Assembly: GCF_015999465.1 (NCBI RefSeq)
Contig: NZ_CP065534.1
Span: 3,100,001-3,164,000 of the forward strand
DNA: 64,000 nucleotides
Direction of reading: 5' to 3'
Origin: Lonsdalea populi
GTDB lineage: Bacteria > Pseudomonadota > Gammaproteobacteria > Enterobacterales > Enterobacteriaceae
In this document: positions 1 through 64,000 of the stretch, piece after piece
Layout of the letters: each line of letters begins with the position of its first letter
Position numbering within the stretch: the stretch's first letter is position 1
Position numbers and translations under genes: made by a program
Notes under the pieces: generated by a model
What the model saw: only the letters and a program-made list of their open reading frames with translations
What the model was told of the DNA's origin: nothing
The model's database searches: none

Positions 1-3000
1 AAACTGCAAATGCGCCTGCGGATATCCGCCATCCAGCGGGACATAAGCGCCGCCTGCCTTGAGCGTCGCCAATATCGCCACGATAAGCTCGCCGCTGCGC
101 GCCAGCGCGATCGCCACCCGACTGCCGGGCCGAACGCCGAGCGCGGCCAGCCGTCCGGCCAGTTGATTGGCCCTCGCATCCAGTTCGCCATAACTCATTT
201 GCTGTTCACCCCACCTTATGGCCGATGCATTGGGATGCCGCAACGCCCGCTCCTCAAACAGCTCTGGCAGGCTCTTCTGCGTCGGGTATGCCGCCCGCGT
301 CTGGTTGAAGTCGCCCAACACCCGCTGGCGCTCGGAGGAAGAGAGCAGCGGCAACGCTTGCACCGGTTGATTCGGCTCGGACGTCATGCCTTGCAGCAGC
401 CGTACCCAATAGCGCAAATAACGCTTTATGGTGACGTCATCGAACAGAGAAACCGCATAATTTAAACGCCCTACCACCCGGTTATCTTCTTCGTGCAGTT
501 CCAGAATGAGATCGCACTGAGCGGTCGCCGTGTCGTGATGCAGCGGGGAGAGCGTCAGCCCGGGCCACTCGGCGGATTCAACGGGAAGATTTTGCCACGC
601 CAACATGGCCTGAAAGACCGGCCCGTGCGACAAACTGCGGGCGGGAGCCAGCGCTTCCACCACCTGTTCGAAGGGAATATCCGCGTGTGCCTGTGCGGCC
701 AGCTGCGTTTCTCGGATCTGCGCGATCAGCGCGACGGTATCGGGCTCTGCGGACAGATCGACGCGCAGCGCCTGGGTATTGACTAACATGCCGATCAGCG
801 GCTCAAGTTCGCACCGGTTACGCCCGGCGATGGGCGTGCCGACGACCACATCTTCTTGTCCCGACAGTCGGCTCAGCAGCGCCGACCAGCCCGCCAGCAG
901 CGCCATAAACAGCGTACCGCCGCAGCGCTGACCCAAGGCCTTCAGCGACTGAGTCAGCGCGCTATCCAGTTCAACCGCCAGGCTCGCGCCGCGGTAGTCC
1001 TGCACCAAAGGACGAGGGCGATCGCTTGGCAGCGTCAGACAATCCGGGATCCCCTGCAACTGCGCCATCCAGTACGCTTGCTGAGCCTCCAGTACCTCGC
1101 CTTGCATCTGCTCGCGTTGCCACTCGGCGTAATCGCCGAACTGGATCGTCATCGCCGGCAGCGGATCGGGTTGGTCCTGTATAAACGCCGAATAGAGCGT
1201 GCGCAGTTCGTTCATCATCACGCCCAGCGACCAGCCGTCGGCGATGATATGGTGCAGCGCCAGGCGAAGCCAATGCTCCCGCTCCGTTACCCGAATCAGC
1301 TGTCCCTGCGCCAAAGGACCGGCCGTCAGGTCGAATTCGGGCGTAAAAGACGCGCGCTCGTCATGCATTTCACTCGCCGTCTTCATCTGCAACGGGAACC
1401 CTCGATCTTCCGGCTCCACCACCTGCACCGGCTCGCCGTCCCGGCACTCAATGTGAGTCCGCAACGCCGCATGACGAGCGACGATGCGATCCAGCGCGCG
1501 CTGTAGCGCCAGCACATTGAGCGAGCCTGTCAGTTTGATGCCCCCGGCAATAACATAGGCCGCGCTGGCGTTGGCATCCCGCTGCGTCAGGAACCAAATT
1601 CGCCGTTGAGCCAAAGACAGCGGCGGCGCTTTTTCGGTGCCGCGCGGAATCGTCGGCACCGGCTCGCTCTGCGTCGCCGCCTCCAGCACGGCGGCGACAT
1701 CATGCAGCGCGGGACGCGCAAACAGCGTCGCCAGAGACAGCTCGCGCCCCAGTTCGTCGCGTAGTCGCGAGATCAGCTGCACGGCCAGCAACGAGTGTCC
1801 GCCCAGCGCGAAAAAGTCGTCGTACCGACTGACGTTTTCCACACCCAGAAGCGATTGCCATATCGCCGCCAACGTCGTTTCCATTTCGCCCTGCGGCGCG
1901 GCATAGGGCTGATGCGCAAACGCGGCCTGATCCGGGACCGGCAAGGCTTTGCGATCCACTTTGCCGTTCGCGGTGAGCGGCATCTCCGCCAGCGCCATCC
2001 AGGCGACGGGCAGCATATACGACGGCAGTCGGGCGCTGAGTCGTTCACGCAGACTTTCAACGCAGACCCCCTGGGGATCGTCGCTGGTGTAGTAGGCGAC
2101 CAGCCGTTTTTCCTGCGTCTGCTCCGTCAGGAGCACCGCTTCGACCGCCGCTTCGCGGATCCCTTCGCAGGCCAGCAGCGCGGATTCTATCTCCCCCAGC
2201 TCAACGCGAAAACCGCGGATCTTCAGTTGGAAGTCATTGCGTCCGAGATAGTCGATCGTCCCGTCGCTCCGCCAGCGTCCCAGATCGCCGGTTTGGTACA
2301 TCCGCGCTTCAGTCTCCTTCACAAATGGATCGGGCAGGAAGCGTTCGGCGGTCAAATCCGGACGATTGACATACCCGCGAGCGACCTGTGCGCCGCCGAT
2401 GAACAGTTCTCCGCAAACGCCCGGCGGCACCGGTTCCCCCTGACCGTCCAGAATATAAACATGGGTATTGGCGATAGGCCGGCCGATGTGCAGCGATGCC
2501 TCGTCGGCGTGAATGACGCCACAGGTGGCGACGACGGTGTTTTCCGTCGGACCGTAGTTGTTGAACAGGGTAAAACGGGCTCCGGCGGGCGGGCGGCGTT
2601 TAAGCCTGTCGCCGCCGACCAGCAGCGCCCGCAGCGTGGACGGCGCCATATTCCGCGCGAACGCCAGCTCAGCGACGGGCGTCGGCAGAAAGCTGACGTC
2701 CAGCGGCTGCGCCGCCCACCATGTCAGCAGTTGCTGTGGATCGCGCGATATCTCCGGCGTCGGCATCACCACTCTGGCCCCGACCGACAGCGGCGGCCAG
2801 ATCTCCCAGGCCGCGGCGTCGAATCCCAATCCCGCGACGCTGGACGAACAGTCTTGCGCCCGCAGCGCGAATGCCTCTTGGTGCCAGTGAACCAGATTAA
2901 CGACATGCCGATGTTCGACCATCACGCCTTTCGGCTGGCCGGTCGAACCGGAGGTATAGATAAGATAAGCCGGATGATGAGGCGTCAGCCCCAGCGATTC

Positions 3001-6000
3001 CGTCGGAAGATTGTCCCGGGACGACGACGCCCAAGGCCGGTTTTCTCCCTCCAGCAAGACCAGCGTCACGGCCGACGGCAGCGCCCCCAAATGCTCGCGT
3101 ACGTCGCGGCTTGTCACCAACGCCTGCGGCGCGCTGTCTTCCAGAATATAGGCCAGTCGTTTCGTCGGCAGCGCCGGGTCCAGCGGCACGTAGGCGGCCC
3201 CTGACTTCAACGCCGCCAGCAGTGCGACGATCAGATCGCAACCGCGATCCAGCGCGATAGCCACCCGATCGCCCGGCCCCACGCCCTGCGCCTTCAGCCA
3301 GTGCGCCAGCTGATTAGCCTGCGCGTTCAATTCGCCATAGCGCAGGCTCAGGCCGCCGCACAGTATCGCCTGCGCATCAGGTTGACGGGCCGCCTGCGTC
3401 TCGAACAGCGCATGCAGACTGCACCCGGCAGGATAGTCGGCGTGCGTGGCATTAAAGTCGCACAGTACCTGATGGCGCTCCTCTTCCGACAATAGCGGCA
3501 ACGCCGTCACCGGCGTCGTCGGCGAAGAAACCATGCCGGCGAGCAGCCGCTGCCAATAGCCCAGATAACGGCGCACCGTGCTTTCATCGAACAGCGCGCT
3601 GGCGTAATACAGCCCTCCGCTGAGCTCATCACCTTGTTCGCTCAGGACCAGACTGAGGTCGAACGGGGACACCGTCGCCTCGTCCTGCAACTCCGTTACC
3701 GTCATGCCGGGCAGCGCCAGCGCCGCTTCCGGCGTATTCTGCAGCGTCATCATGACCTGAAAGATCGGGCTGTGAGACAGGTTACGGGACGGCGCCAGCA
3801 TCTCCACGACCTGCTCGAACGGAATATCGGCGTGCGTCTGCGCCGCCTGCGCAGTCGCTTTCACCTGTTCCAGCAGCGAGATGGCATCCGGTTGGGCCGA
3901 CAGGTCAACGCGCAACGCCTGCGTGTTGACGAACATGCCGATCAACGGCTCTACTTCACGGCGATGTCGGCCCGCGTTAGGTGAACCGATCACCACCTCT
4001 TCCTGCCCGGACAACCGGCTCATCAATGCCGCCCAGCCCGCCATCAGCGTCATATACAGCGTGGCATTCCCGCGCTGACTCAGCGCCTTCAGCGACTGCG
4101 TCAGTCCGGCGTCCAGCGATACCGCCACGCGGGCGCCGCGGTAATCCTGCTGCTGCGGCCGCGGCCTATCCGTCGGCAGCGTCAGACATTCGGGCACGCC
4201 GCGCAGCTGTTCCGTCCAATAACTCTGCTGCGCCTGCATCCGGTCGCCGCACAGATAACGTTGCTGCCAGGCCGCGTAATCTCCGTACTGGATCGGCAGC
4301 GCCGGCAGAGGATCGTTCCTTTGCTGATGAAACGCGGCATACAGCGCGCCGATCTCATTCATCAGTACGCCGAGGGACCAACCGTCGGCGATGATGTGGT
4401 GCAGCGCCAGCCGCAGCCAGTGTTCCTCTTCAGACACCGTGACCAGTTGAGCCAGCGCCAGCGGCCCTGTGGTGAGATCGAACGTCGGCGGGAAGCACGG
4501 TGGCTCACGCCGGTCGTCCAGCCCGGTCGCACTGAGCGGAAAACCGCGATCCTCCGCCTCAATCACCTGAACCGGCGTGCCGTCGCGCACCTCGATATGA
4601 GCGCGTAACACGGCATGCCGCGCATAAACGCGATCCAGCGCCTGGCGGAGCGCCGCCATATCCAGCCTACCCTCGAGCTTAACGCCGCCCGCCAGCACGT
4701 AGGCGTCCCCCGCCGCCGCGTCCATCTGGCTTAACACCCAGATTCGCCGTTGCGCCAAAGAGAGCGGAGCGTCTTCGCCTGCTTTCAAGGGGGGTATGTC
4801 GGTTAGCGTCTCCGCCGGCGCGGCGTCCAGCGCCGCGGCCAATGCGCCGATCGTCGGATGAGCGAACAACGTCTCCAGCGGCAGCGCCCGGCGCAGCGCT
4901 TCCTGCACCCGGGAAACCAGCTGCATCGCCAGCAGAGAGTGTCCGCCCAGCGCGAAGAAGTTGTCGTGGCGACTGACCTTCGGCACGCCGAGCAGAGACT
5001 GCCAGATCGCCGCCAGCGCCGTCTCCGTTTCCCCTTGAGGCGCTTCGTAGGGCTGCTGTGCATAGGCCGATTCATCCGGTGCAGGCAATGCCTTGCGGTC
5101 TACCTTGCCGTTCGGCGTTAACGGCACATTCTCCAGCACGACCCAGGCGGCGGGCACCATGTAGTCAGGCAGACGCTCGCTCAACGTCGTTCGCAGCGCC
5201 TCTGGAGTGAGCGCCGCGTCCGCTTCCGCCACGTAATACGCGACCAGTCGCGGTTCCTCGCTTTCTCCGCTCACCGCCGTCACTACCGCCTCGCGCACGC
5301 CTTCGCAGGCCAACAGCGCGGTCTCGATCTCGCCCAGTTCGATACGAAAACCGCGAATTTTGACCTGAAAGTCGTTACGCCCCAGATATTCGAGCGCGCC
5401 GTCGGCCCGCCAGCGCCCCAGATCGCCGGTTTGATACATACGGGCATCGGCATCGCGGCAAAAGGGATCGGGCAGGAAGCGCTCCGCCGTCAAATCGGCG
5501 CGATGGAAATAGCCCAGACTAACGCCATCGCCGCCGATATAAATCTCCCCCGGTACGCCGGGCGGCACCGGTTCCCCTGCCGCATCCAGCAGATAAACCC
5601 GCGTATTCGCGATGGGATGACCTATCGGTATCGATGTATCCTCCGCGCCAATACGCCACGTCGTCGACCAGACCGTGGTCTCCGTCGGACCGTACATATT
5701 CCACAGCGCGTCGACGCGCGGGAGCAACGCCGCCGCCAGCGCCGGCGAAAACGCCTCACCGCCGATCAATCCCGTCAAACCGGAGGCGCCAGGCCAACCG
5801 GCCGCCAGCAGCAGTTTCCACGTCGCCGGCGTGGCTTGAAACAGAGAGATCGCCTGCGCGTTCAGATATTGCCCCAGCTTCGCACCGTCCCGGCGCAGGT
5901 CGTCGCAGGCCAGATGCAGCTGACCGCCCGCGATTAACGGCAGGTAAATTTCCAGAACGTGAATATCAAAGGAGACGGTGGTGACTGCCAGCAGTCGGGT

Positions 6001-8073
6001 ATGCGACGCCGCACGATGCTGACGCCGCTGACAGTGCAGGAAATTCACCACGGCCCGGTGCGGCACCGTCACGCCTTTGGGACGGCCGGTCGAGCCGGAG
6101 GTGTAAATAAGGTAGGCCGGATGATTCGCCGTCAGCCCACAATCCAGCGGGGGCAGATTGGCATCGGAGTACCGCGTCCACGGGCCTGTGTCCTCATCAT
6201 ACGCCAGCAGCGTGGCCGATCCTGGCAGTTCGCCCAGCGCGGCGCGCGTTGTTTGCGAGGCGATCACCGCAATAGGATCGCAGTCATGCAGCACCACGCT
6301 GAGTCGCGCCTGCGGCTGCGCCGGATCCAACGGCACGTAGGCGGCGCCTGTCTTAAGTACCGCCAGCAGCGAGGCGATTAGCGCAGGGCCGCGCGGCAGC
6401 GCCACGACCACCCGGGTATCCGGACCGGCCCCGTGCTCGACGAGCCAGTGCGCCAGTCGGTTAGCCCTTTTATTGAGTTCGCCGTAGCTCAGCGTCCGAC
6501 CGTCGAATACCACCGCAATCGCATCAGGCTGCGCGGCGGCCTGATATTCGACCAGTTCATGTATGCAGGCATCGCGGGGATAGTCCGCCTGCGTCGCATT
6601 AACGTCGTCCAGCACCTGCCGCCGCTCATCGGCGGACAGTAACGGCAATGCCTTCACCGCGCAGTCAGGCCGCTCCGCCATGCCGCGTAGCATCCGCAGC
6701 CAGTAGCTCAGATAACGCCGTACGGTATCCGCATCGAACAGGGCCGTCGCATAGCACAGCGTCCCCTCGCATCGCCCTTCGGTTTCCGTCAGCGTTAGAT
6801 TTAGATCGACCTGCGCCATCGTGGCTTCGCCCTCTACCGGCGAGGCGGCAACGCCGGGCAGCGTAAACGGCTGCTGCGGCGTATTTTGCAGCGACAACAT
6901 CACCTGAAACAGCGGGCTATGGGACAGACTGCGGGTCGGCGCGACCGCTTCCACCACCTGCTCGAAGGGGATATCGGCGTGACGCTGCGCCGCCAGCGCC
7001 GTGTCTCGCACCTGCGTCAGCAACGCGGGCGTATTCAACGGCTCCGAGAGGTCGATTCTCAGCGCCTGTGTGTTGACGAACATGCCGATCAGCGACTCGA
7101 CTTCGCGGCGGTGACGCCCGGCCGTCGGCACGCCGATGACGATATCGTCCTGAGCGGATAAACGGCTCATCAACGCCGCCCACCCGGCCAGCAACGTCAT
7201 AAACAGCGTACAGCCGTGGCGCCGCGCCAGCGCTTGCATTCCGTTCAGCAGCTTCGCGTCCAGCGTCACCGAGACGCAGGCGCCGTCGTCATCCTGCATT
7301 CGCGGACGCGGGCGATCGGTCGGCAGCGCCAGACACGTCGGCGCGCCGCGGAGTTGCGTCCGCCAGTAGTTACGCTGAGCCTCCAGCCGGTCTCCACGCA
7401 GCTCCGCATGCTGCCACGCGGCATAGTCGGCATATTGAATAGGCAGCGGCGGCAAAGGATCGGGCAGACCCTGGCTGAAGGCCGTATAGAGGACGTTCAG
7501 CTCCCGCAAGAAAATGCCGAGCGACCACCCGTCGGCGATTAAATGATGCAGCGCAATGCGCAACAGATGCTCGTCTTCGCCCAGACACACCAGTTGCCCG
7601 CCCAACAGCGGCCCCTGTTCCGGATCGGGCCGTAGCGTAAAATGCGGTAGCGGTGCCGACGCATCCGATAACGTCCGCATTTCCAACACGAAACCAGTGT
7701 CGGCAGGAGCGATGTGCTGACGCGGCGTACCCGCCACATTCGTCACCCGCGTCCGTAAAATCTCATGACGGGCGACGATGCGGTTCAACGCCGCCTGCAG
7801 AGCGACGGTATTGAGCCGGCCACTGAGCCGATAGGCCATGCCCAGCAGATAGCGATCCGGCGCCGACGACTCCATTTGCGACAGGAACCACAGTCCGCGC
7901 TGGACGGGCGCCAACGGCATCCCGCCCTCGACACGCGGCGCGGGGGGGATGGGCTGTATCCTGCCTGCGCCCTTCGACTTCATCCCTTTGGCTTTCGCCA
8001 GCGCCAGCAGTTTGGCCTTTTGCTCCCGCGAGAGGGGCTGGACAGAGGATGGGGTTGCTTCCTTGTTCTGCAT
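1..8073 (-). CDS. Non-ribosomal peptide synthetase, second subunit (partial, continues beyond window start)
   Basis: Modular NRPS that extends the peptide handed over by the upstream subunit. The visible 2,690 residues read C-A-T, C-A-T, C-A. Condensation motifs HHLIADGWS/HHIIADGWS lie near residues 178, 1228 and 2276; adenylation YTSGSTG loops near 658 and 1709; carrier motifs GGHSLLA (phosphopantetheinyl Ser) near 1041 and 2091. Specificity codes read by alignment to GrsA are DILQLGMVW (glycine) for the first A domain and DAWFLGNVV (leucine) for the second; the third is cut before its code. The N-terminus is a short Lys-rich helix (LSREQKAKLLALAKAKG) typical of a docking region. Its ATG overlaps the stop of the preceding gene (TAATG) with GGAG upstream, so the two subunits are translationally coupled. 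No thioesterase is visible; it would lie off-window. Confidence 0.95.
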   Translation of the reverse strand, partial: MQNKEATPSSVQPLSREQKAKLLALAKAKGMKSKGAGRIQPIPPAPRVEGGMPLAPVQRGLWFLSQMESSAPDRYLLGMAYRLSGRLNTVALQAALNRIVARHEILRTRVTNVAGTPRQHIAPADTGFVLEMRTLSDASAPLPHFTLRPDPEQGPLLGGQLVCLGEDEHLLRIALHHLIADGWSLGIFLRELNVLYTAFSQGLPDPLPPLPIQYADYAAWQHAELRGDRLEAQRNYWRTQLRGAPTCLALPTDRPRPRMQDDDGACVSVTLDAKLLNGMQALARRHGCTLFMTLLAGWAALMSRLSAQDDIVIGVPTAGRHRREVESLIGMFVNTQALRIDLSEPLNTPALLTQVRDTALAAQRHADIPFEQVVEAVAPTRSLSHSPLFQVMLSLQNTPQQPFTLPGVAASPVEGEATMAQVDLNLTLTETEGRCEGTLCYATALFDADTVRRYLSYWLRMLRGMAERPDCAVKALPLLSADERRQVLDDVNATQADYPRDACIHELVEYQAAAQPDAIAVVFDGRTLSYGELNKRANRLAHWLVEHGAGPDTRVVVALPRGPALIASLLAVLKTGAAYVPLDPAQPQARLSVVLHDCDPIAVIASQTTRAALGELPGSATLLAYDEDTGPWTRYSDANLPPLDCGLTANHPAYLIYTSGSTGRPKGVTVPHRAVVNFLHCQRRQHRAASHTRLLAVTTVSFDIHVLEIYLPLIAGGQLHLACDDLRRDGAKLGQYLNAQAISLFQATPATWKLLLAAGWPGASGLTGLIGGEAFSPALAAALLPRVDALWNMYGPTETTVWSTTWRIGAEDTSIPIGHPIANTRVYLLDAAGEPVPPGVPGEIYIGGDGVSLGYFHRADLTAERFLPDPFCRDADARMYQTGDLGRWRADGALEYLGRNDFQVKIRGFRIELGEIETALLACEGVREAVVTAVSGESEEPRLVAYYVAEADAALTPEALRTTLSERLPDYMVPAAWVVLENVPLTPNGKVDRKALPAPDESAYAQQPYEAPQGETETALAAIWQSLLGVPKVSRHDNFFALGGHSLLAMQLVSRVQEALRRALPLETLFAHPTIGALAAALDAAPAETLTDIPPLKAGEDAPLSLAQRRIWVLSQMDAAAGDAYVLAGGVKLEGRLDMAALRQALDRVYARHAVLRAHIEVRDGTPVQVIEAEDRGFPLSATGLDDRREPPCFPPTFDLTTGPLALAQLVTVSEEEHWLRLALHHIIADGWSLGVLMNEIGALYAAFHQQRNDPLPALPIQYGDYAAWQQRYLCGDRMQAQQSYWTEQLRGVPECLTLPTDRPRPQQQDYRGARVAVSLDAGLTQSLKALSQRGNATLYMTLMAGWAALMSRLSGQEEVVIGSPNAGRHRREVEPLIGMFVNTQALRVDLSAQPDAISLLEQVKATAQAAQTHADIPFEQVVEMLAPSRNLSHSPIFQVMMTLQNTPEAALALPGMTVTELQDEATVSPFDLSLVLSEQGDELSGGLYYASALFDESTVRRYLGYWQRLLAGMVSSPTTPVTALPLLSEEERHQVLCDFNATHADYPAGCSLHALFETQAARQPDAQAILCGGLSLRYGELNAQANQLAHWLKAQGVGPGDRVAIALDRGCDLIVALLAALKSGAAYVPLDPALPTKRLAYILEDSAPQALVTSRDVREHLGALPSAVTLVLLEGENRPWASSSRDNLPTESLGLTPHHPAYLIYTSGSTGQPKGVMVEHRHVVNLVHWHQEAFALRAQDCSSSVAGLGFDAAAWEIWPPLSVGARVVMPTPEISRDPQQLLTWWAAQPLDVSFLPTPVAELAFARNMAPSTLRALLVGGDRLKRRPPAGARFTLFNNYGPTENTVVATCGVIHADEASLHIGRPIANTHVYILDGQGEPVPPGVCGELFIGGAQVARGYVNRPDLTAERFLPDPFVKETEARMYQTGDLGRWRSDGTIDYLGRNDFQLKIRGFRVELGEIESALLACEGIREAAVEAVLLTEQTQEKRLVAYYTSDDPQGVCVESLRERLSARLPSYMLPVAWMALAEMPLTANGKVDRKALPVPDQAAFAHQPYAAPQGEMETTLAAIWQSLLGVENVSRYDDFFALGGHSLLAVQLISRLRDELGRELSLATLFARPALHDVAAVLEAATQSEPVPTIPRGTEKAPPLSLAQRRIWFLTQRDANASAAYVIAGGIKLTGSLNVLALQRALDRIVARHAALRTHIECRDGEPVQVVEPEDRGFPLQMKTASEMHDERASFTPEFDLTAGPLAQGQLIRVTEREHWLRLALHHIIADGWSLGVMMNELRTLYSAFIQDQPDPLPAMTIQFGDYAEWQREQMQGEVLEAQQAYWMAQLQGIPDCLTLPSDRPRPLVQDYRGASLAVELDSALTQSLKALGQRCGGTLFMALLAGWSALLSRLSGQEDVVVGTPIAGRNRCELEPLIGMLVNTQALRVDLSAEPDTVALIAQIRETQLAAQAHADIPFEQVVEALAPARSLSHGPVFQAMLAWQNLPVESAEWPGLTLSPLHHDTATAQCDLILELHEEDNRVVGRLNYAVSLFDDVTIKRYLRYWVRLLQGMTSEPNQPVQALPLLSSSERQRVLGDFNQTRAAYPTQKSLPELFEERALRHPNASAIRWGEQQMSYGELDARANQLAGRLAALGVRPGSRVAIALARSGELIVAILATLKAGGAYVPLDGGYPQAHLQF

Positions 8074-11000
8074 TACTCTTCTCCTTCCATTGATGCCGCC
8101 ATATCCAGCAGCTCAGCAATATCGAACTGTTCGATGCTCAGGTCCAGAATCCGCTCGCTGAGCGCGCTCAGACTTGGATGGGTGAACACCTCCGCCAACG
8201 GCAGGTCGACATCCAGCTCGAGTCGTAGCCGAGATACCAGTTGCACCGCCAGCAGCGAGTGCCCGCCCAGCTCGAAAAAGTTGTCATGACGACCGATGCG
8301 CTCCACGCCCAGCAATGCCCGCCAGATTGCCGCCACGGTTAATTCAGTTTCATCCTGAGGCGCTTCGAACACTGCATGCGCAAACGCCTCATCACCGGGT
8401 TCCGGCAACGCATGGCGATTCACTTTGCCATTAGGCGACAGCGGGAATTCGGCCAACGCCACCCAGGCCGCAGGCACCATATACGCGGGCAACTGCGCCA
8501 CCAGATGAGCGCGCATGGACTCGATGTCCGCACTTCCCTGGTAGTAAGCCACCAGCCGTTTTTCCCCGCCGCACTCACGCGGGATCACCACCGCCGCCTC
8601 AACGTCCGGGCATCCGCTCAGACAAGCTTCCACCTCTCCCGGCTCGATGCGGAACCCCCGGATCTTGACCTGATCGTCGTTGCGCCCCAGATAGTCGATG
8701 ACGCCGTCCTTGCGCCAACGTCCCCGATCGCCGGTTTTGTACATGCGCGCGTCCGCGTCCGTAGAGAAGGGATCCCGTATAAATCGCTCGGCGGTCAGCG
8801 CCGGTTGATTCAGATAGCCTCTCGCCACGCCGACGCCGCCGATATAGATTTCGCCCGCCACGCCGACCGGCACGGGCTCGCCTTGTTCATCGAGGATATA
8901 GAGCCGGCTATTGGCGATAGGGCGTCCGATCGGCGGCTGGGACACCCCGTTCGAGGCTGTCGCCGGACAGACATACTCGCTCGACACATGCGTTTCCGCC
9001 GGACCGTACTGATTGTGAAGCCGGACATTCGCCGCGCGTTGGAACAGCGCGCGCACATCAGGACCGAGACGCAGCGCCTCGCCGCTGGCGATAATGTCCA
9101 TCGCCGGCGGCACTCGCCCCGAAGCACAATACATCTGCGCCAGCGCAGGCAGGACCGAAGGGGGAATAAAAGCCCGCTCGACGTGGTGCTGCTCCAGCAG
9201 ATCCGCCAGCCGCGGCATATCGAGCCGCACGTCGTCCGGAACGATAATTAACCGCCCTCCGCCCGTCAACGCGCTGAGGATCTCCTGGCTCGCCACATCG
9301 AAACCGAAAGAAGCGAACTGTAGCGTGACGCCGGCCGTATGCCGGTTCTGCCAATGGACCAAATTGACCAGCGGCGCGTGTGGCATAGCCACCCCTTTGG
9401 GGCGACCGGTCGAGCCGGAGGTGTAGACGATATAAGCCAGATGACGCGGGGACAGTCCGATCGTCCGCGGGTCCGGATTACTGCTCTCTGCCTCGACCCA
9501 CGCCGGTTCATCCGCACTCAGAGCGACGATCGGCGGCAGCGTGGAACAGGACGCCAGCGAAGCGCGCCCTTCGTTGTCGCACAGGACCGCCCGCGGCGCG
9601 CAATCGGCGATCATATGAGCCAGTCGCTCGGCGGGGTAGAGCGGATCAAGCGGCACATAAGCGCCACCGGCTTTCAGTATCCCCAGTAGCGCCACGACCA
9701 TCCCCGGCCCCCGCGTGACGCAGATCGCCACGCGATCGTCCGGACGCACGCCCTGATCCATCAGCCAGTGCGCCAGCCGGTTGGCCCGCACGTTCAGCTC
9801 GCCGTAGCTTAATCGCCGATCGCCGCAGACCAGCGCCGTCGCCGTCGGCTGCCGACGCGCCTGCATCTCGAACAATTCATGCAAACAATTGTCGGCCGGA
9901 TAGGCGGACTCCGTGGCGTTGAACGCCGTGAGCACCCGCTGCCGCTCGGCGGCGGAAACCAGCGGCAGCGTCGTGACAGGCTGCATCGGTGTGGCGACCA
10001 TCCCCCGCAGCAGCCGCTGCCAGTAGTCCAGATAACGCTGAGCGGTATCCTCATCAAACAGGGCGGTGGCGTAATACATCGTTCCTTCCAGCAGCCCGTC
10101 GGTCTCGCGTAATTCCAGATTCAGATCGAACTGGCAAGTCGCCGTCTCGTTGGGCAACGGCGACAGCCGCAGCCCCGGCAACTCAGGCGCCATCTCCGGC
10201 AGATTATGCAGCGCCAGCATCACCTGGAAAATCGGACTATGGGACAAAGTACGCACCGGCGCGACCGCTTCGACTACGTGTTCGAACGGAATATCGGCAT
10301 GGCTTTGCGCCGCCAGCGTCGTACTCCTGACCTGCGCCAGCAGCGCCGCCGTGTCCATCTCCGGCGTCAGGGCGACCCGCAGCGCGAGCGTGTTGACGAA
10401 CATCCCAATCAGCGGTTCGATTTCCTGCCGATCGCGCCCGGCGATGGGAGAACCGATCACGATGTCGTCTTGACCGGAAAGACGGCTCATCAGAGCCGAC
10501 CAACCGGCTAACAACGTCATATACAGCGTGCAGCCATGTCGCTGGCTTAACGTCTTCAGCGCCTGAGTCAGGTTGGCGTCCAGCGTCAGAGTTTTATACG
10601 CCCCGGCAAAGCACTGCGTCGGCGGACGAGGTCTGTCCGTCGGCAGCACCAGATTATCCGGCGCGCCGTCCAGCTGTTCGACCCAGTAGCGTTGCTGCGC
10701 CTGCATGCTGGCGCCTTGCAGGTGTCGCCGCTGCCAAACGGCATAGTCGCCATATTGGATAGGCAGCGGCGGCAGCGGATCGGGCAGCCCCTGACTCAAT
10801 GCGCTGTACAAGGTACACAGTTCGCGGATCAAAATGCCGACCGACCAGCCGTCGGCGATAATGTGGTGCAGCGCCAACCTCAGCCAGTGCTCCCGCTCGG
10901 AAATGCGGAGCAGTTGCCCCTGAGCCAACGGGCCGGCGGTGATAGACATGGACGGCATGAACGGTTCCGGTCGCTCCTGGCTACCGCTCATATCAAGCCG

Positions 11001-14000
11001 CTGCAGGGGAAAACCGCTCTCTACAGGAGCGATCGCCTGCACGTCGGCGCCGTCTCGGTGAACGATGTGCGTGCGCAGCGCCGCATGACGGGCCACGATA
11101 CGATCCAACGCCTGTTGCAACGCGGCGGAGTCGAGCTCTCCCTGTAGTCGTATCCCACCCGTGATCATATAGGCCGCGCTGGCCGCCGGATCCATCTGCA
11201 CCAACAACCAAAGGCGTTGCTGCGCCAGCGACAGGGGTGGCTCTGTCGCCGTCTGGGGCGAAATCACCGGCAAAGGCGGCACCTTCCTATCGCCCAGCGC
11301 CTCCGCCATCTCACTTAGCGTGGGATGCATGAACAGCGTTTTCAGGTCCAGTTCCCGCTCCATATCGCTACGTATGCGCGAGATCAACTGCACCGCCAGC
11401 AGCGAGTGTCCGCCCAGCAGGAAGAAGTTATCCCGGCGTCCAACCTTTTCCACCCCCAGCAACGTTTGCCAGAGGGCGGCTAATACGGGTTCCACCTTGC
11501 CCTGCGGCGCTTCATAGTGCTGTCTTATAAATGCGGAGTCATCCGGCTCAGGTAGCGCACGCCGGTCAACCTTGCCATTGGCCGTTAGGGGCAGGCTTTC
11601 CAGCGGCACCCAAGCCATCGGCACCATGTATTCAGGCAATCGCGCCAGCAGCTGTTCTCGCAGCGCATCGATAGAAGGTGCATTCGTACCTTTCTCCGCC
11701 AGATAGTAGGCGATCAGACGTTTTTCCTGAGCGGCGCCCCCCTGCGCGACCACCACGGCCTGCTGGATCCCCTCGCAGTGCAACAACGCATCTTCAATCT
11801 CGCCTAACTCGATGCGAAAGCCGCGGATCTTCACCTGGAAGTCGCTGCGTCCCAGAAACTCGATCGTGCCGTTCGCGCGCCAGCGCCCCAAATCGCCGGT
11901 ACGGTACAGTCGTGCATGCGGCTCGGAGGAGAACGGGTCGGGAATAAAGCGCTCAGTAGTGAGATCCTGACGGTTGAGATACCCTCGCGCCACCTGCGCG
12001 CCGCCGATATACAGTTCCCCGCATACCCCCACCGGCACCGGCTGCATCCGCGCATCCAGAATATAGGTCTGGGTGTTAGCGATAGGACGACCAATATGCA
12101 ACAGCGCTTCGTCGGCGCTGATTTCTCCGGAGGTCGCCACCACGGTGTTTTCGGTCGGGCCGTAGTTGTTTATCAGGGCGAAGCGCGCCCCGGCATACGG
12201 CTGGCGGTTCAGACGATCGCCGCCGACCAGCAGCGTGCGTAGCGTGGCCGGCGCGACCTCCCGCGCCATCGCCAGTTCGGCGACGGGCGTCGGCAGAAAA
12301 CTCACGTCGAGCGGCTGCGCGCTCCACCACCCCAGCAGTCGATCCGGATCGCGGGAGATCGCCGGCGACGGCAACAGCAGCCGCGCCCCTGCCGACAACG
12401 CGGGCCAGATTTCCCACGCCGCCGCGTCGAACCCCAGCCCCGCCAGGCTGGATACGCCGTCCAAAGGACGAAGCGCAAACGCCGCGCAGTGCCAATGCAC
12501 CAGATTAAGAATGTTGCGGTGCTCGACCATGACGCCTTTCGGGTGGCCCGTCGAACCGGAAGTATAAATGAGGTACGCCAGATGAAACGGCGTCAGCCCC
12601 AACGTCGCCAGAGGGATATTTTCCTGCGCGCAGCGCGTCCACGGACGGGCATCGCCGTCAATGACGAGCGTGCGAGGATCGTGCGACCGTTCGCCGAGTC
12701 GGCCGCACAGCGCGCGACCGGTGATGATCGCCTGCGGCCCGCTGTCTTCCAGCAGATAGGCCAGGCGCTCAGCGGGCGTCGCCGGGTCGAGCGGCACATA
12801 GGCGCCCCCGGCTTTCAGCGTCGCCAGCATGGCGACGATCAGATCGCAGCCTCGTTCCAGCAAAATCGCCACCCGTCCGTCCGGCCGAATGCCCTGTTCT
12901 ATCAGCCAGCGTCCCAGTTGGTTAGCGCGCCGGTTCAGCTCGCCGTAGCTCAGGCGCTCTCCATCGCACTCCACCGCCGTCGCGTCCGGCTGTCTCTCCG
13001 CCTGCCCCTCGAACAGCGTATGCAGGGCATCGCCGACCGGATAGTCGGCACGCGTGGCGTTGAAGCCGAACAGCAACTGACGGCGTTCGACGTCGGGCAT
13101 CAGCGGCAACGTCTGTACCGGCTGATGCGGATCCGCCGTCATCCCCCGTAACAGCGCATGCCAGTAGCCCACGTAGCGCTCGGCCGTGGCGGCGTCAAAC
13201 AGTGCGGTGGCGTAGTAGAGCCGTCCGGTGATCCGACCGCCGGTCTCACGAAGATCCAGACTGAGATCGAACTGAGCCGTCTCCACGGCATCGGTCAGTA
13301 TGGACGTCTTCAGCCCCGGCAGCGCTAACGCCACGTCCGGCGTATTCTGCAACGCCAGCATCACCTGGAATACCGGGCTGTGAGACAGACTGCGGGCGGG
13401 CGCCAGCATCTCCACCACCTGCTCGAAGGGAATATCCGGATGTCCCTGCGCCGCCAACGTCGTCGCTTTCACCTGCGCGAGCAGCGCGACGGTATCCGGC
13501 TGCTCCGATAAATCGACGCGCAGCGCCAGCGTGTTGACGAACATGCCGATCAGCGGCTCCAGCTCTTGACGGTCGCGACCCGCCACCGGGCTGCCGATCA
13601 CGACATCTTCCTGACCGGACAAACGGCTCATCAGCGCCGACCAGCCCGCCAACAGCAGCATGAACAGCGTCGCGCCATGATGGTGACTGAGCGACTTCAG
13701 ATCCTGCGTCAGCGAGTTATCCAGTTCGAATTCCACGCTGGCGCCGCGATAGTCCTGCACCGGCTGGCGCGGCCGGTCGCTGGGCAGCGTCAGGCAGTCC
13801 GGGATCCCGCGCAGCTGTTTCGCCCAATAAGCTTGCTGGGCTCTCAGCACATCGCCTTGCATATGTTGCTGCTGCCAGGCCGCGTAGTCGCCGAATTGGA
13901 TCGCCAGCGGCGGCAACGGATCGCCGTCTCCCTGACTGAACGCGGCGTACAGACTTTGCAGCTCCTGAAGAAAAATACCGACCGACCAACCGTCGGCGAC

Positions 14001-17000
14001 CAGGTGATGAAACCACAAACGCAGGTGGTGCTCCTGTGCGCCGACCGCCATCAGCTCGCCATAAGCCAGCGCATCCGTGGCGAGTTCAGAGGCAGCATCC
14101 GATGAAGCCCCCGGCGCATCCGACGTCATGCATCGCAACGGGAAGCCTGCGCTCTCAGCGTCGATAATCTGCATCGGCGTGCCGTCACGCTCGGCAATAC
14201 GGGTACGCAGCGCGGCGTGACGCGCCACGATGCGATCGAGCGCCAGCGCCAGCGCCGCGACGTCCAGCTCGCCCTCCATCCGGATCGTGAATGAGATGAC
14301 GTATGCCGCCCGCGCGGTGTCATCCATTCGCGATAGAAACCACAGTCGTTGCTGCGCCAGGGATAGTGGAGGATGAACGCCCTCCGCCACCGGTAGGATA
14401 TCGGGCAAATGCCCGGTCGGCGCGATGTCTAACGCGGCCGCCAGTTCATGCAACACCGGACATTCAAACAAGGTTGCCACCGGCAGTTCCCGCTGTAGTT
14501 CGCTGCGCACGCGGGAAATCAGCTGCACCGCCAGCAGCGAGTGACCGCCCAGCGCAAAGAAGCTGTCGTGTCGCCCGACCTGCTCTACGCCCAAGACTGA
14601 GCGCCAGATTGCCGCCAGCGTCGTTTCCGTGTCGCCCTGCGGCGCCTCATAAACCTGATGTTCGAAGGCATCAAGATCCGGGGCGGGCAGCGCGGAGCGA
14701 TCCACTTTACCGTTTAGCGTCAGCGGCACGGAGTCCAACACCACGTAAGCCGCCGGCACCATAAATGCCGGTAAGCGTTGACCGAGCTGAGCCTTAAGCG
14801 CATCCGTCGCCAGAACCTGTCCGCGCTGCTCCGCCACGTAGTAGGCGACCAACTGCTTGTCCTGCGTCTTCGTGCTCATGGCCGTCACCACGGCTTGTTT
14901 TACGCCGTCGCAGGCTTGCAGCGCAGATTCGATCTCCCCAAGCTCGATACGGAAACCGCGGATCTTGACCTGAAAATCATTACGACCGAGATACTCCACC
15001 GTGCCGTCTTCACGCCAGCGCCCCAGATCGCCGGTGCGGTACATCCGCGCCCCCGCCTCACCGCTGAACGGGTCGAGCGGGAATCGCGCTTCCGTCAGCT
15101 CGGGCTGATTCAGGTAGCCGCGCGTCACCCCGGCGCCGCCGACGTACAGTTCGCCCGCCACGCCCAGCGGCACCGGCTCGCCACGGCCATCCAGGATGTA
15201 CATCCGCAGGTCCGGCAGCGGCCTGCCTATCGGGCTTTCCCCCGCCGGCATCCCCGCCGACAGCGGACAGTGCGTCACATGCACCGTCGTTTCGGTGATG
15301 CCGTACATATTCACCAGCTGCGTATCTACGTCCGGGTTCTGCCGATACCACGGCGCCAGCGCCGCCACATCCAGCGCCTCTCCGCCGAAAATCACGTAGC
15401 GCAGCGCGTGACGCTCATCGCTGTCGGCCTGCGCCGCCGTCAGTTGGCGGAATACCCCCGGCGTCTGGTTCAGCACCGTCACGCCTTCCCGGCACACCAA
15501 CTGATACAACGCCTGCGGCGAACGCGTCACCGTCTGCGGCACCACCACCAGACGTCCGCCGTGCAGCAGTGCGCCCCAGATTTCCCACACCGAGAAGTCA
15601 AATGCATAAGAGTGGAACAGCGTCCAGATGTCCCGATGGTCGAAGTCGAAAAGTGTTTGCGTCGAGCTCAGCAGCCGGGTGACGTTGCGGTGCTCCACCA
15701 TCACGCCCTTGGGCTGGCCGGTGGAGCCGGAGGTGTAGATGATGTAGGCCAGATGATGCGGCGTCAGGCCCAGCGAGGCGACGGGGATGTTCTCCTCCGA
15801 ATGGCGCGTCCAGGAATGCGCGTCGTCGTCCAGCACCCTCAGCGGCAGCGCCGGCGGCAGATCGCCCAGCGACGGCAGGCTGCTGCTGCAGGTCAGCAAC
15901 ACCTCGGGCGCGCTGTCCTTCAGCATGTACTGCAAGCGCGCCTGCGGATAGCCTGGGTCCAGCGGCACATAGCCCGCACCGGCCTTGAGCACGGCCAGAA
16001 TCGCCACGATAAGCTCGCTGCCGCGCGGCAGTGCTATCGCTACCCGGCTGTCGGGCTGTACGCCCTGCGCCATCAGTTCGCGGGCCAGTTGGTTGGCGCG
16101 GCGGTTCAGCGCGTCGTAGCTCAGCGTGCGGCCTTCAAAACTCACCGCCACGGCCTGGGGCCGGGCCTTGGCCTGCTGTTCGAACAGCTCATGGAGACAG
16201 TGGGGAGACGGGGTTGAACTGACCGATTCACCGCCTTCCGCGCTAAGCTTCGTCCGTTCCGCTGCCGGTAAGATACCGACCGCGCACAGGGGACGCGTTG
16301 CATCGTCTCGCAGTGCCTGGGTCAGATTTTCCAGCGCCGTTTGCATATAGTCGGCCACCCGTGCAGCATCGACCGTCGAACAAGACTGCACCGTCAGAGT
16401 CAGACCGGACGCCTGATCGTCGACATTCAGCAACAAAGGATAGTTGGTGCGCTCGTCCGCACTCAGCACCTCGATTCCTTCCGCCATCGTCATCACCTTG
16501 TCCTGAGGATTAAGGTCGGTATGACGATAGTTCAGCAGCGCGCTGAACAAGGGTGCCGGCGCGGGTATGCCGCTGCACCGTTGCGCCAGAGAAAGGGAAG
16601 CGTGTTCGTGCCTCAACAGCCCGGCCAATCGCGTTTGCGTTTGACTGAGCGCCTCTGTCACCGAACAGTCCGCCAGCGTCAACCGCAGCGGCAGCGTATT
16701 GATGAACATCCCCAGCGCCTGTTCCGCTCCGCCCTGCAGACGCCCGATGAGTACCGTGCCGAAGACCACGTCTTCACGCCCGGAGAGTACGCTGACCACG
16801 CGTCCCCAGGCCAGATGCACCAGACTGGCGACGCCGACGCCGTGGACTTTGCCCTGCTCACGCAACGCGGCGACAAGCGCGGCGGGCAACGGTACGATCG
16901 CTTCTCGGGTTTCTCGACCGTCCTGCTGATTGTCCGCTAAACCGTAAGGCAGCGTCGGTTCCGTCACCGTGCCCAATAGTTGATGGAAAAAGGCTTCCTC

Positions 17001-20000
17001 CATCGCGGCGTTACCCCCCTGCCGCACCTGCGCGACGTGGCCGCGGAACTGGTATGGCGTCGGCAGCTCGGCGGCGGCGTCCCGCAACAAGACCAGCGCT
17101 TCGTTGACCAGCAGTTGCAACGACGTCGCGTCATCGACTAAATGATGGTACAGCAAGGTCATCAGCCAACGGTCATTGGGCCTATCTTCGGCGATCTGCG
17201 CCGCCAGCAGCGGCGCACGATCAATATCGATTCGTGCGGGCCGTGCGTTCAGCAGTTGATCGACTGGACATCCCGCTTGGGGGCTAATTTTAACGTGGCT
17301 CACCGGCAGCGTCGCCGTGCGATACACGACCTGCATCGGCTCACGGAGGCCTTCCCAACACATCGCGGTGCGCAGTACGTCATGACGAGCCATCACGAGA
17401 TTCAGCGCCTGAATGAAGTTATCCAGCCGCGCCCGGCTATCAAACGCCATCAGGATATGCAGCAGATAAGGATCCTGACGCGCAGACGTCAGAGAGTGGT
17501 ACAGAAGCCCTTCCTGCAGGGGCGTCAGGGGATAGATATCCTGCACCGCCGCCGCGCCGCCGGGCACCGTCGACACGATCCGGTCGATCTCGCTTTGTGA
17601 GAGCGTCGCCAGCGGCAACATGGCCGGCGTGATCTGCGTACATCCTATCGGGATCGCGCTATCAGGCGCGGTGACTTCATGCGTTCCGCCAACCGCCGTC
17701 GCCAACGATGCCAGCGTCGGCTGTTCAAAGAGCACCCGGACGTCCGCATTCAGACCGACAGCGCGCATCTGGCGCATGAGCCCAACCGCCAGCATAGAGT
17801 GGCCGCCCAGCTCAAAAAAGTTGTCATGCCGGCCGACCTGCGGCACATCCAGCAAGTCTTCCCAAATTTGCGCCAACGCGCCCTCTACCGGACCTTGCGG
17901 CGCGGCGTAAGTACGCATGGCGCGCGCATCCGCATCAGGCGACGGCAGCGCCCGGCGGTCCAACTTACCGTTAAGGGTCAACGGCAAGCTCGCCAGACGC
18001 ACATAGGCGGCTGGCAGCATATACTCCGGCAGCGTCTGGAACAGAAAGTCGCGAAGCGTCTGTGCGCTGGGTTCATCCACGCCAGCCTGTGCGGCAGGGA
18101 CGAAATAAGCGACCAGTTGCGCGCCTCGGTCGCCCTCTTCTCTGGCCACCACCACGGCGTTGTCCACCTGCGGATGGGCCGCCAGGCGACTTTCTATCTC
18201 CCCAAGCTCGATACGGAAACCGCGGATCTTGACCTGAAAATCATTACGACCGAGATACTCCACCGTGCCGTCTTCACGCCAGCGCCCCAGATCGCCGGTG
18301 CGGTACATCCGCGCCCCCGCCTCACCGCTGAACGGGTCGAGCGGGAATCGCGCTTCCGTCAGCTCGGGCTGATTCAGGTAGCCGCGCGTCACCCCGGCGC
18401 CGCCGACGTACAGTTCGCCCGCCACGCCCAGCGGCACCGGCTCGCCACGGCCATCCAGGATGTACATCCGCAGGTCCGGCAGCGGCCTGCCTATCGGGCT
18501 TTCCCCCGCCGGCATCCCCGCCGACAGCGGACAGTGCGTCACATGCACCGTCGTTTCGGTGATGCCGTACATATTCACCAGCTGCGTATCTACGTCCGGG
18601 TTCTGCCGATACCACGGCGTCAGCGCCGCCACGTCCAGCGCCTCTCCGCCGAAAATCACGTAGCGCAGCGCGTGACGCTCATCGCTGTCGGCCTGCGCCG
18701 CCGTCAGTTGGCGGAATACCCCCGGCGTCTGGTTCAGCACCGTCACGCCTTCCCGGCACACCAGCTGATACAACGCCTGCGGCGAACGCGTCACCGTCTG
18801 CGGCACCACCACCAGACGTCCGCCGTGCAGCAGTGCGCCCCAGATTTCCCACACCGAGAAGTCGAATGCGTAAGAGTGGAACAGCGTCCAACTGTCGTGG
18901 TGGTCAAAATCGAAAAGTGTTTGCGTCGAGCTCAGCAGCCGGGTGACGTTGCGGTGCTCTACCATCACGCCCTTGGGCTGGCCGGTGGAGCCGGAGGTGT
19001 AGATGATGTAGGCCAGATGATGCGGCGTCAGGCCCAGCGAGGCGACGGGGATGTTCTCCTCCGAATGGCGCGTCCAGGAATGCGCGTCGTCGTCCAGCAC
19101 CCTCAGCGGCAGCGCCGGCGGCAGGTCGCCCAGCGACGGCAGGCTGCTGCTGCAGGTCAGCAACACCTCGGGCGCGCTGTCCTTCAGCATGTACTGCAAG
19201 CGCGCCTGCGGATAGCCTGGGTCCAGCGGCACATAGCCCGCACCGGCCTTGAGTACGGCCAGAATCGCCACGATAAGCTCGCTGCCGCGCGGCAGTGCTA
19301 TCGCTACCCGGCTGTCGGGCTGTACGCCCTGCGCCATCAGTTCGCGGGCCAGTTGGTTGGCGCGGCGGTTCAGCGCGTCGTAGCTCAGCGTGCGGCCTTC
19401 AAAACTCACCGCCACGGCCTGGGGCCGGGCCTTGGCCTGCTGTTCGAACAGCTCATGGAGACAGTGGGGAGAGGAGAATACTGACGCGGATGTGGTATGC
19501 CACCGTCGCATCAAGGCCAGTTCTTCAGGCAACAGTAGCGCAAACTCTCCGACGGGCCGGCCAGGTTCAGCGGCAGCTGAAGTGAAAAAGTGGCTCAGAC
19601 GACGCAGATGCCATGTTAGCGTTCCTTCTTGATAGAGCGCGGCATTGGCGTTCAAACACAGCTCGATTCCCCCGTTTTCCCCTCGGTCAAACAGCGTGAT
19701 GGAGAGGTCGTCTACCGGCCCCAGCAGAAGATTATGAATTTTGGCCTCGGTTCCTTCAAAACACAGCGACTCGTTGTGGCAAGGGAGAATATTAATCAGT
19801 GTGGAAAACAGCGTTTCCCGCCCAGCCGCCATCCCCAGATCGGCCTTCAACGCTTCATACCGGTAGCGTTGATGCCGCGAGACTTCAAACACGGCGCGTT
19901 TTGTCTGTTCGATCCCAGCGGACAATGTGGTTGCCGGACTTACGCTCAACCGCAACGGAAGTACGTTGCTGACCATGCCGGGGTAACGGCGTAACGCCCT

Positions 20001-20873
20001 GCTTACGCGAGTCGTCATTGGCATCCCCAGCAGCAATTCTTCTCGACCCGTGACCCTGTGTAGATAGAAGGCAACCAGCGTAATCAACAATTCCGGCAAC
20101 GAGATTTTACACTGTTCCGCCACACGTCGAAGCCGCTGCTGAGTCTGCTCGGGGAGATAGTGCTGCCGACGCAGTATATCTGCGCATCGGGCCTGCCGAC
20201 CGGATACGCTCACCGGGTCCGGCCTATTCGCAAGCCGTTCCAGCCAGTATTCCCGATCGTGACGTGCGCGGGGAGAGGTCTCGTAGTCCTGCTCGATCTT
20301 CTGCGCCTGCGCAAGCCCGACAAAGTCACTGTCCGGAGCCCTTTCTCCGGTCGAGAACGCGGCGTAGCGTTCCGCTACCCGCTGAATAAATAGCGACACG
20401 CTATAACCATCCATGACGATATGGTGGTAACACTGGTAAAAGAGAAAATGTTCCGCCGCGATCTGAATCAGCGCGAACGAAAAGAGCGGCCCTTGTTCCA
20501 GGTCGAAAGGCTGGTCGCACGCCGCGGCCATCCACTGGTTCGCCTTCTCCATCGGGTCGCTTTCCTGACAGAAGTCGAGCACGGGAAAACGCCAGGGCGA
20601 CACCATGTCCGTTGACTGGGTGACGTCAAGGGACGAAATCTGTAAACGCACCCGCAGAGATTCCGTTTCCTGAACAGTGGTTCTTACCGCCATTTCAAAA
20701 CGTTGTGGGTTAAGCGCAGTCGGTATGTCCAAATATTCGGCAACGTTAAAAACTTTAGCCTTGGCGTCAGGATTGAGGTGCTGAGCAAACCAGATGCCTT
20801 GTTGAGCACGACTCAGGGGGTGAATGAATTGCGCTTCCCGTGTCAGACGGGGCTGCATATCGAAAATTGACAT
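8073..20873 (-). CDS. Non-ribosomal peptide synthetase, first subunit (four C-A-T modules, 4,266 aa)
   Basis: Initiating NRPS subunit with domain order C-A-T-C-A-T-C-A-T-C-A-T. Condensation motifs sit near residues 151 (HHIVMDGYS), 1243 (HHLVDDATS), 2291 and 3338 (HH..ADGWS); adenylation YTSGSTG loops near 628, 1713, 2771 and 3818; carrier GGHS motifs near 1019, 2106, 3153 and 4201. Codes read by eye: A1 and A2 both DFWNIGMVH (threonine), A3 DAWFLGNVV (leucine), A4 DVQFISQVS (unclear, nearest to proline codes). The first C domain resembles EntF-type starter C domains, so an acyl or aryl cap is likely. The second has the ITPAMLPL...IYPLTPLQEG opening and altered HHxxxD motif of dual epimerase/condensation domains. 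There is no TE or E domain; the acidic C-terminus (MEGEE) probably docks to the next subunit. The start is set by AAGGAA before ATG. No MbtH, phosphopantetheinyl transferase or exporter gene is visible beside it. Confidence 0.96.
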   Translation of the reverse strand: MSIFDMQPRLTREAQFIHPLSRAQQGIWFAQHLNPDAKAKVFNVAEYLDIPTALNPQRFEMAVRTTVQETESLRVRLQISSLDVTQSTDMVSPWRFPVLDFCQESDPMEKANQWMAAACDQPFDLEQGPLFSFALIQIAAEHFLFYQCYHHIVMDGYSVSLFIQRVAERYAAFSTGERAPDSDFVGLAQAQKIEQDYETSPRARHDREYWLERLANRPDPVSVSGRQARCADILRRQHYLPEQTQQRLRRVAEQCKISLPELLITLVAFYLHRVTGREELLLGMPMTTRVSRALRRYPGMVSNVLPLRLSVSPATTLSAGIEQTKRAVFEVSRHQRYRYEALKADLGMAAGRETLFSTLINILPCHNESLCFEGTEAKIHNLLLGPVDDLSITLFDRGENGGIELCLNANAALYQEGTLTWHLRRLSHFFTSAAAEPGRPVGEFALLLPEELALMRRWHTTSASVFSSPHCLHELFEQQAKARPQAVAVSFEGRTLSYDALNRRANQLARELMAQGVQPDSRVAIALPRGSELIVAILAVLKAGAGYVPLDPGYPQARLQYMLKDSAPEVLLTCSSSLPSLGDLPPALPLRVLDDDAHSWTRHSEENIPVASLGLTPHHLAYIIYTSGSTGQPKGVMVEHRNVTRLLSSTQTLFDFDHHDSWTLFHSYAFDFSVWEIWGALLHGGRLVVVPQTVTRSPQALYQLVCREGVTVLNQTPGVFRQLTAAQADSDERHALRYVIFGGEALDVAALTPWYRQNPDVDTQLVNMYGITETTVHVTHCPLSAGMPAGESPIGRPLPDLRMYILDGRGEPVPLGVAGELYVGGAGVTRGYLNQPELTEARFPLDPFSGEAGARMYRTGDLGRWREDGTVEYLGRNDFQVKIRGFRIELGEIESRLAAHPQVDNAVVVAREEGDRGAQLVAYFVPAAQAGVDEPSAQTLRDFLFQTLPEYMLPAAYVRLASLPLTLNGKLDRRALPSPDADARAMRTYAAPQGPVEGALAQIWEDLLDVPQVGRHDNFFELGGHSMLAVGLMRQMRAVGLNADVRVLFEQPTLASLATAVGGTHEVTAPDSAIPIGCTQITPAMLPLATLSQSEIDRIVSTVPGGAAAVQDIYPLTPLQEGLLYHSLTSARQDPYLLHILMAFDSRARLDNFIQALNLVMARHDVLRTAMCWEGLREPMQVVYRTATLPVSHVKISPQAGCPVDQLLNARPARIDIDRAPLLAAQIAEDRPNDRWLMTLLYHHLVDDATSLQLLVNEALVLLRDAAAELPTPYQFRGHVAQVRQGGNAAMEEAFFHQLLGTVTEPTLPYGLADNQQDGRETREAIVPLPAALVAALREQGKVHGVGVASLVHLAWGRVVSVLSGREDVVFGTVLIGRLQGGAEQALGMFINTLPLRLTLADCSVTEALSQTQTRLAGLLRHEHASLSLAQRCSGIPAPAPLFSALLNYRHTDLNPQDKVMTMAEGIEVLSADERTNYPLLLNVDDQASGLTLTVQSCSTVDAARVADYMQTALENLTQALRDDATRPLCAVGILPAAERTKLSAEGGESVSSTPSPHCLHELFEQQAKARPQAVAVSFEGRTLSYDALNRRANQLARELMAQGVQPDSRVAIALPRGSELIVAILAVLKAGAGYVPLDPGYPQARLQYMLKDSAPEVLLTCSSSLPSLGDLPPALPLRVLDDDAHSWTRHSEENIPVASLGLTPHHLAYIIYTSGSTGQPKGVMVEHRNVTRLLSSTQTLFDFDHRDIWTLFHSYAFDFSVWEIWGALLHGGRLVVVPQTVTRSPQALYQLVCREGVTVLNQTPGVFRQLTAAQADSDERHALRYVIFGGEALDVAALAPWYRQNPDVDTQLVNMYGITETTVHVTHCPLSAGMPAGESPIGRPLPDLRMYILDGRGEPVPLGVAGELYVGGAGVTRGYLNQPELTEARFPLDPFSGEAGARMYRTGDLGRWREDGTVEYLGRNDFQVKIRGFRIELGEIESALQACDGVKQAVVTAMSTKTQDKQLVAYYVAEQRGQVLATDALKAQLGQRLPAFMVPAAYVVLDSVPLTLNGKVDRSALPAPDLDAFEHQVYEAPQGDTETTLAAIWRSVLGVEQVGRHDSFFALGGHSLLAVQLISRVRSELQRELPVATLFECPVLHELAAALDIAPTGHLPDILPVAEGVHPPLSLAQQRLWFLSRMDDTARAAYVISFTIRMEGELDVAALALALDRIVARHAALRTRIAERDGTPMQIIDAESAGFPLRCMTSDAPGASSDAASELATDALAYGELMAVGAQEHHLRLWFHHLVADGWSVGIFLQELQSLYAAFSQGDGDPLPPLAIQFGDYAAWQQQHMQGDVLRAQQAYWAKQLRGIPDCLTLPSDRPRQPVQDYRGASVEFELDNSLTQDLKSLSHHHGATLFMLLLAGWSALMSRLSGQEDVVIGSPVAGRDRQELEPLIGMFVNTLALRVDLSEQPDTVALLAQVKATTLAAQGHPDIPFEQVVEMLAPARSLSHSPVFQVMLALQNTPDVALALPGLKTSILTDAVETAQFDLSLDLRETGGRITGRLYYATALFDAATAERYVGYWHALLRGMTADPHQPVQTLPLMPDVERRQLLFGFNATRADYPVGDALHTLFEGQAERQPDATAVECDGERLSYGELNRRANQLGRWLIEQGIRPDGRVAILLERGCDLIVAMLATLKAGGAYVPLDPATPAERLAYLLEDSGPQAIITGRALCGRLGERSHDPRTLVIDGDARPWTRCAQENIPLATLGLTPFHLAYLIYTSGSTGHPKGVMVEHRNILNLVHWHCAAFALRPLDGVSSLAGLGFDAAAWEIWPALSAGARLLLPSPAISRDPDRLLGWWSAQPLDVSFLPTPVAELAMAREVAPATLRTLLVGGDRLNRQPYAGARFALINNYGPTENTVVATSGEISADEALLHIGRPIANTQTYILDARMQPVPVGVCGELYIGGAQVARGYLNRQDLTTERFIPDPFSSEPHARLYRTGDLGRWRANGTIEFLGRSDFQVKIRGFRIELGEIEDALLHCEGIQQAVVVAQGGAAQEKRLIAYYLAEKGTNAPSIDALREQLLARLPEYMVPMAWVPLESLPLTANGKVDRRALPEPDDSAFIRQHYEAPQGKVEPVLAALWQTLLGVEKVGRRDNFFLLGGHSLLAVQLISRIRSDMERELDLKTLFMHPTLSEMAEALGDRKVPPLPVISPQTATEPPLSLAQQRLWLLVQMDPAASAAYMITGGIRLQGELDSAALQQALDRIVARHAALRTHIVHRDGADVQAIAPVESGFPLQRLDMSGSQERPEPFMPSMSITAGPLAQGQLLRISEREHWLRLALHHIIADGWSVGILIRELCTLYSALSQGLPDPLPPLPIQYGDYAVWQRRHLQGASMQAQQRYWVEQLDGAPDNLVLPTDRPRPPTQCFAGAYKTLTLDANLTQALKTLSQRHGCTLYMTLLAGWSALMSRLSGQDDIVIGSPIAGRDRQEIEPLIGMFVNTLALRVALTPEMDTAALLAQVRSTTLAAQSHADIPFEHVVEAVAPVRTLSHSPIFQVMLALHNLPEMAPELPGLRLSPLPNETATCQFDLNLELRETDGLLEGTMYYATALFDEDTAQRYLDYWQRLLRGMVATPMQPVTTLPLVSAAERQRVLTAFNATESAYPADNCLHELFEMQARRQPTATALVCGDRRLSYGELNVRANRLAHWLMDQGVRPDDRVAICVTRGPGMVVALLGILKAGGAYVPLDPLYPAERLAHMIADCAPRAVLCDNEGRASLASCSTLPPIVALSADEPAWVEAESSNPDPRTIGLSPRHLAYIVYTSGSTGRPKGVAMPHAPLVNLVHWQNRHTAGVTLQFASFGFDVASQEILSALTGGGRLIIVPDDVRLDMPRLADLLEQHHVERAFIPPSVLPALAQMYCASGRVPPAMDIIASGEALRLGPDVRALFQRAANVRLHNQYGPAETHVSSEYVCPATASNGVSQPPIGRPIANSRLYILDEQGEPVPVGVAGEIYIGGVGVARGYLNQPALTAERFIRDPFSTDADARMYKTGDRGRWRKDGVIDYLGRNDDQVKIRGFRIEPGEVEACLSGCPDVEAAVVIPRECGGEKRLVAYYQGSADIESMRAHLVAQLPAYMVPAAWVALAEFPLSPNGKVNRHALPEPGDEAFAHAVFEAPQDETELTVAAIWRALLGVERIGRHDNFFELGGHSLLAVQLVSRLRLELDVDLPLAEVFTHPSLSALSERILDLSIEQFDIAELLDMAASMEGEE
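14932..16208 (-). repeat. Direct repeat copy 1 covering the A2 (Thr) adenylation domain
   Basis: About 1,277 bp nearly identical to 18196-19472 at a constant offset of 3,264 bp, with only a scattering of single-base differences and one short divergent patch near 15,630. The boundaries fall in the A-domain core, so the repeat swaps substrate specificity but not the neighbouring C or T domains. Confidence 0.95.
18196..19472 (-). repeat. Direct repeat copy 2 covering the A1 (Thr) adenylation domain
   Basis: Partner of the copy at 14932-16208. The flanking C and T domains of modules 1 and 2 are clearly different, so the identity reflects recent duplication or gene conversion limited to the adenylation domain. 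Confidence 0.95.
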
Positions 20874-21904
20874 AGGATTCCTTTCTTACATCGTTAAATT
20901 AGGTCAATAACCAAAAATCAACATCAACTTACTCACGACTCATTATTCCAGCCATATTAATTTCCAAAGTAATCATTGCTTCGTCATTAATTAACATCAG
21001 CAGGTAAACCGGTTAGAAATAGCAAAACCCATCTCAATAATGAGACCGAGAAAAAGCCATCGTTGCGGAAAATACAAAACTGCTGACTGAAGCGAGAAAA
21101 CAAGGCCAGAGAAACAGATAATGACAAATATCGTAGGGCGCATTGTCGCCAGGCTGGCATCGGATTAAACACATGAAGACCACAGCTAACAGAAAAAAGT
21201 AGAGACAAGAGTAGCGTGACAACATTGAATCAAGACTTTCCCGCCACTTTTGTTGATTCACATCATGGATGAAGGTCAGACAAAAGCATTCAACAACTGC
21301 TACCGCAATATAAAAAACCAATAAAATCAAAATAAAAACACAAAAAAATATAAAAATCGTATATCTTTGTGTTTATTAAATAGTAAAATCACCCCACTCC
21401 TTTACAAAGCATGCAAGAGTAAAAAATCTCTTTTCAGAAGCATCCATTGGGTGGCGACTACAATAAACTAACCCCATAAAATCACAAATTTACCTTATGC
21501 TAAATGGCACGTTTATCAAACGTGTAATTATGAATTTTATCAAACACAAACACGCCTTGTACATATTTTTAATTTCATTTAATTATGGAATCTCATTAAG
21601 AAACAAGGATTTTAAATACTCTCAAATTAATATATGAGCTCAGCCCGCGGTTACGTTCTAATCTTCGTTTACGGTGTTCTTAATTGCCATCAAGGTTTTT
21701 AAAAGGTGTTGAAATTTTCTGAAAAAGTTATCGAATATGAGAAATAAAAAAGCGTCGTAGAGGGATTAAAACGTACTTTTTTCGCGTGTTGAGAAATACG
21801 ATGACTCTATTTCTTGACTCATTCATGCAACACATGCCAAACATTTGCGTCGGTTTTACTCTGTGTAGTGAAAAACAGAGAACAGTCGCGTCATTCTTCG
21901 CCGC
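20874..21904. other. AT-rich intergenic region upstream of the NRPS operon
   Basis: Roughly 1 kb of visibly AT-rich DNA between the NRPS start and the first IS630 remnant. Short open frames exist on both strands, but none has a convincing ribosome site or recognisable product. It must hold the NRPS promoter and long leader; I could not fix a -35/-10 pair. It contains the palindrome listed at 21508. Confidence 0.6.
21508..21524. promoter_or_regulatory. Candidate operator palindrome CACGTTT-ATC-AAACGTG
   Basis: A perfect inverted repeat with 7-bp arms and a 3-nt spacer, followed about 15 bases later by a partial half-site (TTTATCAAACAC). It lies about 635 bp upstream of the NRPS start in AT-rich DNA. 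The binding protein is unknown and it could be chance. Confidence 0.35.
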
Positions 21905-22150
21905 GAGGAAGTCGATAAAAGGCACGCTTCAAACGCATCATGGGGGTATCACGACCCGGCGGCATCTCGCAATAGTTCGAAAACTGGGTATCCACAAGGG
22001 GGTAACGCCAGGGAAAAACGAAAATATTATCTGGCTGGAGCGTTGTACAGCCGCACAGGAAAAGCCAGTTACGTCGGCAGCTGTAGTAAAACTCGGGGTT
22101 GTTATCAGCTTATTAAAACATCTAAAATGTACCTATAGACCACAAAGTAA
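21905..22150 (+). pseudogene. IS630-family transposase remnant (C-terminal half, frameshifted)
   Basis: Translating in shifting frames recovers pieces typical of enterobacterial IS630 transposases: EVD near 21,907, VTPGKNE near 22,006, KYYLAGALYSRTGK near 22,025-22,065 and VISLLKHLKCTYR near 22,100-22,140. These follow the family order (catalytic DEVD region, then VTPGQNEKYYLAGAL, then FISLLKRLKATYR) but need at least two frameshifts to join, so the gene is dead. It sits just beyond the LysR gene and marks the left edge of the pyrimidine operon island. Confidence 0.7.
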
Positions 22151-22181
22151 TGAGTGCTGAAAATACAACGCCTATTATTTG

Positions 22182-23096
22182 TTAAACAAATTTTGGCTCG
22201 AAAATTGACGGGTTGGAACGCACGGCATCAATGACGAAATCAACAAAATCTCGGACTTTGGGAGACAGATACCGATTAGATGGCCAGATAAGTGATAACG
22301 AGCCGAGTGGTACCATGAACTCGGTGAGTATGGGTTGCAGTGACTTATTTTTAATTGCGGGTTCTGATACATACACAGGCAGATGAGCAAGACCAAGACC
22401 ATCAATCGCAGCACGCAACCCGGCATCCGTATTGTTGAAGATAAGATTACGGGGGAGATTTAGGTGGGTATTCGGCGATGAAAACGACCATTGGGCAAGA
22501 AGACCATTTGAGGGGTATTTAAAGTGGATACAACTATGTTTGAGAAGGTCGCTGGGAGTTTGGGGGCAACCATGTTTTTCTAAATAATAGTGGGAACCAC
22601 AAACGACGAAATGCTGTTCTCCGAGCCGATGACCAATCAATCTTGTATCTCTGAGCTCGCCACTTCTGACAGCAACATCTATTCCTTCGCCAATGATATC
22701 AATCACACGGTCCTCGAAATCGATATCAAGTTCGATTTCTGGATACTCTTTTAGGAAGCGAGGCAACAATGGCATCAGCAGATTGTGGCCGAAAATCTGT
22801 GGCACGCTAACGCGGAGTCTGCCCTTAGAGCGCAACCTAGTGGACGAAATCATGGCTTGTGCGTCGCATATATCATCAAGAATATGCTTGCAACGGTCAT
22901 AAAAAACCATCCCTTCTTCTGTCAGCCCAATACTGCGGGTTGTTCTATGAAATAGTCTAACCCCCAGTTCATTCTCAAGCCTAGCTATACTTTTGGCGAT
23001 GGCGGAGGAAGACACCCCCAAGACCCGCCCCGCACCAGCATAACTGAGAAGTTCGGCGGCAGAAACAAACGCAGTCATCCCTTTAAGGCTTTCCAT
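22182..23096 (-). CDS. LysR-family transcriptional regulator (304 aa)
   Basis: DNA-binding regulator with an N-terminal winged helix-turn-helix (about residues 1-60, including SSSAIAKSIARLENELGVRLFHRTTR) and a C-terminal periplasmic-binding-protein-like effector domain from about residue 90 (GRLRVSVPQIFGHNLLMPLL...). Length is normal for the family. It is transcribed divergently from the six-gene operon that starts at 23684, across a 587-bp AT-rich gap, the classical LysR-target arrangement, so it probably controls that operon in response to a pathway compound. This is inference. The gene shares the low GC of the operon rather than of the NRPS genes. Its stop is followed within about 30 bases by the IS630 remnant. 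Confidence 0.92.
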   Translation of the reverse strand: MESLKGMTAFVSAAELLSYAGAGRVLGVSSSAIAKSIARLENELGVRLFHRTTRSIGLTEEGMVFYDRCKHILDDICDAQAMISSTRLRSKGRLRVSVPQIFGHNLLMPLLPRFLKEYPEIELDIDFEDRVIDIIGEGIDVAVRSGELRDTRLIGHRLGEQHFVVCGSHYYLEKHGCPQTPSDLLKHSCIHFKYPSNGLLAQWSFSSPNTHLNLPRNLIFNNTDAGLRAAIDGLGLAHLPVYVSEPAIKNKSLQPILTEFMVPLGSLSLIWPSNRYLSPKVRDFVDFVIDAVRSNPSIFEPKFV

Positions 23097-23683
23097 AAAC
23101 GACCTTACGCGTATTAAAGAAATTTTTTCTTTAGTATAAGGACCAATAGAGGGATTTACAAACCAATATGCTGAATTTATTCTTCAACTTAAATTAATCA
23201 CCGGGAAGAGTATTGATTTAAAATTTGACCGAATGGTAATTCGGTTAGCTTGAGGTAATATTTAATAAGACAACGAATGGTTCTCATCTTGTCGTAATTA
23301 ATATGAGGGGAAACATGCAATAAGCATTTTCATTATATCTATTTATCTCGTACACGTGAGTAATGCTGACATCTTAAAAAAATTTTAGTGTGATTATTTA
23401 TAAAAATATATCTGTTGCAGATAGGGGGAGTTATGATTAATTTTCCTTCTTTGTGAGTAAAAGCCTATCTCAACAAATAAAAAATATTACGTACAGAGAA
23501 GTCTACGTATAGCAATAACCAACAATTGAAAAGGAAGAAACAGCCATTTAACTAGAATTTAAATCCGTCTTTAGATATATAGTGTAGATAATTAGCGTAA
23601 CTATTTTAAGATTTTTGCACATCGTTAGAAGTAACACACCATACTTATTCACTAATGTTTAAATTTTTATTTAAGAGGGAAGT
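23097..23683. other. Divergent promoter region between lysR-type gene and hydroxymethylase operon
   Basis: 587 bp, strongly AT-rich, with no credible gene. It must hold both divergent promoters. The clearest structured element is the inverted repeat at 23228-23245. I could not assign a single convincing sigma-70 promoter. Confidence 0.6.
23228..23245. promoter_or_regulatory. Candidate LysR-type operator ACCGAAT-GGTA-ATTCGGT
   Basis: Perfect 7-bp inverted repeat with a 4-nt spacer, 132 bases upstream of the lysR start and about 440 bases upstream of the operon. Dyad size and position fit a LysR autoregulatory site. No experimental support. Confidence 0.4.
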
Positions 23684-24550
23684 ATGATTTCTTTCATTGA
23701 AGAAGATAGAATGAAATGGGTAGATGAATTTTCAACAATTTTTGGAAATTCGGTTGATGAGTTAGTTAAAAATGGTGTGTACCATATTCTTACATCAGGT
23801 GAGAAAATATCTTCCAGAGCTGGGAGCGCGCTTCAGGCATATGGCGTCAACTATGTTCTGAGGAATCCAAGAAATCGCTTGCATAATCTTAGGAGTGGGG
23901 CGGTAAAATATCTCACCAGAGAGTTTTTAGCCTATTTTAGCGGAAAATTGAAAGCCGAGGAAGGATTGGCTAAAGCATCTAAATTCTGGATGACGCTGAT
24001 AGATGAAGATGGAAATGTCAATTCTAATTATGGATATTATGTTTTTTATGAACCCGTCAAAAAATATGTCAATCAATATAACTGGGCTAAAAGTGTTTTA
24101 TTGAATAACAATGACTCAAGACGTGCGATAATAAATATAAACCAGAATTACCATAAGTCTGAAACCAAGGATTTTCCTTGTACTATAGGAATTCAATTTT
24201 ACATCAGAGAAAATCATCTATTTTGCGAGGTTATGTCAAGAAGCACTGATGTGATTACAGGGCTTCCTTATGATATGGGTTTCTTTTCCTTCCTGCATGA
24301 ATTAATGTGGAAGGATCTGACTGAAAGTGGTATCCCAAATCTTATGTTAGGGAACACGGTAATGAAAACGACGTTTACGCAAATTTATGACAAATCATTA
24401 TCTAAAGCTAACAGCGTAGCTGAAAGTATTCTTTCAAACGAGCATAGCGAGATGCCCATTATTGAGTCAGCACGTGAAACGTTAGTTGACATTCTAACGG
24501 GAAGTAAAAACACCTATCTTCTACAATGGATCGATCAACATGCGCAATAA
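23684..24550 (+). CDS. Thymidylate-synthase-like pyrimidine nucleotide hydroxymethylase (288 aa)
   Basis: Divergent thymidylate-synthase fold enzyme. Landmarks in TS order: Glu80 in REFLAYF (TS ELLWFL glutamate), NYGYY at 115-119 (TS VYGKQW), DSRR at 144-147 (phosphate arginines), catalytic Cys166 in KDFPCTIGIQFYI, RSTDV at 186-190 with Asp189, and LPYDMG at 194-199. At the position of the TS Asn that reads uracil (Asn177 in E. coli) it has Asp197. That change is known in T4 dCMP hydroxymethylase and goes with cytosine-nucleotide use. TS-like CMP hydroxymethylases such as MilA (mildiomycin) and BcmA (bacimethrin) start antimetabolite pathways. Predicted reaction: methylene-THF-dependent conversion of CMP or dCMP to the 5-hydroxymethyl nucleotide. 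The start has GAGGGA upstream; the end overlaps the next gene by 11 bp. Substrate sugar and product are inference. Confidence 0.75.
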   Translation: MISFIEEDRMKWVDEFSTIFGNSVDELVKNGVYHILTSGEKISSRAGSALQAYGVNYVLRNPRNRLHNLRSGAVKYLTREFLAYFSGKLKAEEGLAKASKFWMTLIDEDGNVNSNYGYYVFYEPVKKYVNQYNWAKSVLLNNNDSRRAIININQNYHKSETKDFPCTIGIQFYIRENHLFCEVMSRSTDVITGLPYDMGFFSFLHELMWKDLTESGIPNLMLGNTVMKTTFTQIYDKSLSKANSVAESILSNEHSEMPIIESARETLVDILTGSKNTYLLQWIDQHAQ

Positions 24551-25106
24551 ATGTGTGACGATATTACTCAGTTCTGAAAATGAAGCCAAGATTTCATCTG
24601 TAAGAAAAGTATGCACTGAACTCTTCCCGAATTTCAGCCTTTATCATTACAACGTCACCTCAGGAATAAGTGAAACACCTGAAGATGATGATGAAGCGAT
24701 AAAAGGATGTCATAACCGTGTTGAAAATGTAGAAAAAGAAACATCTTCAATACATGCGGATTATATCATAGCCCTCGAAGGGCTTATTAATAAATGTGAA
24801 TTTGGAACTTTTATCTATGGATGGGCTGTTATAAAGGAGACGAGGATAAATAAATATTATTATGGTTGCAGTGGAAAGGTGATGCTTCCATCTGACATTA
24901 CCTCCAAGCTCTCGAAAAATGTAAAACTATCAGACCTGGTTCTGGATTTATATCCACAATTTAGCGATGACGATTTGAAAAAACTAGGGACGAATGGGGT
25001 TCTCACTTATGGTCTTTATACACGAGTTCAAGAATTTGAGACTGCATTGAAATGCGCATTTGGTTCTCTGGTAGTACAAAGAGGGGGGCCAATATGGTCA
25101 AGCTAG
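24540..25106 (+). CDS. DUF84 / YjjX-like nucleoside-phosphate pyrophosphatase (188 aa)
   Basis: Matches the DUF84 (YjjX inosine/xanthosine triphosphatase-like) pattern: an N-terminal phosphate loop S(12)ENEAK, a central RVENV helix, an acidic ALEGLIN strand near residues 78-84 and the C-terminal NGVLTYGLYTR segment. Family members hydrolyse non-canonical nucleoside triphosphates. In this operon it may clean up, or process, a modified pyrimidine nucleotide made by the upstream hydroxymethylase, either as a pathway step or as self-protection against incorporation into nucleic acid. It overlaps the preceding gene by 11 bp and the following one by 13 bp, indicating translational coupling. The sequence is divergent from the housekeeping enzyme and AT-rich. 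Actual substrate unknown. Confidence 0.72.
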   Translation: MRNKCVTILLSSENEAKISSVRKVCTELFPNFSLYHYNVTSGISETPEDDDEAIKGCHNRVENVEKETSSIHADYIIALEGLINKCEFGTFIYGWAVIKETRINKYYYGCSGKVMLPSDITSKLSKNVKLSDLVLDLYPQFSDDDLKKLGTNGVLTYGLYTRVQEFETALKCAFGSLVVQRGGPIWSS

Positions 25107-25783
25107 TTATTTTTGATATTGATGACACACTTCTGGATCACCGCGCTGGGGCAATGAAAGCGATATCTGCTTTAAAGCAACAATTAGCTGAACTTGATTA
25201 TATCAATGAGAAGTATGATTTTATAATATTTCTTCATGCCTACGAGAAGCGCAATCATACGCTATGGTCTCAATTTGAAATCGGCAAGATAACGATAAGC
25301 GATGTATTGAAAAAAAGATTTGATTATATATTTGATTGGTTTGATATCAGGACGCAGCATAAGCTGATATTTGAAGAGGTTTTCTGGGAAAATTATATAT
25401 CAAATTGTCATTTAACAAATAACTGGATTTCTCTTTTACAAAAAATACAGTCTGAGTTCCATTTAATAATTTGCAGCAATGGGATGAAAGAAATTCAGCT
25501 TAAAAAGCTCGAGAAGCATAAAATAATAACCTTTTTTGATAGATTTTATTTTGGTGATGCACATCCAAACTGTAAGCCTAACATTGATTTTTTCATGAGA
25601 ATTCTTGAAGACTTTCGTCTTAGGCCGGAGCAAGCCATCATGGTGGGAGATAGCGTAGAGAATGATATTCTTCCGTGTCAGAAATTAGGAATAAAAACCT
25701 TAAAGTATGACGGGAAAACCTCATTTAAAAAAATTTATAAAGAATTATCGGAGTTGAAAAATGGATCAAAATCTTTTATTTAA
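25094..25783 (+). CDS. HAD-superfamily hydrolase, YjjG-like pyrimidine 5'-nucleotidase (229 aa)
   Basis: HAD phosphatase with motif I DIDDT (nucleophile Asp8, acid Asp10), motif II Ser in IICSNGM, motif III Lys in NCKPN and motif IV GDSVENDI. The SNGMKEIQLKKLEKHKI stretch is the signature also seen in YjjG, a nucleotidase for pyrimidine and non-canonical nucleoside monophosphates. A helical cap lies between motifs I and II (about residues 15-100). I chose the ATG at 25094, preceded by GAGGGG, rather than an upstream in-frame extension. It overlaps the previous gene by 13 bp and the next by 23 bp. Likely role: dephosphorylate the hydroxymethylated pyrimidine nucleotide. The match to YjjG is at motif level only. 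Confidence 0.78.
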   Translation: MVKLVIFDIDDTLLDHRAGAMKAISALKQQLAELDYINEKYDFIIFLHAYEKRNHTLWSQFEIGKITISDVLKKRFDYIFDWFDIRTQHKLIFEEVFWENYISNCHLTNNWISLLQKIQSEFHLIICSNGMKEIQLKKLEKHKIITFFDRFYFGDAHPNCKPNIDFFMRILEDFRLRPEQAIMVGDSVENDILPCQKLGIKTLKYDGKTSFKKIYKELSELKNGSKSFI

Positions 25784-27047
25784 AAATATAACGTATCTTG
25801 ATTCCACGGCTATGCGTCTATTCAACGGTGACATGAGAGTATCTGCGGGTTATATTATCGAAATCGGTAATAACATTGCAGAAAGAAGCGATGAAACAGT
25901 TATCCCTTCATATGATTTCATTATATTACCTGGAATGGTTAATGCTCATCTCCACCCAAGCAAAGAAATATATGGTGGAATGCTAGACTTTTCGCCGATT
26001 GATGTTGTGCTTGACTCCGTGCACACAAACAACAGTCTCGAAGATTCTGAGGGACAATATGTCGCATCGCTAAAGTCTATGATGTCAGCGTTGAAAAAAG
26101 GGGTAACAACGTTCGGCTTATTCACCAGCAGAATTGAGAGTGATATCCGAGCTGCTCAAAAAATTGGGGCACGTGCGGTAATTAGCTATTGTCAAAATAA
26201 CCAATGGATTGGTAGTGGCAAAAGTCCTGAGAGTAAAAGTATTGAGGAGATCACTTGTCAGTTCTTTGACGCTGAAGAAAAATACAAATCAAGTCTTATT
26301 GTTGTTTCTCCAGCGACAGCTTCTGAATTATCTGCAGATGATGATTTAATCAAGAAATTGCATCATATTGCTAAAAAAATTAGCACTAAATTTTTCGTTC
26401 ACATGCACGAAGGTGCGCATCAAGTCATTTTACATCATAACGTATATGGCATGAGTGGTATTGAACGTTTAGCGAAACTGAATGTATTAGATAGCCACAC
26501 GACGCTTATTCATAGCTGCCATTTGTCAGAAAAGGATAAAAACTTACTCCTCCTTGGTGGTTGTAATATCATCCATTGCCCCGTCAGCAACAGTTTCGTT
26601 GGCGCAGGAACGTTACCATTGAAAGATCTCTCATCAATGACGATTGGATTAGGGACTGATGCCGCAATGGTGAATCCTGTCAACGATATAACTTTTGATG
26701 CGCTTATGTCTGTTTATCATCACGGCGACAAAGATTTCGCAAAAAAGGTCAGTGCTACTTATATTTTAAAAGTACTTACCGAAGGCGGTGCAAATTCATT
26801 AGGACTCTCTCAAACAGGTAGGATAGAAGCGGGTTTTAAGGCTGACTTGATATTCTACGATAGAAAATTAATAAATTCTGGATATATAAACACCCCCATT
26901 TCAATATTGAAAATGTTAAACCACGAATCACCCTGTAAGGTGATGATTAATGGAAAAACCATTATCGATAATACAACCTTCATAGATTCAACATTATTTG
27001 ATAATGAGAGTCAGTATTCTGCCATTAGAGAGATGATTAAATTATGA
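25761..27047 (+). CDS. Metal-dependent amidohydrolase, cytosine/chlorohydrolase (SsnA/TrzA-like) family (428 aa)
   Basis: TIM-barrel amidohydrolase with the full metal site of the deaminase/chlorohydrolase group: His63 and His65 in NAHLH, His216 in HMHEG, His254 in HSCHLS and Asp300 in GTDAA. Glu217 beside His216 is the usual proton shuttle. Relatives deaminate cytosine, guanine, adenosine-type bases or dechlorinate triazines. After a cytosine-type hydroxymethylase and nucleotidases, deamination of a modified cytosine or cytidine is the natural guess, but ring opening cannot be excluded given the formyltransferase next door. Its start is embedded in the end of the HAD gene (23-bp overlap) and it shares ATGA with the next gene. 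Confidence 0.85.
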   Translation: MDQNLLFKNITYLDSTAMRLFNGDMRVSAGYIIEIGNNIAERSDETVIPSYDFIILPGMVNAHLHPSKEIYGGMLDFSPIDVVLDSVHTNNSLEDSEGQYVASLKSMMSALKKGVTTFGLFTSRIESDIRAAQKIGARAVISYCQNNQWIGSGKSPESKSIEEITCQFFDAEEKYKSSLIVVSPATASELSADDDLIKKLHHIAKKISTKFFVHMHEGAHQVILHHNVYGMSGIERLAKLNVLDSHTTLIHSCHLSEKDKNLLLLGGCNIIHCPVSNSFVGAGTLPLKDLSSMTIGLGTDAAMVNPVNDITFDALMSVYHHGDKDFAKKVSATYILKVLTEGGANSLGLSQTGRIEAGFKADLIFYDRKLINSGYINTPISILKMLNHESPCKVMINGKTIIDNTTFIDSTLFDNESQYSAIREMIKL

Positions 27048-27652
27048 AAAAAATAGCCTTCTTATTCTCAGGCCGTGGCACGTTATTAACAGCGGTGAAA
27101 GATGCTGTTGCCGATGCTTGCTTACCTGCGACATTAAGCCTTGTTCTGACTAATAATCGTGATTTTGAAGCCGCCAACAACCCTGCTTTTATAGGGGTTT
27201 CAGTCATAAAAGTCAATCATCAGGATTATGAAAGCAGAGACTGTTTTGAGAAAAAAATAGCCGACTATTTAAATGAGATTGACGTAGATCTGATCATTTT
27301 AGGCGGATTTAGGCGGATTTTTTCATCCAAATTTGTTTACCAATTCGGTCATAAAACAATGAATACACATCCCTCGATACTACCTGCATTTCCAGGAGAT
27401 AAAGCCCAATTAAGGGCAATTAACCAAGGTGTTAGAATTTCAGGGGCGACATTGCACTTCATTAATGATGAGGTTGACGCAGGGCCTATTATAGATCAGG
27501 AACCAGTAAGGATAGCGAATAGCATGACTGAAAATGAGCTGAAAGAAGCTATTTTACTGGCAGAGAAAAAAATGATTTACCGTGCAGTTCGTGCATTCAT
27601 AGAGGGCCGAATAACTCTTGACGGTGACAAAGTTATTTATGAGGAAAAATAG
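27044..27652 (+). CDS. PurN-like formyltransferase (202 aa)
   Basis: Formyltransferase-fold protein with the PurN active-site trio at matching positions: Asn107 and His109 in MNTHPSILP and Asp145 in INDEVDAGPII, plus the N-terminal SGRGT loop (9-13) and the SGATLHFI strand. It should transfer a formyl group from 10-formyltetrahydrofolate to an amine. It is unlikely to be the housekeeping GAR transformylase because it lies in a regulated AT-rich biosynthetic operon and is divergent. Together with the TS-like enzyme it makes two folate one-carbon enzymes in one operon. Starts in an ATGA overlap with the amidohydrolase stop and ends 2 bp before the transporter. Acceptor unknown; loss of an N-formyl group or hydrolysis instead of transfer is possible. 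Confidence 0.82.
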   Translation: MKKIAFLFSGRGTLLTAVKDAVADACLPATLSLVLTNNRDFEAANNPAFIGVSVIKVNHQDYESRDCFEKKIADYLNEIDVDLIILGGFRRIFSSKFVYQFGHKTMNTHPSILPAFPGDKAQLRAINQGVRISGATLHFINDEVDAGPIIDQEPVRIANSMTENELKEAILLAEKKMIYRAVRAFIEGRITLDGDKVIYEEK

Positions 27653-27654
27653 CC

Positions 27655-28836
27655 ATGTATAAGATAAAAAATAGTATTTTTGCCGCAAGCTGTGTCGCGA
27701 GCATCCTTTTTATGGCCATAACTACACTTGGGTTATCTTTAGCTACATTGCCTTTGTATGTCAGTGAATCGCTCGGCTATTCTGCTTTTTATGTTGGGCT
27801 CGTTGTCGCCGCTGAATCATTGTCCACGTTATTTTCGCGAGCCGCCGCAGGTAGATATTCTGACAATCATGGACCACGAAAAGGAATGATATTGGGACTG
27901 TCCCTCACTTTGCTCGCGGGACTGTTTTGTTTATTTTCTTTCAGTTTTATCGATTCAGCCAAATTGGCATTTTTTATCATCATCTTTTCGCGAATATTGA
28001 TGGGTATTGGCGAGAGCTTAATTTTTACTTGCAGCGGTACATGGCCTATTGGACTCGTTGGCCGAGAGCATGCCGGGAAAATAATGTCCTGGGTTGGGAT
28101 TGCTATGTTCCTGGGTTTAGCACTGGGTAATTACGCCGGCACATGGTCGTATTATCATACTGGCATTATCATTTCTGCTATTTCTATGGTGATTCTGCCC
28201 GCGCTAGGTTTTTTGTTGGTCGCCATCGTAAAACCTGTTGCCATTCATCCTGAAAGAAATAAAACTAAGCTTTCCTATGCCGTCCATAGAATATGGAAGG
28301 CAGGGTCGGGTTTTTCTCTGGCTAATATAGGTTATGCCTCTATTACAACTTTCCTCGTGCTTTATTTTATTCAGAATGGTTGGGGACAGCAGGCAGCCTT
28401 TGCGTTGTCTTTATTTGGCGTGGGGTATGTTGTTTCAAGACTAACATTAGGATGGAAAGCGGATAGTTCAGGTTTAAAATTGACACTAATTTCAATTACC
28501 ATAGAAGCTGTAGGATTATTATTTATTGCTCTTTCATCTCATCCCTATGAGGCAATGCTGGGGTCTTTCCTGACAGGGTTCGGTCTTTCAATGATTTATC
28601 CTTTGCTTGCCCTTCCGGCATTGAAAAGTATGCCTAGTGAAAGTATTGGCCTGGCGCTGAGTACCTATGAGTCTTGTTTTGATATAGGAATATTAATTGT
28701 AGGACTAGTTGGTGGTGTAGTTGTTTCGTTGTTTGGGTATCCGGCGGTTTTTATCTTTGCATTTTTCTGCTGCTTGTTAGCCTCTGTTTCATCAATATTA
28801 GCTTACAAGCAAATATCCAGCGAAGTTTCAAGCTAG
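27655..28836 (+). CDS. MFS transporter, probable exporter of the pathway product (393 aa)
   Basis: Twelve hydrophobic segments and a major-facilitator layout. The loop-2 motif appears as GRYSDNHGPRKG (about residues 65-76) and a second-half equivalent as LGWKADSSGLK. It resembles the YhhS/YfcJ-like drug or sugar efflux branch. Being last in a coupled operon of small-molecule enzymes, with a 2-bp gap from the formyltransferase, it most likely exports the end product, possibly giving self-resistance. Import of a precursor is the alternative. No clear terminator follows; the IS630 remnant begins about 145 bp downstream. Confidence 0.88.
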   Translation: MYKIKNSIFAASCVASILFMAITTLGLSLATLPLYVSESLGYSAFYVGLVVAAESLSTLFSRAAAGRYSDNHGPRKGMILGLSLTLLAGLFCLFSFSFIDSAKLAFFIIIFSRILMGIGESLIFTCSGTWPIGLVGREHAGKIMSWVGIAMFLGLALGNYAGTWSYYHTGIIISAISMVILPALGFLLVAIVKPVAIHPERNKTKLSYAVHRIWKAGSGFSLANIGYASITTFLVLYFIQNGWGQQAAFALSLFGVGYVVSRLTLGWKADSSGLKLTLISITIEAVGLLFIALSSHPYEAMLGSFLTGFGLSMIYPLLALPALKSMPSESIGLALSTYESCFDIGILIVGLVGGVVVSLFGYPAVFIFAFFCCLLASVSSILAYKQISSEVSS

Positions 28837-28981
28837 CGCCTGGAAAGACCGCTCTTAACTGATAAAGATGGGTATTCCTGAATAGCTGTTCCAAATAGTA
28901 GATCACCATAAGGTGAACTCAGTCCGATTTAAGCGATCTGATCAATCACTGATTATTCCAAATCACCAACCGGACTGAGCC

Positions 28982-29235
28982 ATGCCGATCATAGCACCTA
29001 TACCCGACGCCGAAAGGCGTCTAATCCAAAGAACCATCCATAAAACATGCGATAAAAACCATGCTCGCAGACTTACCGCGAGCTGATGCTTCGTCGTGGG
29101 GACAAGATAAGTGACGTTGCCAAAACGCTTTACTGCGCTCGTTTCCGGAAGAGAAATACATCGCTCAAGCGCAATAACCACAGTTCCTTCACACCTATGC
29201 ATTCATTCTGTAATAGCCTTAGAGGAGCTTCTGAA
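28982..29235 (+). pseudogene. IS630-family transposase remnant (N-terminal part, frameshifted)
   Basis: Starts with MPIIAPIPDAERRLIQ and continues IHKTCDKNHARRLTA, the stereotyped N-terminus of enterobacterial IS630 transposases. A frameshift near 29,085 moves the match to LMLRRGDKISDVAKTLYCAR, after which it decays. An imperfect inverted repeat (CTCAGTCCG / CGGACTGAG) just upstream, 28918-28980, may be the left end of the element. Together with the C-terminal remnant at 21905-22150 it brackets the pyrimidine operon. Confidence 0.78.
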
Positions 29236-29464
29236 CTGAAATGATTACGCCCTAGTGTACATGGAGTTGGCCCTCGCTTCTAAGCCTGTTCTCGATAGCT
29301 TGAACGAAAGTCTCCTGTTCACTGTTTCCCACACTCCCGACACTAAGAAATACATTTAATTGGCTCATTTTTCGTACTCACATTGGGCCATATTTGTTTT
29401 AAATATACTGACCTGATGATTATTGGGTTTGATAGACTTGAATGGATGTTACTGGAAGTGATGT

Positions 29465-29487
29465 TGGAGCGGGCGAAGGGAATCGAA
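29465..29487. repeat. attL, 23-bp direct repeat
   Basis: Identical to 41951-41973, the 3' end of glyU including CCA and T-arm. No tRNA body follows it here, so this is the duplicated fragment left by integration. Confidence 0.9.
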
Positions 29488-29589
29488 GCATCGAAGACAG
29501 CCACGCACTAACACATTGTTTCTTAAAGGACGGTGAATCCCTTTGGTTACAGTCATGGTTACACATTGAGTGGTCTATGGTCAAGCCTT

Positions 29590-29790
29590 GAGGTAGCCTA
29601 GCGCAGTGAGTAGTCCTTAGGCTTGACAGGGTCAACCCCTTGGGATACCATAAGCCTACACTAGGCCTTAGGTGCGCATGTAGTTGACCTTGCGAGGCCG
29701 GAGGCCAAGCCTTGGGTTACCCTTAGGGTGGGCCTCTTTGGGCTGGCTGAGAGGGCCTATGGGGGTACTTTGGGCGCTCTACCCTTGAGA
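29590..29790 (-). other. T7 terminal-repeat-like / candidate packaging region
   Basis: Non-coding DNA full of short CCTAAGG, CCCAAAG, CCTTGGG and GTTGACC(T) units and small palindromes such as TAGGC/GCCTA around 29,650-29,668. On the minus strand it contains CAAAGTACCCCCATAGG, closely like the start of the T7 terminal repetition as I remember it (CCTAAAGTTCCCCCATAGGG), followed by similar CCCTAAGGGT and GGTCAAC units. In T7 such DNA marks the concatemer junction cut by terminase. Function here is inference. Confidence 0.5.
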
Positions 29791-29839
29791 TACTCGCAGA
29801 GATTTTTGTGGTATTTTTCTAAGAACCTTAGGGACCCTC

Positions 29840-29935
29840 TTAAGGATGAAACCAGAGAGGGACCTTATCGACCAGCCATAAGACCAGCGACAGCGACATA
29901 AGGATGTCTCGCAGGTCAACGTAATGAAAGACCAT
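29840..29935 (-). CDS. Possible small hydrophobic protein (31 aa)
   Basis: Short frame with an excellent ribosome site (AAGGAGG, 5 bases before ATG) in an otherwise non-coding stretch. The product reads MVFHYVDLRDILMSLSLVLW then LVDKVPLWFHP; residues 11-22 form one hydrophobic helix. It is the last gene before the terminal-repeat-like region. A membrane-acting or holin-like role is possible but unproven; it could also be a spurious frame. Confidence 0.45.
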   Translation of the reverse strand: MVFHYVDLRDILMSLSLVLWLVDKVPLWFHP

Positions 29936-30059
29936 GAGAGCCTCCTTGTGCGTGTGCGGTGAGTGTTCGTAAAGTGACCCACTGGGATACAGCTAACGAC
30001 AAGGCATCTGTAGGTGTCCTTAGAGGGCTTAGGGTATTGGGATTGATATATGATAATCA

Positions 30060-30206
30060 TCCCTTCTTAAGGTTAACTTAAATCACACTCTAAGGGCCTA
30101 AAGTGTCTTTAAGTTAACTCTAAGGTAATAATCTTTAATTTGGTCTCAAATTAATACTTAGAGTCTCTTTAAGTTATTAAAGGTCTTTAAGTTAAACCCA
30201 TCCAGT
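30060..30206. repeat. AT-rich short-repeat array, left end of satellite
   Basis: Contains TCTTTAAGTT-type units at least three times, one exact CCTAAAG (30097-30103), and several TTAAG/CTAAGG variants. T7 genome ends carry arrays of CCTAAAG flanking the terminal repeat. A matching array lies at 39590-39743 near the other end. Confidence 0.55.
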
Positions 30207-30329
30207 CAGTATTAAGGTCTCACTCCAAATAAGAGTACCATAATAATTGCTGTAGCTTTTCTTCAGGCCCATCACCCCCTGAAGCGCTTAGTCGGTCTCT
30301 TTGAGAAGAGATTCGCTTTTAGTTGAAAG
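30195..30329. repeat. Terminal module copy L (48-bp perfect direct repeat plus flanks)
   Basis: AACCCATCCAGT (30195-30206), 41 divergent bases, then a 48-bp block (30248-30295) identical to 39797-39844. That block holds a hairpin with CTTCAGG/CCTGAAG arms. Next comes a second hairpin (TCTCTT/AAGAGA) and TTCGCTTTTAGTTGAAAG at 30312-30329. The right copy has the same order and the same 41-bp spacing. Confidence 0.9.
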
Positions 30330-30347
30330 AGTATAGATACGGACGTC

Positions 30348-30602
30348 TCAACGCCTTGGTGTCATATCTACGGTTAATTGTTTGTAATGATTCACCGAGC
30401 CATCAGGCATAACCACAGAACCGTCAGTCCTTAGAGGTAGACGAATAGTCTTGCCCATATAGCGGACAGTGACCAGCTTAGTGCTACGCTTTGGTGTCTT
30501 ACGGTTTGGTTTATAAGCACTGCGTGAGGCAGCGGCCTTAGAGTCTCGTTTATGCTGATTGTCAGCGATGGATTGTCTCAGCTGCTCATAGAATTTACTC
30601 AA
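30348..30602 (-). CDS. Small basic satellite protein (84 aa), unknown function
   Basis: Lys/Arg-rich protein (KAAASRSAYKPNRKTPKRSTK) with a C-terminal beta-like segment (VTVRYMGKTIRLPL). I place the start at a TTG with GGAGG five bases upstream; a longer frame from another TTG (to 30614) would bury the ribosome site. It is the first gene after the T7-class promoter at 30674 and the last before terminal module L. That is the position that gene 19.5 holds between phiOR and the right terminal repeat in T7. No sequence similarity to 19.5 is claimed. Confidence 0.6.
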   Translation of the reverse strand: MSKFYEQLRQSIADNQHKRDSKAAASRSAYKPNRKTPKRSTKLVTVRYMGKTIRLPLRTDGSVVMPDGSVNHYKQLTVDMTPRR

Positions 30603-30664
30603 GGTATCCTCCAAAGTAGTGACTTAAAGATTACGTAAGGTGGAGACAAAAGATTTCTTAGAGT

Positions 30665-30692
30665 CTCCTCCCCCTATAGTGGGCCTTATTAG
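30665..30692 (-). promoter_or_regulatory. T7-class phage promoter (leftward, +1 about 30674)
   Basis: Minus strand reads ATAAGGCCCACTATAGGG followed by GGAG, closely matching the T7-family promoter core (CGACTCACTATAGGG in T7). It precedes the 84-aa gene and, by position, resembles phiOR. Confidence 0.8.
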
Positions 30693-30759
30693 GAAAACCA
30701 GACGTGGTGCGGTCTGCGAGCTAAAAGCCCTCTCTATTGAACCCACTATAAGGCACACA

Positions 30760-31203
30760 TTACCAGCCTAAGGGGTTCTTTCCGTTGCGGCCACCATAGG
30801 CTAACTTGCGGTACTCCTCCCACGGCAGAACCTCAATAGACCCTGAGGCGTCCAGACGGAAACGGTAGGGCCACCCTGTGACCACATCATGAGAGAGTAT
30901 AGGCTTACCTGTGCGTAGCATCTTGATAGCCCTCAGGCGCTCTATGTTCACGCCCTTAACGTTTACCCTACGGTCTCGCGTATGACCCGCTACAGAGCCG
31001 GCAGCCTTAAAGGATTTCAACCACGGCTTACTATGACTATCTGCTATCCAGACCAGACCAGTAGGTGACTCAGGGTCTGCCCTCAGGTGTTCCCGGACTA
31101 ACTCAAAGTCTCGCTTAGCGTCTGCTATCAGTTGCTCCTCGGTCCGGTCAGTGCGTAAGGTGCGCTTCTTTCGGGCTGGTCTGGTGGTTACTGTGTGGTT
31201 CAT
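30760..31203 (-). CDS. Satellite protein of unknown function (147 aa)
   Basis: Good ribosome site (AAGGAGG) 7 bases before ATG. The protein has a basic N-terminus (RPARKKRTLRTDR), a helical acidic stretch (EEQLIADAKRDFELVREHL), then GLVWIADSHSKPWLKSF and a Pro/Gly/Lys-rich C-terminus. I do not recognise it. It follows the gp16 homologue in the leftward transcript, where T7 has its tail-fibre gene, but it is far too short for that. The basic N-terminus suggests nucleic-acid or partner binding, which is only a guess. Confidence 0.7.
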   Translation of the reverse strand: MNHTVTTRPARKKRTLRTDRTEEQLIADAKRDFELVREHLRADPESPTGLVWIADSHSKPWLKSFKAAGSVAGHTRDRRVNVKGVNIERLRAIKMLRTGKPILSHDVVTGWPYRFRLDASGSIEVLPWEEYRKLAYGGRNGKNPLGW

Positions 31204-31395
31204 ATCGGGACCTCCTTAGGTGATTGGTTGACAGTTAGGCGCTCCTCCTTGAATTCTGTTAGGTTGCGCGTAGGGCTACCCGTTAGTTTTTAACGTAGCG
31301 TTGCCCTTAAGGTTTGAATGGTGGTTGATTTCGATTAATCCATATCATAAAGGCCCCTCGTTAGAGAGACCTTGAGTTATAGACTAAGGGGTTAC

Positions 31396-34300
31396 TTAAT
31401 TGCGCGTGCGTTGTTGGTCCTGATAGATGCCTACATTGCTCTCAAAGTGCTGGAGTAACAGCCACTGCGTCACAGGGTCATTAGGGACCACACGGGACAG
31501 TGAACGGTAAGCCGCATCGTTAGCCGCCATAGCGTCAGCTTTATGAGGAGACAGAGCGCCCTTTGCGGAGTTCTCTATGGTAGCCGAGAGGTCCCGCGCA
31601 AGCTGTAGGCCCGGTACTTGCTCAATAGAGCGGTCAATCACGCCTGAGACGTAATCAGTAGTGCCAGCCTTAACGGTCCGTGCGTTCTTCTCCATTGGCG
31701 CTTTAGGGTTCATCGTTGTACGGTAAGACTGCACAAGGTCAGCACCCGGCAGACCCAGAGGCCCCGCTAGGAAGCCATAGACACCCAGAGGAGCGCCTAA
31801 GGTTGCACTACGGGTAACGGCACCGATTGCTAACACGTTAGGGTCAAGGGCCTTATCGAGGTAACGCTTACGGTCTCCCGCCTGCATAGACATAGCGACA
31901 CTTTGAGCGCGGAGCGCAGCGAAGCCGCCCGCCAGCATCAGCTCTACGGCAATAGTCATAGACTGGTCCAGAGCGCGACCGTTCTTGGTTGACTCATAGA
32001 ACCGCTTCACTAAGCGACCATTGACTGAGCGCAACACGAAAGTCTTAAACTGCATCGCCATACCACCGACGCCACCTAGTTGTTTGCCAGCTTGGAGAGA
32101 CACCTTATCGGTTCTCAGCATGGTTTCACTTGCAACGTGGTCAGCGAGTCGCCACAGGTCCATAGTGCGCGGGTCTAGCTTCATGGCGTCAGCATCCTTA
32201 AAACGATACTCCCCGGTCTTAGCGTCCCTGTAGGTATGCTCTTGCATCAGCGACTTAATGCCCTTGTACTGCTCAGGACTGATAGCCGCAGACTTAAGCA
32301 ACCGCGAATCAATAGCCGCCTTGCCACCTAAATGCACCTCATGCGCCAGATTGCCTAAGGTCTCAATACGTGCAGCCCTTACGATATGGTTAACCGTAGA
32401 GGTCATTACGCGAGACATCGGCAGACGTTGAGCCATATAACCAGTGGCCCACTTAACGGACCCTACAATGTTAGCCATAGGATTGGAGGCAACACCGCGC
32501 AGACGCTCTACGATGTCATTACGGCTCGGCCTAATAGAGTCATCAAGTTCCTTACCGAATAGCAAGCCGTGAACCTCGTTAGCCTCCTTAGCGTTCAGTT
32601 TACCTCGTTTCTTCATGAAGCGACCTAGCGCCGGGACAGAGCGGCCTAAGGCGTCAATCCCCCCCACGAGTCACCATAGAGGCAATCTCTGTGTAGTTCT
32701 GAGGACCCATGAAGGCATTCTTAGAGGCGTATGCTAAATCGGATAACGAACGCGCCAGCGTCCCTAAAGCTCCCTCAGGGTCTTTACGTGCTCTACCAGT
32801 CAGTACCTTGACAACCTCCAGCAGCTCAGCCTTACCCTTAGCGTCAGGCGGGATAGCGTCAATGACCTTAACCAGCTCGTCTGTAGTCCGCCCGGTCCCA
32901 CCTAAGATAGCGATATCACCATTAATGCGGCGGTTGTAGCTCGGAAGGACTTCCTCCATAGTGAAAGACCGCAGGTCATTAGGGGAGAACTTAGAGCCGT
33001 CTGGCAGGGTCACCTCAAAGTCATTAGCAAACAAATGACGCTCTTTAAGGTAATCATTCCCGGCTAACTTAGAGCTATCCGCCACGACATCCTCAAGCGC
33101 CCCGGAGTTGTGATAGAGTGCAGCCGCATCGTCAGAGGCATTAGCCACCCCGAAAGCCTTACGCTCAGCGTAGTCTTCTAGGGTCTCACCGGTGCGGTCT
33201 AGGTATGCATCAACACGCGCCTTAACCTCAGGTGACGCCCGATAGGAGTTTAGATAAGAAGCCTTGATAGCCTCTTTGAGTTCCTGCACAGAGCCGCCGA
33301 AGCGAGACAGCGCAACCGAACGGGCAGACGCAGAGTAGCGCACCGGGTAGTAATGACCGTCAAAGTGAGAGGCACCCAGCATTCCCTTAGCGTTATCCAC
33401 AGCATTCCCGAAGGACGCAGGGTTACGCAGAGAGTCTGCTTTAAACTGGTGATGCTCCTTAATGAGGTCTACCAGCGCTTTCTCTGAGGGAGACAGAGAC
33501 TTGACCTTAGACCCTGAGAGGTCCTCGACAGCCTCAGCTACGCGGCGTGACACAGCCTGTACATGGTCCGCACGGTTCAGCCCTTCACGATACCACGAGT
33601 AACCATTCTCATTGATAGCCTTCTTGGTCAGGTCATCCATGTTAGAGAAGAATTGATGGTCAAGGTAGCACATACGCTCCCCAATGTCCGAAGCCGTGGC
33701 CGCATACTTACCGCTTGCGCCAGACTCAAGGCCCACCGGAGCACGCACAAGGTCCAGACCCAGAGAGCGCACAGCGTCAGACTCAGAGCGTAGGATGGTT
33801 TGCCCTACCTCGTCAAACGTAGCGGAGCCTGTAGACAGGCCACGGGCTGCACGTTCAATCTTGGTAACCTCCTCAAGGCTCCCTAAGGTCCGTGGGTTCA
33901 CAGGGTTAGACCCTGCCAGAATGTCACCGCTCGCTAACCGGACGTTGCCCGTAGAGGACACGTTAGGAGCCTCAGCATAAGGGACACCATTAGGCGCAGA
34001 GTGTACCAGTTCGTCAGGACGTAAAGGCATGACGCTAGGGTCCGCAAAGTCCGCAACCTCTGAGGCTGCTTGAGCCTTGAGGCGACTACGCAAACGCACA
34101 TCGGTAGACTGGATAGGGTCCACACTCGAGGCAGGCTCAGCGTCAACCACACCAGCGGCCTTACGGTTGGCCCGGAGTTTAGACACAGAGTCACCCAACA
34201 CGGACAGCCCGGAGCCTAACACTAAGCCACCCAGAGCCGCGCCTGCATAGTCAGCATCACCACCCGCTACGCTAGTGCGTACACCCTCAGAGAGAATATT

Positions 34301-35377
34301 GAGACCAGCAGCTTGAGCGCCACGATAAGCCGCCTTAGCGAGCATACCAGCTTTAGCCGCAGGACCAGCAACCGGGATATAAGTCACAGGGTCAAAGGCA
34401 GCACCCGCCAGCATACTGGTAATCATACCAGCGGTCCCGGTCTGACTAACGCGAGCGTCAGCCTCAGCATTCTGGTTAGCACGAACTATCAGAGCGTCTA
34501 AGGTCTCAGCATCACCACCCAGCACAGAGTTAATATAACGAGGGTCTTTTACCTCAGAGCGAATACGGGCCAACTCCTCAGGTGTCCATTCGTGGGAGTT
34601 CCAGAGGTTAGGCGTGAAGTGTGCTTGCAGCATAGACATTGCATTATCACTGCTCAGGTCTTGCCCTACAGTCCCTAAGGTGGATGTCTTCCATGTATCC
34701 TTTGTGGCGCTCCATACGTTTGACAATAAGCCTTTGTCCTCAGGTTTGGCGTAGTGCGCAGCCTTAGCAAATGGCTCCGCAGGTGCGGCCTGAGAGACTC
34801 CCTCAACGTTGAATCCGGTAGACTCAGGGAGAGCGTTGGTCACCTTCGAGGTTTTGCTAATACCTGCAAAGGCATCCTCAGCGGGAATGCCCTTTCCCTT
34901 AGGAGAGATACCCCCGAAGGACGTCAGAGCGGCCACTTTGTCATTCTGAGCCACTGAGTCACTCATGGTCCGCATGTAGTTGAGACCCTCAGCACCGATA
35001 GCAGAGAAGTCACCACGGTCATAAGCGGCTAACTGAGGAGCACCCTTAGGGCCTTCCCCTACGTTATATGCTAAGGCGGCTTTGAGTTCATCGCCTCCGA
35101 ACTTCTTAGTTAGGTCTGCCATGTGTCTGGCGGCTGCATTGATAGCTAACTGAGGATTGAGTCGGTCATCATCAGACAGACCATAAGCGCTGGCGGTCTG
35201 TTCGGTAAACTGAGCAATCCCCTTAGGGCCTGTGGGTGACTGAGCGTCAGGCTTAAAGCGAGACTCTAACCACAGCTGTTTACGGAAAGCACCTGCATTG
35301 ATACCGTGCTCAGCAGCGGCAGCATTAATCAGGCTATCGAACTCTGAGGGAACGTTAGGGTCATACTGTTTAGTCAT
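31396..35377 (-). pseudogene. T7 gp16-like internal virion protein (ejection lytic transglycosylase), one-base frameshift
   Basis: Near full-length homologue of T7 gp16 (1,318 aa), which leaves the virion, forms part of the envelope DNA-ejection conduit and opens peptidoglycan. The N-terminus has the SLT catalytic Glu in LWLESRF, GPKGIAQF and AYNVGEG; later segments match closely, e.g. GLRTSVAGGDADYAGAALGG, ISPKGKGIPAE and the terminal VPNDP. It is read as a 907-aa frame (35377-32654) and a 423-aa frame (32667-31396). Both join cleanly if the C7 run at 32659-32665 (G7 on the coding strand) is six bases long, giving about 1,326 aa. So there is one inserted base: a true mutation, a phase-variable tract or a sequencing error. 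AGGAGG precedes the ATG. At 4 kb it is a third of the element. T7 partners gp14 and gp15 are absent. Confidence 0.9.
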
Positions 35378-35533
35378 TGTGGGTTACCTCCTCTGAGTCC
35401 TCATTACGATCAAAGAGTCCAGCTTTAGCGGCCTCCTCATAGGAATAGTCTTTACCATCTGGCCCTATGTAATCGCGAGGATTGCCTTGAGGTCAAACTC
35501 ATATGAATCAATAATGTTAAATAAGTTAATCAT
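35370..35533 (-). pseudogene. Frameshifted small gene overlapping the gp16 start
   Basis: The ATG at 35533 with AAGGAAA upstream encodes MINLFNIIDSYEFDLK and then stops early. A second frame beginning immediately after a TGA encodes GNPRDYIGPDGKDYSYEEAA and on to NEDSEEVTHND, ending in an overlap with the gp16 start. Joining them needs a single-base change near 35,488. The joined product would be about 54 aa and acidic at the C-terminus. Unknown function. Alternatively this is only the translated leader of gp16. Confidence 0.45.
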
Positions 35534-35551
35534 CTGTGTGTTTCCTTCTTG

Positions 35552-35647
35552 TTTGCACCCTGAGACGCATCCCAGAGACCCGCAAGGCCCCACACGGGCT
35601 ACCCACACGGGATAGCTTAAGGGAGTCTCAAAGGCACAGGATGCAAA
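35552..35647 (-). other. Long leader stem-loop upstream of the small gene/gp16
   Basis: Arms TTTGCA...CCTG (35552-35562) pair with CAGG...TGCAAA (35637-35647), and an inner GAGAC/GTCTC pair extends the stem. Similar long stems precede the KilA-N gene and the 104-aa gene. They could be RNase III processing sites such as T7 mRNAs have, or mRNA-stabilising leaders. Confidence 0.5.
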
Positions 35648-35708
35648 CAGGACGGCTTGCGAGTAGATATTGATAGATAGGCATTGCGTTAGCCTTACGA
35701 AAGGGGAC

Positions 35709-35730
35709 GCCCTGAGTGAACCTCAGGACG
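35709..35730 (-). terminator. Hairpin after the capsid-like gene, possible T-phi-like terminator
   Basis: CCTGAG-TGAAC-CTCAGG, 17 bases beyond the end of the capsid-like gene on its transcript, followed by GCGTCCCCTTT. T7 places its class III terminator directly after the capsid gene. The U-tract is poor, so confidence is limited. Confidence 0.4.
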
Positions 35731-35743
35731 CTTGAAGTGATGC

Positions 35744-36895
35744 TTAGTCGTTAGACTTAGGGGCTTCTTCCTCAGGGGTAGGCTCTACCGGTGCGGTAGT
35801 TTCCCCGAAGGTCAGGCGGTGGACTACAGGAAACTCGGCGGTAGCCTGAACACCAAACTTGCCTTGTTCAACCTTGACGGTCCCGGTAGCCATAACGTCC
35901 AGTACAGTAATCATTTCGACGTCGTAGCCGGAACGCTCAGGGGAACGAGTAACGTTAATCTTAACGGTGTCACCTTGGCGGGTAGACCGGAAGGACAACA
36001 TAGCGAAGTTGCGAGGCAGCAGGTAGACACCAGTATCATCGCCCAAGTAGCCCATGATGGTGCACCCGAACAGCTCAGAGGCATCTTCATGACCCGCACG
36101 TTGTGCAGCACGCTCTAAGACGGCCTCCAGTTTCTCAGGGACCAGCAGCGCGAAGCAATCCAAGGTGTTGCCTAAGTGGACCGGTAAGTTAACCGCTAGG
36201 GCATCCAGCAGGTCTTCAGCGGCATCTGAGGGTTTAGTGCTCAGCTTGTCACAAGGGATGGTCACGAGGTCCGGGGTCTCTGCCAAGACTTTGGTCACGT
36301 TGCCCGCCAGCACACGGCACATCTGGTATTGCATATTGGTAACGGTACGGGTCAGGCTACCAGCAGTCCAGCCCGCCATCATCTCATAGTCAGACACATG
36401 GGTCGCTACAGAGCACATGATGCCAGTCTTGGTTTTGTCTTCGCCGTGCAGCACCGGAGCCACCATTACGGCAGACCCAGCGATAGCCTTAGCGGTCGGC
36501 AGACCTGTACGGTCCAGCTTACCTTCAGGGTTGAACACAACGGTACGGTCCTCCAACAACTGGACATTCAGCGGGGTCGGTTGGGTGCCGAAGGGGCGGA
36601 ACTCTGCCGGGAAGACATGTTCACAGACTGCTTCAGCGAAGTCACCATCATTGAAGGTGGCATCTAAGGATTTCTCCAAGGCCTGAACGTAGTCGTGTGA
36701 GTCATTGCCGAAGGCCATTTGGTTGCCTGAGCGGTCCGTATAGCCCACATTCAGAATCTGTGAGCCGCTGGACTTGACGATTTCAGTACGTGAGACATCA
36801 GTGCCCCACACAGAGTTAGGCAGCTTGCGACCATCAGTACCGGTACGGTGAGACGCTAGGGTGCTCATAGGGGTCTTATTGGTTGGTTTATTCAT
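35744..36895 (-). CDS. Probable HK97-fold capsid-like protein of the satellite (383 aa)
   Basis: Well-supported gene (AAGGAG 10 bases before ATG). The C-terminal 180 residues read like an HK97-type coat protein: a long helix (AAEDLLDALAVNL), a beta strand with FALLVPEKLEAVLERAAQRA (the pattern of a coat-protein P-domain helix), FGCTIMGYLGDDTGVYLLP and a terminal strand series ending GYDVEMITVLDVMATGTVKV. The extreme C-terminus is acidic and disordered (EPTPEEEAPKSND). It lies between a charged coiled-coil protein and the gp16 homologue, much like scaffold-capsid-...-16 in T7. It is not obviously a T7 gp10 relative. If it is a coat protein, the satellite could build or modify its own shell. 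Other virion proteins remain possible. Confidence 0.55.
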   Translation of the reverse strand: MNKPTNKTPMSTLASHRTGTDGRKLPNSVWGTDVSRTEIVKSSGSQILNVGYTDRSGNQMAFGNDSHDYVQALEKSLDATFNDGDFAEAVCEHVFPAEFRPFGTQPTPLNVQLLEDRTVVFNPEGKLDRTGLPTAKAIAGSAVMVAPVLHGEDKTKTGIMCSVATHVSDYEMMAGWTAGSLTRTVTNMQYQMCRVLAGNVTKVLAETPDLVTIPCDKLSTKPSDAAEDLLDALAVNLPVHLGNTLDCFALLVPEKLEAVLERAAQRAGHEDASELFGCTIMGYLGDDTGVYLLPRNFAMLSFRSTRQGDTVKINVTRSPERSGYDVEMITVLDVMATGTVKVEQGKFGVQATAEFPVVHRLTFGETTAPVEPTPEEEAPKSND

Positions 36896-36975
36896 GGGTA
36901 TGATACTCCTTTTAAAGTTGTCATTTAGGTAGGGTGCCCGTAGACACCCATTAGCGGGCCATAAAGCCTGAGGGC

Positions 36976-37416
36976 TTATAGGTCACCGAATGCAGCGGAC
37001 TTACCGCGAGCACCGAAGCGCGCTTCCAGTTCGGCTTCTCGGGCTTTACGTTGAGCCACAGCCTCAGCGATCTCTTCAGGTGTAGCCATAAGCGCAGCCA
37101 TGCGTTCACGATGCTGTTTCGCTTCCAGTTCACGGCGGGCCTGTTCCTCACGGTTACGTCGGATGTAGTCTGCCCACAGTTGGTGATGGCGTGAGAACCC
37201 AGTGATGCTGAAGCCATTAGCGGACAGCTCACTCAGTAGTGAATTAGCACCACCAGACCCCGGCGCGTAGTAGCCCAGCAGCGACGGTACGGTCACCTTG
37301 ATGAAATGCTCGGTAGGGATTTCTTGGCCGATGTACAGCACGGTCTTAAGGTCCTTACTCAGGGTTACCTTTTGGTCTACGATACCCATGGTCGGAAGTT
37401 TCGGATTGATAGACAT
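36976..37416 (-). CDS. Satellite protein with charged coiled-coil C-terminus (146 aa), scaffold-like position
   Basis: I chose the ATG at 37416 (MSINPKLPTMG...), which has AAAGGAGA upstream; the frame stays open further back without a ribosome site. Residues 1-75 look like a small folded domain (VTLSKDLKTVLYIGQEIPTE...). Residues 80-135 are a highly charged helix rich in Arg, Glu and Ala (RRNREEQARRELEAKQHRER). The gene sits immediately before the capsid-like gene, as scaffold genes usually do, and a small hairpin (AAGCC/GGCTT) follows it. A scaffolding or capsid-size role is attractive but is inference from position and coiled coil only. Confidence 0.7.
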   Translation of the reverse strand: MSINPKLPTMGIVDQKVTLSKDLKTVLYIGQEIPTEHFIKVTVPSLLGYYAPGSGGANSLLSELSANGFSITGFSRHHQLWADYIRRNREEQARRELEAKQHRERMAALMATPEEIAEAVAQRKAREAELEARFGARGKSAAFGDL

Positions 37417-37501
37417 AGTGTGTTCTCCTTTGGTCAGTGGGTTGATACAATTGATACTTAAGGTTTCTGGATAGTTATGGATAATTACGGGCAATCAATG
37501 G

Positions 37502-37705
37502 TTACGTATTCTTACTGAATACAAAATCACGTAGGGTCAGCCCTTTCTGTACAGCCATCCGGCATAACTGAGTGCGCGTATAACGGTCGCGCCAAGACAG
37601 CGGGCAGAGGCCCAATGCTTTCACAACGTTCCTGATAGGCACGGTCATTAGGCGCAGAGCCTTGCGGTCTTCAGGATTCCTCGGGTCAAGCTGGTCAGGG
37701 TTCAT
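37502..37705 (-). CDS. Small satellite protein (67 aa), unknown function
   Basis: Overlaps the end of the 104-aa gene by 4 bases (ATGA), so it is translationally coupled, with AAAGGAGAA upstream of ATG. The product is basic and Arg-rich (MNPDQLDPRNPEDRKALRLM ... WRDRYTRTQLCRMAVQKGL), predicted mostly helical. I do not recognise it. A DNA-binding or host-takeover role would fit its size and charge but is not shown. Confidence 0.65.
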   Translation of the reverse strand: MNPDQLDPRNPEDRKALRLMTVPIRNVVKALGLCPLSWRDRYTRTQLCRMAVQKGLTLRDFVFSKNT

Positions 37706-38016
37706 AGGGTCGGTTCTCCTTTGTCACTATAGAGTTCAGCCAATGCCTCAATGACCTCGAAGCTAACCGGTGTGTTGTAGCTTGCCAGAAGCATTAGGAA
37801 GTCGTGTCCCTCAAGGACCTCAAGGGTGCCTAGGGGCTGACCCCTGCGCTCCCTCATGCGCTTAATGTCGCGTCTGACGTGCTTCAGGTGCTTACCTGTG
37901 AGTTCGGCCACTTGGTGGGCTGTAGCGGTGAATGTGAGTGGTCCATCCAGCCACGCCGAAAGGTGACGTTTGAGGACCTCTTTGTTGACCTCTCGGTCTG
38001 TCTTACGGGTTGTCAT
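37702..38016 (-). CDS. Putative helix-turn-helix satellite protein (104 aa)
   Basis: First gene of the structural transcript from the promoter at 38377. Its ATG is preceded by AAGGAGA. The sequence TATAHQVAELTGKHLKHVRRDIKRMRERRG (residues about 30-59) has the spacing of a winged-helix DNA-binding segment, with a short N-terminal helix before and an acidic helix (FEVIEALAELYSDKGE) after. A regulator of satellite or helper late genes is the likely role, but no close family is recognised. Confidence 0.68.
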   Translation of the reverse strand: MTTRKTDREVNKEVLKRHLSAWLDGPLTFTATAHQVAELTGKHLKHVRRDIKRMRERRGQPLGTLEVLEGHDFLMLLASYNTPVSFEVIEALAELYSDKGEPTL

Positions 38017-38038
38017 TGGATGGTCTCCTTAGTCCAAT

Positions 38039-38116
38039 ATTGGGCAAAAAGGAGGGACCCAGAGCCACCGCGAAGGTAGCAGAAGGTCCCATAACGGGAG
38101 AAACACTTTGCCCAAT
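38039..38116 (-). other. Leader stem-loop upstream of the 104-aa gene
   Basis: Perfect 10-bp arms ATTGGGCAAA (38039-38048) and TTTGCCCAAT (38107-38116). A second imperfect inverted repeat (TCTAGAGAACCACC with GGTAGTTCTCTAGG) spans 38118-38212. Both lie in the untranslated leader of the transcript from the promoter at 38377. Otherwise 38017-38370 shows no gene. Confidence 0.55.
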
Positions 38117-38370
38117 GAATCTAGAGAACCACCCTAGGTTGCCTAACCGGGGTCTCCCGGCACCTACACAATCCCCATTGTTTTACAGGCGGCAACTTAA
38201 GGTAGTTCTCTAGGCTCATTAGGAAGGTGGGTCATATACTCAGTAGGCATGAGGCTATCCGGGGGACGCCGCTATGGGACGTCGAAGAACCAGATGATGC
38301 CTAATGTCTACGGTGAGAAGTGTCGCGGTGATGAATCCGAGGTGGGATACTGACCAGCTGTGTCGTGGTG

Positions 38371-38396
38371 GTCTCCCTATAGCGGGCCTGATTAAA
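38371..38396 (-). promoter_or_regulatory. T7-class phage promoter (leftward, +1 about 38377)
   Basis: Minus strand TAATCAGGCCCGCTATAGGG followed by AGAC, the best match in the element to a strong T7-type late promoter including the GGGAGA initial transcript. It drives the small-gene, capsid-like and gp16 block. Confidence 0.85.
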
Positions 38397-38422
38397 TGTA
38401 CAGTAGTTTCCTGCTTGACAGT

Positions 38423-39001
38423 TTAGAGGCCTAAGGAAAGCATACAGCGTTTCCGCCAGACACCTTTGAAGCCTTGAGCGTCAGCTTGAGACAGCGAGAG
38501 GTAGCCTCGAAGAACGGACATGTAGAGCTGCTTATTGGTTGTCTTCGGCTGTAGTGCTTTAAGCTGACGATACGCAAAGTCCCTGTCTGCGTTCTCCTCT
38601 GAGTGGGCCTCTAAAGCCTCAGCTTCAGTAAGATGACCATGCTCAACCATCTTATTAGCTACCACGGCGGCAACCTCAGGCATCGCTAGGACGGCCTCAA
38701 AAGCCGCATAGACCATGTCTTCAAAGTCCTCGGAGACCCATGCGGCGTACTTAAGGGTAGCCTGTTTGTCTGCGTAGGTGGTGCTCTCAAGGCCAATCTT
38801 CACGACCTCCATTTTTTGGCGGTCGGACAATCTCTTTGCAGACGCGGTACGCCACCGGTTGGGCTGCTTACTCTTAGGCAGACCCAAAGTCTTCCAGATG
38901 TTCGTCAGGTCCCAGCGACCCTCAGCGTCCGAGGTGAACTTATGGCCCTCAATGATAATCGTATAGAAGGCGTTAGGATTGGTGTTAGTAGAATTATTCA
39001 T
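38423..39001 (-). CDS. KilA-N-domain protein (192 aa)
   Basis: N-terminal KilA-N-like domain: WDLTNIWKTLGLPKSKQPNRW (residues about 30-51) and TYADKQATLKYAAWVSEDFE (about 76-95), the latter matching the conserved phage pattern of TYAH.DIA.EFASWISPEF. The C-terminal part is helical. KilA-N proteins bind nucleic acid in phages and large DNA viruses and often act as regulators or anti-repressors. This is the first gene after the T7-class promoter at 39218 and a long leader stem, so it would be expressed early after helper RNA polymerase appears. It could control satellite gene expression or interfere with the helper. Confidence 0.75.
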   Translation of the reverse strand: MNNSTNTNPNAFYTIIIEGHKFTSDAEGRWDLTNIWKTLGLPKSKQPNRWRTASAKRLSDRQKMEVVKIGLESTTYADKQATLKYAAWVSEDFEDMVYAAFEAVLAMPEVAAVVANKMVEHGHLTEAEALEAHSEENADRDFAYRQLKALQPKTTNKQLYMSVLRGYLSLSQADAQGFKGVWRKRCMLSLGL

Positions 39002-39023
39002 GTTGTGTTTTCCTTTTAAATGG

Positions 39024-39094
39024 GCACCCTAAGTCACACCCCTCAGGCCACACAAAGGCCCCACAACAAAGGGAAACCTGAAGGCAAAGGGTGC
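39024..39094 (-). other. Leader stem-loop upstream of the KilA-N gene
   Basis: Arms GCACCCT (39024-39030) and AGGGTGC (39088-39094), with an inner pair CCTCAGG / CCTGAAGG carrying one bulge. Same architecture as the stems at 35552 and 38039, always just upstream of a satellite gene. Confidence 0.5.
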
Positions 39095-39212
39095 ACATTT
39101 AGAATGACTTTGTGATTGAATGAAACTGTGTCTGTGTGATGACACGGTGCAGATGGTCATGAGGTATTCGGAAGGATGACTGTGTGAGTGTCCGATGTGA
39201 TTAGCATCACCG

Positions 39213-39237
39213 TCTTCCTATAGCGGGCCTTATTGGG
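39213..39237 (-). promoter_or_regulatory. T7-class phage promoter (leftward, +1 about 39218)
   Basis: Minus strand ATAAGGCCCGCTATAGGA followed by AGAC. Same core as the promoters at 30674, 38377 and 40112. It lies between terminal module R and the first internal gene, the position of phiOL in T7. Confidence 0.78.
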
Positions 39238-39296
39238 AATAAGTAATGCTAATGATGGAGGAGAGCCATTATCATTAGGTTGCCACCTAAGGGTAT

Positions 39297-39319
39297 CCAC
39301 TTTTCATTTTCGAAAGTGG
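39297..39319. other. Hairpin CCACTTT/AAAGTGG in the satellite control region
   Basis: Perfect 7-bp arms around a 9-nt loop, upstream of the promoter at 39218. Role unknown; within the 1.2-kb non-coding block 39002-40208. Confidence 0.4.
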
Positions 39320-39496
39320 TTCCGCAGGGTCTGTAGTGACCTAATGTGACCATAAGCCAGTAGCTAGCTAACGCTACGCCTGCTAACAATAGGGTAGGAC
39401 CAAGAGACCCTCAGATGCGGAACGGCACCCGAAGACTACCTGAGACACCCGAAGACTACCGAGCTTCTCGCTTAGGTGTGGGCAGATAGTGGAGCT

Positions 39497-39743
39497 TGGA
39501 GTTGACCTAAAGGTGGAGAGCTGGCTATCGGTGACCTTAGAGGTGGAGGGTTGACCCAGAGATGGGATGATTATTAATCTATATCAATCCCAATACTCAT
39601 AGGTCTTAGAGTGGTCTTAAGAATTATGTGTCTCTAAGAATTACTCTAAGGTCTAAAGATTACTTAAAGTATAAAAGACTAATTAAAGATTAATTAATGA
39701 TTACTAGAGATAACTCTTAGTTCTCTTCAGTTACCTTAAGGTT
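39497..39743. repeat. Short-repeat and AT-rich array, right end of satellite (candidate origin)
   Basis: Holds tandem-like units GTTGACCTAAAGGTGGA, GTGACCTTAGAGGTGGA and GTTGACCCAGAG (39501-39560), one exact CCTAAAG (39506-39512), then AT-rich DNA rich in CTTAAG, CTAAAG and TTAAAG. It lies downstream of the T7-class promoter at 40112. In T7, promoters followed by AT-rich DNA serve as replication origins. The origin role is inference. Confidence 0.5.
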
Positions 39744-39929
39744 AACCCATCCAGTACCCGAAGCCTCCCTATATGTGAAATATAGAGATACTTACATGCT
39801 GTAGCTTTTCTTCAGGCCCATCACCCCCTGAAGCGCTTAGTCGGCCGTATGTCCCTGTGAGTTCGCTTAAAGCTGTTGCCTTAAGCTATCACTAGGTTTG
39901 AGTGCATACGGTTCGCTGTTAGTTGAAAG
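39744..39929. repeat. Terminal module copy R (48-bp perfect direct repeat plus flanks)
   Basis: AACCCATCCAGT (39744-39755), 41 divergent bases, the 48-bp block at 39797-39844 identical to 30248-30295, then a hairpin with CCGTATG/CATACGG arms (39845-39851 and 39904-39910), then TTCGCTGTTAGTTGAAAG (39912-39929). The order and the 41-bp spacing match copy L, while the hairpin sequence differs, suggesting selection on structure. Confidence 0.9.
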
Positions 39930-40103
39930 TTAAGAGTTAAGTCTCGAGGTCTCCACCTTGAGTTAACGTGCATATGTAGGGCGTAGCGTTAGCTAGGCAC
40001 CGCTAGCGCGGCTCGCTACTGGGCGACTCCCCGTAACCTTGAAGGCGTACCGAGAGTCTGAATGTTGATTGATATGAGATTAGTGAACGGATAGAGGTGG
40101 TAG

Positions 40104-40130
40104 TCCTCCCCCTATAGTGGGCCTTATTGA
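40104..40130 (-). promoter_or_regulatory. T7-class phage promoter (leftward, +1 about 40112)
   Basis: Minus strand ATAAGGCCCACTATAGGG followed by GGAG, nearly identical to the promoter at 30674. It fires away from the integrase into the terminal module and AT-rich array. No gene follows for about 1.1 kb, so a replication-priming role like that of T7 origin promoters is plausible. Confidence 0.82.
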
Positions 40131-40208
40131 TTGGAATAACCAGAGGTGTCCTTTAGAACTAAAGGATATAGCAAGAGAGACACCAAGAGAGAGACACCAA
40201 TAAAATAT

Positions 40209-41816
40209 TTATGGGCCCCTCCCTATAGCGGTAGCCAATACACCGCTCAGCTTATCCACCTCGACCTCCTTCGCATAGCGGTCATAAGTAATCGACCCAG
40301 AACTATGTCCCAGTATCGCCTGAGCGTAGGCCAATTCGATGCCATGTTGTTTTAACTGAGTGGCTACCGTATGCCTGAACGAATGGAACGCTAAACCGTC
40401 CCGCTCAGTAATCACCTTGGGTAACAACGTTCTGTTAAACCATTTACTCACCTGCTCGCCGTAACCGTTCTTCATGAGTCGAAGGCCATCAAACACCATA
40501 GCATCATCACCATCAGCGCCTCTACGAGCCTCTACAAGCGCCTTAAAGTCAGCCAATACAAAACCATAGGCTCCATCAACCAAAGGCACACAGCGATCAC
40601 TGTGAGCGTTCTTGATGCTCTTACCCGACAGGCTGCTATCATCTTCATTGATATGGATATAGACGGTCCCAGCCTCAGTGGTCCTAACGTCTTTGACCTG
40701 AAGTTGAGCCACCTCATTAAGCCGCGCTCCAGTGGTAGCAGCTAAAGCGGTAACGTAGTAGTGAAAGGGCTTACCAAAGGGATTCAGAGAATACTCCTTA
40801 GCGGCGATCAGTAGTTGCCTCACCTGCTCCGTAGAGAAGGCGTTACGGGCCTCAGAGGCTTTACGCTGGGGAACCTTCAGTTCCAGCCCCTCAGTCATAT
40901 TCTTTTTAATCAGGTCATTACGGACAGCCCACTTAAAGACTGCTGCCATTTTGATGAGATACTTGTTATTGATGGTGACAACATCCAGACAATCTGTCTT
41001 ATCATCACGGTTCAGTAGGTCAATCAACGTGGCATCCTTAAAGCGCTGCTTACGGTTCTTAGGTAGCTTCTGGAGCACATCACGAACCCTTAGCATGTCA
41101 ACACGCGTTATCACATTAGCATCACCATTAAGACCGAGATGGTCGAAGACTTCGAGTAATGCAGTATGAGCCGCTTTGTTTTCCCTTAAGGTGGCAGGCT
41201 TCCAGTTCTGTGAATTTTCCGCTTCGTATTGCTCAAAAAGGCTCGCTACGGTGACACAGGGTTTAACTTCCGGGGCACTAACAGATAGGGACACAGATGC
41301 CTGACCGTTTAACCTATCAATATCATTAAATTCATCGATGTAATCTATAAGAGGCTTACTGTCTCCCGCTTCGATACGCCGCATGCAGGCCCTGATAACT
41401 CCCAAGGCCTCATGAATGTAGCGGTGCTGGTCAATACTAAGCGGTTCACTCGCCAAGGCATCCGTAAGGTTCTCACCGAGTTCTCCGTACTGGTCACGAT
41501 ACAGGTCTCTCATGTCCGACTCAAAGAGGTCTGAACGCCCGGTGGACAATTCCCACTCAGCGATATCCCTAAGGTGCTCACGCATCTCCCCATAGGAGGC
41601 ATCGGGTCTATCTGCTTGTATTGCCTTAAGTGCTGCCTTGATATGTCGTGAGTTAGCCATAGCGGTACGCCGGTCCTTAGTCCGTAATGATACAGACGTA
41701 AGTTTATAACGTTTATGTTGTGGAAGCGAAGCCGGGAAGCGTCCTACGGCCTTCATCCTAAGACGGATATAGAAGACGCCATTACGCTGATAAAGGTAGG
41801 TTCTTGAATTGAGCAT
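40209..41816 (-). CDS. Tyrosine site-specific integrase of the satellite (535 aa)
   Basis: Phage-type tyrosine recombinase. The catalytic domain shows the first Arg in TTGARLNEVAQLQ, the HxxR box in FHSFRHTVATQL, and the final His and nucleophile Tyr in ILGHSSGSITYDRY. The N-terminal 60 residues (TYLYQRNGVFYIRLR...) look like the DUF6538/SAM-like arm of phage integrases. It lies 135 bp from the glyU attachment site and is transcribed inward. The protein should catalyse integration and, with an excisionase not identified here, excision at the 23-bp core. The last codons overlap a weak T7-class promoter match. Confidence 0.92.
   Translation of the reverse strand: MLNSRTYLYQRNGVFYIRLRMKAVGRFPASLPQHKRYKLTSVSLRTKDRRTAMANSRHIKAALKAIQADRPDASYGEMREHLRDIAEWELSTGRSDLFESDMRDLYRDQYGELGENLTDALASEPLSIDQHRYIHEALGVIRACMRRIEAGDSKPLIDYIDEFNDIDRLNGQASVSLSVSAPEVKPCVTVASLFEQYEAENSQNWKPATLRENKAAHTALLEVFDHLGLNGDANVITRVDMLRVRDVLQKLPKNRKQRFKDATLIDLLNRDDKTDCLDVVTINNKYLIKMAAVFKWAVRNDLIKKNMTEGLELKVPQRKASEARNAFSTEQVRQLLIAAKEYSLNPFGKPFHYYVTALAATTGARLNEVAQLQVKDVRTTEAGTVYIHINEDDSSLSGKSIKNAHSDRCVPLVDGAYGFVLADFKALVEARRGADGDDAMVFDGLRLMKNGYGEQVSKWFNRTLLPKVITERDGLAFHSFRHTVATQLKQHGIELAYAQAILGHSSGSITYDRYAKEVEVDKLSGVLATAIGRGP
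40218..40243 (-). promoter_or_regulatory. Weak T7-class promoter match inside the integrase 3' end (+1 about 40223)
   Basis: Minus strand TTGGCTACCGCTATAGGG followed by AGGGG. The initiation half is a good match and the upstream recognition half is degenerate. It overlaps the last codons of the integrase and lies 110 bp upstream of the stronger promoter at 40112. Confidence 0.45.
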
Positions 41817-41853
41817 GTACTGAGGCCTTAGGTCTGCTCACTACTTCAACAAA

Positions 41854-41877
41854 GTTGGTCACAGTGTTGGTCACAGT
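41854..41877. repeat. Tandem 12-bp repeat GTTGGTCACAGT x2
   Basis: Two perfect abutting copies between the integrase start and attR. Tandem 10-14-bp repeats beside att cores are commonly arm-type integrase sites or repressor operators. Confidence 0.55.
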
Positions 41878-41950
41878 GAGTAAAACTATCAGGAGGCTTT
41901 AAGCCATATCCCTTAGGATTCAGTAAGTTGGAGTACTTTAAGAAAGGCTA

Positions 41951-41973
41951 TGGAGCGGGCGAAGGGAATCGAA
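41951..41973. repeat. attR, 23-bp direct repeat within glyU
   Basis: Identical to 29465-29487. It covers the T-loop, the acceptor 3' strand and CCA of the tRNA, so integration rebuilds an intact tRNA gene. Confidence 0.92.
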
Positions 41974-42024
41974 CCCTCGTATAGAGCTTGGGAAGCTCTC
42001 GTTCTGCCATTGAACTACGCCCGC
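41951..42024 (-). tRNA. glyU: tRNA-Gly (CCC anticodon)
   Basis: 74 nt with encoded CCA. The acceptor stem GCGGGCG pairs with CGCCCGC, the anticodon loop is TTCCCAA, and the T-arm GGTTCGATTCC is intact. It appears identical or nearly identical to E. coli glyU. It serves as integration site for the satellite, and the accessory DNA to its left suggests a long-standing insertion hot spot. Confidence 0.95.
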
Positions 42025-42285
42025 ACGGAGAAGTGCCCGCATTATAGCGCCATCTGTTTGCCGGGCAAGATAAAAACCCGTCAAACTGCCTGCGTTTTAA
42101 GCAATTAAATTTGCTGGAGAAGAATCGGCGATATCACGGCTTGCGTCAAATATTTGGCAAGCAGGCCGATATTTCCCTTTATTTCCTCTTCCTCGATAAC
42201 AGGGGCACACGCATTCCGCCTGAACGCTAGCCCGCTCGCAGTAACACACCACACCAACGCCCCCAAAAGTTTACGCAGAGCCCAG
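42025..42285. other. Intergenic region between glyU and the lysS terminator
   Basis: No supported gene. It should contain the glyU promoter on the minus strand (upstream of 42024). The GC-rich character returns here after the satellite. Confidence 0.5.
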
Positions 42286-42314
42286 AAAAGAAAAACCCCA
42301 CGCAAGGCGTGGGG
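42286..42314 (-). terminator. Rho-independent terminator of the prfB-lysS operon
   Basis: On the minus strand CCCCACGC-CTT-GCGTGGGG followed by TTTTTC, about 68 bases past the lysS stop. Confidence 0.9.
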
Positions 42315-42381
42315 CTAAAACATTCAGAACGGCACGGTATTCCTCTGATGGCGGCCTCATGCAATGAGGACATCACCGTCA

Positions 42382-43899
42382 TTACTTCTGCGGGCGCATG
42401 GCCGGGAACAGAATAACGTCGCGGATGGTGTGGCTGTTGGTGAACAGCATCACCATACGGTCGATACCGATGCCCAGACCTGCCGTCGGCGGCATGCCGT
42501 GCTCCAGCGCGGTGACATAGTCTTCGTCATAGAACATCGCCTCGTCGTCGCCGGCATCCTTCGCGCTGACCTGCTGAGAGAAACGCTCGGCCTGATCTTC
42601 CGCATCGTTCAGCTCGGAGAAGCCGTTGCCGATCTCACGGCCGCCGATAAAGAATTCAAAGCGATCGGTGATCTCCGGATTTTCGTCGTTACGGCGCGCC
42701 AGCGGCGACACTTCCGCCGGATATTCGGTGATGAAGGTCGGCTGGATCAGGTTGCTTTCCGCCGTTTCTTCGAAGATCTCGGTCACAATTCGGCCCAGAC
42801 CCCAGCTTTTCTCGATCTTGATGTCCAGAGACTGCGCAATCGCCGTGGCTTTTTCCAGATCGTCCAAATCCGCCACGTTGGTTTCAGGGCGGTATTTGCA
42901 GATAGCTTCGCGCATCGTCAGCTTCTCGAACGGCTTGCCGAAGTCAAATGTCTGGTCGCCGTATTCCACCGTGGTGGTGCCCAACACGTCCTGCGTCAGC
43001 CTGCGGAACAGCGTTTCGGTCAGCACAATCAGGTCTTTATAGTCGGCATACGCCATATAAAGCTCCATCATGGTGAATTCGGGATTATGACGCGGTGAGA
43101 TGCCTTCGTTACGGAAGTTGCGGTTGATTTCGAAGACGCGTTCAAAGCCGCCGACCACCAGACGCTTCAGGTACAGCTCCGGCGCGATACGCAGATACAT
43201 ATCGATATCCAGCGCGTTGTGATGCGTGATAAACGGACGCGCGGAGGCGCCCCCCGGGATCACCTGCATCATCGGCGTTTCCACTTCCATAAACCCGTTT
43301 TCGACCATGAAATTGCGGATAGCCAACATCACCCTGGAACGGATGCGGAACGTATTGCGGGATTCGTCATTGGCGATCAGGTCCAGATAGCGCTGACGGT
43401 AACGCGTTTCCTGATCGGCCAGACCGTGGAATTTATCCGGCAGCGGGCGCAGCGACTTGGTCAACAAACGCAGTTCAGTACAGTGAATGGACAGCTCGCC
43501 GGTCTTGGTTTTAAACAGTTTACCGCGCGCCCCCAGGATATCGCCCAGGTCCCACTTTTTGAACTGCGTGTTGTAAACGCCTTCCGGCAGGTCATCACGG
43601 GAAACGTACAGCTGAATGCGGCCGCCCACGTCCTGCAGCGTCACAAAAGAGGCTTTGCCCATGATACGGCGGGTCATCATGCGCCCGGCGACGGTCACTT
43701 CCAGACCCAGCGGCTCCAGCTCTTCGTTATCTTTATCATCGTAGCTGGCGTGCAGCCGATCGGAGGTCGTATCGCGACGAAAATCGTTCGGGAAGGCCAC
43801 GCCGGTTTCACGCAGAGCGGACAGCTTTTCGCGACGCGCCTTGAGTTCGTTATTAAGATCCTGCGCCTGTTCGGCACCCTGAGATTGTGGTTCAGACAT
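42382..43899 (-). CDS. lysS: Lysyl-tRNA synthetase, class II (505 aa)
   Basis: Charges tRNA-Lys with lysine in the cytoplasm. The N-terminal OB-fold anticodon domain spans about residues 60-170 ([18 protein letters not shown]). The class II core follows, with motif 2 in [25 protein letters not shown] and motif 3 in [13 protein letters not shown] near the C-terminus. Length equals that of E. coli LysS. It lies 9 bp downstream of prfB, the standard enterobacterial operon, and is followed by a strong terminator. Confidence 0.98.
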
Positions 43900-43908
43900 G
43901 TGGATTCC

Positions 43909-45007
43909 TTATAGCCCCGCTTTTAAACTTGCTTCAATAAATTTGTCCAGATCGCCGTCGAGCACCGCCTGGGTGTTGCGTGTTTCCACCCCGGTACGCA
44001 GGTCTTTGATGCGCGAATCATCCAGCACATAAGAACGGATCTGGCTTCCCCAGCCAATGTCGGACTTGTTGTCTTCCAGCGCCTGTTTTTCAGCATTTTT
44101 CTTTTGCATCTCAAACTCGTACAGCTTGGCTTTCAGCTGTTTCATCGCCTGATCTTTGTTTTTATGCTGCGAACGGTCGTTCTGACACTGGGTAACGATG
44201 TTGGTTGGTATATGGGTAATACGCACCGCAGACTCGGTTCGGTTAACGTGCTGACCGCCGGCGCCGGAGGCGCGATAAACGTCGATACGCAGGTCGGCCG
44301 GATTGATTTCGATATCGATATCGTCATCCACTTCGGGATAGACGAAAGCCGAGCTAAAGGAGGTGTGACGACGGCCGCCGGAGTCGAACGGGCTTTTGCG
44401 CACCAGACGATGCACGCCGGTTTCCGTCCGCAGCCAGCCGAAGGCGTAATGGCCGATGATTTTGATAGTGGCGGATTTGATCCCGGCCACTTCTCCGTCG
44501 GACTCTTCAATCACTTCGGTTTTAAAGCCCTTGGCTTCCGCCCAGCGCAGGTACATACGCACCAGCATGCTGGCCCAGTCCTGCGCTTCCGTACCGCCGG
44601 AACCCGCCTGAATGTCGAGATAGCAGTCCGCGCTGTCGTACTCGCCGGAGAACATACGGCGGAATTCGAGCTGGCCGAGTTTATTTTCCAGTCCGTCGAG
44701 TTCAGCGCAGGTTTCGTTAAAGGTGTCTTCGTCGTCTTCTTCCACCGCCAGTTCCAGCAGGCCGGAGACATCTTCCAGCCCCTGCGTCATTTGGTCGATG
44801 GTATCGACGATCGCTTCCAGAGAGGAGCGTTCTTTACCCAGCGCCTGAGCGCGTTCAGGCTCGTTCCAAACGTCCGGCTGTTCCAGCTCGGCGTTTACTT
44901 CTTCGAGGCGTTCTTTCTTGGCATCGTAGTCAAAGATACCCCCTCAGAACCACTGTCCGTTCAGACAGGTCCTGAATTCGGTTTTTTACCGGATTAATTT
45001 CAAACAT
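43909..45007 (-). CDS. prfB: Peptide chain release factor 2, with programmed +1 frameshift (365 aa)
   Basis: Recognises UAA and UGA and triggers peptide release. Codons 1-25 (45007-44933) run into an in-frame UGA at 44932-44930 within AGGGGGTATCTTTGAC, the classic internal Shine-Dalgarno plus CUU-UGA slippery site. Translation resumes in +1 at 44931 and continues to 43909, giving 365 aa, the normal RF2 length. The SPF-type anticodon tripeptide is in [14 protein letters not shown] and the GGQ catalytic motif in [15 protein letters not shown]. The frameshift makes expression autoregulatory: low RF2 favours shifting. It is co-transcribed with lysS. Confidence 0.98.
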
Positions 45008-45169
45008 GATGGTTAAGATCTTTTGTTGGTCAAAGGGACGACGTGTATTCAAACGGCGAATTGTAACGGATCCACGTCGGGGTTTATAGCGATCCGTTCA
45101 GTTTTTACCGGCGGACGCGCACGACGAAAAGGCGTCGCCGCGCCCGCCGGATTCAGGCAAAAGCTCACG

Positions 45170-46903
45170 CTACAGCGGCCACAAATGTTCGATAAGCAGC
45201 TGCACCGAACGCTTGCCGCGATACTCGTTCACGTCCAGCTTGTAGGCCAATTCCACCTGCCGGACGCTGCTGTCCGGCCACTGCGTGGTATCCACGTTGA
45301 ACGCGATGCCGTCCAGCAGAGGGCCGCCGGCCAGCGGCTCCACCATCACCTTAAGATGCCGCTCCCCCACCAGACGCTGTTGCAACAGGCGGAAGCGACC
45401 ATCAAATATCGGCTCGGGGAACGTCTGCCCCCAAGGACCGGCGTCCCGCAGCAGCTGCGCGGTACTCAGCGTCAGTTCCGGGACGGCCAGCTCGCCGTCG
45501 GACCAGATGACGCCCTGTAGCTGAGAGGCATCCAGCCACTCGCCGACCAGCTCGCCGAAGCGCTGGCGAAACTCCTCAAAACGCGCTTCTTCCAGCGACA
45601 GCCCGGCGGCCATCGCATGCCCGCCGAACTTCAGCATCAGGCCGGGACAGGTGGTGTCCAACCGCTCCAGCGCGTCGCGCAGGTGCAGGCCGGCAACCGA
45701 GCGGCCCGAGCCTTTCAGAATGCCGTCGCCCGCGGGGGCGAACGCAATAACCGGGCGATGGAAACGCTCCTTGATGCGAGACGCCAGGATACCGACGACG
45801 CCCTGATGCCACTGCGGGTGATACATCGCCAGACCGCAGGGCAGCGTCTCGCTGCTGCGTTCGAGCTGTTCGCACAGCTGCAGCGCCTCGACCTGCATCC
45901 CCTGCTCGATCTCGCGCCGGGTCTGGTTGAGCGCGTCGAGATCGCTCGCCAGCATCCGCGCCTGAACGATGTCCTCACACAGCAGCAGCGCCACGCCGAC
46001 GGACATATCATCCAGCCTTCCGGCGGCGTTCAAGCGCGGGCCGAGAGCAAAGCCGAGGTCGCTGGCGACAAGCTGCGCCGCCTCGCGGTTGGAGACCTCC
46101 AGCAGCGCGCGAATCCCGGGCCGGCATTTCCCCGCGCGGATGCGGTTCAGGCCCTGAGCCACGAGGATCCGGTTGTTGGCATCCAGCGGCACCACGTCCG
46201 CCACCGTACCCAGCGCCACCAGATCCAGCAGCTCTGCCAGATTGGGCTCGGGCAAGCCGTGCTGTTCAAACCAGCCGCCGTCGCGCAGCCGCGCCCGCAG
46301 CGCCATCATCAGGTAGAACGCCACCCCAACGCCCGCAAGGGATTTGGAGGGGAAATCGCAGTCCGCCAGGTTAGGGTTGATAATGGCATCCGCCGCGGGC
46401 AAGGTTTCGCCCGGCAGATGGTGGTCCGTCACCAGCACGTCGATGCCACGCCGGTGCGCATCGTCTACGCCCGCATGGGAAGAGATCCCGTTGTCGACGG
46501 TGACGATCAGCTGCGCGCCTTTGGCCGCCGCCTGCGCCACCACCTCGGGGCTGAGGCCGTAGCCGTCTTCAAAACGGTTAGGCACCAGGAAGTCGATATG
46601 CTGACCGCCCATCCGACGCAGCGCCAGCACGGTCAGGGCCGTACTGGTCGCGCCGTCCGCGTCGAAATCGCCGACGATCACAATACGGCGCTTATCCGCC
46701 AGCGCCGCTTGCAGATAGCCCACCGCCTTGTCGATCCCCGAAAGCTGCCGGTAGTTCAGCAAGCCGCGCAGACTGCGATCCAGCTCCTGCGCGGCCTGAA
46801 CGCCACGTTGGGCGTAAAGCCGACGCAGCAGCGGCGGCAACGTGTCGGGAAGATGATGACTCTCTACCGCCGGACGGCGGCGGAGCTGGGTTACGAAAGT
46901 CAC
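45170..46903 (-). CDS. recJ: Single-stranded-DNA exonuclease RecJ (577 aa)
   Basis: 5'-3' ssDNA exonuclease of RecF-pathway recombination and mismatch/base-excision repair. DHH-family motifs are visible: DFDADGATST near residue 80, DNGISSHAG, VTDHHLPG and the DHHA1 domain motif GGHAMAAGL later. I place the start at the GTG at 46903, which gives 577 aa as in E. coli; an in-frame GTG at 46918 would overlap the dsbC stop. It sits in the conserved xerD-dsbC-recJ-prfB-lysS order. Confidence 0.95.
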   Translation of the reverse strand: MTFVTQLRRRPAVESHHLPDTLPPLLRRLYAQRGVQAAQELDRSLRGLLNYRQLSGIDKAVGYLQAALADKRRIVIVGDFDADGATSTALTVLALRRMGGQHIDFLVPNRFEDGYGLSPEVVAQAAAKGAQLIVTVDNGISSHAGVDDAHRRGIDVLVTDHHLPGETLPAADAIINPNLADCDFPSKSLAGVGVAFYLMMALRARLRDGGWFEQHGLPEPNLAELLDLVALGTVADVVPLDANNRILVAQGLNRIRAGKCRPGIRALLEVSNREAAQLVASDLGFALGPRLNAAGRLDDMSVGVALLLCEDIVQARMLASDLDALNQTRREIEQGMQVEALQLCEQLERSSETLPCGLAMYHPQWHQGVVGILASRIKERFHRPVIAFAPAGDGILKGSGRSVAGLHLRDALERLDTTCPGLMLKFGGHAMAAGLSLEEARFEEFRQRFGELVGEWLDASQLQGVIWSDGELAVPELTLSTAQLLRDAGPWGQTFPEPIFDGRFRLLQQRLVGERHLKVMVEPLAGGPLLDGIAFNVDTTQWPDSSVRQVELAYKLDVNEYRGKRSVQLLIEHLWPL

Positions 46904-46910
46904 GGAGCGC

Positions 46911-47621
46911 TTAACCACCCGACTTCTGAGAGGCTTTGTGCGCCTGCAGCATGGCGGCCATCTCTTTCGGATCCTGATAACCCGGGATCACCGAGCCATC
47001 GTCCAGCACAATGGCGGGCGTTCCCTGAACGCCGAACATCACGCCGAGCTGGTAGTGCGCGGAGATATCGGTTTTGCAGGTCGCGGGAGAGATGTCGTCG
47101 CCTTTCATCGCGGCATCAAACGCTTTTTTGCGATCGGCCACACACCAGATGGATTGCATATCCTTTTCCGCCTGAGAGCCTGCTCCCTGACGCGGGAACG
47201 CCAGATAGCGGACGGTGATGCCCAGCGCATTGTAGTCGTTCATCTGCTCGTGCAGTTTGCGGCAATAGCCGCAGGTGATATCGGTAAACACCGTGATCAC
47301 GTGCTTTTCCTGCGCCGCCTTGTAAACAATCATCTGATCCTTCAGCGCTTCCAGCCTCCCCATCAGAATAGCGTTGGTGACGTTGACCGGATTTTTTCCG
47401 CTCACGTCATACAACGGTCCTTGCAGCAGGTGCTTGCCGTCATCGGCGATGTACAGCACGCCGTTGTCGGTGAGCAAGGTTTTCATTCCCGGGATGGGCG
47501 CAGCCTGGATTTCCGCATTTTGTATACCCAGACGGGTGAGCGACTGTTTGATGGCGGCGTCGTCCGCGCTGGCGCTCATGGCGACGACAAGCAGAGAAAG
47601 CAGTAATGCACTCTTTTTCAT
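46911..47621 (-). CDS. dsbC: Periplasmic disulfide isomerase DsbC (236 aa)
   Basis: Rearranges wrong disulfides in periplasmic proteins; kept reduced by DsbD. The signal peptide MKKSALLLSLLVVAMSASA is cleaved before DD. A short dimerisation domain is followed by a thioredoxin domain with the CGYC active site (FTDITCGYCRKLH) and the cis-Pro loop GTPAIV. A second cysteine pair (WC...TC) is present as in E. coli. Ends at the recJ start region. Confidence 0.97.
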   Translation of the reverse strand: MKKSALLLSLLVVAMSASADDAAIKQSLTRLGIQNAEIQAAPIPGMKTLLTDNGVLYIADDGKHLLQGPLYDVSGKNPVNVTNAILMGRLEALKDQMIVYKAAQEKHVITVFTDITCGYCRKLHEQMNDYNALGITVRYLAFPRQGAGSQAEKDMQSIWCVADRKKAFDAAMKGDDISPATCKTDISAHYQLGVMFGVQGTPAIVLDDGSVIPGYQDPKEMAAMLQAHKASQKSGG

Positions 47622-47700
47622 AAATGGGTCCTGTTAGTGGATAAGGCGTCATCGTCAGCCGATCTGGTTGACGCGCCCCACCCCATAATTCATCTGTCAA

Positions 47701-48600
47701 TCACGCCCGGGGATGATGCTGCTGGTGCAGCTGCTTCAGGCGTGCTGTGGCGACGTGCGTGTAAATCTGCGTAGTGGACAGGTCGCTGTGGCCCAGCAAC
47801 ATCTGTACTACACGCAAATCCGCACCGTGGTTCAGTAAATGCGTAGCAAAAGCATGACGCAAAACATGCGGAGAAAGTTTGGCGCTGTCAATAGCAGCAA
47901 TGACCGCATAGTGTTTAACGCGGTGCCAGAAAGTCTGGCGGGTCATCTGCTGCCCCCGGCTGCTGGGGAACATCACGTCGATCGGCTTATCGTTGATAAG
48001 CCAAGGGCGACCGTATTCCAGATACTGCTCTATCCAGTGCACCGCTTCTTCTCCCAGCGGCACCAAGCGTTCCTTGTTGCCTTTGCCGATCACGCGAACC
48101 ACTCCCTGACGCAGGCTGACGTCGCTGATAGTTAATCCCACCAGTTCCGAGACGCGCAGGCCGGTGGCATACAAAACCTCCAACATCGCTTTGTCGCGCA
48201 GTTCAAGGGGCGTGTCGACAACGGGGGCATTGAGCAGCGCATCGACCTGCGCCTCCGTTAAATCCTTCGGCAATCGCTGCGGCAGTTTGGGAGAAGAGAG
48301 CGCCGCGCTGGGATCGTCCGGGCGCTGCTTTTCGCGGTAAAGATACTGAAAAAGTCGCCGGGTAGCGCTCAGCAGACGCGCGGAGCTGGTCGCCTTGTAA
48401 CCCCCTTCCAGCCGTTCGGCCAGAAAAGCCTGCAGGTCAGCGGCTTCCGCCTGCAACAGACTGCTATCGTGGTGCGCCAGCCAGTCCGCCAAGGCGCACA
48501 GATCCTGTCGATAGGAAGCCAGCGTGTTTTCCGCCAGATTTCTCTCCAGCCACAGCGCGTCAAGAAACTGTTCGATCACGGCCTGATCCGGTGTCTGCAT
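47701..48600 (-). CDS. xerD: Site-specific tyrosine recombinase XerD (299 aa)
   Basis: Partner of XerC in chromosome dimer resolution at dif under FtsK control. Catalytic residues are visible in TGLRVSELVGL (Arg), SPHVLRHAFATHLL (HxxR), LGHSDLSTTQIYTHV (His and Tyr). The N-terminal SAM-like core-binding domain is about residues 1-90. I chose the ATG at 48600 (MQTPDQAVIEQFLDALWLER), preceded by GAGGAG; the upstream extension of the frame lacks family similarity. Confidence 0.97.
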   Translation of the reverse strand: MQTPDQAVIEQFLDALWLERNLAENTLASYRQDLCALADWLAHHDSSLLQAEAADLQAFLAERLEGGYKATSSARLLSATRRLFQYLYREKQRPDDPSAALSSPKLPQRLPKDLTEAQVDALLNAPVVDTPLELRDKAMLEVLYATGLRVSELVGLTISDVSLRQGVVRVIGKGNKERLVPLGEEAVHWIEQYLEYGRPWLINDKPIDVMFPSSRGQQMTRQTFWHRVKHYAVIAAIDSAKLSPHVLRHAFATHLLNHGADLRVVQMLLGHSDLSTTQIYTHVATARLKQLHQQHHPRA

Positions 48601-48852
48601 AGCGGGCTCCTCTGTTTCATGCGGGACCATTATGCCTGACAGCACATGAACGGGGTACAATTCGGAAATTGCTTTTATTTTTATCATATCCTGCGGAAAA
48701 AAATGCGGCTTAAGAGATTATATCTTATTAATCGGGCGAAAAGCGGGACACTTCCTAACGCAGCCCGCGCCAGACGCGGCCTGACGGTTTGAAAATAAGC
48801 ATTTTGTATGCATAAAATACGCATCCGTGTTGTTAAAAAACAGAAAAAAACT

Positions 48853-50181
48853 ATGCAATCCTCCGTCGCACCCACCGTTGATGATAATCAAGTACCAGAC
48901 GCCCCCATAAACTCCCGTAATAAGGTTGTGGTTGCTTCTCTGGTCGGCACTGCCATCGAATTCTTTGATTTCTATATCTATGCTACCGCCGCGGTGCTGA
49001 TTTTTCCGCACATCTTTTTCCCTCAGGGTGATAACACGGCGGCAACACTCCAGTCACTGGCGACGTTCGCGATTGCCTTTATCGCACGCCCCATTGGTTC
49101 TGCCCTGTTTGGGCATTTCGGTGACCGAGTAGGACGAAAAGTCACGCTGGTGGCTTCGCTGCTGACGATGGGGATTTCCACCGTCGCGATCGGCCTGCTG
49201 CCAAGCTACGAAACGATCGGCATTCTGGCACCGATGCTGCTGGCGCTGGCCCGCTTTGGCCAGGGTCTCGGTCTGGGCGGCGAATGGGGCGGCGCGGCGC
49301 TGCTCGCGACGGAGAACGCGCCGGCGCACAAACGCGCCCTGTACGGCTCGTTCCCCCAGTTGGGCGCACCGATCGGCTTCTTCTTTGCCAACGGTACCTT
49401 CCTGCTGTTGTCCTGGCTGCTGACGGATGAACAGTTTATGCAGTGGGGCTGGCGCGTCCCGTTCATTTTCTCTGCGGTTTTGGTGCTGATCGGGCTGTAT
49501 GTCCGCGTTTCGCTGCACGAATCCCCGGTCTTTGCCAAAGCCGAACAGGCGGGTAAAAAAGTACGGATACCGATGGGGACACTGCTGAGCAAACATCTGA
49601 AAGCGACGATCCTCGGCACGTTCATCATGCTGGCGACCTACACGCTGTTTTACATCATGACCGTCTACTCCATGACCTACGGCACCGCGCCGGTTCCGGC
49701 CGGGCTGGGTATTCCGCGCAACAACTTCCTGTGGATGCTGATGATCGCGGTCATCGGCTTCGGTCTGATGACCCCGGTCGCCGGCTATCTGGCCGATATC
49801 TACGGCCGCCGCCGCACCATGATCGTCGTGACCTGCAGCATGCTGGTGTTCGCCTTCGTGTTCCCCTACCTGCTGGGATCCGGCGAACAGTGGCTGGTAA
49901 TGGCGTTCCTGGTCCTGGGGCTGAGCATGATGGGCTTTACGTTCGGTCCAATGGGCGCGCTGCTGCCGGAACTCTTCCCGACGGAAGTCCGTTACACCGG
50001 CGCCTCCTTCTCCTATAACGTGTCCTCGATTCTGGGCGCCTCGGTCGCCCCCTATATCGCCGCCTGGCTGACCAGCAACTATGGGCTGTTCTACGTCGGC
50101 GTCTATCTGGCGGCTATGGCGACGTTGACGCTAATTGCGCTGCTGCTGGTCAAAGAAACCCGTTACCAATCCCTCGATTGA
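48853..50181 (+). CDS. yhjE: MHS-family MFS transporter, YhjE-like (442 aa)
   Basis: Twelve-helix proton symporter of the metabolite:H+ branch that includes ShiA and ProP. The motif GHFGDRVGRK follows helix 2 and the repeat-equivalent LADIYGRRRT lies in the second half. It is very similar throughout to E. coli YhjE (e.g. NSRNKVVVASLVGTAIEFFD; GLGGEWGGAALLATENAP). The start at 48853 (MQSSV...) is chosen to match YhjE; an upstream ATG at 48808 is open but unsupported. Its place between xerD and fldB differs from E. coli. Substrate not known. Confidence 0.9.
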   Translation: MQSSVAPTVDDNQVPDAPINSRNKVVVASLVGTAIEFFDFYIYATAAVLIFPHIFFPQGDNTAATLQSLATFAIAFIARPIGSALFGHFGDRVGRKVTLVASLLTMGISTVAIGLLPSYETIGILAPMLLALARFGQGLGLGGEWGGAALLATENAPAHKRALYGSFPQLGAPIGFFFANGTFLLLSWLLTDEQFMQWGWRVPFIFSAVLVLIGLYVRVSLHESPVFAKAEQAGKKVRIPMGTLLSKHLKATILGTFIMLATYTLFYIMTVYSMTYGTAPVPAGLGIPRNNFLWMLMIAVIGFGLMTPVAGYLADIYGRRRTMIVVTCSMLVFAFVFPYLLGSGEQWLVMAFLVLGLSMMGFTFGPMGALLPELFPTEVRYTGASFSYNVSSILGASVAPYIAAWLTSNYGLFYVGVYLAAMATLTLIALLLVKETRYQSLD

Positions 50182-50339
50182 ACACCGTGGGCGAAGGCAT
50201 CTGTCTTCGCCCCGATGCTTTTCCCACCGTCATTTGTGCTTTACGGACGTCGTATACTTCGCCAGACTAACGCACTGACTGTGCGGTGCCGCGCTGCGCC
50301 ATCGCCTTACTATTCACTTTCCCAACACACTGACGGCTT

Positions 50340-50873
50340 ATGAAGATAGGACTTTTTTACGGCTCCAGCACCTGCTACACCGAAATGGCGGCAGAGAAAA
50401 TCCGCGACATCCTGGGTGCGGACATGATCGAACTGAACAACGTCAAAGATGTCGATCCCCAACGTATGGAAGACTATGAAGCGCTGATCCTCGGAATTCC
50501 CACCTGGGACTTCGGCGAAATTCAGGAGGATTGGGAAGCCGTCTGGCAGCATCTGCCGACGCTCAAACTGCAGGGAAAGATCGTCGCACTTTATGGTATG
50601 GGCGATCAGTTGGGATACAGCGAGTGGTTTCTGGATGCGCTGGGTATGCTGCACGAGCAGCTACAGCCGCTGGGCGTGAGGTTTATCGGCTACTGGCCGA
50701 CCAAGGAGTACGATTTCATCAGCACCAAACCGCTGACGCCCGACGGCAAACACTTCGTCGGACTGGCACTGGACGAGGTGAATCAGTACGACATGAGTGA
50801 AGACCGCATCCAGCAGTGGTGTGAGCAGATCCTGCAGGAAATCAAAGCGCTACGCCGATCTGAACAGGCTTAG
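50340..50873 (+). CDS. fldB: Flavodoxin 2 (177 aa)
   Basis: FMN-containing electron carrier. The phosphate loop GSSTCYTE is near residues 8-15, the aromatic FMN loops are in [12 protein letters not shown] (Trp near 58) and [15 protein letters not shown], and the sequence tracks E. coli FldB nearly end to end. Divergent-neighbour context next to xerD (with a transporter inserted between) is conserved. The start ATG has no strong ribosome site. Confidence 0.96.
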
Positions 50874-50934
50874 CGTGCGCCGCCGGGGCGGCGGTTGTCC
50901 CGACAGACCGTGTCCCGGCGCGCTTTTAAGGCCG

Positions 50935-51888
50935 TTAACGACGCTTCTGCGCCCACCACTTGGCGCGAGCGGCCGGCGTAAAGAAGCTCCAGGCGATAAA
51001 GCGGCTCTGCTTCTGCCCCTGTGCCATATTGACCGTTTTGACGCTCTCCACGCCAGTCTCATCCAACGCGCGATACAAATCCGGCAGATTCTCCTTGCGC
51101 GAGACCAGCGACGTAAACCACAGGCATTGGCGTGAAAAGACCGCGCTTTCGCGGATCATCTGTGCGATAAATGCTTTCTCCCCGCCGTCACACCACAGTT
51201 CATCCTCCTGCCCGCCGAAATTGAGCGGCGAACGTTTGTCCAGACCGAGGTTATGCAGCTTCCGGCGTGAGCCTTGCCTTGACTCGCTGGCCGAGGCATG
51301 GAACGGCGGGTTGCACAGCGTCGCATCGAAAATCTCATTTTTGTGAATGATGCCGTCGAGGATGGCCTGACTGTCTTTCTGACGACGCAGACGAATGGCG
51401 CGGCTCAGGCCGGGATTAGCGGCGATGGTCGCGTTGGCCGCCTGCATGGCCTGCGGGTTGATTTCACTGCCGGTGAAGCGCCAGCCGTACTCCCGGTGGC
51501 CAATCAGCGGATAAATACAGTTGGCGCCGCAGCCGATATTCAGTACGGAAGCATCGCGCGGCACCTGAGACTGATTATCCTCGGCCAGCAGATCGGCAAG
51601 ATGATGAACATAGTCCGCCCGTCCGGGGATCGGCGGGCAGAGAAACCCCTCCGGTAAAAACCAGTGTTCAATCTGATAAAACTCGTGCAACAGCGCCTGA
51701 TTCAACATTTTGACCGCATCCGGATTGGCGAAATCGACCGACTCGTCGCCGTAGTCGTTTACATGAACGAACGGAATGAGCGCAGGGTGCGTGAGTTTCA
51801 GAGCGGTAAAATCGTAGCGGCCGCGATGGCGGTTGCGCGGATGCAGCATATTTTTCTGCGCGGCGCGTTTTTCTGCAGGCGTGGTCAT
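50935..51888 (-). CDS. rlmF: 23S rRNA m6A1618 methyltransferase (317 aa)
   Basis: SAM-dependent N6-adenine methyltransferase of 23S rRNA. The SAM-binding motif is in [16 protein letters not shown] and the catalytic NPPF in [11 protein letters not shown]; the [12 protein letters not shown] and basic N-terminus ([16 protein letters not shown]) are typical of RlmF. I chose the ATG at 51888 ([11 protein letters not shown]); the frame is open about 26 codons further back without family similarity. Confidence 0.94.
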
Positions 51889-52064
51889 CAGCTTCTCTCT
51901 TGTTGAACGACGCGTAAGATACCCGCTGCGGTAAATCGCGTAAATCGCTGCGGGCATTTTTCTCACGCATCGGCCTGATCGACAGCGCCAGTTTTCTTCG
52001 CCTGTCGGCGAAGGGCGAGAGATTCAATAGTACACGGCAGGCCGTCATGTCACAGAGCAAGTCA

Positions 52065-52481
52065 TTACCCTGCGCAGCTGTCCTTTTGCAGCAAAAGCTG
52101 CCGCAGGTGCCGCCACTCATCCCGCCCCATGCTGTCTGAAGAGAGCCACAGACGCTGTTCCTGGGCCGCGCCGTCCGCTGCGCGCAGCGACAGCAGAATA
52201 CCGCTTTTAAGCATCCACGGACGTTTGACGATACGCCACTCTCGCTGCTGCCAGCGCAGACGGCGTTCGCCGTGCAGCGAGATCGCGCCGTGGCGGGATT
52301 TGATGTTGCGCTGGCTGCGGATGAATCCGAACATCACCAGAGACACCAGCCCCAGCCATAGCGGCGCATAACCGCTCGGCCACGGGGCCAGCAGAATCAA
52401 GAGCACCATAATCCCGTGCACCAGCAGAGAGAACAGCTGCATGCGCCAGGAAACTTTGAGATCACATTGCCACTGGGCCAC
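52065..52481 (-). CDS. ygfX: Inner-membrane protein YgfX / CptA (138 aa)
   Basis: Two membrane helices near residues 14-34 and 38-55 with a basic cytosolic C-terminal domain ([14 protein letters not shown]...). In E. coli it forms an operon with sdhE and has been described as a toxin-like partner acting on cell shape proteins. Here it overlaps the end of sdhE by 20 bp, so the operon is conserved. The exact physiological role is still debated. Confidence 0.9.
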
Positions 52482-52728
52482 GGTGTTTATTTCGCGTCTG
52501 AATAAGGGAAACCATGCGTTTGAGCTCCTGATCTGATGGTTCGCCGTGGTTCATCAACCAGTTGAACAGATCGGGATCGTCGCACTGCAACAGGCGGACA
52601 AAAGCATTTTTGTCGCTATCGTTTAACGTATCGTAGTCATGCTCGAAAAACGGCATGATGGAAATATCCAGCTCACGCATGCCGCGCCGGCAGGCCCAGT
52701 GAATGCGTGATTTATCATTGATATCCAT
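52462..52728 (-). CDS. sdhE: FAD assembly factor SdhE (88 aa)
   Basis: Small helical protein promoting covalent FAD attachment to succinate dehydrogenase and fumarate reductase flavoproteins. The signature RGMRELD (RGxxE) is present, followed by FFEHDYDTL and the DDPDLFNWL segment. I chose the ATG at 52728 (MDINDKSRI), matching the family; an upstream in-frame ATG at 52749 is less likely. Divergent to ygfZ. Confidence 0.96.
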
Positions 52729-52959
52729 ATGATCGCTCGCTTTGTTCAATCAGAGGCTTCAGTGTAACCCTATTTTGTTCGATGATATTAAACCAATAGT
52801 AATACTTTGACATATTTTAGCGCAGGATCGACCTCGGCATCATTCACTCTGCGTAGCGCTTCGCGCATTCGACATCCTTCGCCAATCAACGCTTGCAAAC
52901 CATTGCCGCTCTTTTACCATTAGGCGATTGCTGAATCCCCTCATCGCAGGACTGTAACC

Positions 52960-53940
52960 ATGGCTAATACAATTCCATCACGCCCTTTATTTCCGTCATC
53001 CGTCCTTTCCGCCACGCTCATGACGCTGGACGACTGGGGACTGGTCACCCTGACCGGCCCCGACACGATCGGCTATGTTCAGGGACAGGTCACCACCGAC
53101 GTGACGGCGCTGCAGCCTAACCAGCACGTGATGTGCGCGCACTGCGACGCCAAAGGCAAAATGTGGAGCGACCTGCGCCTGTTCCATCACAACGAGGGGC
53201 TGGCCTATATCGAACGCCGCAGCGTGCGCGACACGCAGTTGACCGAGCTGAAAAAATACGCCGTCTTCTCCAAAACCACGATAGCGGCGGACGACGAAAC
53301 CGTACTGCTGGGTGCCGCCGGTCAAGGTATCCGGGAACAACTTGCGCCGCTGTTTGAGGCGCTACCGGATGCGGATAACGCCGTGGTGCAGGAGTCGGGT
53401 GCGACGCTGCTGCATTTCACTCATCCGAGCGAGCGTTTTCTACTGGTGCTGTCAGCCGAACGCGCAGCGACATTGCTGAACACGCTGGAAGGAAAAACGC
53501 AGCGAAATGACAGCAAACAGTGGCTGGCGCTCGATATCGAAGCGGGCTACCCCGTGATTGACACGGCAAACAGCGCACAGTTCATTCCGCAGGCAACAAA
53601 TTTGCAGGCTTTACAGGGAATTAGTTTTCAAAAAGGGTGCTATGCGGGGCAGGAAATGGTGGCGCGTGCCAAGTATCGCGGCGCGAATAAGCGCGCGCTA
53701 TATTGGCTCGCGGGCACGTCGATCAATGAACCAGCGGCGGGGGACGATCTCGAGCTCAAGCTGGGAGAAAACTGGCGCCGTACCGGAACCGTGCTGGCGT
53801 CCGCGCGTTTGCACGACGGCCAGCTGTGGGTGCAGGCGGTGTTGAATAACGATTTGGACGCTGGCAGCGAGCTGCGCGTGAGGGACGAAAGCGCCAGCGC
53901 ACTGTCGATTCAGCCGCTGCCCTACTCGCTGGAGGAGTAA
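52960..53940 (+). CDS. ygfZ: tRNA-modifying / Fe-S cluster protein YgfZ (326 aa)
   Basis: Folate-binding member of the GcvT-fold family needed for activity of Fe-S enzymes such as MiaB. The diagnostic [12 protein letters not shown] motif with its essential Cys lies near residues 226-237. The start is supported by AGGA upstream of ATG. Length equals E. coli YgfZ. The intergenic region to sdhE (52729-52959) holds the divergent promoters. Confidence 0.96.
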
Positions 53941-53964
53941 GCGGACACGCGTGCGGGGGGGGGG

Positions 53965-54612
53965 TTAAACATAAAGATAGACCGCCAAAAAATGGCACAA
54001 GCAGCCCCCCAGCACGAATCCATGCCAGATAGAATGGTTGAAGGGGATCCACTTGCTGGAATAAAAAACCACTCCCAGCGTATAAATCGCCCCGCCGACC
54101 GCCAGCAGCACCACACCGCCGAGGGAGAGCGTCATCGCCAGCTCATAAATCACGATCAGCGATAGCCAGCCCATAACCAGATAGGTCACCAGTGAGAGGA
54201 TCTCAAACCGGTGCGCAAACGCCATTTTGAAGATGACGCCCAGTAGCGCCAGAATCCATATGGCAATCATCAGTCCATACGCCAAGGGCGATTTTAGCCC
54301 CACCAGCAGGAACGGAGTGTAAGTGCCCGCAATCAGCAGATAAATCGCACAGTGATCGAACTTTTTCAGCCAGCGTTTAGCGTCCAGATTGGGAATGGCG
54401 TGGTAGAGCGTGGAAGCCAGAAACAGCAAAATGATCGTGGCGCCGTAGAGGCTATAACTGGCGATGGCCGTGGCATCGGCACCGTTGTTTTCCGCCTGCG
54501 TCAGCAGTAAAACCAGACCGATAATTCCCAGCACTAAGCCGACGCCGTGACTGATGCTGTTGGCGATTTCCTCCGCCGGCGAATAACCCGAATCCAATCC
54601 CTGCTTCTTCAT
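53965..54612 (-). CDS. yqfA: Hemolysin III family membrane protein YqfA (215 aa)
   Basis: Seven hydrophobic helices of the hemolysin III / PAQR-like family. Conserved landmarks: [12 protein letters not shown] at the N-terminus (EE and His), STLYHAIP in the middle, and [18 protein letters not shown] at the end (metal-site His residues). Function in bacteria is unclear despite the name. A run of G residues lies just past its stop in the 24-bp gap to ygfZ. Gene neighbourhood with ygfZ is conserved. Confidence 0.93.
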
Positions 54613-54844
54613 GACCTACCTCTTGAAAAATCTTTTTCGCCGCTCAGCGAGGACTTTTATCATGTAAAAGCCCAAGTGGATGACGTAACCGCCACCAGAG
54701 TAACGGAGAATTATTTCAGTGTACACGCGTAAGCTGAAATAATTCCAGCCCCCAGGAGAGGGCCGATCGTTCCTCCGCATCTGCATTTCAATGCCGCCAG
54801 CGTTGCCTTACAATTGGGCACTTTCTTTTCTGGAGATTATTGAG

Positions 54845-55447
54845 ATGTCCCTTGCCGTACTGGACTTCGGTCCTCTAACCGACGTCGTCGCATTCTTGAT
54901 GGAGGTTGATAAGCTCAAAAGTGTGAAACGCCGTTCCAAAGTGATTGGCACTGACCGTCAGGAAGATTCTGCCGAGCATAGCTGGCACTTCGCTCTGGCG
55001 GCGATGAGCCTTGCGCCATACGCGGGAGAAGACGTCGATATTCAACGCGTCATCCAGATGGCGCTGATCCACGATATTGTCGAGGTCGATGCCGGCGACG
55101 TCCTGGTTTACGATCTTCAGGGGCGAGCCGAGGTACACGATCGCGAAGTCGCGGCAGCTGCACGGTTGTTCGGTCTGCTGCCGGAACCGCAGCGCAGCCG
55201 CTTCCACCAGCTGTGGCTGGAATATGAGGCCAGCGAAACGCCGGACGCGCGCTTCGCGCTGTTGATTGACCGCCTGATGCCGGTGTTGATGAATCTTCAC
55301 AACAGCGGTCAAAGTTGGGTGGAGCACGGTATCCGTCTGGAACAGGTGCTGTCGAGGAATGCCTTCATCAGCGAGGTTTATCCTGAACTGTGGAACTATC
55401 TCAGTCATCACCTGGAAGTCGCACAGAGCAAAGGCTGGCTGAAGTAG
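54845..55447 (+). CDS. HD-domain hydrolase, 5'-deoxynucleotidase-like (200 aa)
   Basis: HD-superfamily phosphohydrolase of the YfbR/HDDC2 type. Metal residues are visible in EHSWHFALAA (His), LIHDIVEVDAGD (HD) and LIDRLMPVLMN (Asp). Relatives dephosphorylate deoxynucleoside monophosphates. I chose the ATG at 54845, which has GGAG upstream; an in-frame ATG at 54791 has none. It stands alone between yqfA and the MHS transporter operon. Substrate not determined from sequence. Confidence 0.88.
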   Translation: MSLAVLDFGPLTDVVAFLMEVDKLKSVKRRSKVIGTDRQEDSAEHSWHFALAAMSLAPYAGEDVDIQRVIQMALIHDIVEVDAGDVLVYDLQGRAEVHDREVAAAARLFGLLPEPQRSRFHQLWLEYEASETPDARFALLIDRLMPVLMNLHNSGQSWVEHGIRLEQVLSRNAFISEVYPELWNYLSHHLEVAQSKGWLK

Positions 55448-55507
55448 TTATTCCGCTTCCCGGTCTGTTGCCTGTCACCTCGACCGGGCAACAGGCCGGC
55501 GTTCATT

Positions 55508-56830
55508 TCAGTCTTTCAGCGGCTTATGGGCCGTTTCTTTCGCCGACCACAAGGCCCATAGCGTCAGACACAGCGCCAGCGTCACATACAGCGAAACCGC
55601 CAGCGACGTACCGTAAGATGCAAACAGATACGTGATAATCAACGGCGCGAAACCACCGCCAACAATCCCCGCCAGCGTATAAGCCAACGACGAGCCCGCA
55701 TAGCGCACCTGCGTAGGAAATTGTTCGGTGATGAACGCCGCCTGTGGCCCATACATCGCCGCATGGATCAGCAGCCCGACCACGACCGCCAGACATATCT
55801 GCACCGGCTGCGTACTGTCCAACAAGGCGAAAAAGACGAATGACCAGATGACCGCCGCCAGCGCGCCGCCCATATAAACCGGCCGTCTTCCGAAGCGATC
55901 GGACAGTATGCCGAACAGCGGGACGGCAATGGCATTGCCGAACGCCCCCAGCATGGTGGCGGTTAACGCTAGCGGCCGCGGCAGATTCAGTACCGTCGTC
56001 ACATACGTCAGAGTGAAGACCACCACCAGCGCATACAACACATCGGAACCAATGCGCGATCCGCCGGCGACCAACAACGAACGCAGATGCTGACTAAAGA
56101 CGATACGGATTGGCGCCTGCGTGATGTGTTTGCTTTTCTCCAGCTTGAGAAAGGCGGGCGTTTCACCGACGCCGCTACGCAGCCACAGGCCGAACATGAC
56201 CAGCACCAGACTCAGCAGGAAAGGAATACGCCATCCCCACTCCTGAAAGCTTTCCGGAGACATGCAGAGCGTCACCAGCGTGATAAGACCGGTGCCGATG
56301 AGCGTGCCGCAGGAAGGCCCCACCTGAGCAAACGAGGCGTTGCGCCCCCGCTGATGCGGCCGGCCATGCTCCATCGACAGCAACACCGCTCCGGCCCATT
56401 CGCCGCCCAGCGCAATCCCCTGAATAAAACGCAGTGTGACCAGCAGCAGCGGACTCCAGATTCCCCAACTGGCGTAGCCGGGCAGCACCCCCATTAACGC
56501 CGTCGTTACCCCCATGATCACCAGCGTGGCAACGAGTACGAAACGCCTCCCCAGCACATCGCCCAAATGACCAAAGATAATTCCGCCGATAGGCCGCGAG
56601 ACGTAGCCGACGGCATAGGTGGAAAAGGCCAGAATCGTCCCCACCAGCGGATCGAACGATGGAAAGAATATATGGTTAAAAATCAGCGCCGCCATAATGT
56701 TGTAGACGGTAAAGTCATACCATTCCAGCGCCGTGCCGATAGAGCTGGCCGCCGCCAGCTTGCCGGTATTCGGCGTTTCAGTGGCGAGCGGCGTCGCCTG
56801 TCCCGCCGTTTCGGTCGTTCCGGTATTCAT
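55508..56830 (-). CDS. MHS-family MFS transporter of the amidase operon (440 aa)
   Basis: Twelve-helix symporter with GHLGDVLGRR after helix 2 and SDRFGRRPVYMGG in the second half. It belongs to the same broad family as the YhjE-like protein at 48853 but is clearly distinct. It is last in the DUF2848-amidase operon: its ATG overlaps the stop of the preceding gene (TAATG). It likely imports the amide or acid that the operon degrades. Substrate unknown. Confidence 0.9.
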   Translation of the reverse strand: MNTGTTETAGQATPLATETPNTGKLAAASSIGTALEWYDFTVYNIMAALIFNHIFFPSFDPLVGTILAFSTYAVGYVSRPIGGIIFGHLGDVLGRRFVLVATLVIMGVTTALMGVLPGYASWGIWSPLLLVTLRFIQGIALGGEWAGAVLLSMEHGRPHQRGRNASFAQVGPSCGTLIGTGLITLVTLCMSPESFQEWGWRIPFLLSLVLVMFGLWLRSGVGETPAFLKLEKSKHITQAPIRIVFSQHLRSLLVAGGSRIGSDVLYALVVVFTLTYVTTVLNLPRPLALTATMLGAFGNAIAVPLFGILSDRFGRRPVYMGGALAAVIWSFVFFALLDSTQPVQICLAVVVGLLIHAAMYGPQAAFITEQFPTQVRYAGSSLAYTLAGIVGGGFAPLIITYLFASYGTSLAVSLYVTLALCLTLWALWSAKETAHKPLKD

Positions 56831-57480
56831 TATTTCAGCTCCTGTGCGGTAAGTTGCCAACTTAAGGCGTAGTGCAAGACATCATGAGAAGACACACTCA
56901 AGGCCTGTGCCGCCAGCGCCGCCATCCGCTCACCGGCGGCGGCGGAGCTGCTTTCCAGGACCAGTAACGGCACCAGCGCCGAGGGTTCTGGGGACGCATT
57001 AGGCAGCGGCGTGCTCAACGCCGCATCCGGCAACAGCAGGCTGCTGCTGACGAATCCCGCCACCTCGGACAGCGATTCCCCCAAATGAGCGATACGTTCG
57101 ATGAGCGCGCCCTCCTCTGCCGGGGCGAGGGAAAGCAGGCTCAGATAACTCCCCGTCCCGCATCCGGTAACCGCCACGATAGCGCACACCCGCCGCAGCG
57201 GATCGCGCATACGCAGCAGGTTGGTTTGCGACCACGCGGTCTGGTGGGAAAAGGCCGCCTGATAGGACGGAGAAGTAAAGCAGTCCAGCGACGTCGTCTT
57301 GTACAGCCCCAGATATTTGCGTCCGCCCTGCAACGCCTGATAGCGCGTGCCGGCCAGAAAACCGGGGATCCGCACCCGCTCTTCCACATGTTCACGGTCG
57401 TACCATTGATTGAAATCCGCCTCGTCCTGCGCGGCGACGTCGGTGGCGACAAGCAGCATCCCGTTGGGAGTCACAGTCAT
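56830..57480 (-). CDS. Dimeric alpha-beta-barrel (EthD/DUF4286-like) protein (216 aa)
   Basis: The N-terminal half contains ADFNQWYDREHVEERVRIPGF, the pattern of small ferredoxin-like alpha-beta-barrel proteins (EthD/DUF4286-like) that often act as decarboxylases, isomerases or substrate binders in catabolic operons. The C-terminal half is a possible degenerate second repeat. I chose the ATG at 57480, which has AGGAG upstream, over one at 57498 that overlaps the amidase stop. Specific function not identifiable. Confidence 0.75.
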   Translation of the reverse strand: MTVTPNGMLLVATDVAAQDEADFNQWYDREHVEERVRIPGFLAGTRYQALQGGRKYLGLYKTTSLDCFTSPSYQAAFSHQTAWSQTNLLRMRDPLRRVCAIVAVTGCGTGSYLSLLSLAPAEEGALIERIAHLGESLSEVAGFVSSSLLLPDAALSTPLPNASPEPSALVPLLVLESSSAAAGERMAALAAQALSVSSHDVLHYALSWQLTAQELK

Positions 57481-57494
57481 GAGTTTTCTCCTGT

Positions 57495-58862
57495 TCATTC
57501 AAATGAGGCGGCGAGGCCGCCGTTGAAACATTGTTCAATCGACAAGGCCCATCCCAATAGTGCGTTGTCTTGCAGCGGCAATCCGGCCGCCATCAGGCCG
57601 ACCGGCGCATCGCCCGGTTGTTGGCACGGCAGGGAGACCGCGCAGCCGTCCAGAAAGTTGATGATGGAAGGGTTTCGCAATGCCGCGCCGTTAACGCGAA
57701 AATAGGTCTCCTCATCAGCCTCCAGCTCGGCGATGGTTGGCGCGATAAAAGGGACGGTCGGCATCAGTAACGCGTCGTAACCTTGGATTTCGACGGTCAC
57801 TCGCTGCTGCCACTCGGCGCGCTGGCGCACCAGCAAAGCCCTATCACGCTCGTTCAGGGCCGAGCCACGGCGAATACGCGACAGCACTCGCGGGTCATAC
57901 TCGACAGCATGCCGCGCGATCAACGACTGATGCCAACGCCATGATTCCAGCGCGGTGAACCCGCCTGCGGCGTTGATAGCAGCCAATTCAGCAAAGGCCG
58001 TACAGGGAACGGTTTCAATACGCGCTCCTGCCCGCGCCAAACACCATAGGCTGTGTTCGAAAGCCGCCCCCACCGCATCATCCAATCCGTCCAGCACCTG
58101 CGTCTGCGGCACCCCGAACCGGGCCTTCGACAAAGGCTGAGCCTGCGGCGACAGAGGCTGCCGGGAGAGGATGCGGTCCAGCGCAATGCAATCGGCGGTA
58201 CCGTGGGCGATGACGCCAACGGAGTCCAGCGATGGCGACAGCGGCAGCATCCCCGAGTCATCCATCCGCCTGGCCGTAGGCTTGTAGCCTGTCAGGCCGC
58301 AAAAAGCCGCCGGAATCCGCACGGAACCGCCGGTATCGCTGCCAACCGAACCCAGACACATGCCGTCCGCGACCGCGACCGCAGCACCGGAAGAGGAGCC
58401 ACCTGGAATGCGTCGATTTTCCCGGTTCCACGGGTTGGCCGGCGTACCGTAGTGGGGATTGATTCCCAAGCCGGAATAGGCGAACTCGGTCATATTGGTC
58501 TTACCCACCACGACCGCGCCGGCGTGAAAAAGACGGCTGACCACGCCAGAATGCGTATTGGCGGCGGGGGCTGCCGCCAATACGCGTGAACCGGCCTGCG
58601 TCGGCTCGCCGGCGACGTCGAACAGATCTTTAATGGAGATCGGCACGCCATCCAGCGCTGACCGCGCGCCGCCTGCCGCGCGCCGCTGATCGGATTCCAG
58701 GGCCTGCTGGCGGGCCTCGTCGGCGTAGATCCGGGTAAAGGCATACGCCCCCTCGCCCTGGACATCGGCAATCTGCGTCAGCGCGGCCTCGGTTAAATCA
58801 GCCGATGTCCACTCGCCCTTCGCCAGCCCGACGGCGGCCTGCTGTAATGTCAGCACGCTCAT
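57495..58862 (-). CDS. Amidase-signature-family amidase (455 aa)
   Basis: Serine amidase hydrolysing a carboxylic amide or allophanate-like substrate. The catalytic triad is visible: Lys in PISIKDLFD, cis-Ser in GGSSSGAAVAVA, and the nucleophile Ser in GSDTGGSVRIPAAFCG. Length and architecture suit stand-alone amidases such as AtzF or biuret/aryl amidases rather than GatA. The start ATG at 58862 overlaps the upstream stop (TGATG), coupling it to the DUF2848 gene. Substrate unknown; the partner genes suggest an imported amide or cyclic imide. Confidence 0.92.
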   Translation of the reverse strand: MSVLTLQQAAVGLAKGEWTSADLTEAALTQIADVQGEGAYAFTRIYADEARQQALESDQRRAAGGARSALDGVPISIKDLFDVAGEPTQAGSRVLAAAPAANTHSGVVSRLFHAGAVVVGKTNMTEFAYSGLGINPHYGTPANPWNRENRRIPGGSSSGAAVAVADGMCLGSVGSDTGGSVRIPAAFCGLTGYKPTARRMDDSGMLPLSPSLDSVGVIAHGTADCIALDRILSRQPLSPQAQPLSKARFGVPQTQVLDGLDDAVGAAFEHSLWCLARAGARIETVPCTAFAELAAINAAGGFTALESWRWHQSLIARHAVEYDPRVLSRIRRGSALNERDRALLVRQRAEWQQRVTVEIQGYDALLMPTVPFIAPTIAELEADEETYFRVNGAALRNPSIINFLDGCAVSLPCQQPGDAPVGLMAAGLPLQDNALLGWALSIEQCFNGGLAASFE

Positions 58863-59551
58863 CACGCCACCACCGGCAATAAGACGCTGGAATAGCTGTG
58901 GCTGATGGTGCGTCCGAGATGCTCATCGACCAGCGCCATACGAAATTCCGTCGCCGGGCGAATGCCGCCAATCGCCGTCATCGTGCCGCAACTCATGGCG
59001 AGTCCGTCGGCCAGCCTCGGCACGTCGGGCGTCAGATAGCGTTCCAACAGCACCATCGGCGGTTGCAGGCTAGCCAACGTGCCTTCCTGATACAGACGAT
59101 ACTCTCCGTCTTCGACTATCCATGAGCGCAGGATCAGCGAATCCCAATGTGCGATCACCTCACGCAGCGGCCAGGCTTCCCGCGCCACCGGCTTGGCGCA
59201 CAGTTGCTTTGACAACGCCACGCTCTGCGCTTCCAACTGACGATCGGTATGATCCGACGCCAGCGAAACATAAAGTTCGCCGCGATAAGAAAAGATGAGA
59301 GGTTCGGCTTCGCCGGAACTGGCGTTGCCGACCACTTCCACAAGGGAGGACTGCGTTAGCTGGTTCGTCGCCACGCGATAGAAAAGCGGAATTGCACTAG
59401 GTTGAGGCACGCCCAGCGCCTCCAGTTCCCGGATATGGTGCATAACAGCGTCGCGATCGCGTCCGGTCCAGCCCGCGATCACCAGACGATCGATCTCGAC
59501 CTCAATCAACTTTTCTGCTGATTTTTCCGGCACATTGAAGATCAATTTCAT
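58862..59551 (-). CDS. DUF2848 family protein, fumarylacetoacetate-hydrolase-like (229 aa)
   Basis: Matches the DUF2848 pattern: AGWTGRDRDAVMHHI, PSAIPLFYRV, a SGEAE segment, GSDHTDRELE-like SDHTDRQLEAQSVALSKQLC and HWDSLILRSWI. The fold is thought to be related to fumarylacetoacetate hydrolases with a metal site, but no reaction is established to my knowledge. It is first in a four-gene operon with an amidase and a transporter, divergent from a GntR regulator, so a catabolic step on the amidase substrate or product is likely. Confidence 0.85.
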   Translation of the reverse strand: MKLIFNVPEKSAEKLIEVEIDRLVIAGWTGRDRDAVMHHIRELEALGVPQPSAIPLFYRVATNQLTQSSLVEVVGNASSGEAEPLIFSYRGELYVSLASDHTDRQLEAQSVALSKQLCAKPVAREAWPLREVIAHWDSLILRSWIVEDGEYRLYQEGTLASLQPPMVLLERYLTPDVPRLADGLAMSCGTMTAIGGIRPATEFRMALVDEHLGRTISHSYSSVLLPVVA

Positions 59552-59581
59552 GACGTAGCCACTCCTTCATTAAAAAAGCAC

Positions 59582-59595
59582 TGTGAAATTTCACA
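59582..59595. promoter_or_regulatory. Perfect palindrome TGTGAAATTTCACA, candidate GntR operator
   Basis: 14-bp perfect dyad in the divergent gap between the DUF2848 operon and the GntR gene. The half-site spacing (TGTGA-N4-TCACA) is two bases too short for a CRP site, so the adjacent GntR protein is the better candidate. Confidence 0.55.
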
Positions 59596-59677
59596 CAATT
59601 TTCAGTTGAGGAATAAGCGATTTTCGTGCCATGTTTTGTGTACTATGGTGAAAGACTTTTCTTTGCAGGAGCGATAC

Positions 59678-60358
59678 GTGAAGCACGTCGATGAACAACG
59701 TCAGGTCTTGCCGATAGCGGAAAAGACCGGACTCTCGCAGAACGAGCTGGCCTATCGGCGATTCAAACAGTTGCTGGTCACGCTGAGCTACAAACCTGGC
59801 GAATACGTGAATACGGCGCAGGTCATGAATGCGCTTGATATGGGCAGAACGCCCGTCAACCAGGCCATTCACCGCCTGGCAAACGAGGGATTGCTGCAGG
59901 TGATCCCGCGTAAGGGCGTGATGGTGTCTCCCCTTTCGATCAACGATGCGCTGGAGCTGATCGACGTTCGTCTCGCGAATGAGAGCCTGTGCATACGGCT
60001 CGCCTGCCAGCGCGCCACAGGGGCGCAACTGAGCGAACTGAGCGAGCTGAATCACCAGATCGAGGCCGCCTGTCAGGCCCGCGACCTAATACAAATGATG
60101 ACGTTGGACCACCAATTCCATCAGATGCTGGCGCAGATCGCCGGCAATAGCACCCTTACTGATATTCTCAGCGTCCTGCACGCCAGAGCGCAGCGTTTTT
60201 GGGCCAGCACCTTGTCCCGAGAAAGGCACATGCAGGAAGTGGTTGAAGAACATCGCGCCGTCATCGAGGCGCTAATGCGACAAGACGCCGCCGCCGCGGA
60301 AGCCGCGATGGAAGCGCACATCCTGTCGTTCCGCCACGCATTGCTGCGCACCTTTTAA
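59678..60358 (+). CDS. GntR-family (FCD) transcriptional regulator (226 aa)
   Basis: N-terminal winged helix (YKPGEYVNTAQVMNALDMGRTPVNQAIHRL) and C-terminal all-helical FCD effector domain with the metal/ligand pattern LDHQFHQMLAQIAGN and EEHRAVIEAL. I chose the GTG at 59678, which has AGGAG six bases upstream; a longer frame from 59606 would place the likely -10 (TACTAT near 59640) inside the gene. It probably represses the divergent amidase operon. Confidence 0.9.
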   Translation: MKHVDEQRQVLPIAEKTGLSQNELAYRRFKQLLVTLSYKPGEYVNTAQVMNALDMGRTPVNQAIHRLANEGLLQVIPRKGVMVSPLSINDALELIDVRLANESLCIRLACQRATGAQLSELSELNHQIEAACQARDLIQMMTLDHQFHQMLAQIAGNSTLTDILSVLHARAQRFWASTLSRERHMQEVVEEHRAVIEALMRQDAAAAEAAMEAHILSFRHALLRTF

Positions 60359-60382
60359 TCGTGCTGAGCCGCTCAAAACATC

Positions 60383-60414
60383 GCGGGGGGCTTGCCTCAC
60401 AGCAAGCCCCCCGC
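60383..60414. terminator. Bidirectional terminator hairpin between gntR-type gene and gcvP
   Basis: Perfect 13-bp stem GCGGGGGGCTTGC / GCAAGCCCCCCGC with a 6-nt loop, lying between convergent genes. T-tracts are weak on both sides, but stem strength and position support termination. Confidence 0.7.
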
Positions 60415-60454
60415 GCTTCTCGTTGAAACCGTCCTTAATGAAAGAGAGACGCCG

Positions 60455-63328
60455 TCAAACGTAGTCGCTGACGGGAACGCAGGAGCAAAACAGGTTGCGA
60501 TCGCCGTACACGTCGTCCAGACGCTTCACGGTCGGCCAGAACTTGTTCGCGGCCCCCGCCGGGAACACCGCCAGATCGCGCTCGTAAGGGTGAGTCCACT
60601 CGGCCACCAGCTCAGTCTGAACGTGCGGCGCGTTGACCAGCGGGTTATCGTCCAGCGGCCACTCCCCGCGCGCCACGCGGTCAATCTCTTCCCGTATCGC
60701 CAGCATCGCGTTGATAAAGCGGTCCAGCTCAACCTGACTTTCCGACTCCGTGGGTTCAATCATCAACGTGCCCACAACCGGGAACGACATGGTTGGCGCA
60801 TGGAATCCGTAGTCGATCAGCCGTTTGGCGATATCCAGCTCGCCGATCCCACAGGCCTCCTTCAGGGGACGGATGTCCAGAATGCATTCATGCGCCACCC
60901 GTCCGTCGCGGCCGCTGTAGAGCACCGGGAACGCCGACTGTAGCCGCGTCGCCACGTAATTGGCATTGAGAATGGCGACCTGGCTGGCCTGTTTCAGCCC
61001 TTCGGCGCCCATCATGCGGATGTACATCCAGCTGATCGGCAGAATCGAGGCGCTGCCGAACGGCGCGGCGGAGACGGCGCCCTGCTCGGTCAGCACGTCG
61101 TCGATCTTGACGACCTTGTGCCCCGGCACAAACGGCGCCAGATGCGCTTTCACGCCTATCGGCCCCATCCCCGGCCCACCGCCGCCGTGAGGGATACAGA
61201 AGGTTTTATGCAGGTTGAGATGCGAAACGTCCGCGCCGATAAAACCGGGCGAGGTAATACCCACCTGTGCGTTCATATTGGCCCCGTCGAGATACACCTG
61301 ACCGCCATACTGATGCACAATCTGGCACACTTCGCGGATCGTCTCTTCGTAGACGCCGTGAGTCGATGGATAGGTCACCATGATGCAGGCCAGCAGATCC
61401 CCTGCCTGCGCCGCTTTCTCCCGCAAATCATGCAGGTCGATGTTGCCCTGCTTGTCGCAGGCCACCACGGCCACGTCCATCCCCGCCATGTGCGCGGAAG
61501 CCGGGTTAGTGCCGTGCGCGGAGCTCGGGATCAGGCAGATCCGGCGCTGCGGCTCATGGCGGCTTTCATGATACCGACGGATGGTCAGCAGCCCGGCATA
61601 TTCACCCTGCGCGCCGGAGTTCGGCTGCATGCACACGGTGTCGTAGCCGGTCAGCAGCACCAGCCATTCGCTGAGCATCGAGATCATCTGGCGATAGCCC
61701 TGAGCCTGCACCGGCGGACAGAACGGGTGCAACTCAGCGAACTCGGGCCAGGTGATCGGCAGCATTTCCGCCGCCGCGTTGAGTTTCATGGTACATGATC
61801 CCAGCGGGATCATGGCCTGATTAAGCGCCAGATCCTTGTTCTCCAGACGGTGCAGATAACGCATCATCTCAGTTTCGCTGTGATAGCGATTAAATACCGG
61901 GTGCGTCAGGATATCGTCCGTCCGCAGCAGCGCGGCGGGCAATGAATCCGATCGGGCGCTAACGTCACGATCCAGCGCGTCGATATCCAGCCCGTGATCG
62001 TCCCCCAGCAGGATGGAAAACAACGCCAGCACATCGTCGCGCGTCGTGGTTTCATCCAGCGAGATCCCGACCGCGCCGTCCAGATCGCGGCGCAGGTTGA
62101 CGCCGAAACTGAGCGCCCGACTTAGCGTCGTCGCCTTGTCGGCGACCGAGACGGTCAGCGTGTCGAACCAGCGGGTATGCCATAACGTCACGCCGCGCTG
62201 TTGCAGCCCGGCGGCCAGAATATCGGTCAGGCGGTGGATGCGGCGGGCGATGCGTTTCAGCCCCTCCGGTCCGTGGTACACCGCATACATGCCCGCCAAA
62301 TTCGCTAACAGTACCTGGGAGGTACAGATGTTGGAGTTGGCCTTTTCACGGCGAATGTGCTGTTCGCGAGTCTGCATCGCCATACGCAGCGCAGTGCTGC
62401 CCGCGGCGTCGCGGGAAACGCCGATGATGCGGCCCGGCGTCGCGCGTTTGTACTCTTCCCGACTGGCGAAAAACGCCGCATGCGGGCCGCCGTATCCCAT
62501 TGGCACGCCGAAGCGCTGCGCGGAGCCAAAGACAATGTCCGCTCCCTGAGCGCCGGGGGCATCGAGCAATACCAACGCCAGCAGATCCGCTGCGACGCAG
62601 GTAATGACCTTGCGTTTGCGCAGGTCGCCCAGCAGCGTCCGGTAGTCGTGCAGTTCGCCGGTCGTGCCCAACGGCTGCACAAGCACGCCAAAGATGCCGT
62701 CATCCTTCAGCGCTGCGTGCGGATCTCCGGTTACGATGTCGAAGCCGAAGGCCGCTGCGCGCGTCCGCATCACATCCAACGTTTGCGGATGCACGTCATC
62801 CGCGACGAAGAAACGGCTGGCCTGCTTCAGTTTGCTGACGCGTTTGGCCATCGCCATCGCTTCCGCCGCCGCAGTCGCCTCGTCCAGCAGGGAAGCGGAC
62901 GCCACCGGCAGACCGGTCAGGTCCTGCGTTACCTGTTGGAAATTCAGCAGCGCTTCGAGCCTTCCCTGGGAAACCTCGGGCTGATAAGGCGTGTAGGCGG
63001 TATACCACCCCGGATTTTCCAGCACATTACGCAGGATCACCGGCGGCATCCGGACGCCGTAGTAACCCATGCCGATATAGCTTTTGTAGATCTGATTACG
63101 GCTGGCGATCGCCTTCAGCTCCGCCAGCGCCTGATGTTCCGTGACGGCTTCCCCGACGGCGGGAGGGCTGGGCAGTTGGATATCCGGCGGGACGATCTGC
63201 TGAATCAGTCGATCCAGCGATTCTGCGCCGACCGCCGCCAGCATCTCTCGTTGCTGTTCGGCGGAGGGTCCGATATGGCGTTCAACGAAAGCGCTATGGT
63301 ATTCAAGTTGACTGAGAGTCTGGGTCAT
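60455..63328 (-). CDS. gcvP: Glycine dehydrogenase (decarboxylating), P protein (957 aa)
   Basis: PLP-dependent P protein of the glycine cleavage system: decarboxylates glycine and passes aminomethyl to lipoyl-GcvH. It is the long homodimeric type with two aminotransferase-like halves. The PLP lysine is in [18 protein letters not shown] (C-terminal half), preceded by [12 protein letters not shown] and [15 protein letters not shown]. Length equals E. coli GcvP. It is last of the gcvTHP operon, 83 bp after gcvH. The operon supplies methylene-THF. Confidence 0.98.
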
Positions 63329-63411
63329 TACGACATTCCTACATCAAACCACATCAAACAAGCGCCGCCGACGGCGCCCCGAAAGAGCGCCCTGCCGGGC
63401 GCATACGACGA

Positions 63412-63813
63412 TTAGTGCGCGTCGTCCTCTTCATCCAGCAGCGTCTGATAAGCGGCGGCATCCAACAGCTCGTCCAATTCCGCGCCGTCGGCCGGCTTAA
63501 TACGAAATAGCCAGCCGCTGCCGTAAGGATCGCTGTTAACCTGTTCCGGCGCGCCTTCCAGCTCGCCGTTGACCTCAACCACTTCACCGCTCAACGGGGT
63601 GTAGACATCCGACGCGGCTTTGACCGACTCCGCCACGGCGCAGTCATCCCCGGCGTTAAACTGGCCGCCCACCTCGGGCAAGTCGATAAACACCATGTCG
63701 CCCAGCAGCGCCTGCGCATGCTCGGTGATCCCGACACGATAGGTGCCGTCTTCGTCCGCCGCGACCCATTCATGGGACGAGGTATATTTCAATTCCGCAG
63801 GGACATTGCTCAT
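63412..63813 (-). CDS. gcvH: Glycine cleavage system H protein (129 aa)
   Basis: Lipoyl carrier shuttling the aminomethyl intermediate between P, T and L proteins. The lipoylated Lys65 is in [15 protein letters not shown] and the N-terminus is [10 protein letters not shown] chose the ATG at 63813 (MSNVPAEL), giving the standard 129 aa, with AGGAG upstream. Confidence 0.98.
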
Positions 63814-63840
63814 TGCCATCTTCTCCTTTTAGACAAACGG

Positions 63841-64000
63841 TTAAATCTCAATCAGGGCTTTTCCGGCACGGACAAAATTAGGTTTCGTCACGCGTACCGG
63901 GATTTCACGCTGGCGTATACGCACCACCGCCTGTTCGCCGATACCTTGCGGGACGCGAGCCAGCGCGATGCTGACGCCCAGGGTGGGCGAGAACGATCCG
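63841..64000 (-). CDS. gcvT: Glycine cleavage system T protein, C-terminal fragment (partial)
   Basis: The last 52 codons of the aminomethyltransferase, running off the window. The visible end ([14 protein letters not shown] ... [14 protein letters not shown]) is the conserved C-terminal barrel of GcvT. The operon promoter and any GcvA/GcvR control lie outside the window. Confidence 0.93.

Follow-up and report, generated by a model that had tools for sequence, protein, structure and literature searches.

A putative satellite of T7-like phages integrated at tRNA-Gly(CCC) in Lonsdalea populi

What is an integrated bacterial element whose promoters resemble those of T7, but which carries no match to the T7-type RNA polymerase that would read them? 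The locus considered here lies in a window of 64,000 nucleotides of the Lonsdalea populi chromosome, the whole stretch of DNA that was analyzed. We conclude that the element is very probably an integrated satellite of T7-like virulent phages, which would remain silent until a helper polymerase arrives and would then be copied, cut, and packaged by the helper. This reading is built from sequence comparisons, which show an integrase gene with att repeats at a tRNA-Gly gene, promoters of the T7 class, regulators, a DUF6971 gene, a predicted capsid gene, and a copy of a phage genome end just inside the distal att repeat.

The element and its relatives at tRNA-Gly(CCC)

The original prediction described a 12.5-kb element with an integrase between tRNA-derived repeats. 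The element measures 12,486 bp, its two 23-bp repeats are identical, and the repeat at 41951-41973 is the 3'-terminal stretch of an intact gene for tRNA-Gly(CCC). The other features in that prediction (promoters, gp16, a capsid-like gene, and T7-terminus-like DNA) could each be located at the sequence level. The integration site, the integrase, the regulators, and the smaller genes are as follows.

41951..42024, minus strand: tRNA-Gly(CCC) gene, the integration target (glyU) (ARAGORN; Rfam RF00005)
41951..41973: att repeat, tRNA end, identical over 23 bp
29465..29487: att repeat, distal, identical over 23 bp
40209..41816, minus strand: tyrosine integrase, 535 aa (Pfam PF00589, E = 8.5e-18)
39797..39844: 48-bp exact repeat, copy 1, containing CTTCAGG-N10-CCTGAAG (repeat identity)
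30248..30295: 48-bp exact repeat, copy 2 (repeat identity)
38423..39001, minus strand: KilA-N family regulator, 192 aa (phrog_129, 6.5e-13; Pfam KilA-N, 0.01, below the cutoff)
37702..38016, minus strand: Rha/anti-repressor-like protein, 104 aa (phrog_10324, 2.1e-5)
37502..37705, minus strand: small conserved satellite protein, 67 aa (cluster from seven elements, including that of L. populi)
30760..31203, minus strand: ORF of 147 aa, no family (single weak phage match, E = 3e-3)
30348..30614, minus strand: ORF of 88 aa, no family (ORF call; PHROG search)

The L. populi integrase shares 82 to 87% identity with five integrases found at glyU in E. coli, and relatives with the same integrase occupy tRNA-Gly(CCC) in E. 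coli, Klebsiella, Citrobacter, and other enterobacteria. Sixteen elements could be delimited: four E. coli forms of 4.0 to 4.8 kb, 10 elements of 6.2 to 6.4 kb, one of 7.6 kb (L006, whose length is owed to an insertion sequence within int), and the 12.5-kb element of L. populi. In L017, one of these, no tRNA could be identified, and the position of int served to place that end. Fifteen further loci with the integrase or the capsid gene (L005, L010, L011, L013, L019, L020, L021, L024, L025, L026, L027, L029, L086, L087, and L088) were left outside the set on account of an incomplete contig, an IS-disrupted or degenerate copy, a different site, or an end that was not found, and a Limosilactobacillus candidate (L022) was dropped for its weak, 24% match. 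Neither the integrase nor the capsid gene was present in four further Lonsdalea genomes that were searched, and no integrase was confirmed in IMG/VR. Neither the 147- and 88-aa ORFs nor a 158-aa gene of L001 had a convincing Pfam or PHROG family.

The existence of a conserved short form had been set beforehand as a test against decaying remnants, and the 16 elements, from 4.0 to 12.5 kb, share one architecture and the same tRNA. A search for an att-int-KilA-N-capsid-gp16 order at glyU had been suggested; int is shared by the relatives, and the capsid and DUF6971 genes by most of them, but the split gp16 is peculiar to the L. populi copy.

In 10 of the 16 elements, the second gene, adjoining int and upstream of the promoters, is a homologue of the defense gene PD-T7-4. 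All nine proteins tested from the relatives match the PADLOC model of PD-T7-4 (E = 1.2e-98 to 1.3e-102). The gene is absent from the L. populi element and five other delimited elements, and PADLOC matched none of the proteins encoded in the second slot of L005, L006, L013, and L030, none of four proteins of the L. populi element, and none of four other satellite proteins. PD-T7-4 came from a selection for phage-resistant E. coli clones (PMC9519451); the passages of that paper on this gene neither place it in a satellite nor tie it to T7 promoters, whereas here it is the second gene of integrated elements.

T7-class promoters and a phage genome end

Several T7-class promoters had been claimed for the element, and four good sites and one atypical site were found, all on the minus strand.

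40218..40241, minus strand: atypical T7-class promoter-like site in the 3' end of int (upstream part weak)
40107..40130, minus strand: T7-class promoter TCAATAAGGCCCACTATAGGGGGA (core match, 24-mer)
39213..39236, minus strand: T7-class promoter CCAATAAGGCCCGCTATAGGAAGA (core match, 24-mer)
38372..38395, minus strand: T7-class promoter TTAATCAGGCCCGCTATAGGGAGA (core match, 24-mer)
30669..30692, minus strand: T7-class promoter CTAATAAGGCCCACTATAGGGGGA, close to the distal end and placed much as phiOR is in T7 (core match; T7 record)

The core AGGCCCRCTATAGG occurs four times in the 3.86-Mb host genome, always within the element and on one strand, and the same pattern read backwards does not occur in that genome. 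Across the 16 delimited elements, the core C[AG]CTATAG[GA][GA], a pattern composed after sites had been seen, occurs 37 times on the integrase strand and once on the opposite strand, as against no occurrence in 570,990 strand-bases of flank (14 loci). At least one T7-class core is present in 15 of the 16 elements, the exception being an E. coli element (L001) with no intact core. Outside this set, the pattern used found no T7-class promoter in L025 and L086, though both have the capsid gene and the end site.

The exact 23-mer of the T7 promoter, as in the T7 record, is present in three elements (L002, L004, and L012), and exact T7 promoters occur in natural E. coli chromosomes. The Klebsiella element among them (L012) carries a K11-type promoter alongside the T7-type one. 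The promoter types, or keys, include T7, K11, ACTATC, ACCCAC, and GGCCC, one or several per element, sometimes with two or three different types adjacent. The K11-type 23-mer of L012 is found in IMG/VR on only 11 contigs, all of 39.9 to 41.7 kb, and the ACTATC type likewise on only 11, all of 39.1 to 40.5 kb; promoter types of the elements thus equal phage types, as expected from the proposed keying to a helper polymerase. The promoter of L085, AATTAACCCACACTATAGGGAGA, has five occurrences, all on a single 38.5-kb contig, and two patterns of the GGCCC type of L. populi gave no exact match in IMG/VR. The L. populi integrase falls within the clade with T7 keys despite its GGCCC promoters, suggesting that keys are swapped while the backbone stays.

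A host-encoded T7-type polymerase was rejected as the reader of these promoters: PF00940 found none in the host genome, and the T7 record, as a positive control, scored E = 9.9e-110. Tests with 17 T7 proteins (tblastn) against the 16 elements yielded only gp16, and that only in the L. populi element; T7 RNA polymerase, DNA polymerase, portal, and terminase had no match in any element. The presence of a functional T7-type RNA polymerase and terminase had been named as refuting the satellite reading, and neither was matched in the element or its 15 delimited relatives. Portal and terminase families were likewise missing among the 10 proteins of the L. populi element (Pfam and PHROGs).

The distal end of the element resembles the end of a T7-like genome, as had been proposed, and a possible origin lies near the promoters.

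29712..29953, minus strand: helper genome-end sequence (concatemer junction) with its core at 29751-29826; terminase is predicted to cut near 29790 (HMM, blastn)
39639..39718, minus strand: 80-bp stretch with the element's highest A/T content (79%), located some 400 bp downstream from a promoter, a putative helper-type origin (composition)

Positions 29719-29813 resemble the T3 terminal-repeat region (blastn, 1.6e-9), and an HMM built from 13 other satellites matches the L. populi end at E = 1.3e-11, its sole match in the 64 kb at E = 0.1. An HMM built from the ends of 14 elements, with no phage DNA and with all four E. coli forms of 4.0 to 4.8 kb among them, finds T3 (8.2e-15) and T7 (1.8e-10), in both cases spanning the left border of the terminal repeat. 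It also matches an Erwinia T7-like phage between gp19.5 and the first early gene (2.3e-14); this phage is not an obvious helper, since its promoter type, GACTCACTATTGGGAG, differs. Controls gave nothing below E = 2.3 in flanks and nothing below E = 4.1 in reversed phage DNA. In a search of 10 extra loci with the core HMM, six matched at E = 1.1e-3 or better and one (L011) at 0.27; no end site was found in L085, which has promoters and the capsid gene, or in L020 or L010, where the contig stops early. In phage loci with ACTATC-type promoters, which are parts of contigs, the best end-site score was E = 0.31. The elements carry what appears to be a helper packaging signal, at which cutting is predicted, and the terminal-repeat junction at their far end gives helper packaging a direct basis in sequence.

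Because support for an A/T-rich origin extends to 7 of the 16 elements, plus L001 with its decayed promoters, the origin is put forward as a candidate. When a conserved leader hairpin was sought with a regular expression, one element only matched. A packaging argument from multiples of the element length close to 40 kb was dropped, as short units always have some fitting multiple.

A predicted capsid gene and an accessory gp16

The structural genes lie between the regulators and the distal end.

36976..37494, minus strand: DUF6971 protein, possibly scaffold-like, judging by position only (Pfam PF22318, 1.2e-12)
35744..36895, minus strand: predicted HK97-fold major capsid protein, 383 aa, satellite-specific (AlphaFold model, structure comparison)
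32654..35377, minus strand: N-terminal part of a T7 gp16-like internal virion protein, including an SLT domain (phrog_342, 7.6e-177)
31396..32667, minus strand: C-terminal part of the T7 gp16-like protein, in a different frame (split gene) (phrog_342, 7.1e-76)

The capsid-like gene that had been noted has no Pfam or PHROG family, but the AlphaFold model of its 383-aa product has an HK97-type fold and can be matched to HK97-type shells over roughly residues 64 to 366; structures listed for the comparison include 7jw1 (P4 procapsid) and 9gyi (cf-PICI). Paired with a DUF6971 gene, the predicted capsid gene is present in 12 of the 16 elements, and its family comprises at least 74 clusters. Both are genes that the satellites share. 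The exceptions, with no capsid gene, are the four 4.0- to 4.8-kb forms in E. coli, three of which retain intact promoters. A phage origin for the capsid gene was discarded, there being no tblastn match in 50,697 phage records to either query (P0002, E limit of 0.01; the L. populi protein, E limit of 1).

The T7 gp16 homologue is present, as claimed, but is broken into two ORFs at a G homopolymer. Its N-terminal part is 42.6% identical to T7 gp16 and 43.9% identical to the best-ranked phage record. Among 392 genomes of the family, some match to this part occurs at E = 1e-3 in 214, but the best outside its own genome (E = 1.8e-10) covers residues 8 to 136, the transglycosylase region, and a long match is confined to that one genome. 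The gp16-like gene of the L. populi copy is accessory and split. This split, together with the lack of an intact promoter core in L001, indicates that some copies may be inactive.

Proposed cycle, alternatives, and known systems

In the lysogen, the host polymerase would leave T7-class promoters unread and the payload would be off. Infection would bring the cognate single-subunit polymerase, with transcription through the regulators and capsid gene to the distal end, and the integrase would excise the element. Promoter transcripts near the A/T-rich DNA may prime replication by helper enzymes, and the helper terminase would cut at the borrowed genome-end site. The DNA would then enter a shell of the satellite capsid protein bearing the helper portal and tail or, in the 4.0- to 4.8-kb forms, enter helper heads as a concatemer. 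Many relatives may restrain the helper through the PD-T7-4 homologue.

In a rather unlikely variant that still deserves weight, the element is a true satellite that builds no shell: its HK97-fold protein either modifies capsid size or belongs to a dead gene, and every form travels as concatemers in full-size helper heads. The four forms without the capsid gene, three of them with intact promoters, agree with it, their ends contributed to the end-site HMM, and PICMIs are described as packaging concatemers into helper heads (PMC10803314). Retention of the capsid-DUF6971 pair in 12 of 16 elements, the many clusters of the capsid family, and the extent of the match to HK97-type shells argue for an own shell.

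Two other readings were considered. The PD-T7-4 homologue, a gene reported from phage-resistant clones (PMC9519451), and promoters that would respond solely to an infecting phage might mark a chromosomal anti-phage island, in which the invader's polymerase is the alarm, the promoters trigger defense or suicide genes, and the host benefits while the element is not transmitted. We consider this quite unlikely: integrase and att repeats, a helper genome end, and a capsid gene serve transmission rather than defense, and the homologue lies beside int, upstream of the promoters, and is missing from six elements, that of L. populi included. A decayed prophage of a temperate T7-like podovirus, having lost its polymerase, replication genes, and most structural genes, could account for the split gp16 and the T7-like end, and temperate T7-like phages with integrases are described (LUZ100, PMC10134795). 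This reading, rejected on the comparisons of T7 proteins with the 16 elements and of gp16 with the 392 genomes, is very improbable indeed, as one short form recurs at a single tRNA, 12 of 16 elements retain a capsid gene unmatched in phage records, no T7 protein other than gp16 is matched, and the long gp16 match is unique to this genome.

Beyond L. populi, the elements probably constitute a previously unrecognized, Enterobacteriaceae-wide satellite family of T7-like virulent phages, in which the helper RNA polymerase is the switch, one or several promoter keys are swapped on a constant backbone, the genome end is copied, most members have their own capsid, and PD-T7-4 is a helper-interference gene. 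The literature searched (titles and beginnings of abstracts) yielded no description of satellites of T7-like phages. T7 is among the best-studied viruses and its promoter is a staple of biotechnology, yet natural mobile elements of E. coli carry exact T7 promoters. If the proposal is true, satellites exploit virulent podoviruses besides the helpers known so far, with the simplest conceivable trigger, the helper's polymerase itself, and arrays of differing promoters would give one satellite several phage genera. It would also suggest a source for PD-T7-4, provide T7 biology with a directly testable parasite, and bear on phage therapy, as lysates of T7-like phages could carry satellites.

The element resembles satellites in general in having att repeats and its own integrase and no full set of virion or replication genes. 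P4-like satellites and PLE integrate, interfere with their helpers, and depend on them for packaging, but neither is known to be driven by a single-subunit phage RNA polymerase. P4-type families (primase, Sid, Psu, and delta) are absent from the element's 10 proteins (Pfam and PHROGs). PLE is a gene set of Vibrio cholerae with ICP1 as its helper, whereas the hosts here are enterobacteria. The cf-PICIs carry their own packaging and head genes, including portal and terminase; the likeness lies in an own HK97-fold capsid protein and helper tails, both predicted here, and the difference in the lack of a recognizable portal or terminase, in T7-like podoviruses as helpers, and in a helper RNA polymerase as the trigger. 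Temperate T7-like phages of the LUZ100 type (PMC10134795) likewise combine an integrase with T7-like sequence, but are described as encoding the RNA polymerase, DNA polymerase, and terminase; the elements gave no match to the T7 versions of these three, which an Autographiviridae prophage would have. Also close are the PICMIs of Vibrionaceae, described (PMC10803314) as 6.1-kb integrated satellites of virulent phage with short direct repeats, active only with a helper, situated at fis, encoding an integrase, AlpA, and a DUF3987/DUF5906 primase, and packaged as concatemers with no capsid-remodeling genes. The elements share with them small size, integration, short direct repeats, and a virulent helper, dependence on which is here a prediction. 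No AlpA or primase family was detected among the 10 proteins of the L. populi element (Pfam), and the elements occupy tRNA-Gly instead of the fis site and carry T7-class promoters, a genome end borrowed from T7-like phages and, in most cases, a gene for a capsid protein.

Anatomy and T7-class promoters

The window element spans positions 29465 to 41973 (plus-strand coordinates), is flanked by two identical 23-bp repeats, and has a G+C content of 51%, versus 57% in its flanks. The repeat on the tRNA side is the 3' end of the intact tRNA-Gly(CCC), and all main genes and promoters are carried on the minus strand, reading outwards from the tRNA. The features of this element and of two relatives (L001 and L002) are as follows:

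Window, minus strand, from the tRNA: integrase, 1.2 kb of non-coding DNA, KilA-N regulator, Rha-like protein, small protein, DUF6971 protein
Window, minus strand, after the DUF6971 protein: 383-aa capsid-like protein, T7 gp16-like protein (two ORFs), two small ORFs
Window, distal end: about 0.9 kb of non-coding DNA, then the distal repeat
Window 39020-39100 and 35540-35660; L001 7790-7920; L002 14820-14910: leaders with complementary blocks
L002 15312-15953, minus strand: PD-T7-4 homologue, the second gene

The break in the gp16-like gene falls at a G homopolymer and may be real, programmed, or a sequencing error. The complementary blocks, about GTTTGCACCCT ... AGGGTGCAAAC, lie at the start and end of the leaders that precede the regulator and gp16 genes, and possibly form a conserved RNA stem. 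A 48-bp exact repeat (window 30248-30295 and 39797-39844) contains the hairpin-like sequence CTTCAGG-N10-CCTGAAG, which is absent from the remaining 15 delimited elements; both copies are situated downstream of a promoter and ahead of A/T-rich DNA.

Among the 16 elements delimited by att repeats, T7-class promoters occupy a near-constant place in almost every case, on the integrase strand, shortly after the second gene or, where there is no second gene, after the integrase. At least one core, C[AG]CTATAG[GA][GA], is present in 15 of the 16. The integrase strand has 37 copies of it in all and the other strand a single one, in the window element; the flanks of 14 of the loci, amounting to 570,990 strand-bases, contain none. 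Because this pattern was composed after the sites were seen, the evidence lies in the contrast, not in the absolute number of cores. The window core AGGCCCRCTATAGG has four occurrences in the host genome, all within the element and on a single strand.

Upstream of the core, the sequence varies from element to element; a review places the promoter specificity between these polymerases around positions -12 to -8 (PMC11617373). Elements L002 (E. coli strain 33-6) and L004 have TAATACGACTCACTATAGGGAGA, which is also found at several promoters of the T7 record, and the promoter of L003 is nearly identical to it. The Klebsiella element L012 (K. pneumoniae ATCC 13883) combines three promoter types, AATTAGGGCACACTATAGGG (two sites), the T7 23-mer, and GGTAGC, near one another at 12225-12400 and 12797, a cluster that looks, by its sequence, as if several helpers could read it. 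The full 23-mer of the first type, AATTAGGGCACACTATAGGGAGA, the K11 type, is found in 11 IMG/VR contigs, all 39.9 to 41.7 kb long. Several other satellites have the ACTATC type, which is likewise found in 11 contigs, all 39.1 to 40.5 kb long, and which in most of these recurs at several sites within the stretch examined. The promoter type of L085, another delimited element, occurs five times in IMG/VR, all on one 38.5-kb contig. The helper of the window element is predicted to be a phage with AATAAGGCCC-type promoters; counting against the proposed mechanism are the one split gene of the window element and its GGCCC promoter type, which has no match in IMG/VR.

L001, from E. coli H7, contains only decayed T7-like promoters (8240-8400, minus strand), suggesting a dying copy. 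In L005, an IS-disrupted E. coli copy, a 30-bp stretch downstream of the integrase (element positions 2492-2521) is 90% identical to the T3 phiOR promoter region and, without an intact core, could represent a T3-type key.

Genome-end site and proposed cycle

An unguided BLAST search with the distal 883 bp of the window element matched 117 phage records; among the 20 listed, four bear a "redundant terminal repeat" annotation at the match, with or without the word "direct", and the others have no annotated feature there. Alignment of the element ends with T7 and T3 reveals a common block astride the terminal repeat's left border; it reads ACTA/TCTCACAG at 39778 in T7 and GAGTA/TCTCAAGG near 29790 in the window (slash, border).

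An HMM of the last ~340 bp of 14 elements, containing no phage sequence and not trimmed to the motif, was searched against 40 loci of T7-like phages (375 kb). Its best match is T3 37863-38020 (E = 8.2e-15), where the annotated terminal repeat starts at 37978, followed by an Erwinia phage (E = 2.3e-14) between gp19.5 and the first early gene, in a record that annotates no repeat, and by T7 39650-39811 (E = 1.8e-10), where the repeat was verified at 39778-39937. Five K11-type contigs match weakly (E = 4.5e-4 to 0.019), and the ACTATC-type phage loci, which are parts of contigs, reach only E = 0.31 and 0.77. No match fell below E = 2.3 in the flanks or below 4.1 in reversed phage DNA. With the window left out, an HMM of the 13 other elements finds window 29953-29712 (minus strand, E = 1.3e-11), its sole match in the 64 kb at E = 0.1.

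The 14-element model is a fairer test than an earlier, shorter HMM, because the core of the latter was chosen with the T7 alignment already known. The shorter model places a genome-end site in 6 of 10 further loci; positives with a different integrase or site are L025, L026, L027, and L086 (E = 1.1e-3), and L029, closely related to L028, which was in the training set, is also positive. The same model finds no site in L085, L010, or L020, and L011 reaches only E = 0.27. We infer that the genome-end site is where the helper terminase cuts. The same review mentions that phage concatemer junctions contain class II terminators for such polymerases (PMC11617373).

Sequence-level support covers the anatomy, the strand, the promoter match, the end-site match, the predicted capsid fold, and the absent polymerase match. 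In the proposed cycle, the element would be silent in the lysogen, would be switched on by the helper polymerase, and would then excise. Replication would be primed at promoters close to A/T-rich DNA, which is supported in 7 of the 16 elements, plus L001. The helper terminase would cut the element DNA, which would be packaged in the element's own or the helper's heads.

Relatives, possible promoter exchange, and PD-T7-4 homologues

Five E. coli integrases adjoining the same tRNA-Gly are 82 to 87% identical to the window integrase. A scan of one genome per species recovered 13 loci, 12 of them enterobacterial, in Rouxiella, Klebsiella pneumoniae ATCC 13883, Citrobacter, Buttiauxella, Shimwellia, Enterobacter, Serratia, Edaphovirga, and another Enterobacteriaceae. 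Of 392 genomes of the family, the window's own among them, 13 have the integrase (E = 1e-100) and 9 have the capsid gene (E = 1e-3); the four other host-genus genomes lack both. In a set of 5,426 E. coli genomes, at least part of the window element is matched in 260. For the L002 element the number is 385; of these, 58 cover at least 80% of it and the weakest, among the matches listed, only the integrase start and tRNA end. Many of the E. coli copies have thus diverged or are incomplete. By size, four of the 16 delimited elements, all from E. coli, are 4.0 to 4.8 kb and ten are 6.16 to 6.45 kb long; the other two are the window element and an IS-containing one of 7.6 kb.

The E. coli loci L026 and L027 carry the same capsid/DUF6971 cassette, ACTATC promoters, and genome-end site at another integration site, inside a molybdoenzyme gene near ynfF; the L026 cassette adjoins an annotated tyrosine recombinase. 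L086 and capsid cluster P0072 (Pseudomonas tremae) contain remote homologues of the capsid protein, alongside a different integrase or with an extra Ig-like domain, which suggests that the family reaches beyond glyU elements. For capsid clusters P0003, P0005, P0007, P0008, P0018, P0036, and P0051, the longest contigs are 6.43 to 6.79 kb, approximately one element length, a hint of free circular or packaged forms.

In a tree of 15 integrases, the window pairs with L001 (support 100/98) within a six-member clade (100/100), and most other forks are poorly supported. The remaining five members of this clade have T7 promoters, decayed in the case of L001. That the window integrase nests among T7-promoter elements suggests that the promoter type was swapped while the element backbone stayed.

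The second gene, which overlaps or abuts the integrase, encodes a DUF4145 protein in 10 of the 16 delimited elements. All nine DUF4145 proteins that were tested, eight of them encoded by delimited elements and the ninth by L010, match PADLOC model PD-T7-4 at E = 1.2e-98 to 1.3e-102. PD-T7-4 was obtained when E. coli genes were put through a functional selection against three phages, T7 included (PMC9519451). The published selection thus gives this satellite gene family experimental backing as an anti-phage gene, with T7 as its likely target. The homologue is missing from the window, L004, L006, L030, L084, and L085 among the 16.

Comparison with known satellites

A full-text literature search, with subscription journals and bioRxiv thinly covered, returned no title or abstract opening on satellites of T7-like phages among the matches listed. 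We rate the elements as a satellite family that is new, as is its trigger. The window element would act like a satellite, and it differs from PICMI, P4, and cf-PICI, each in the features compared.
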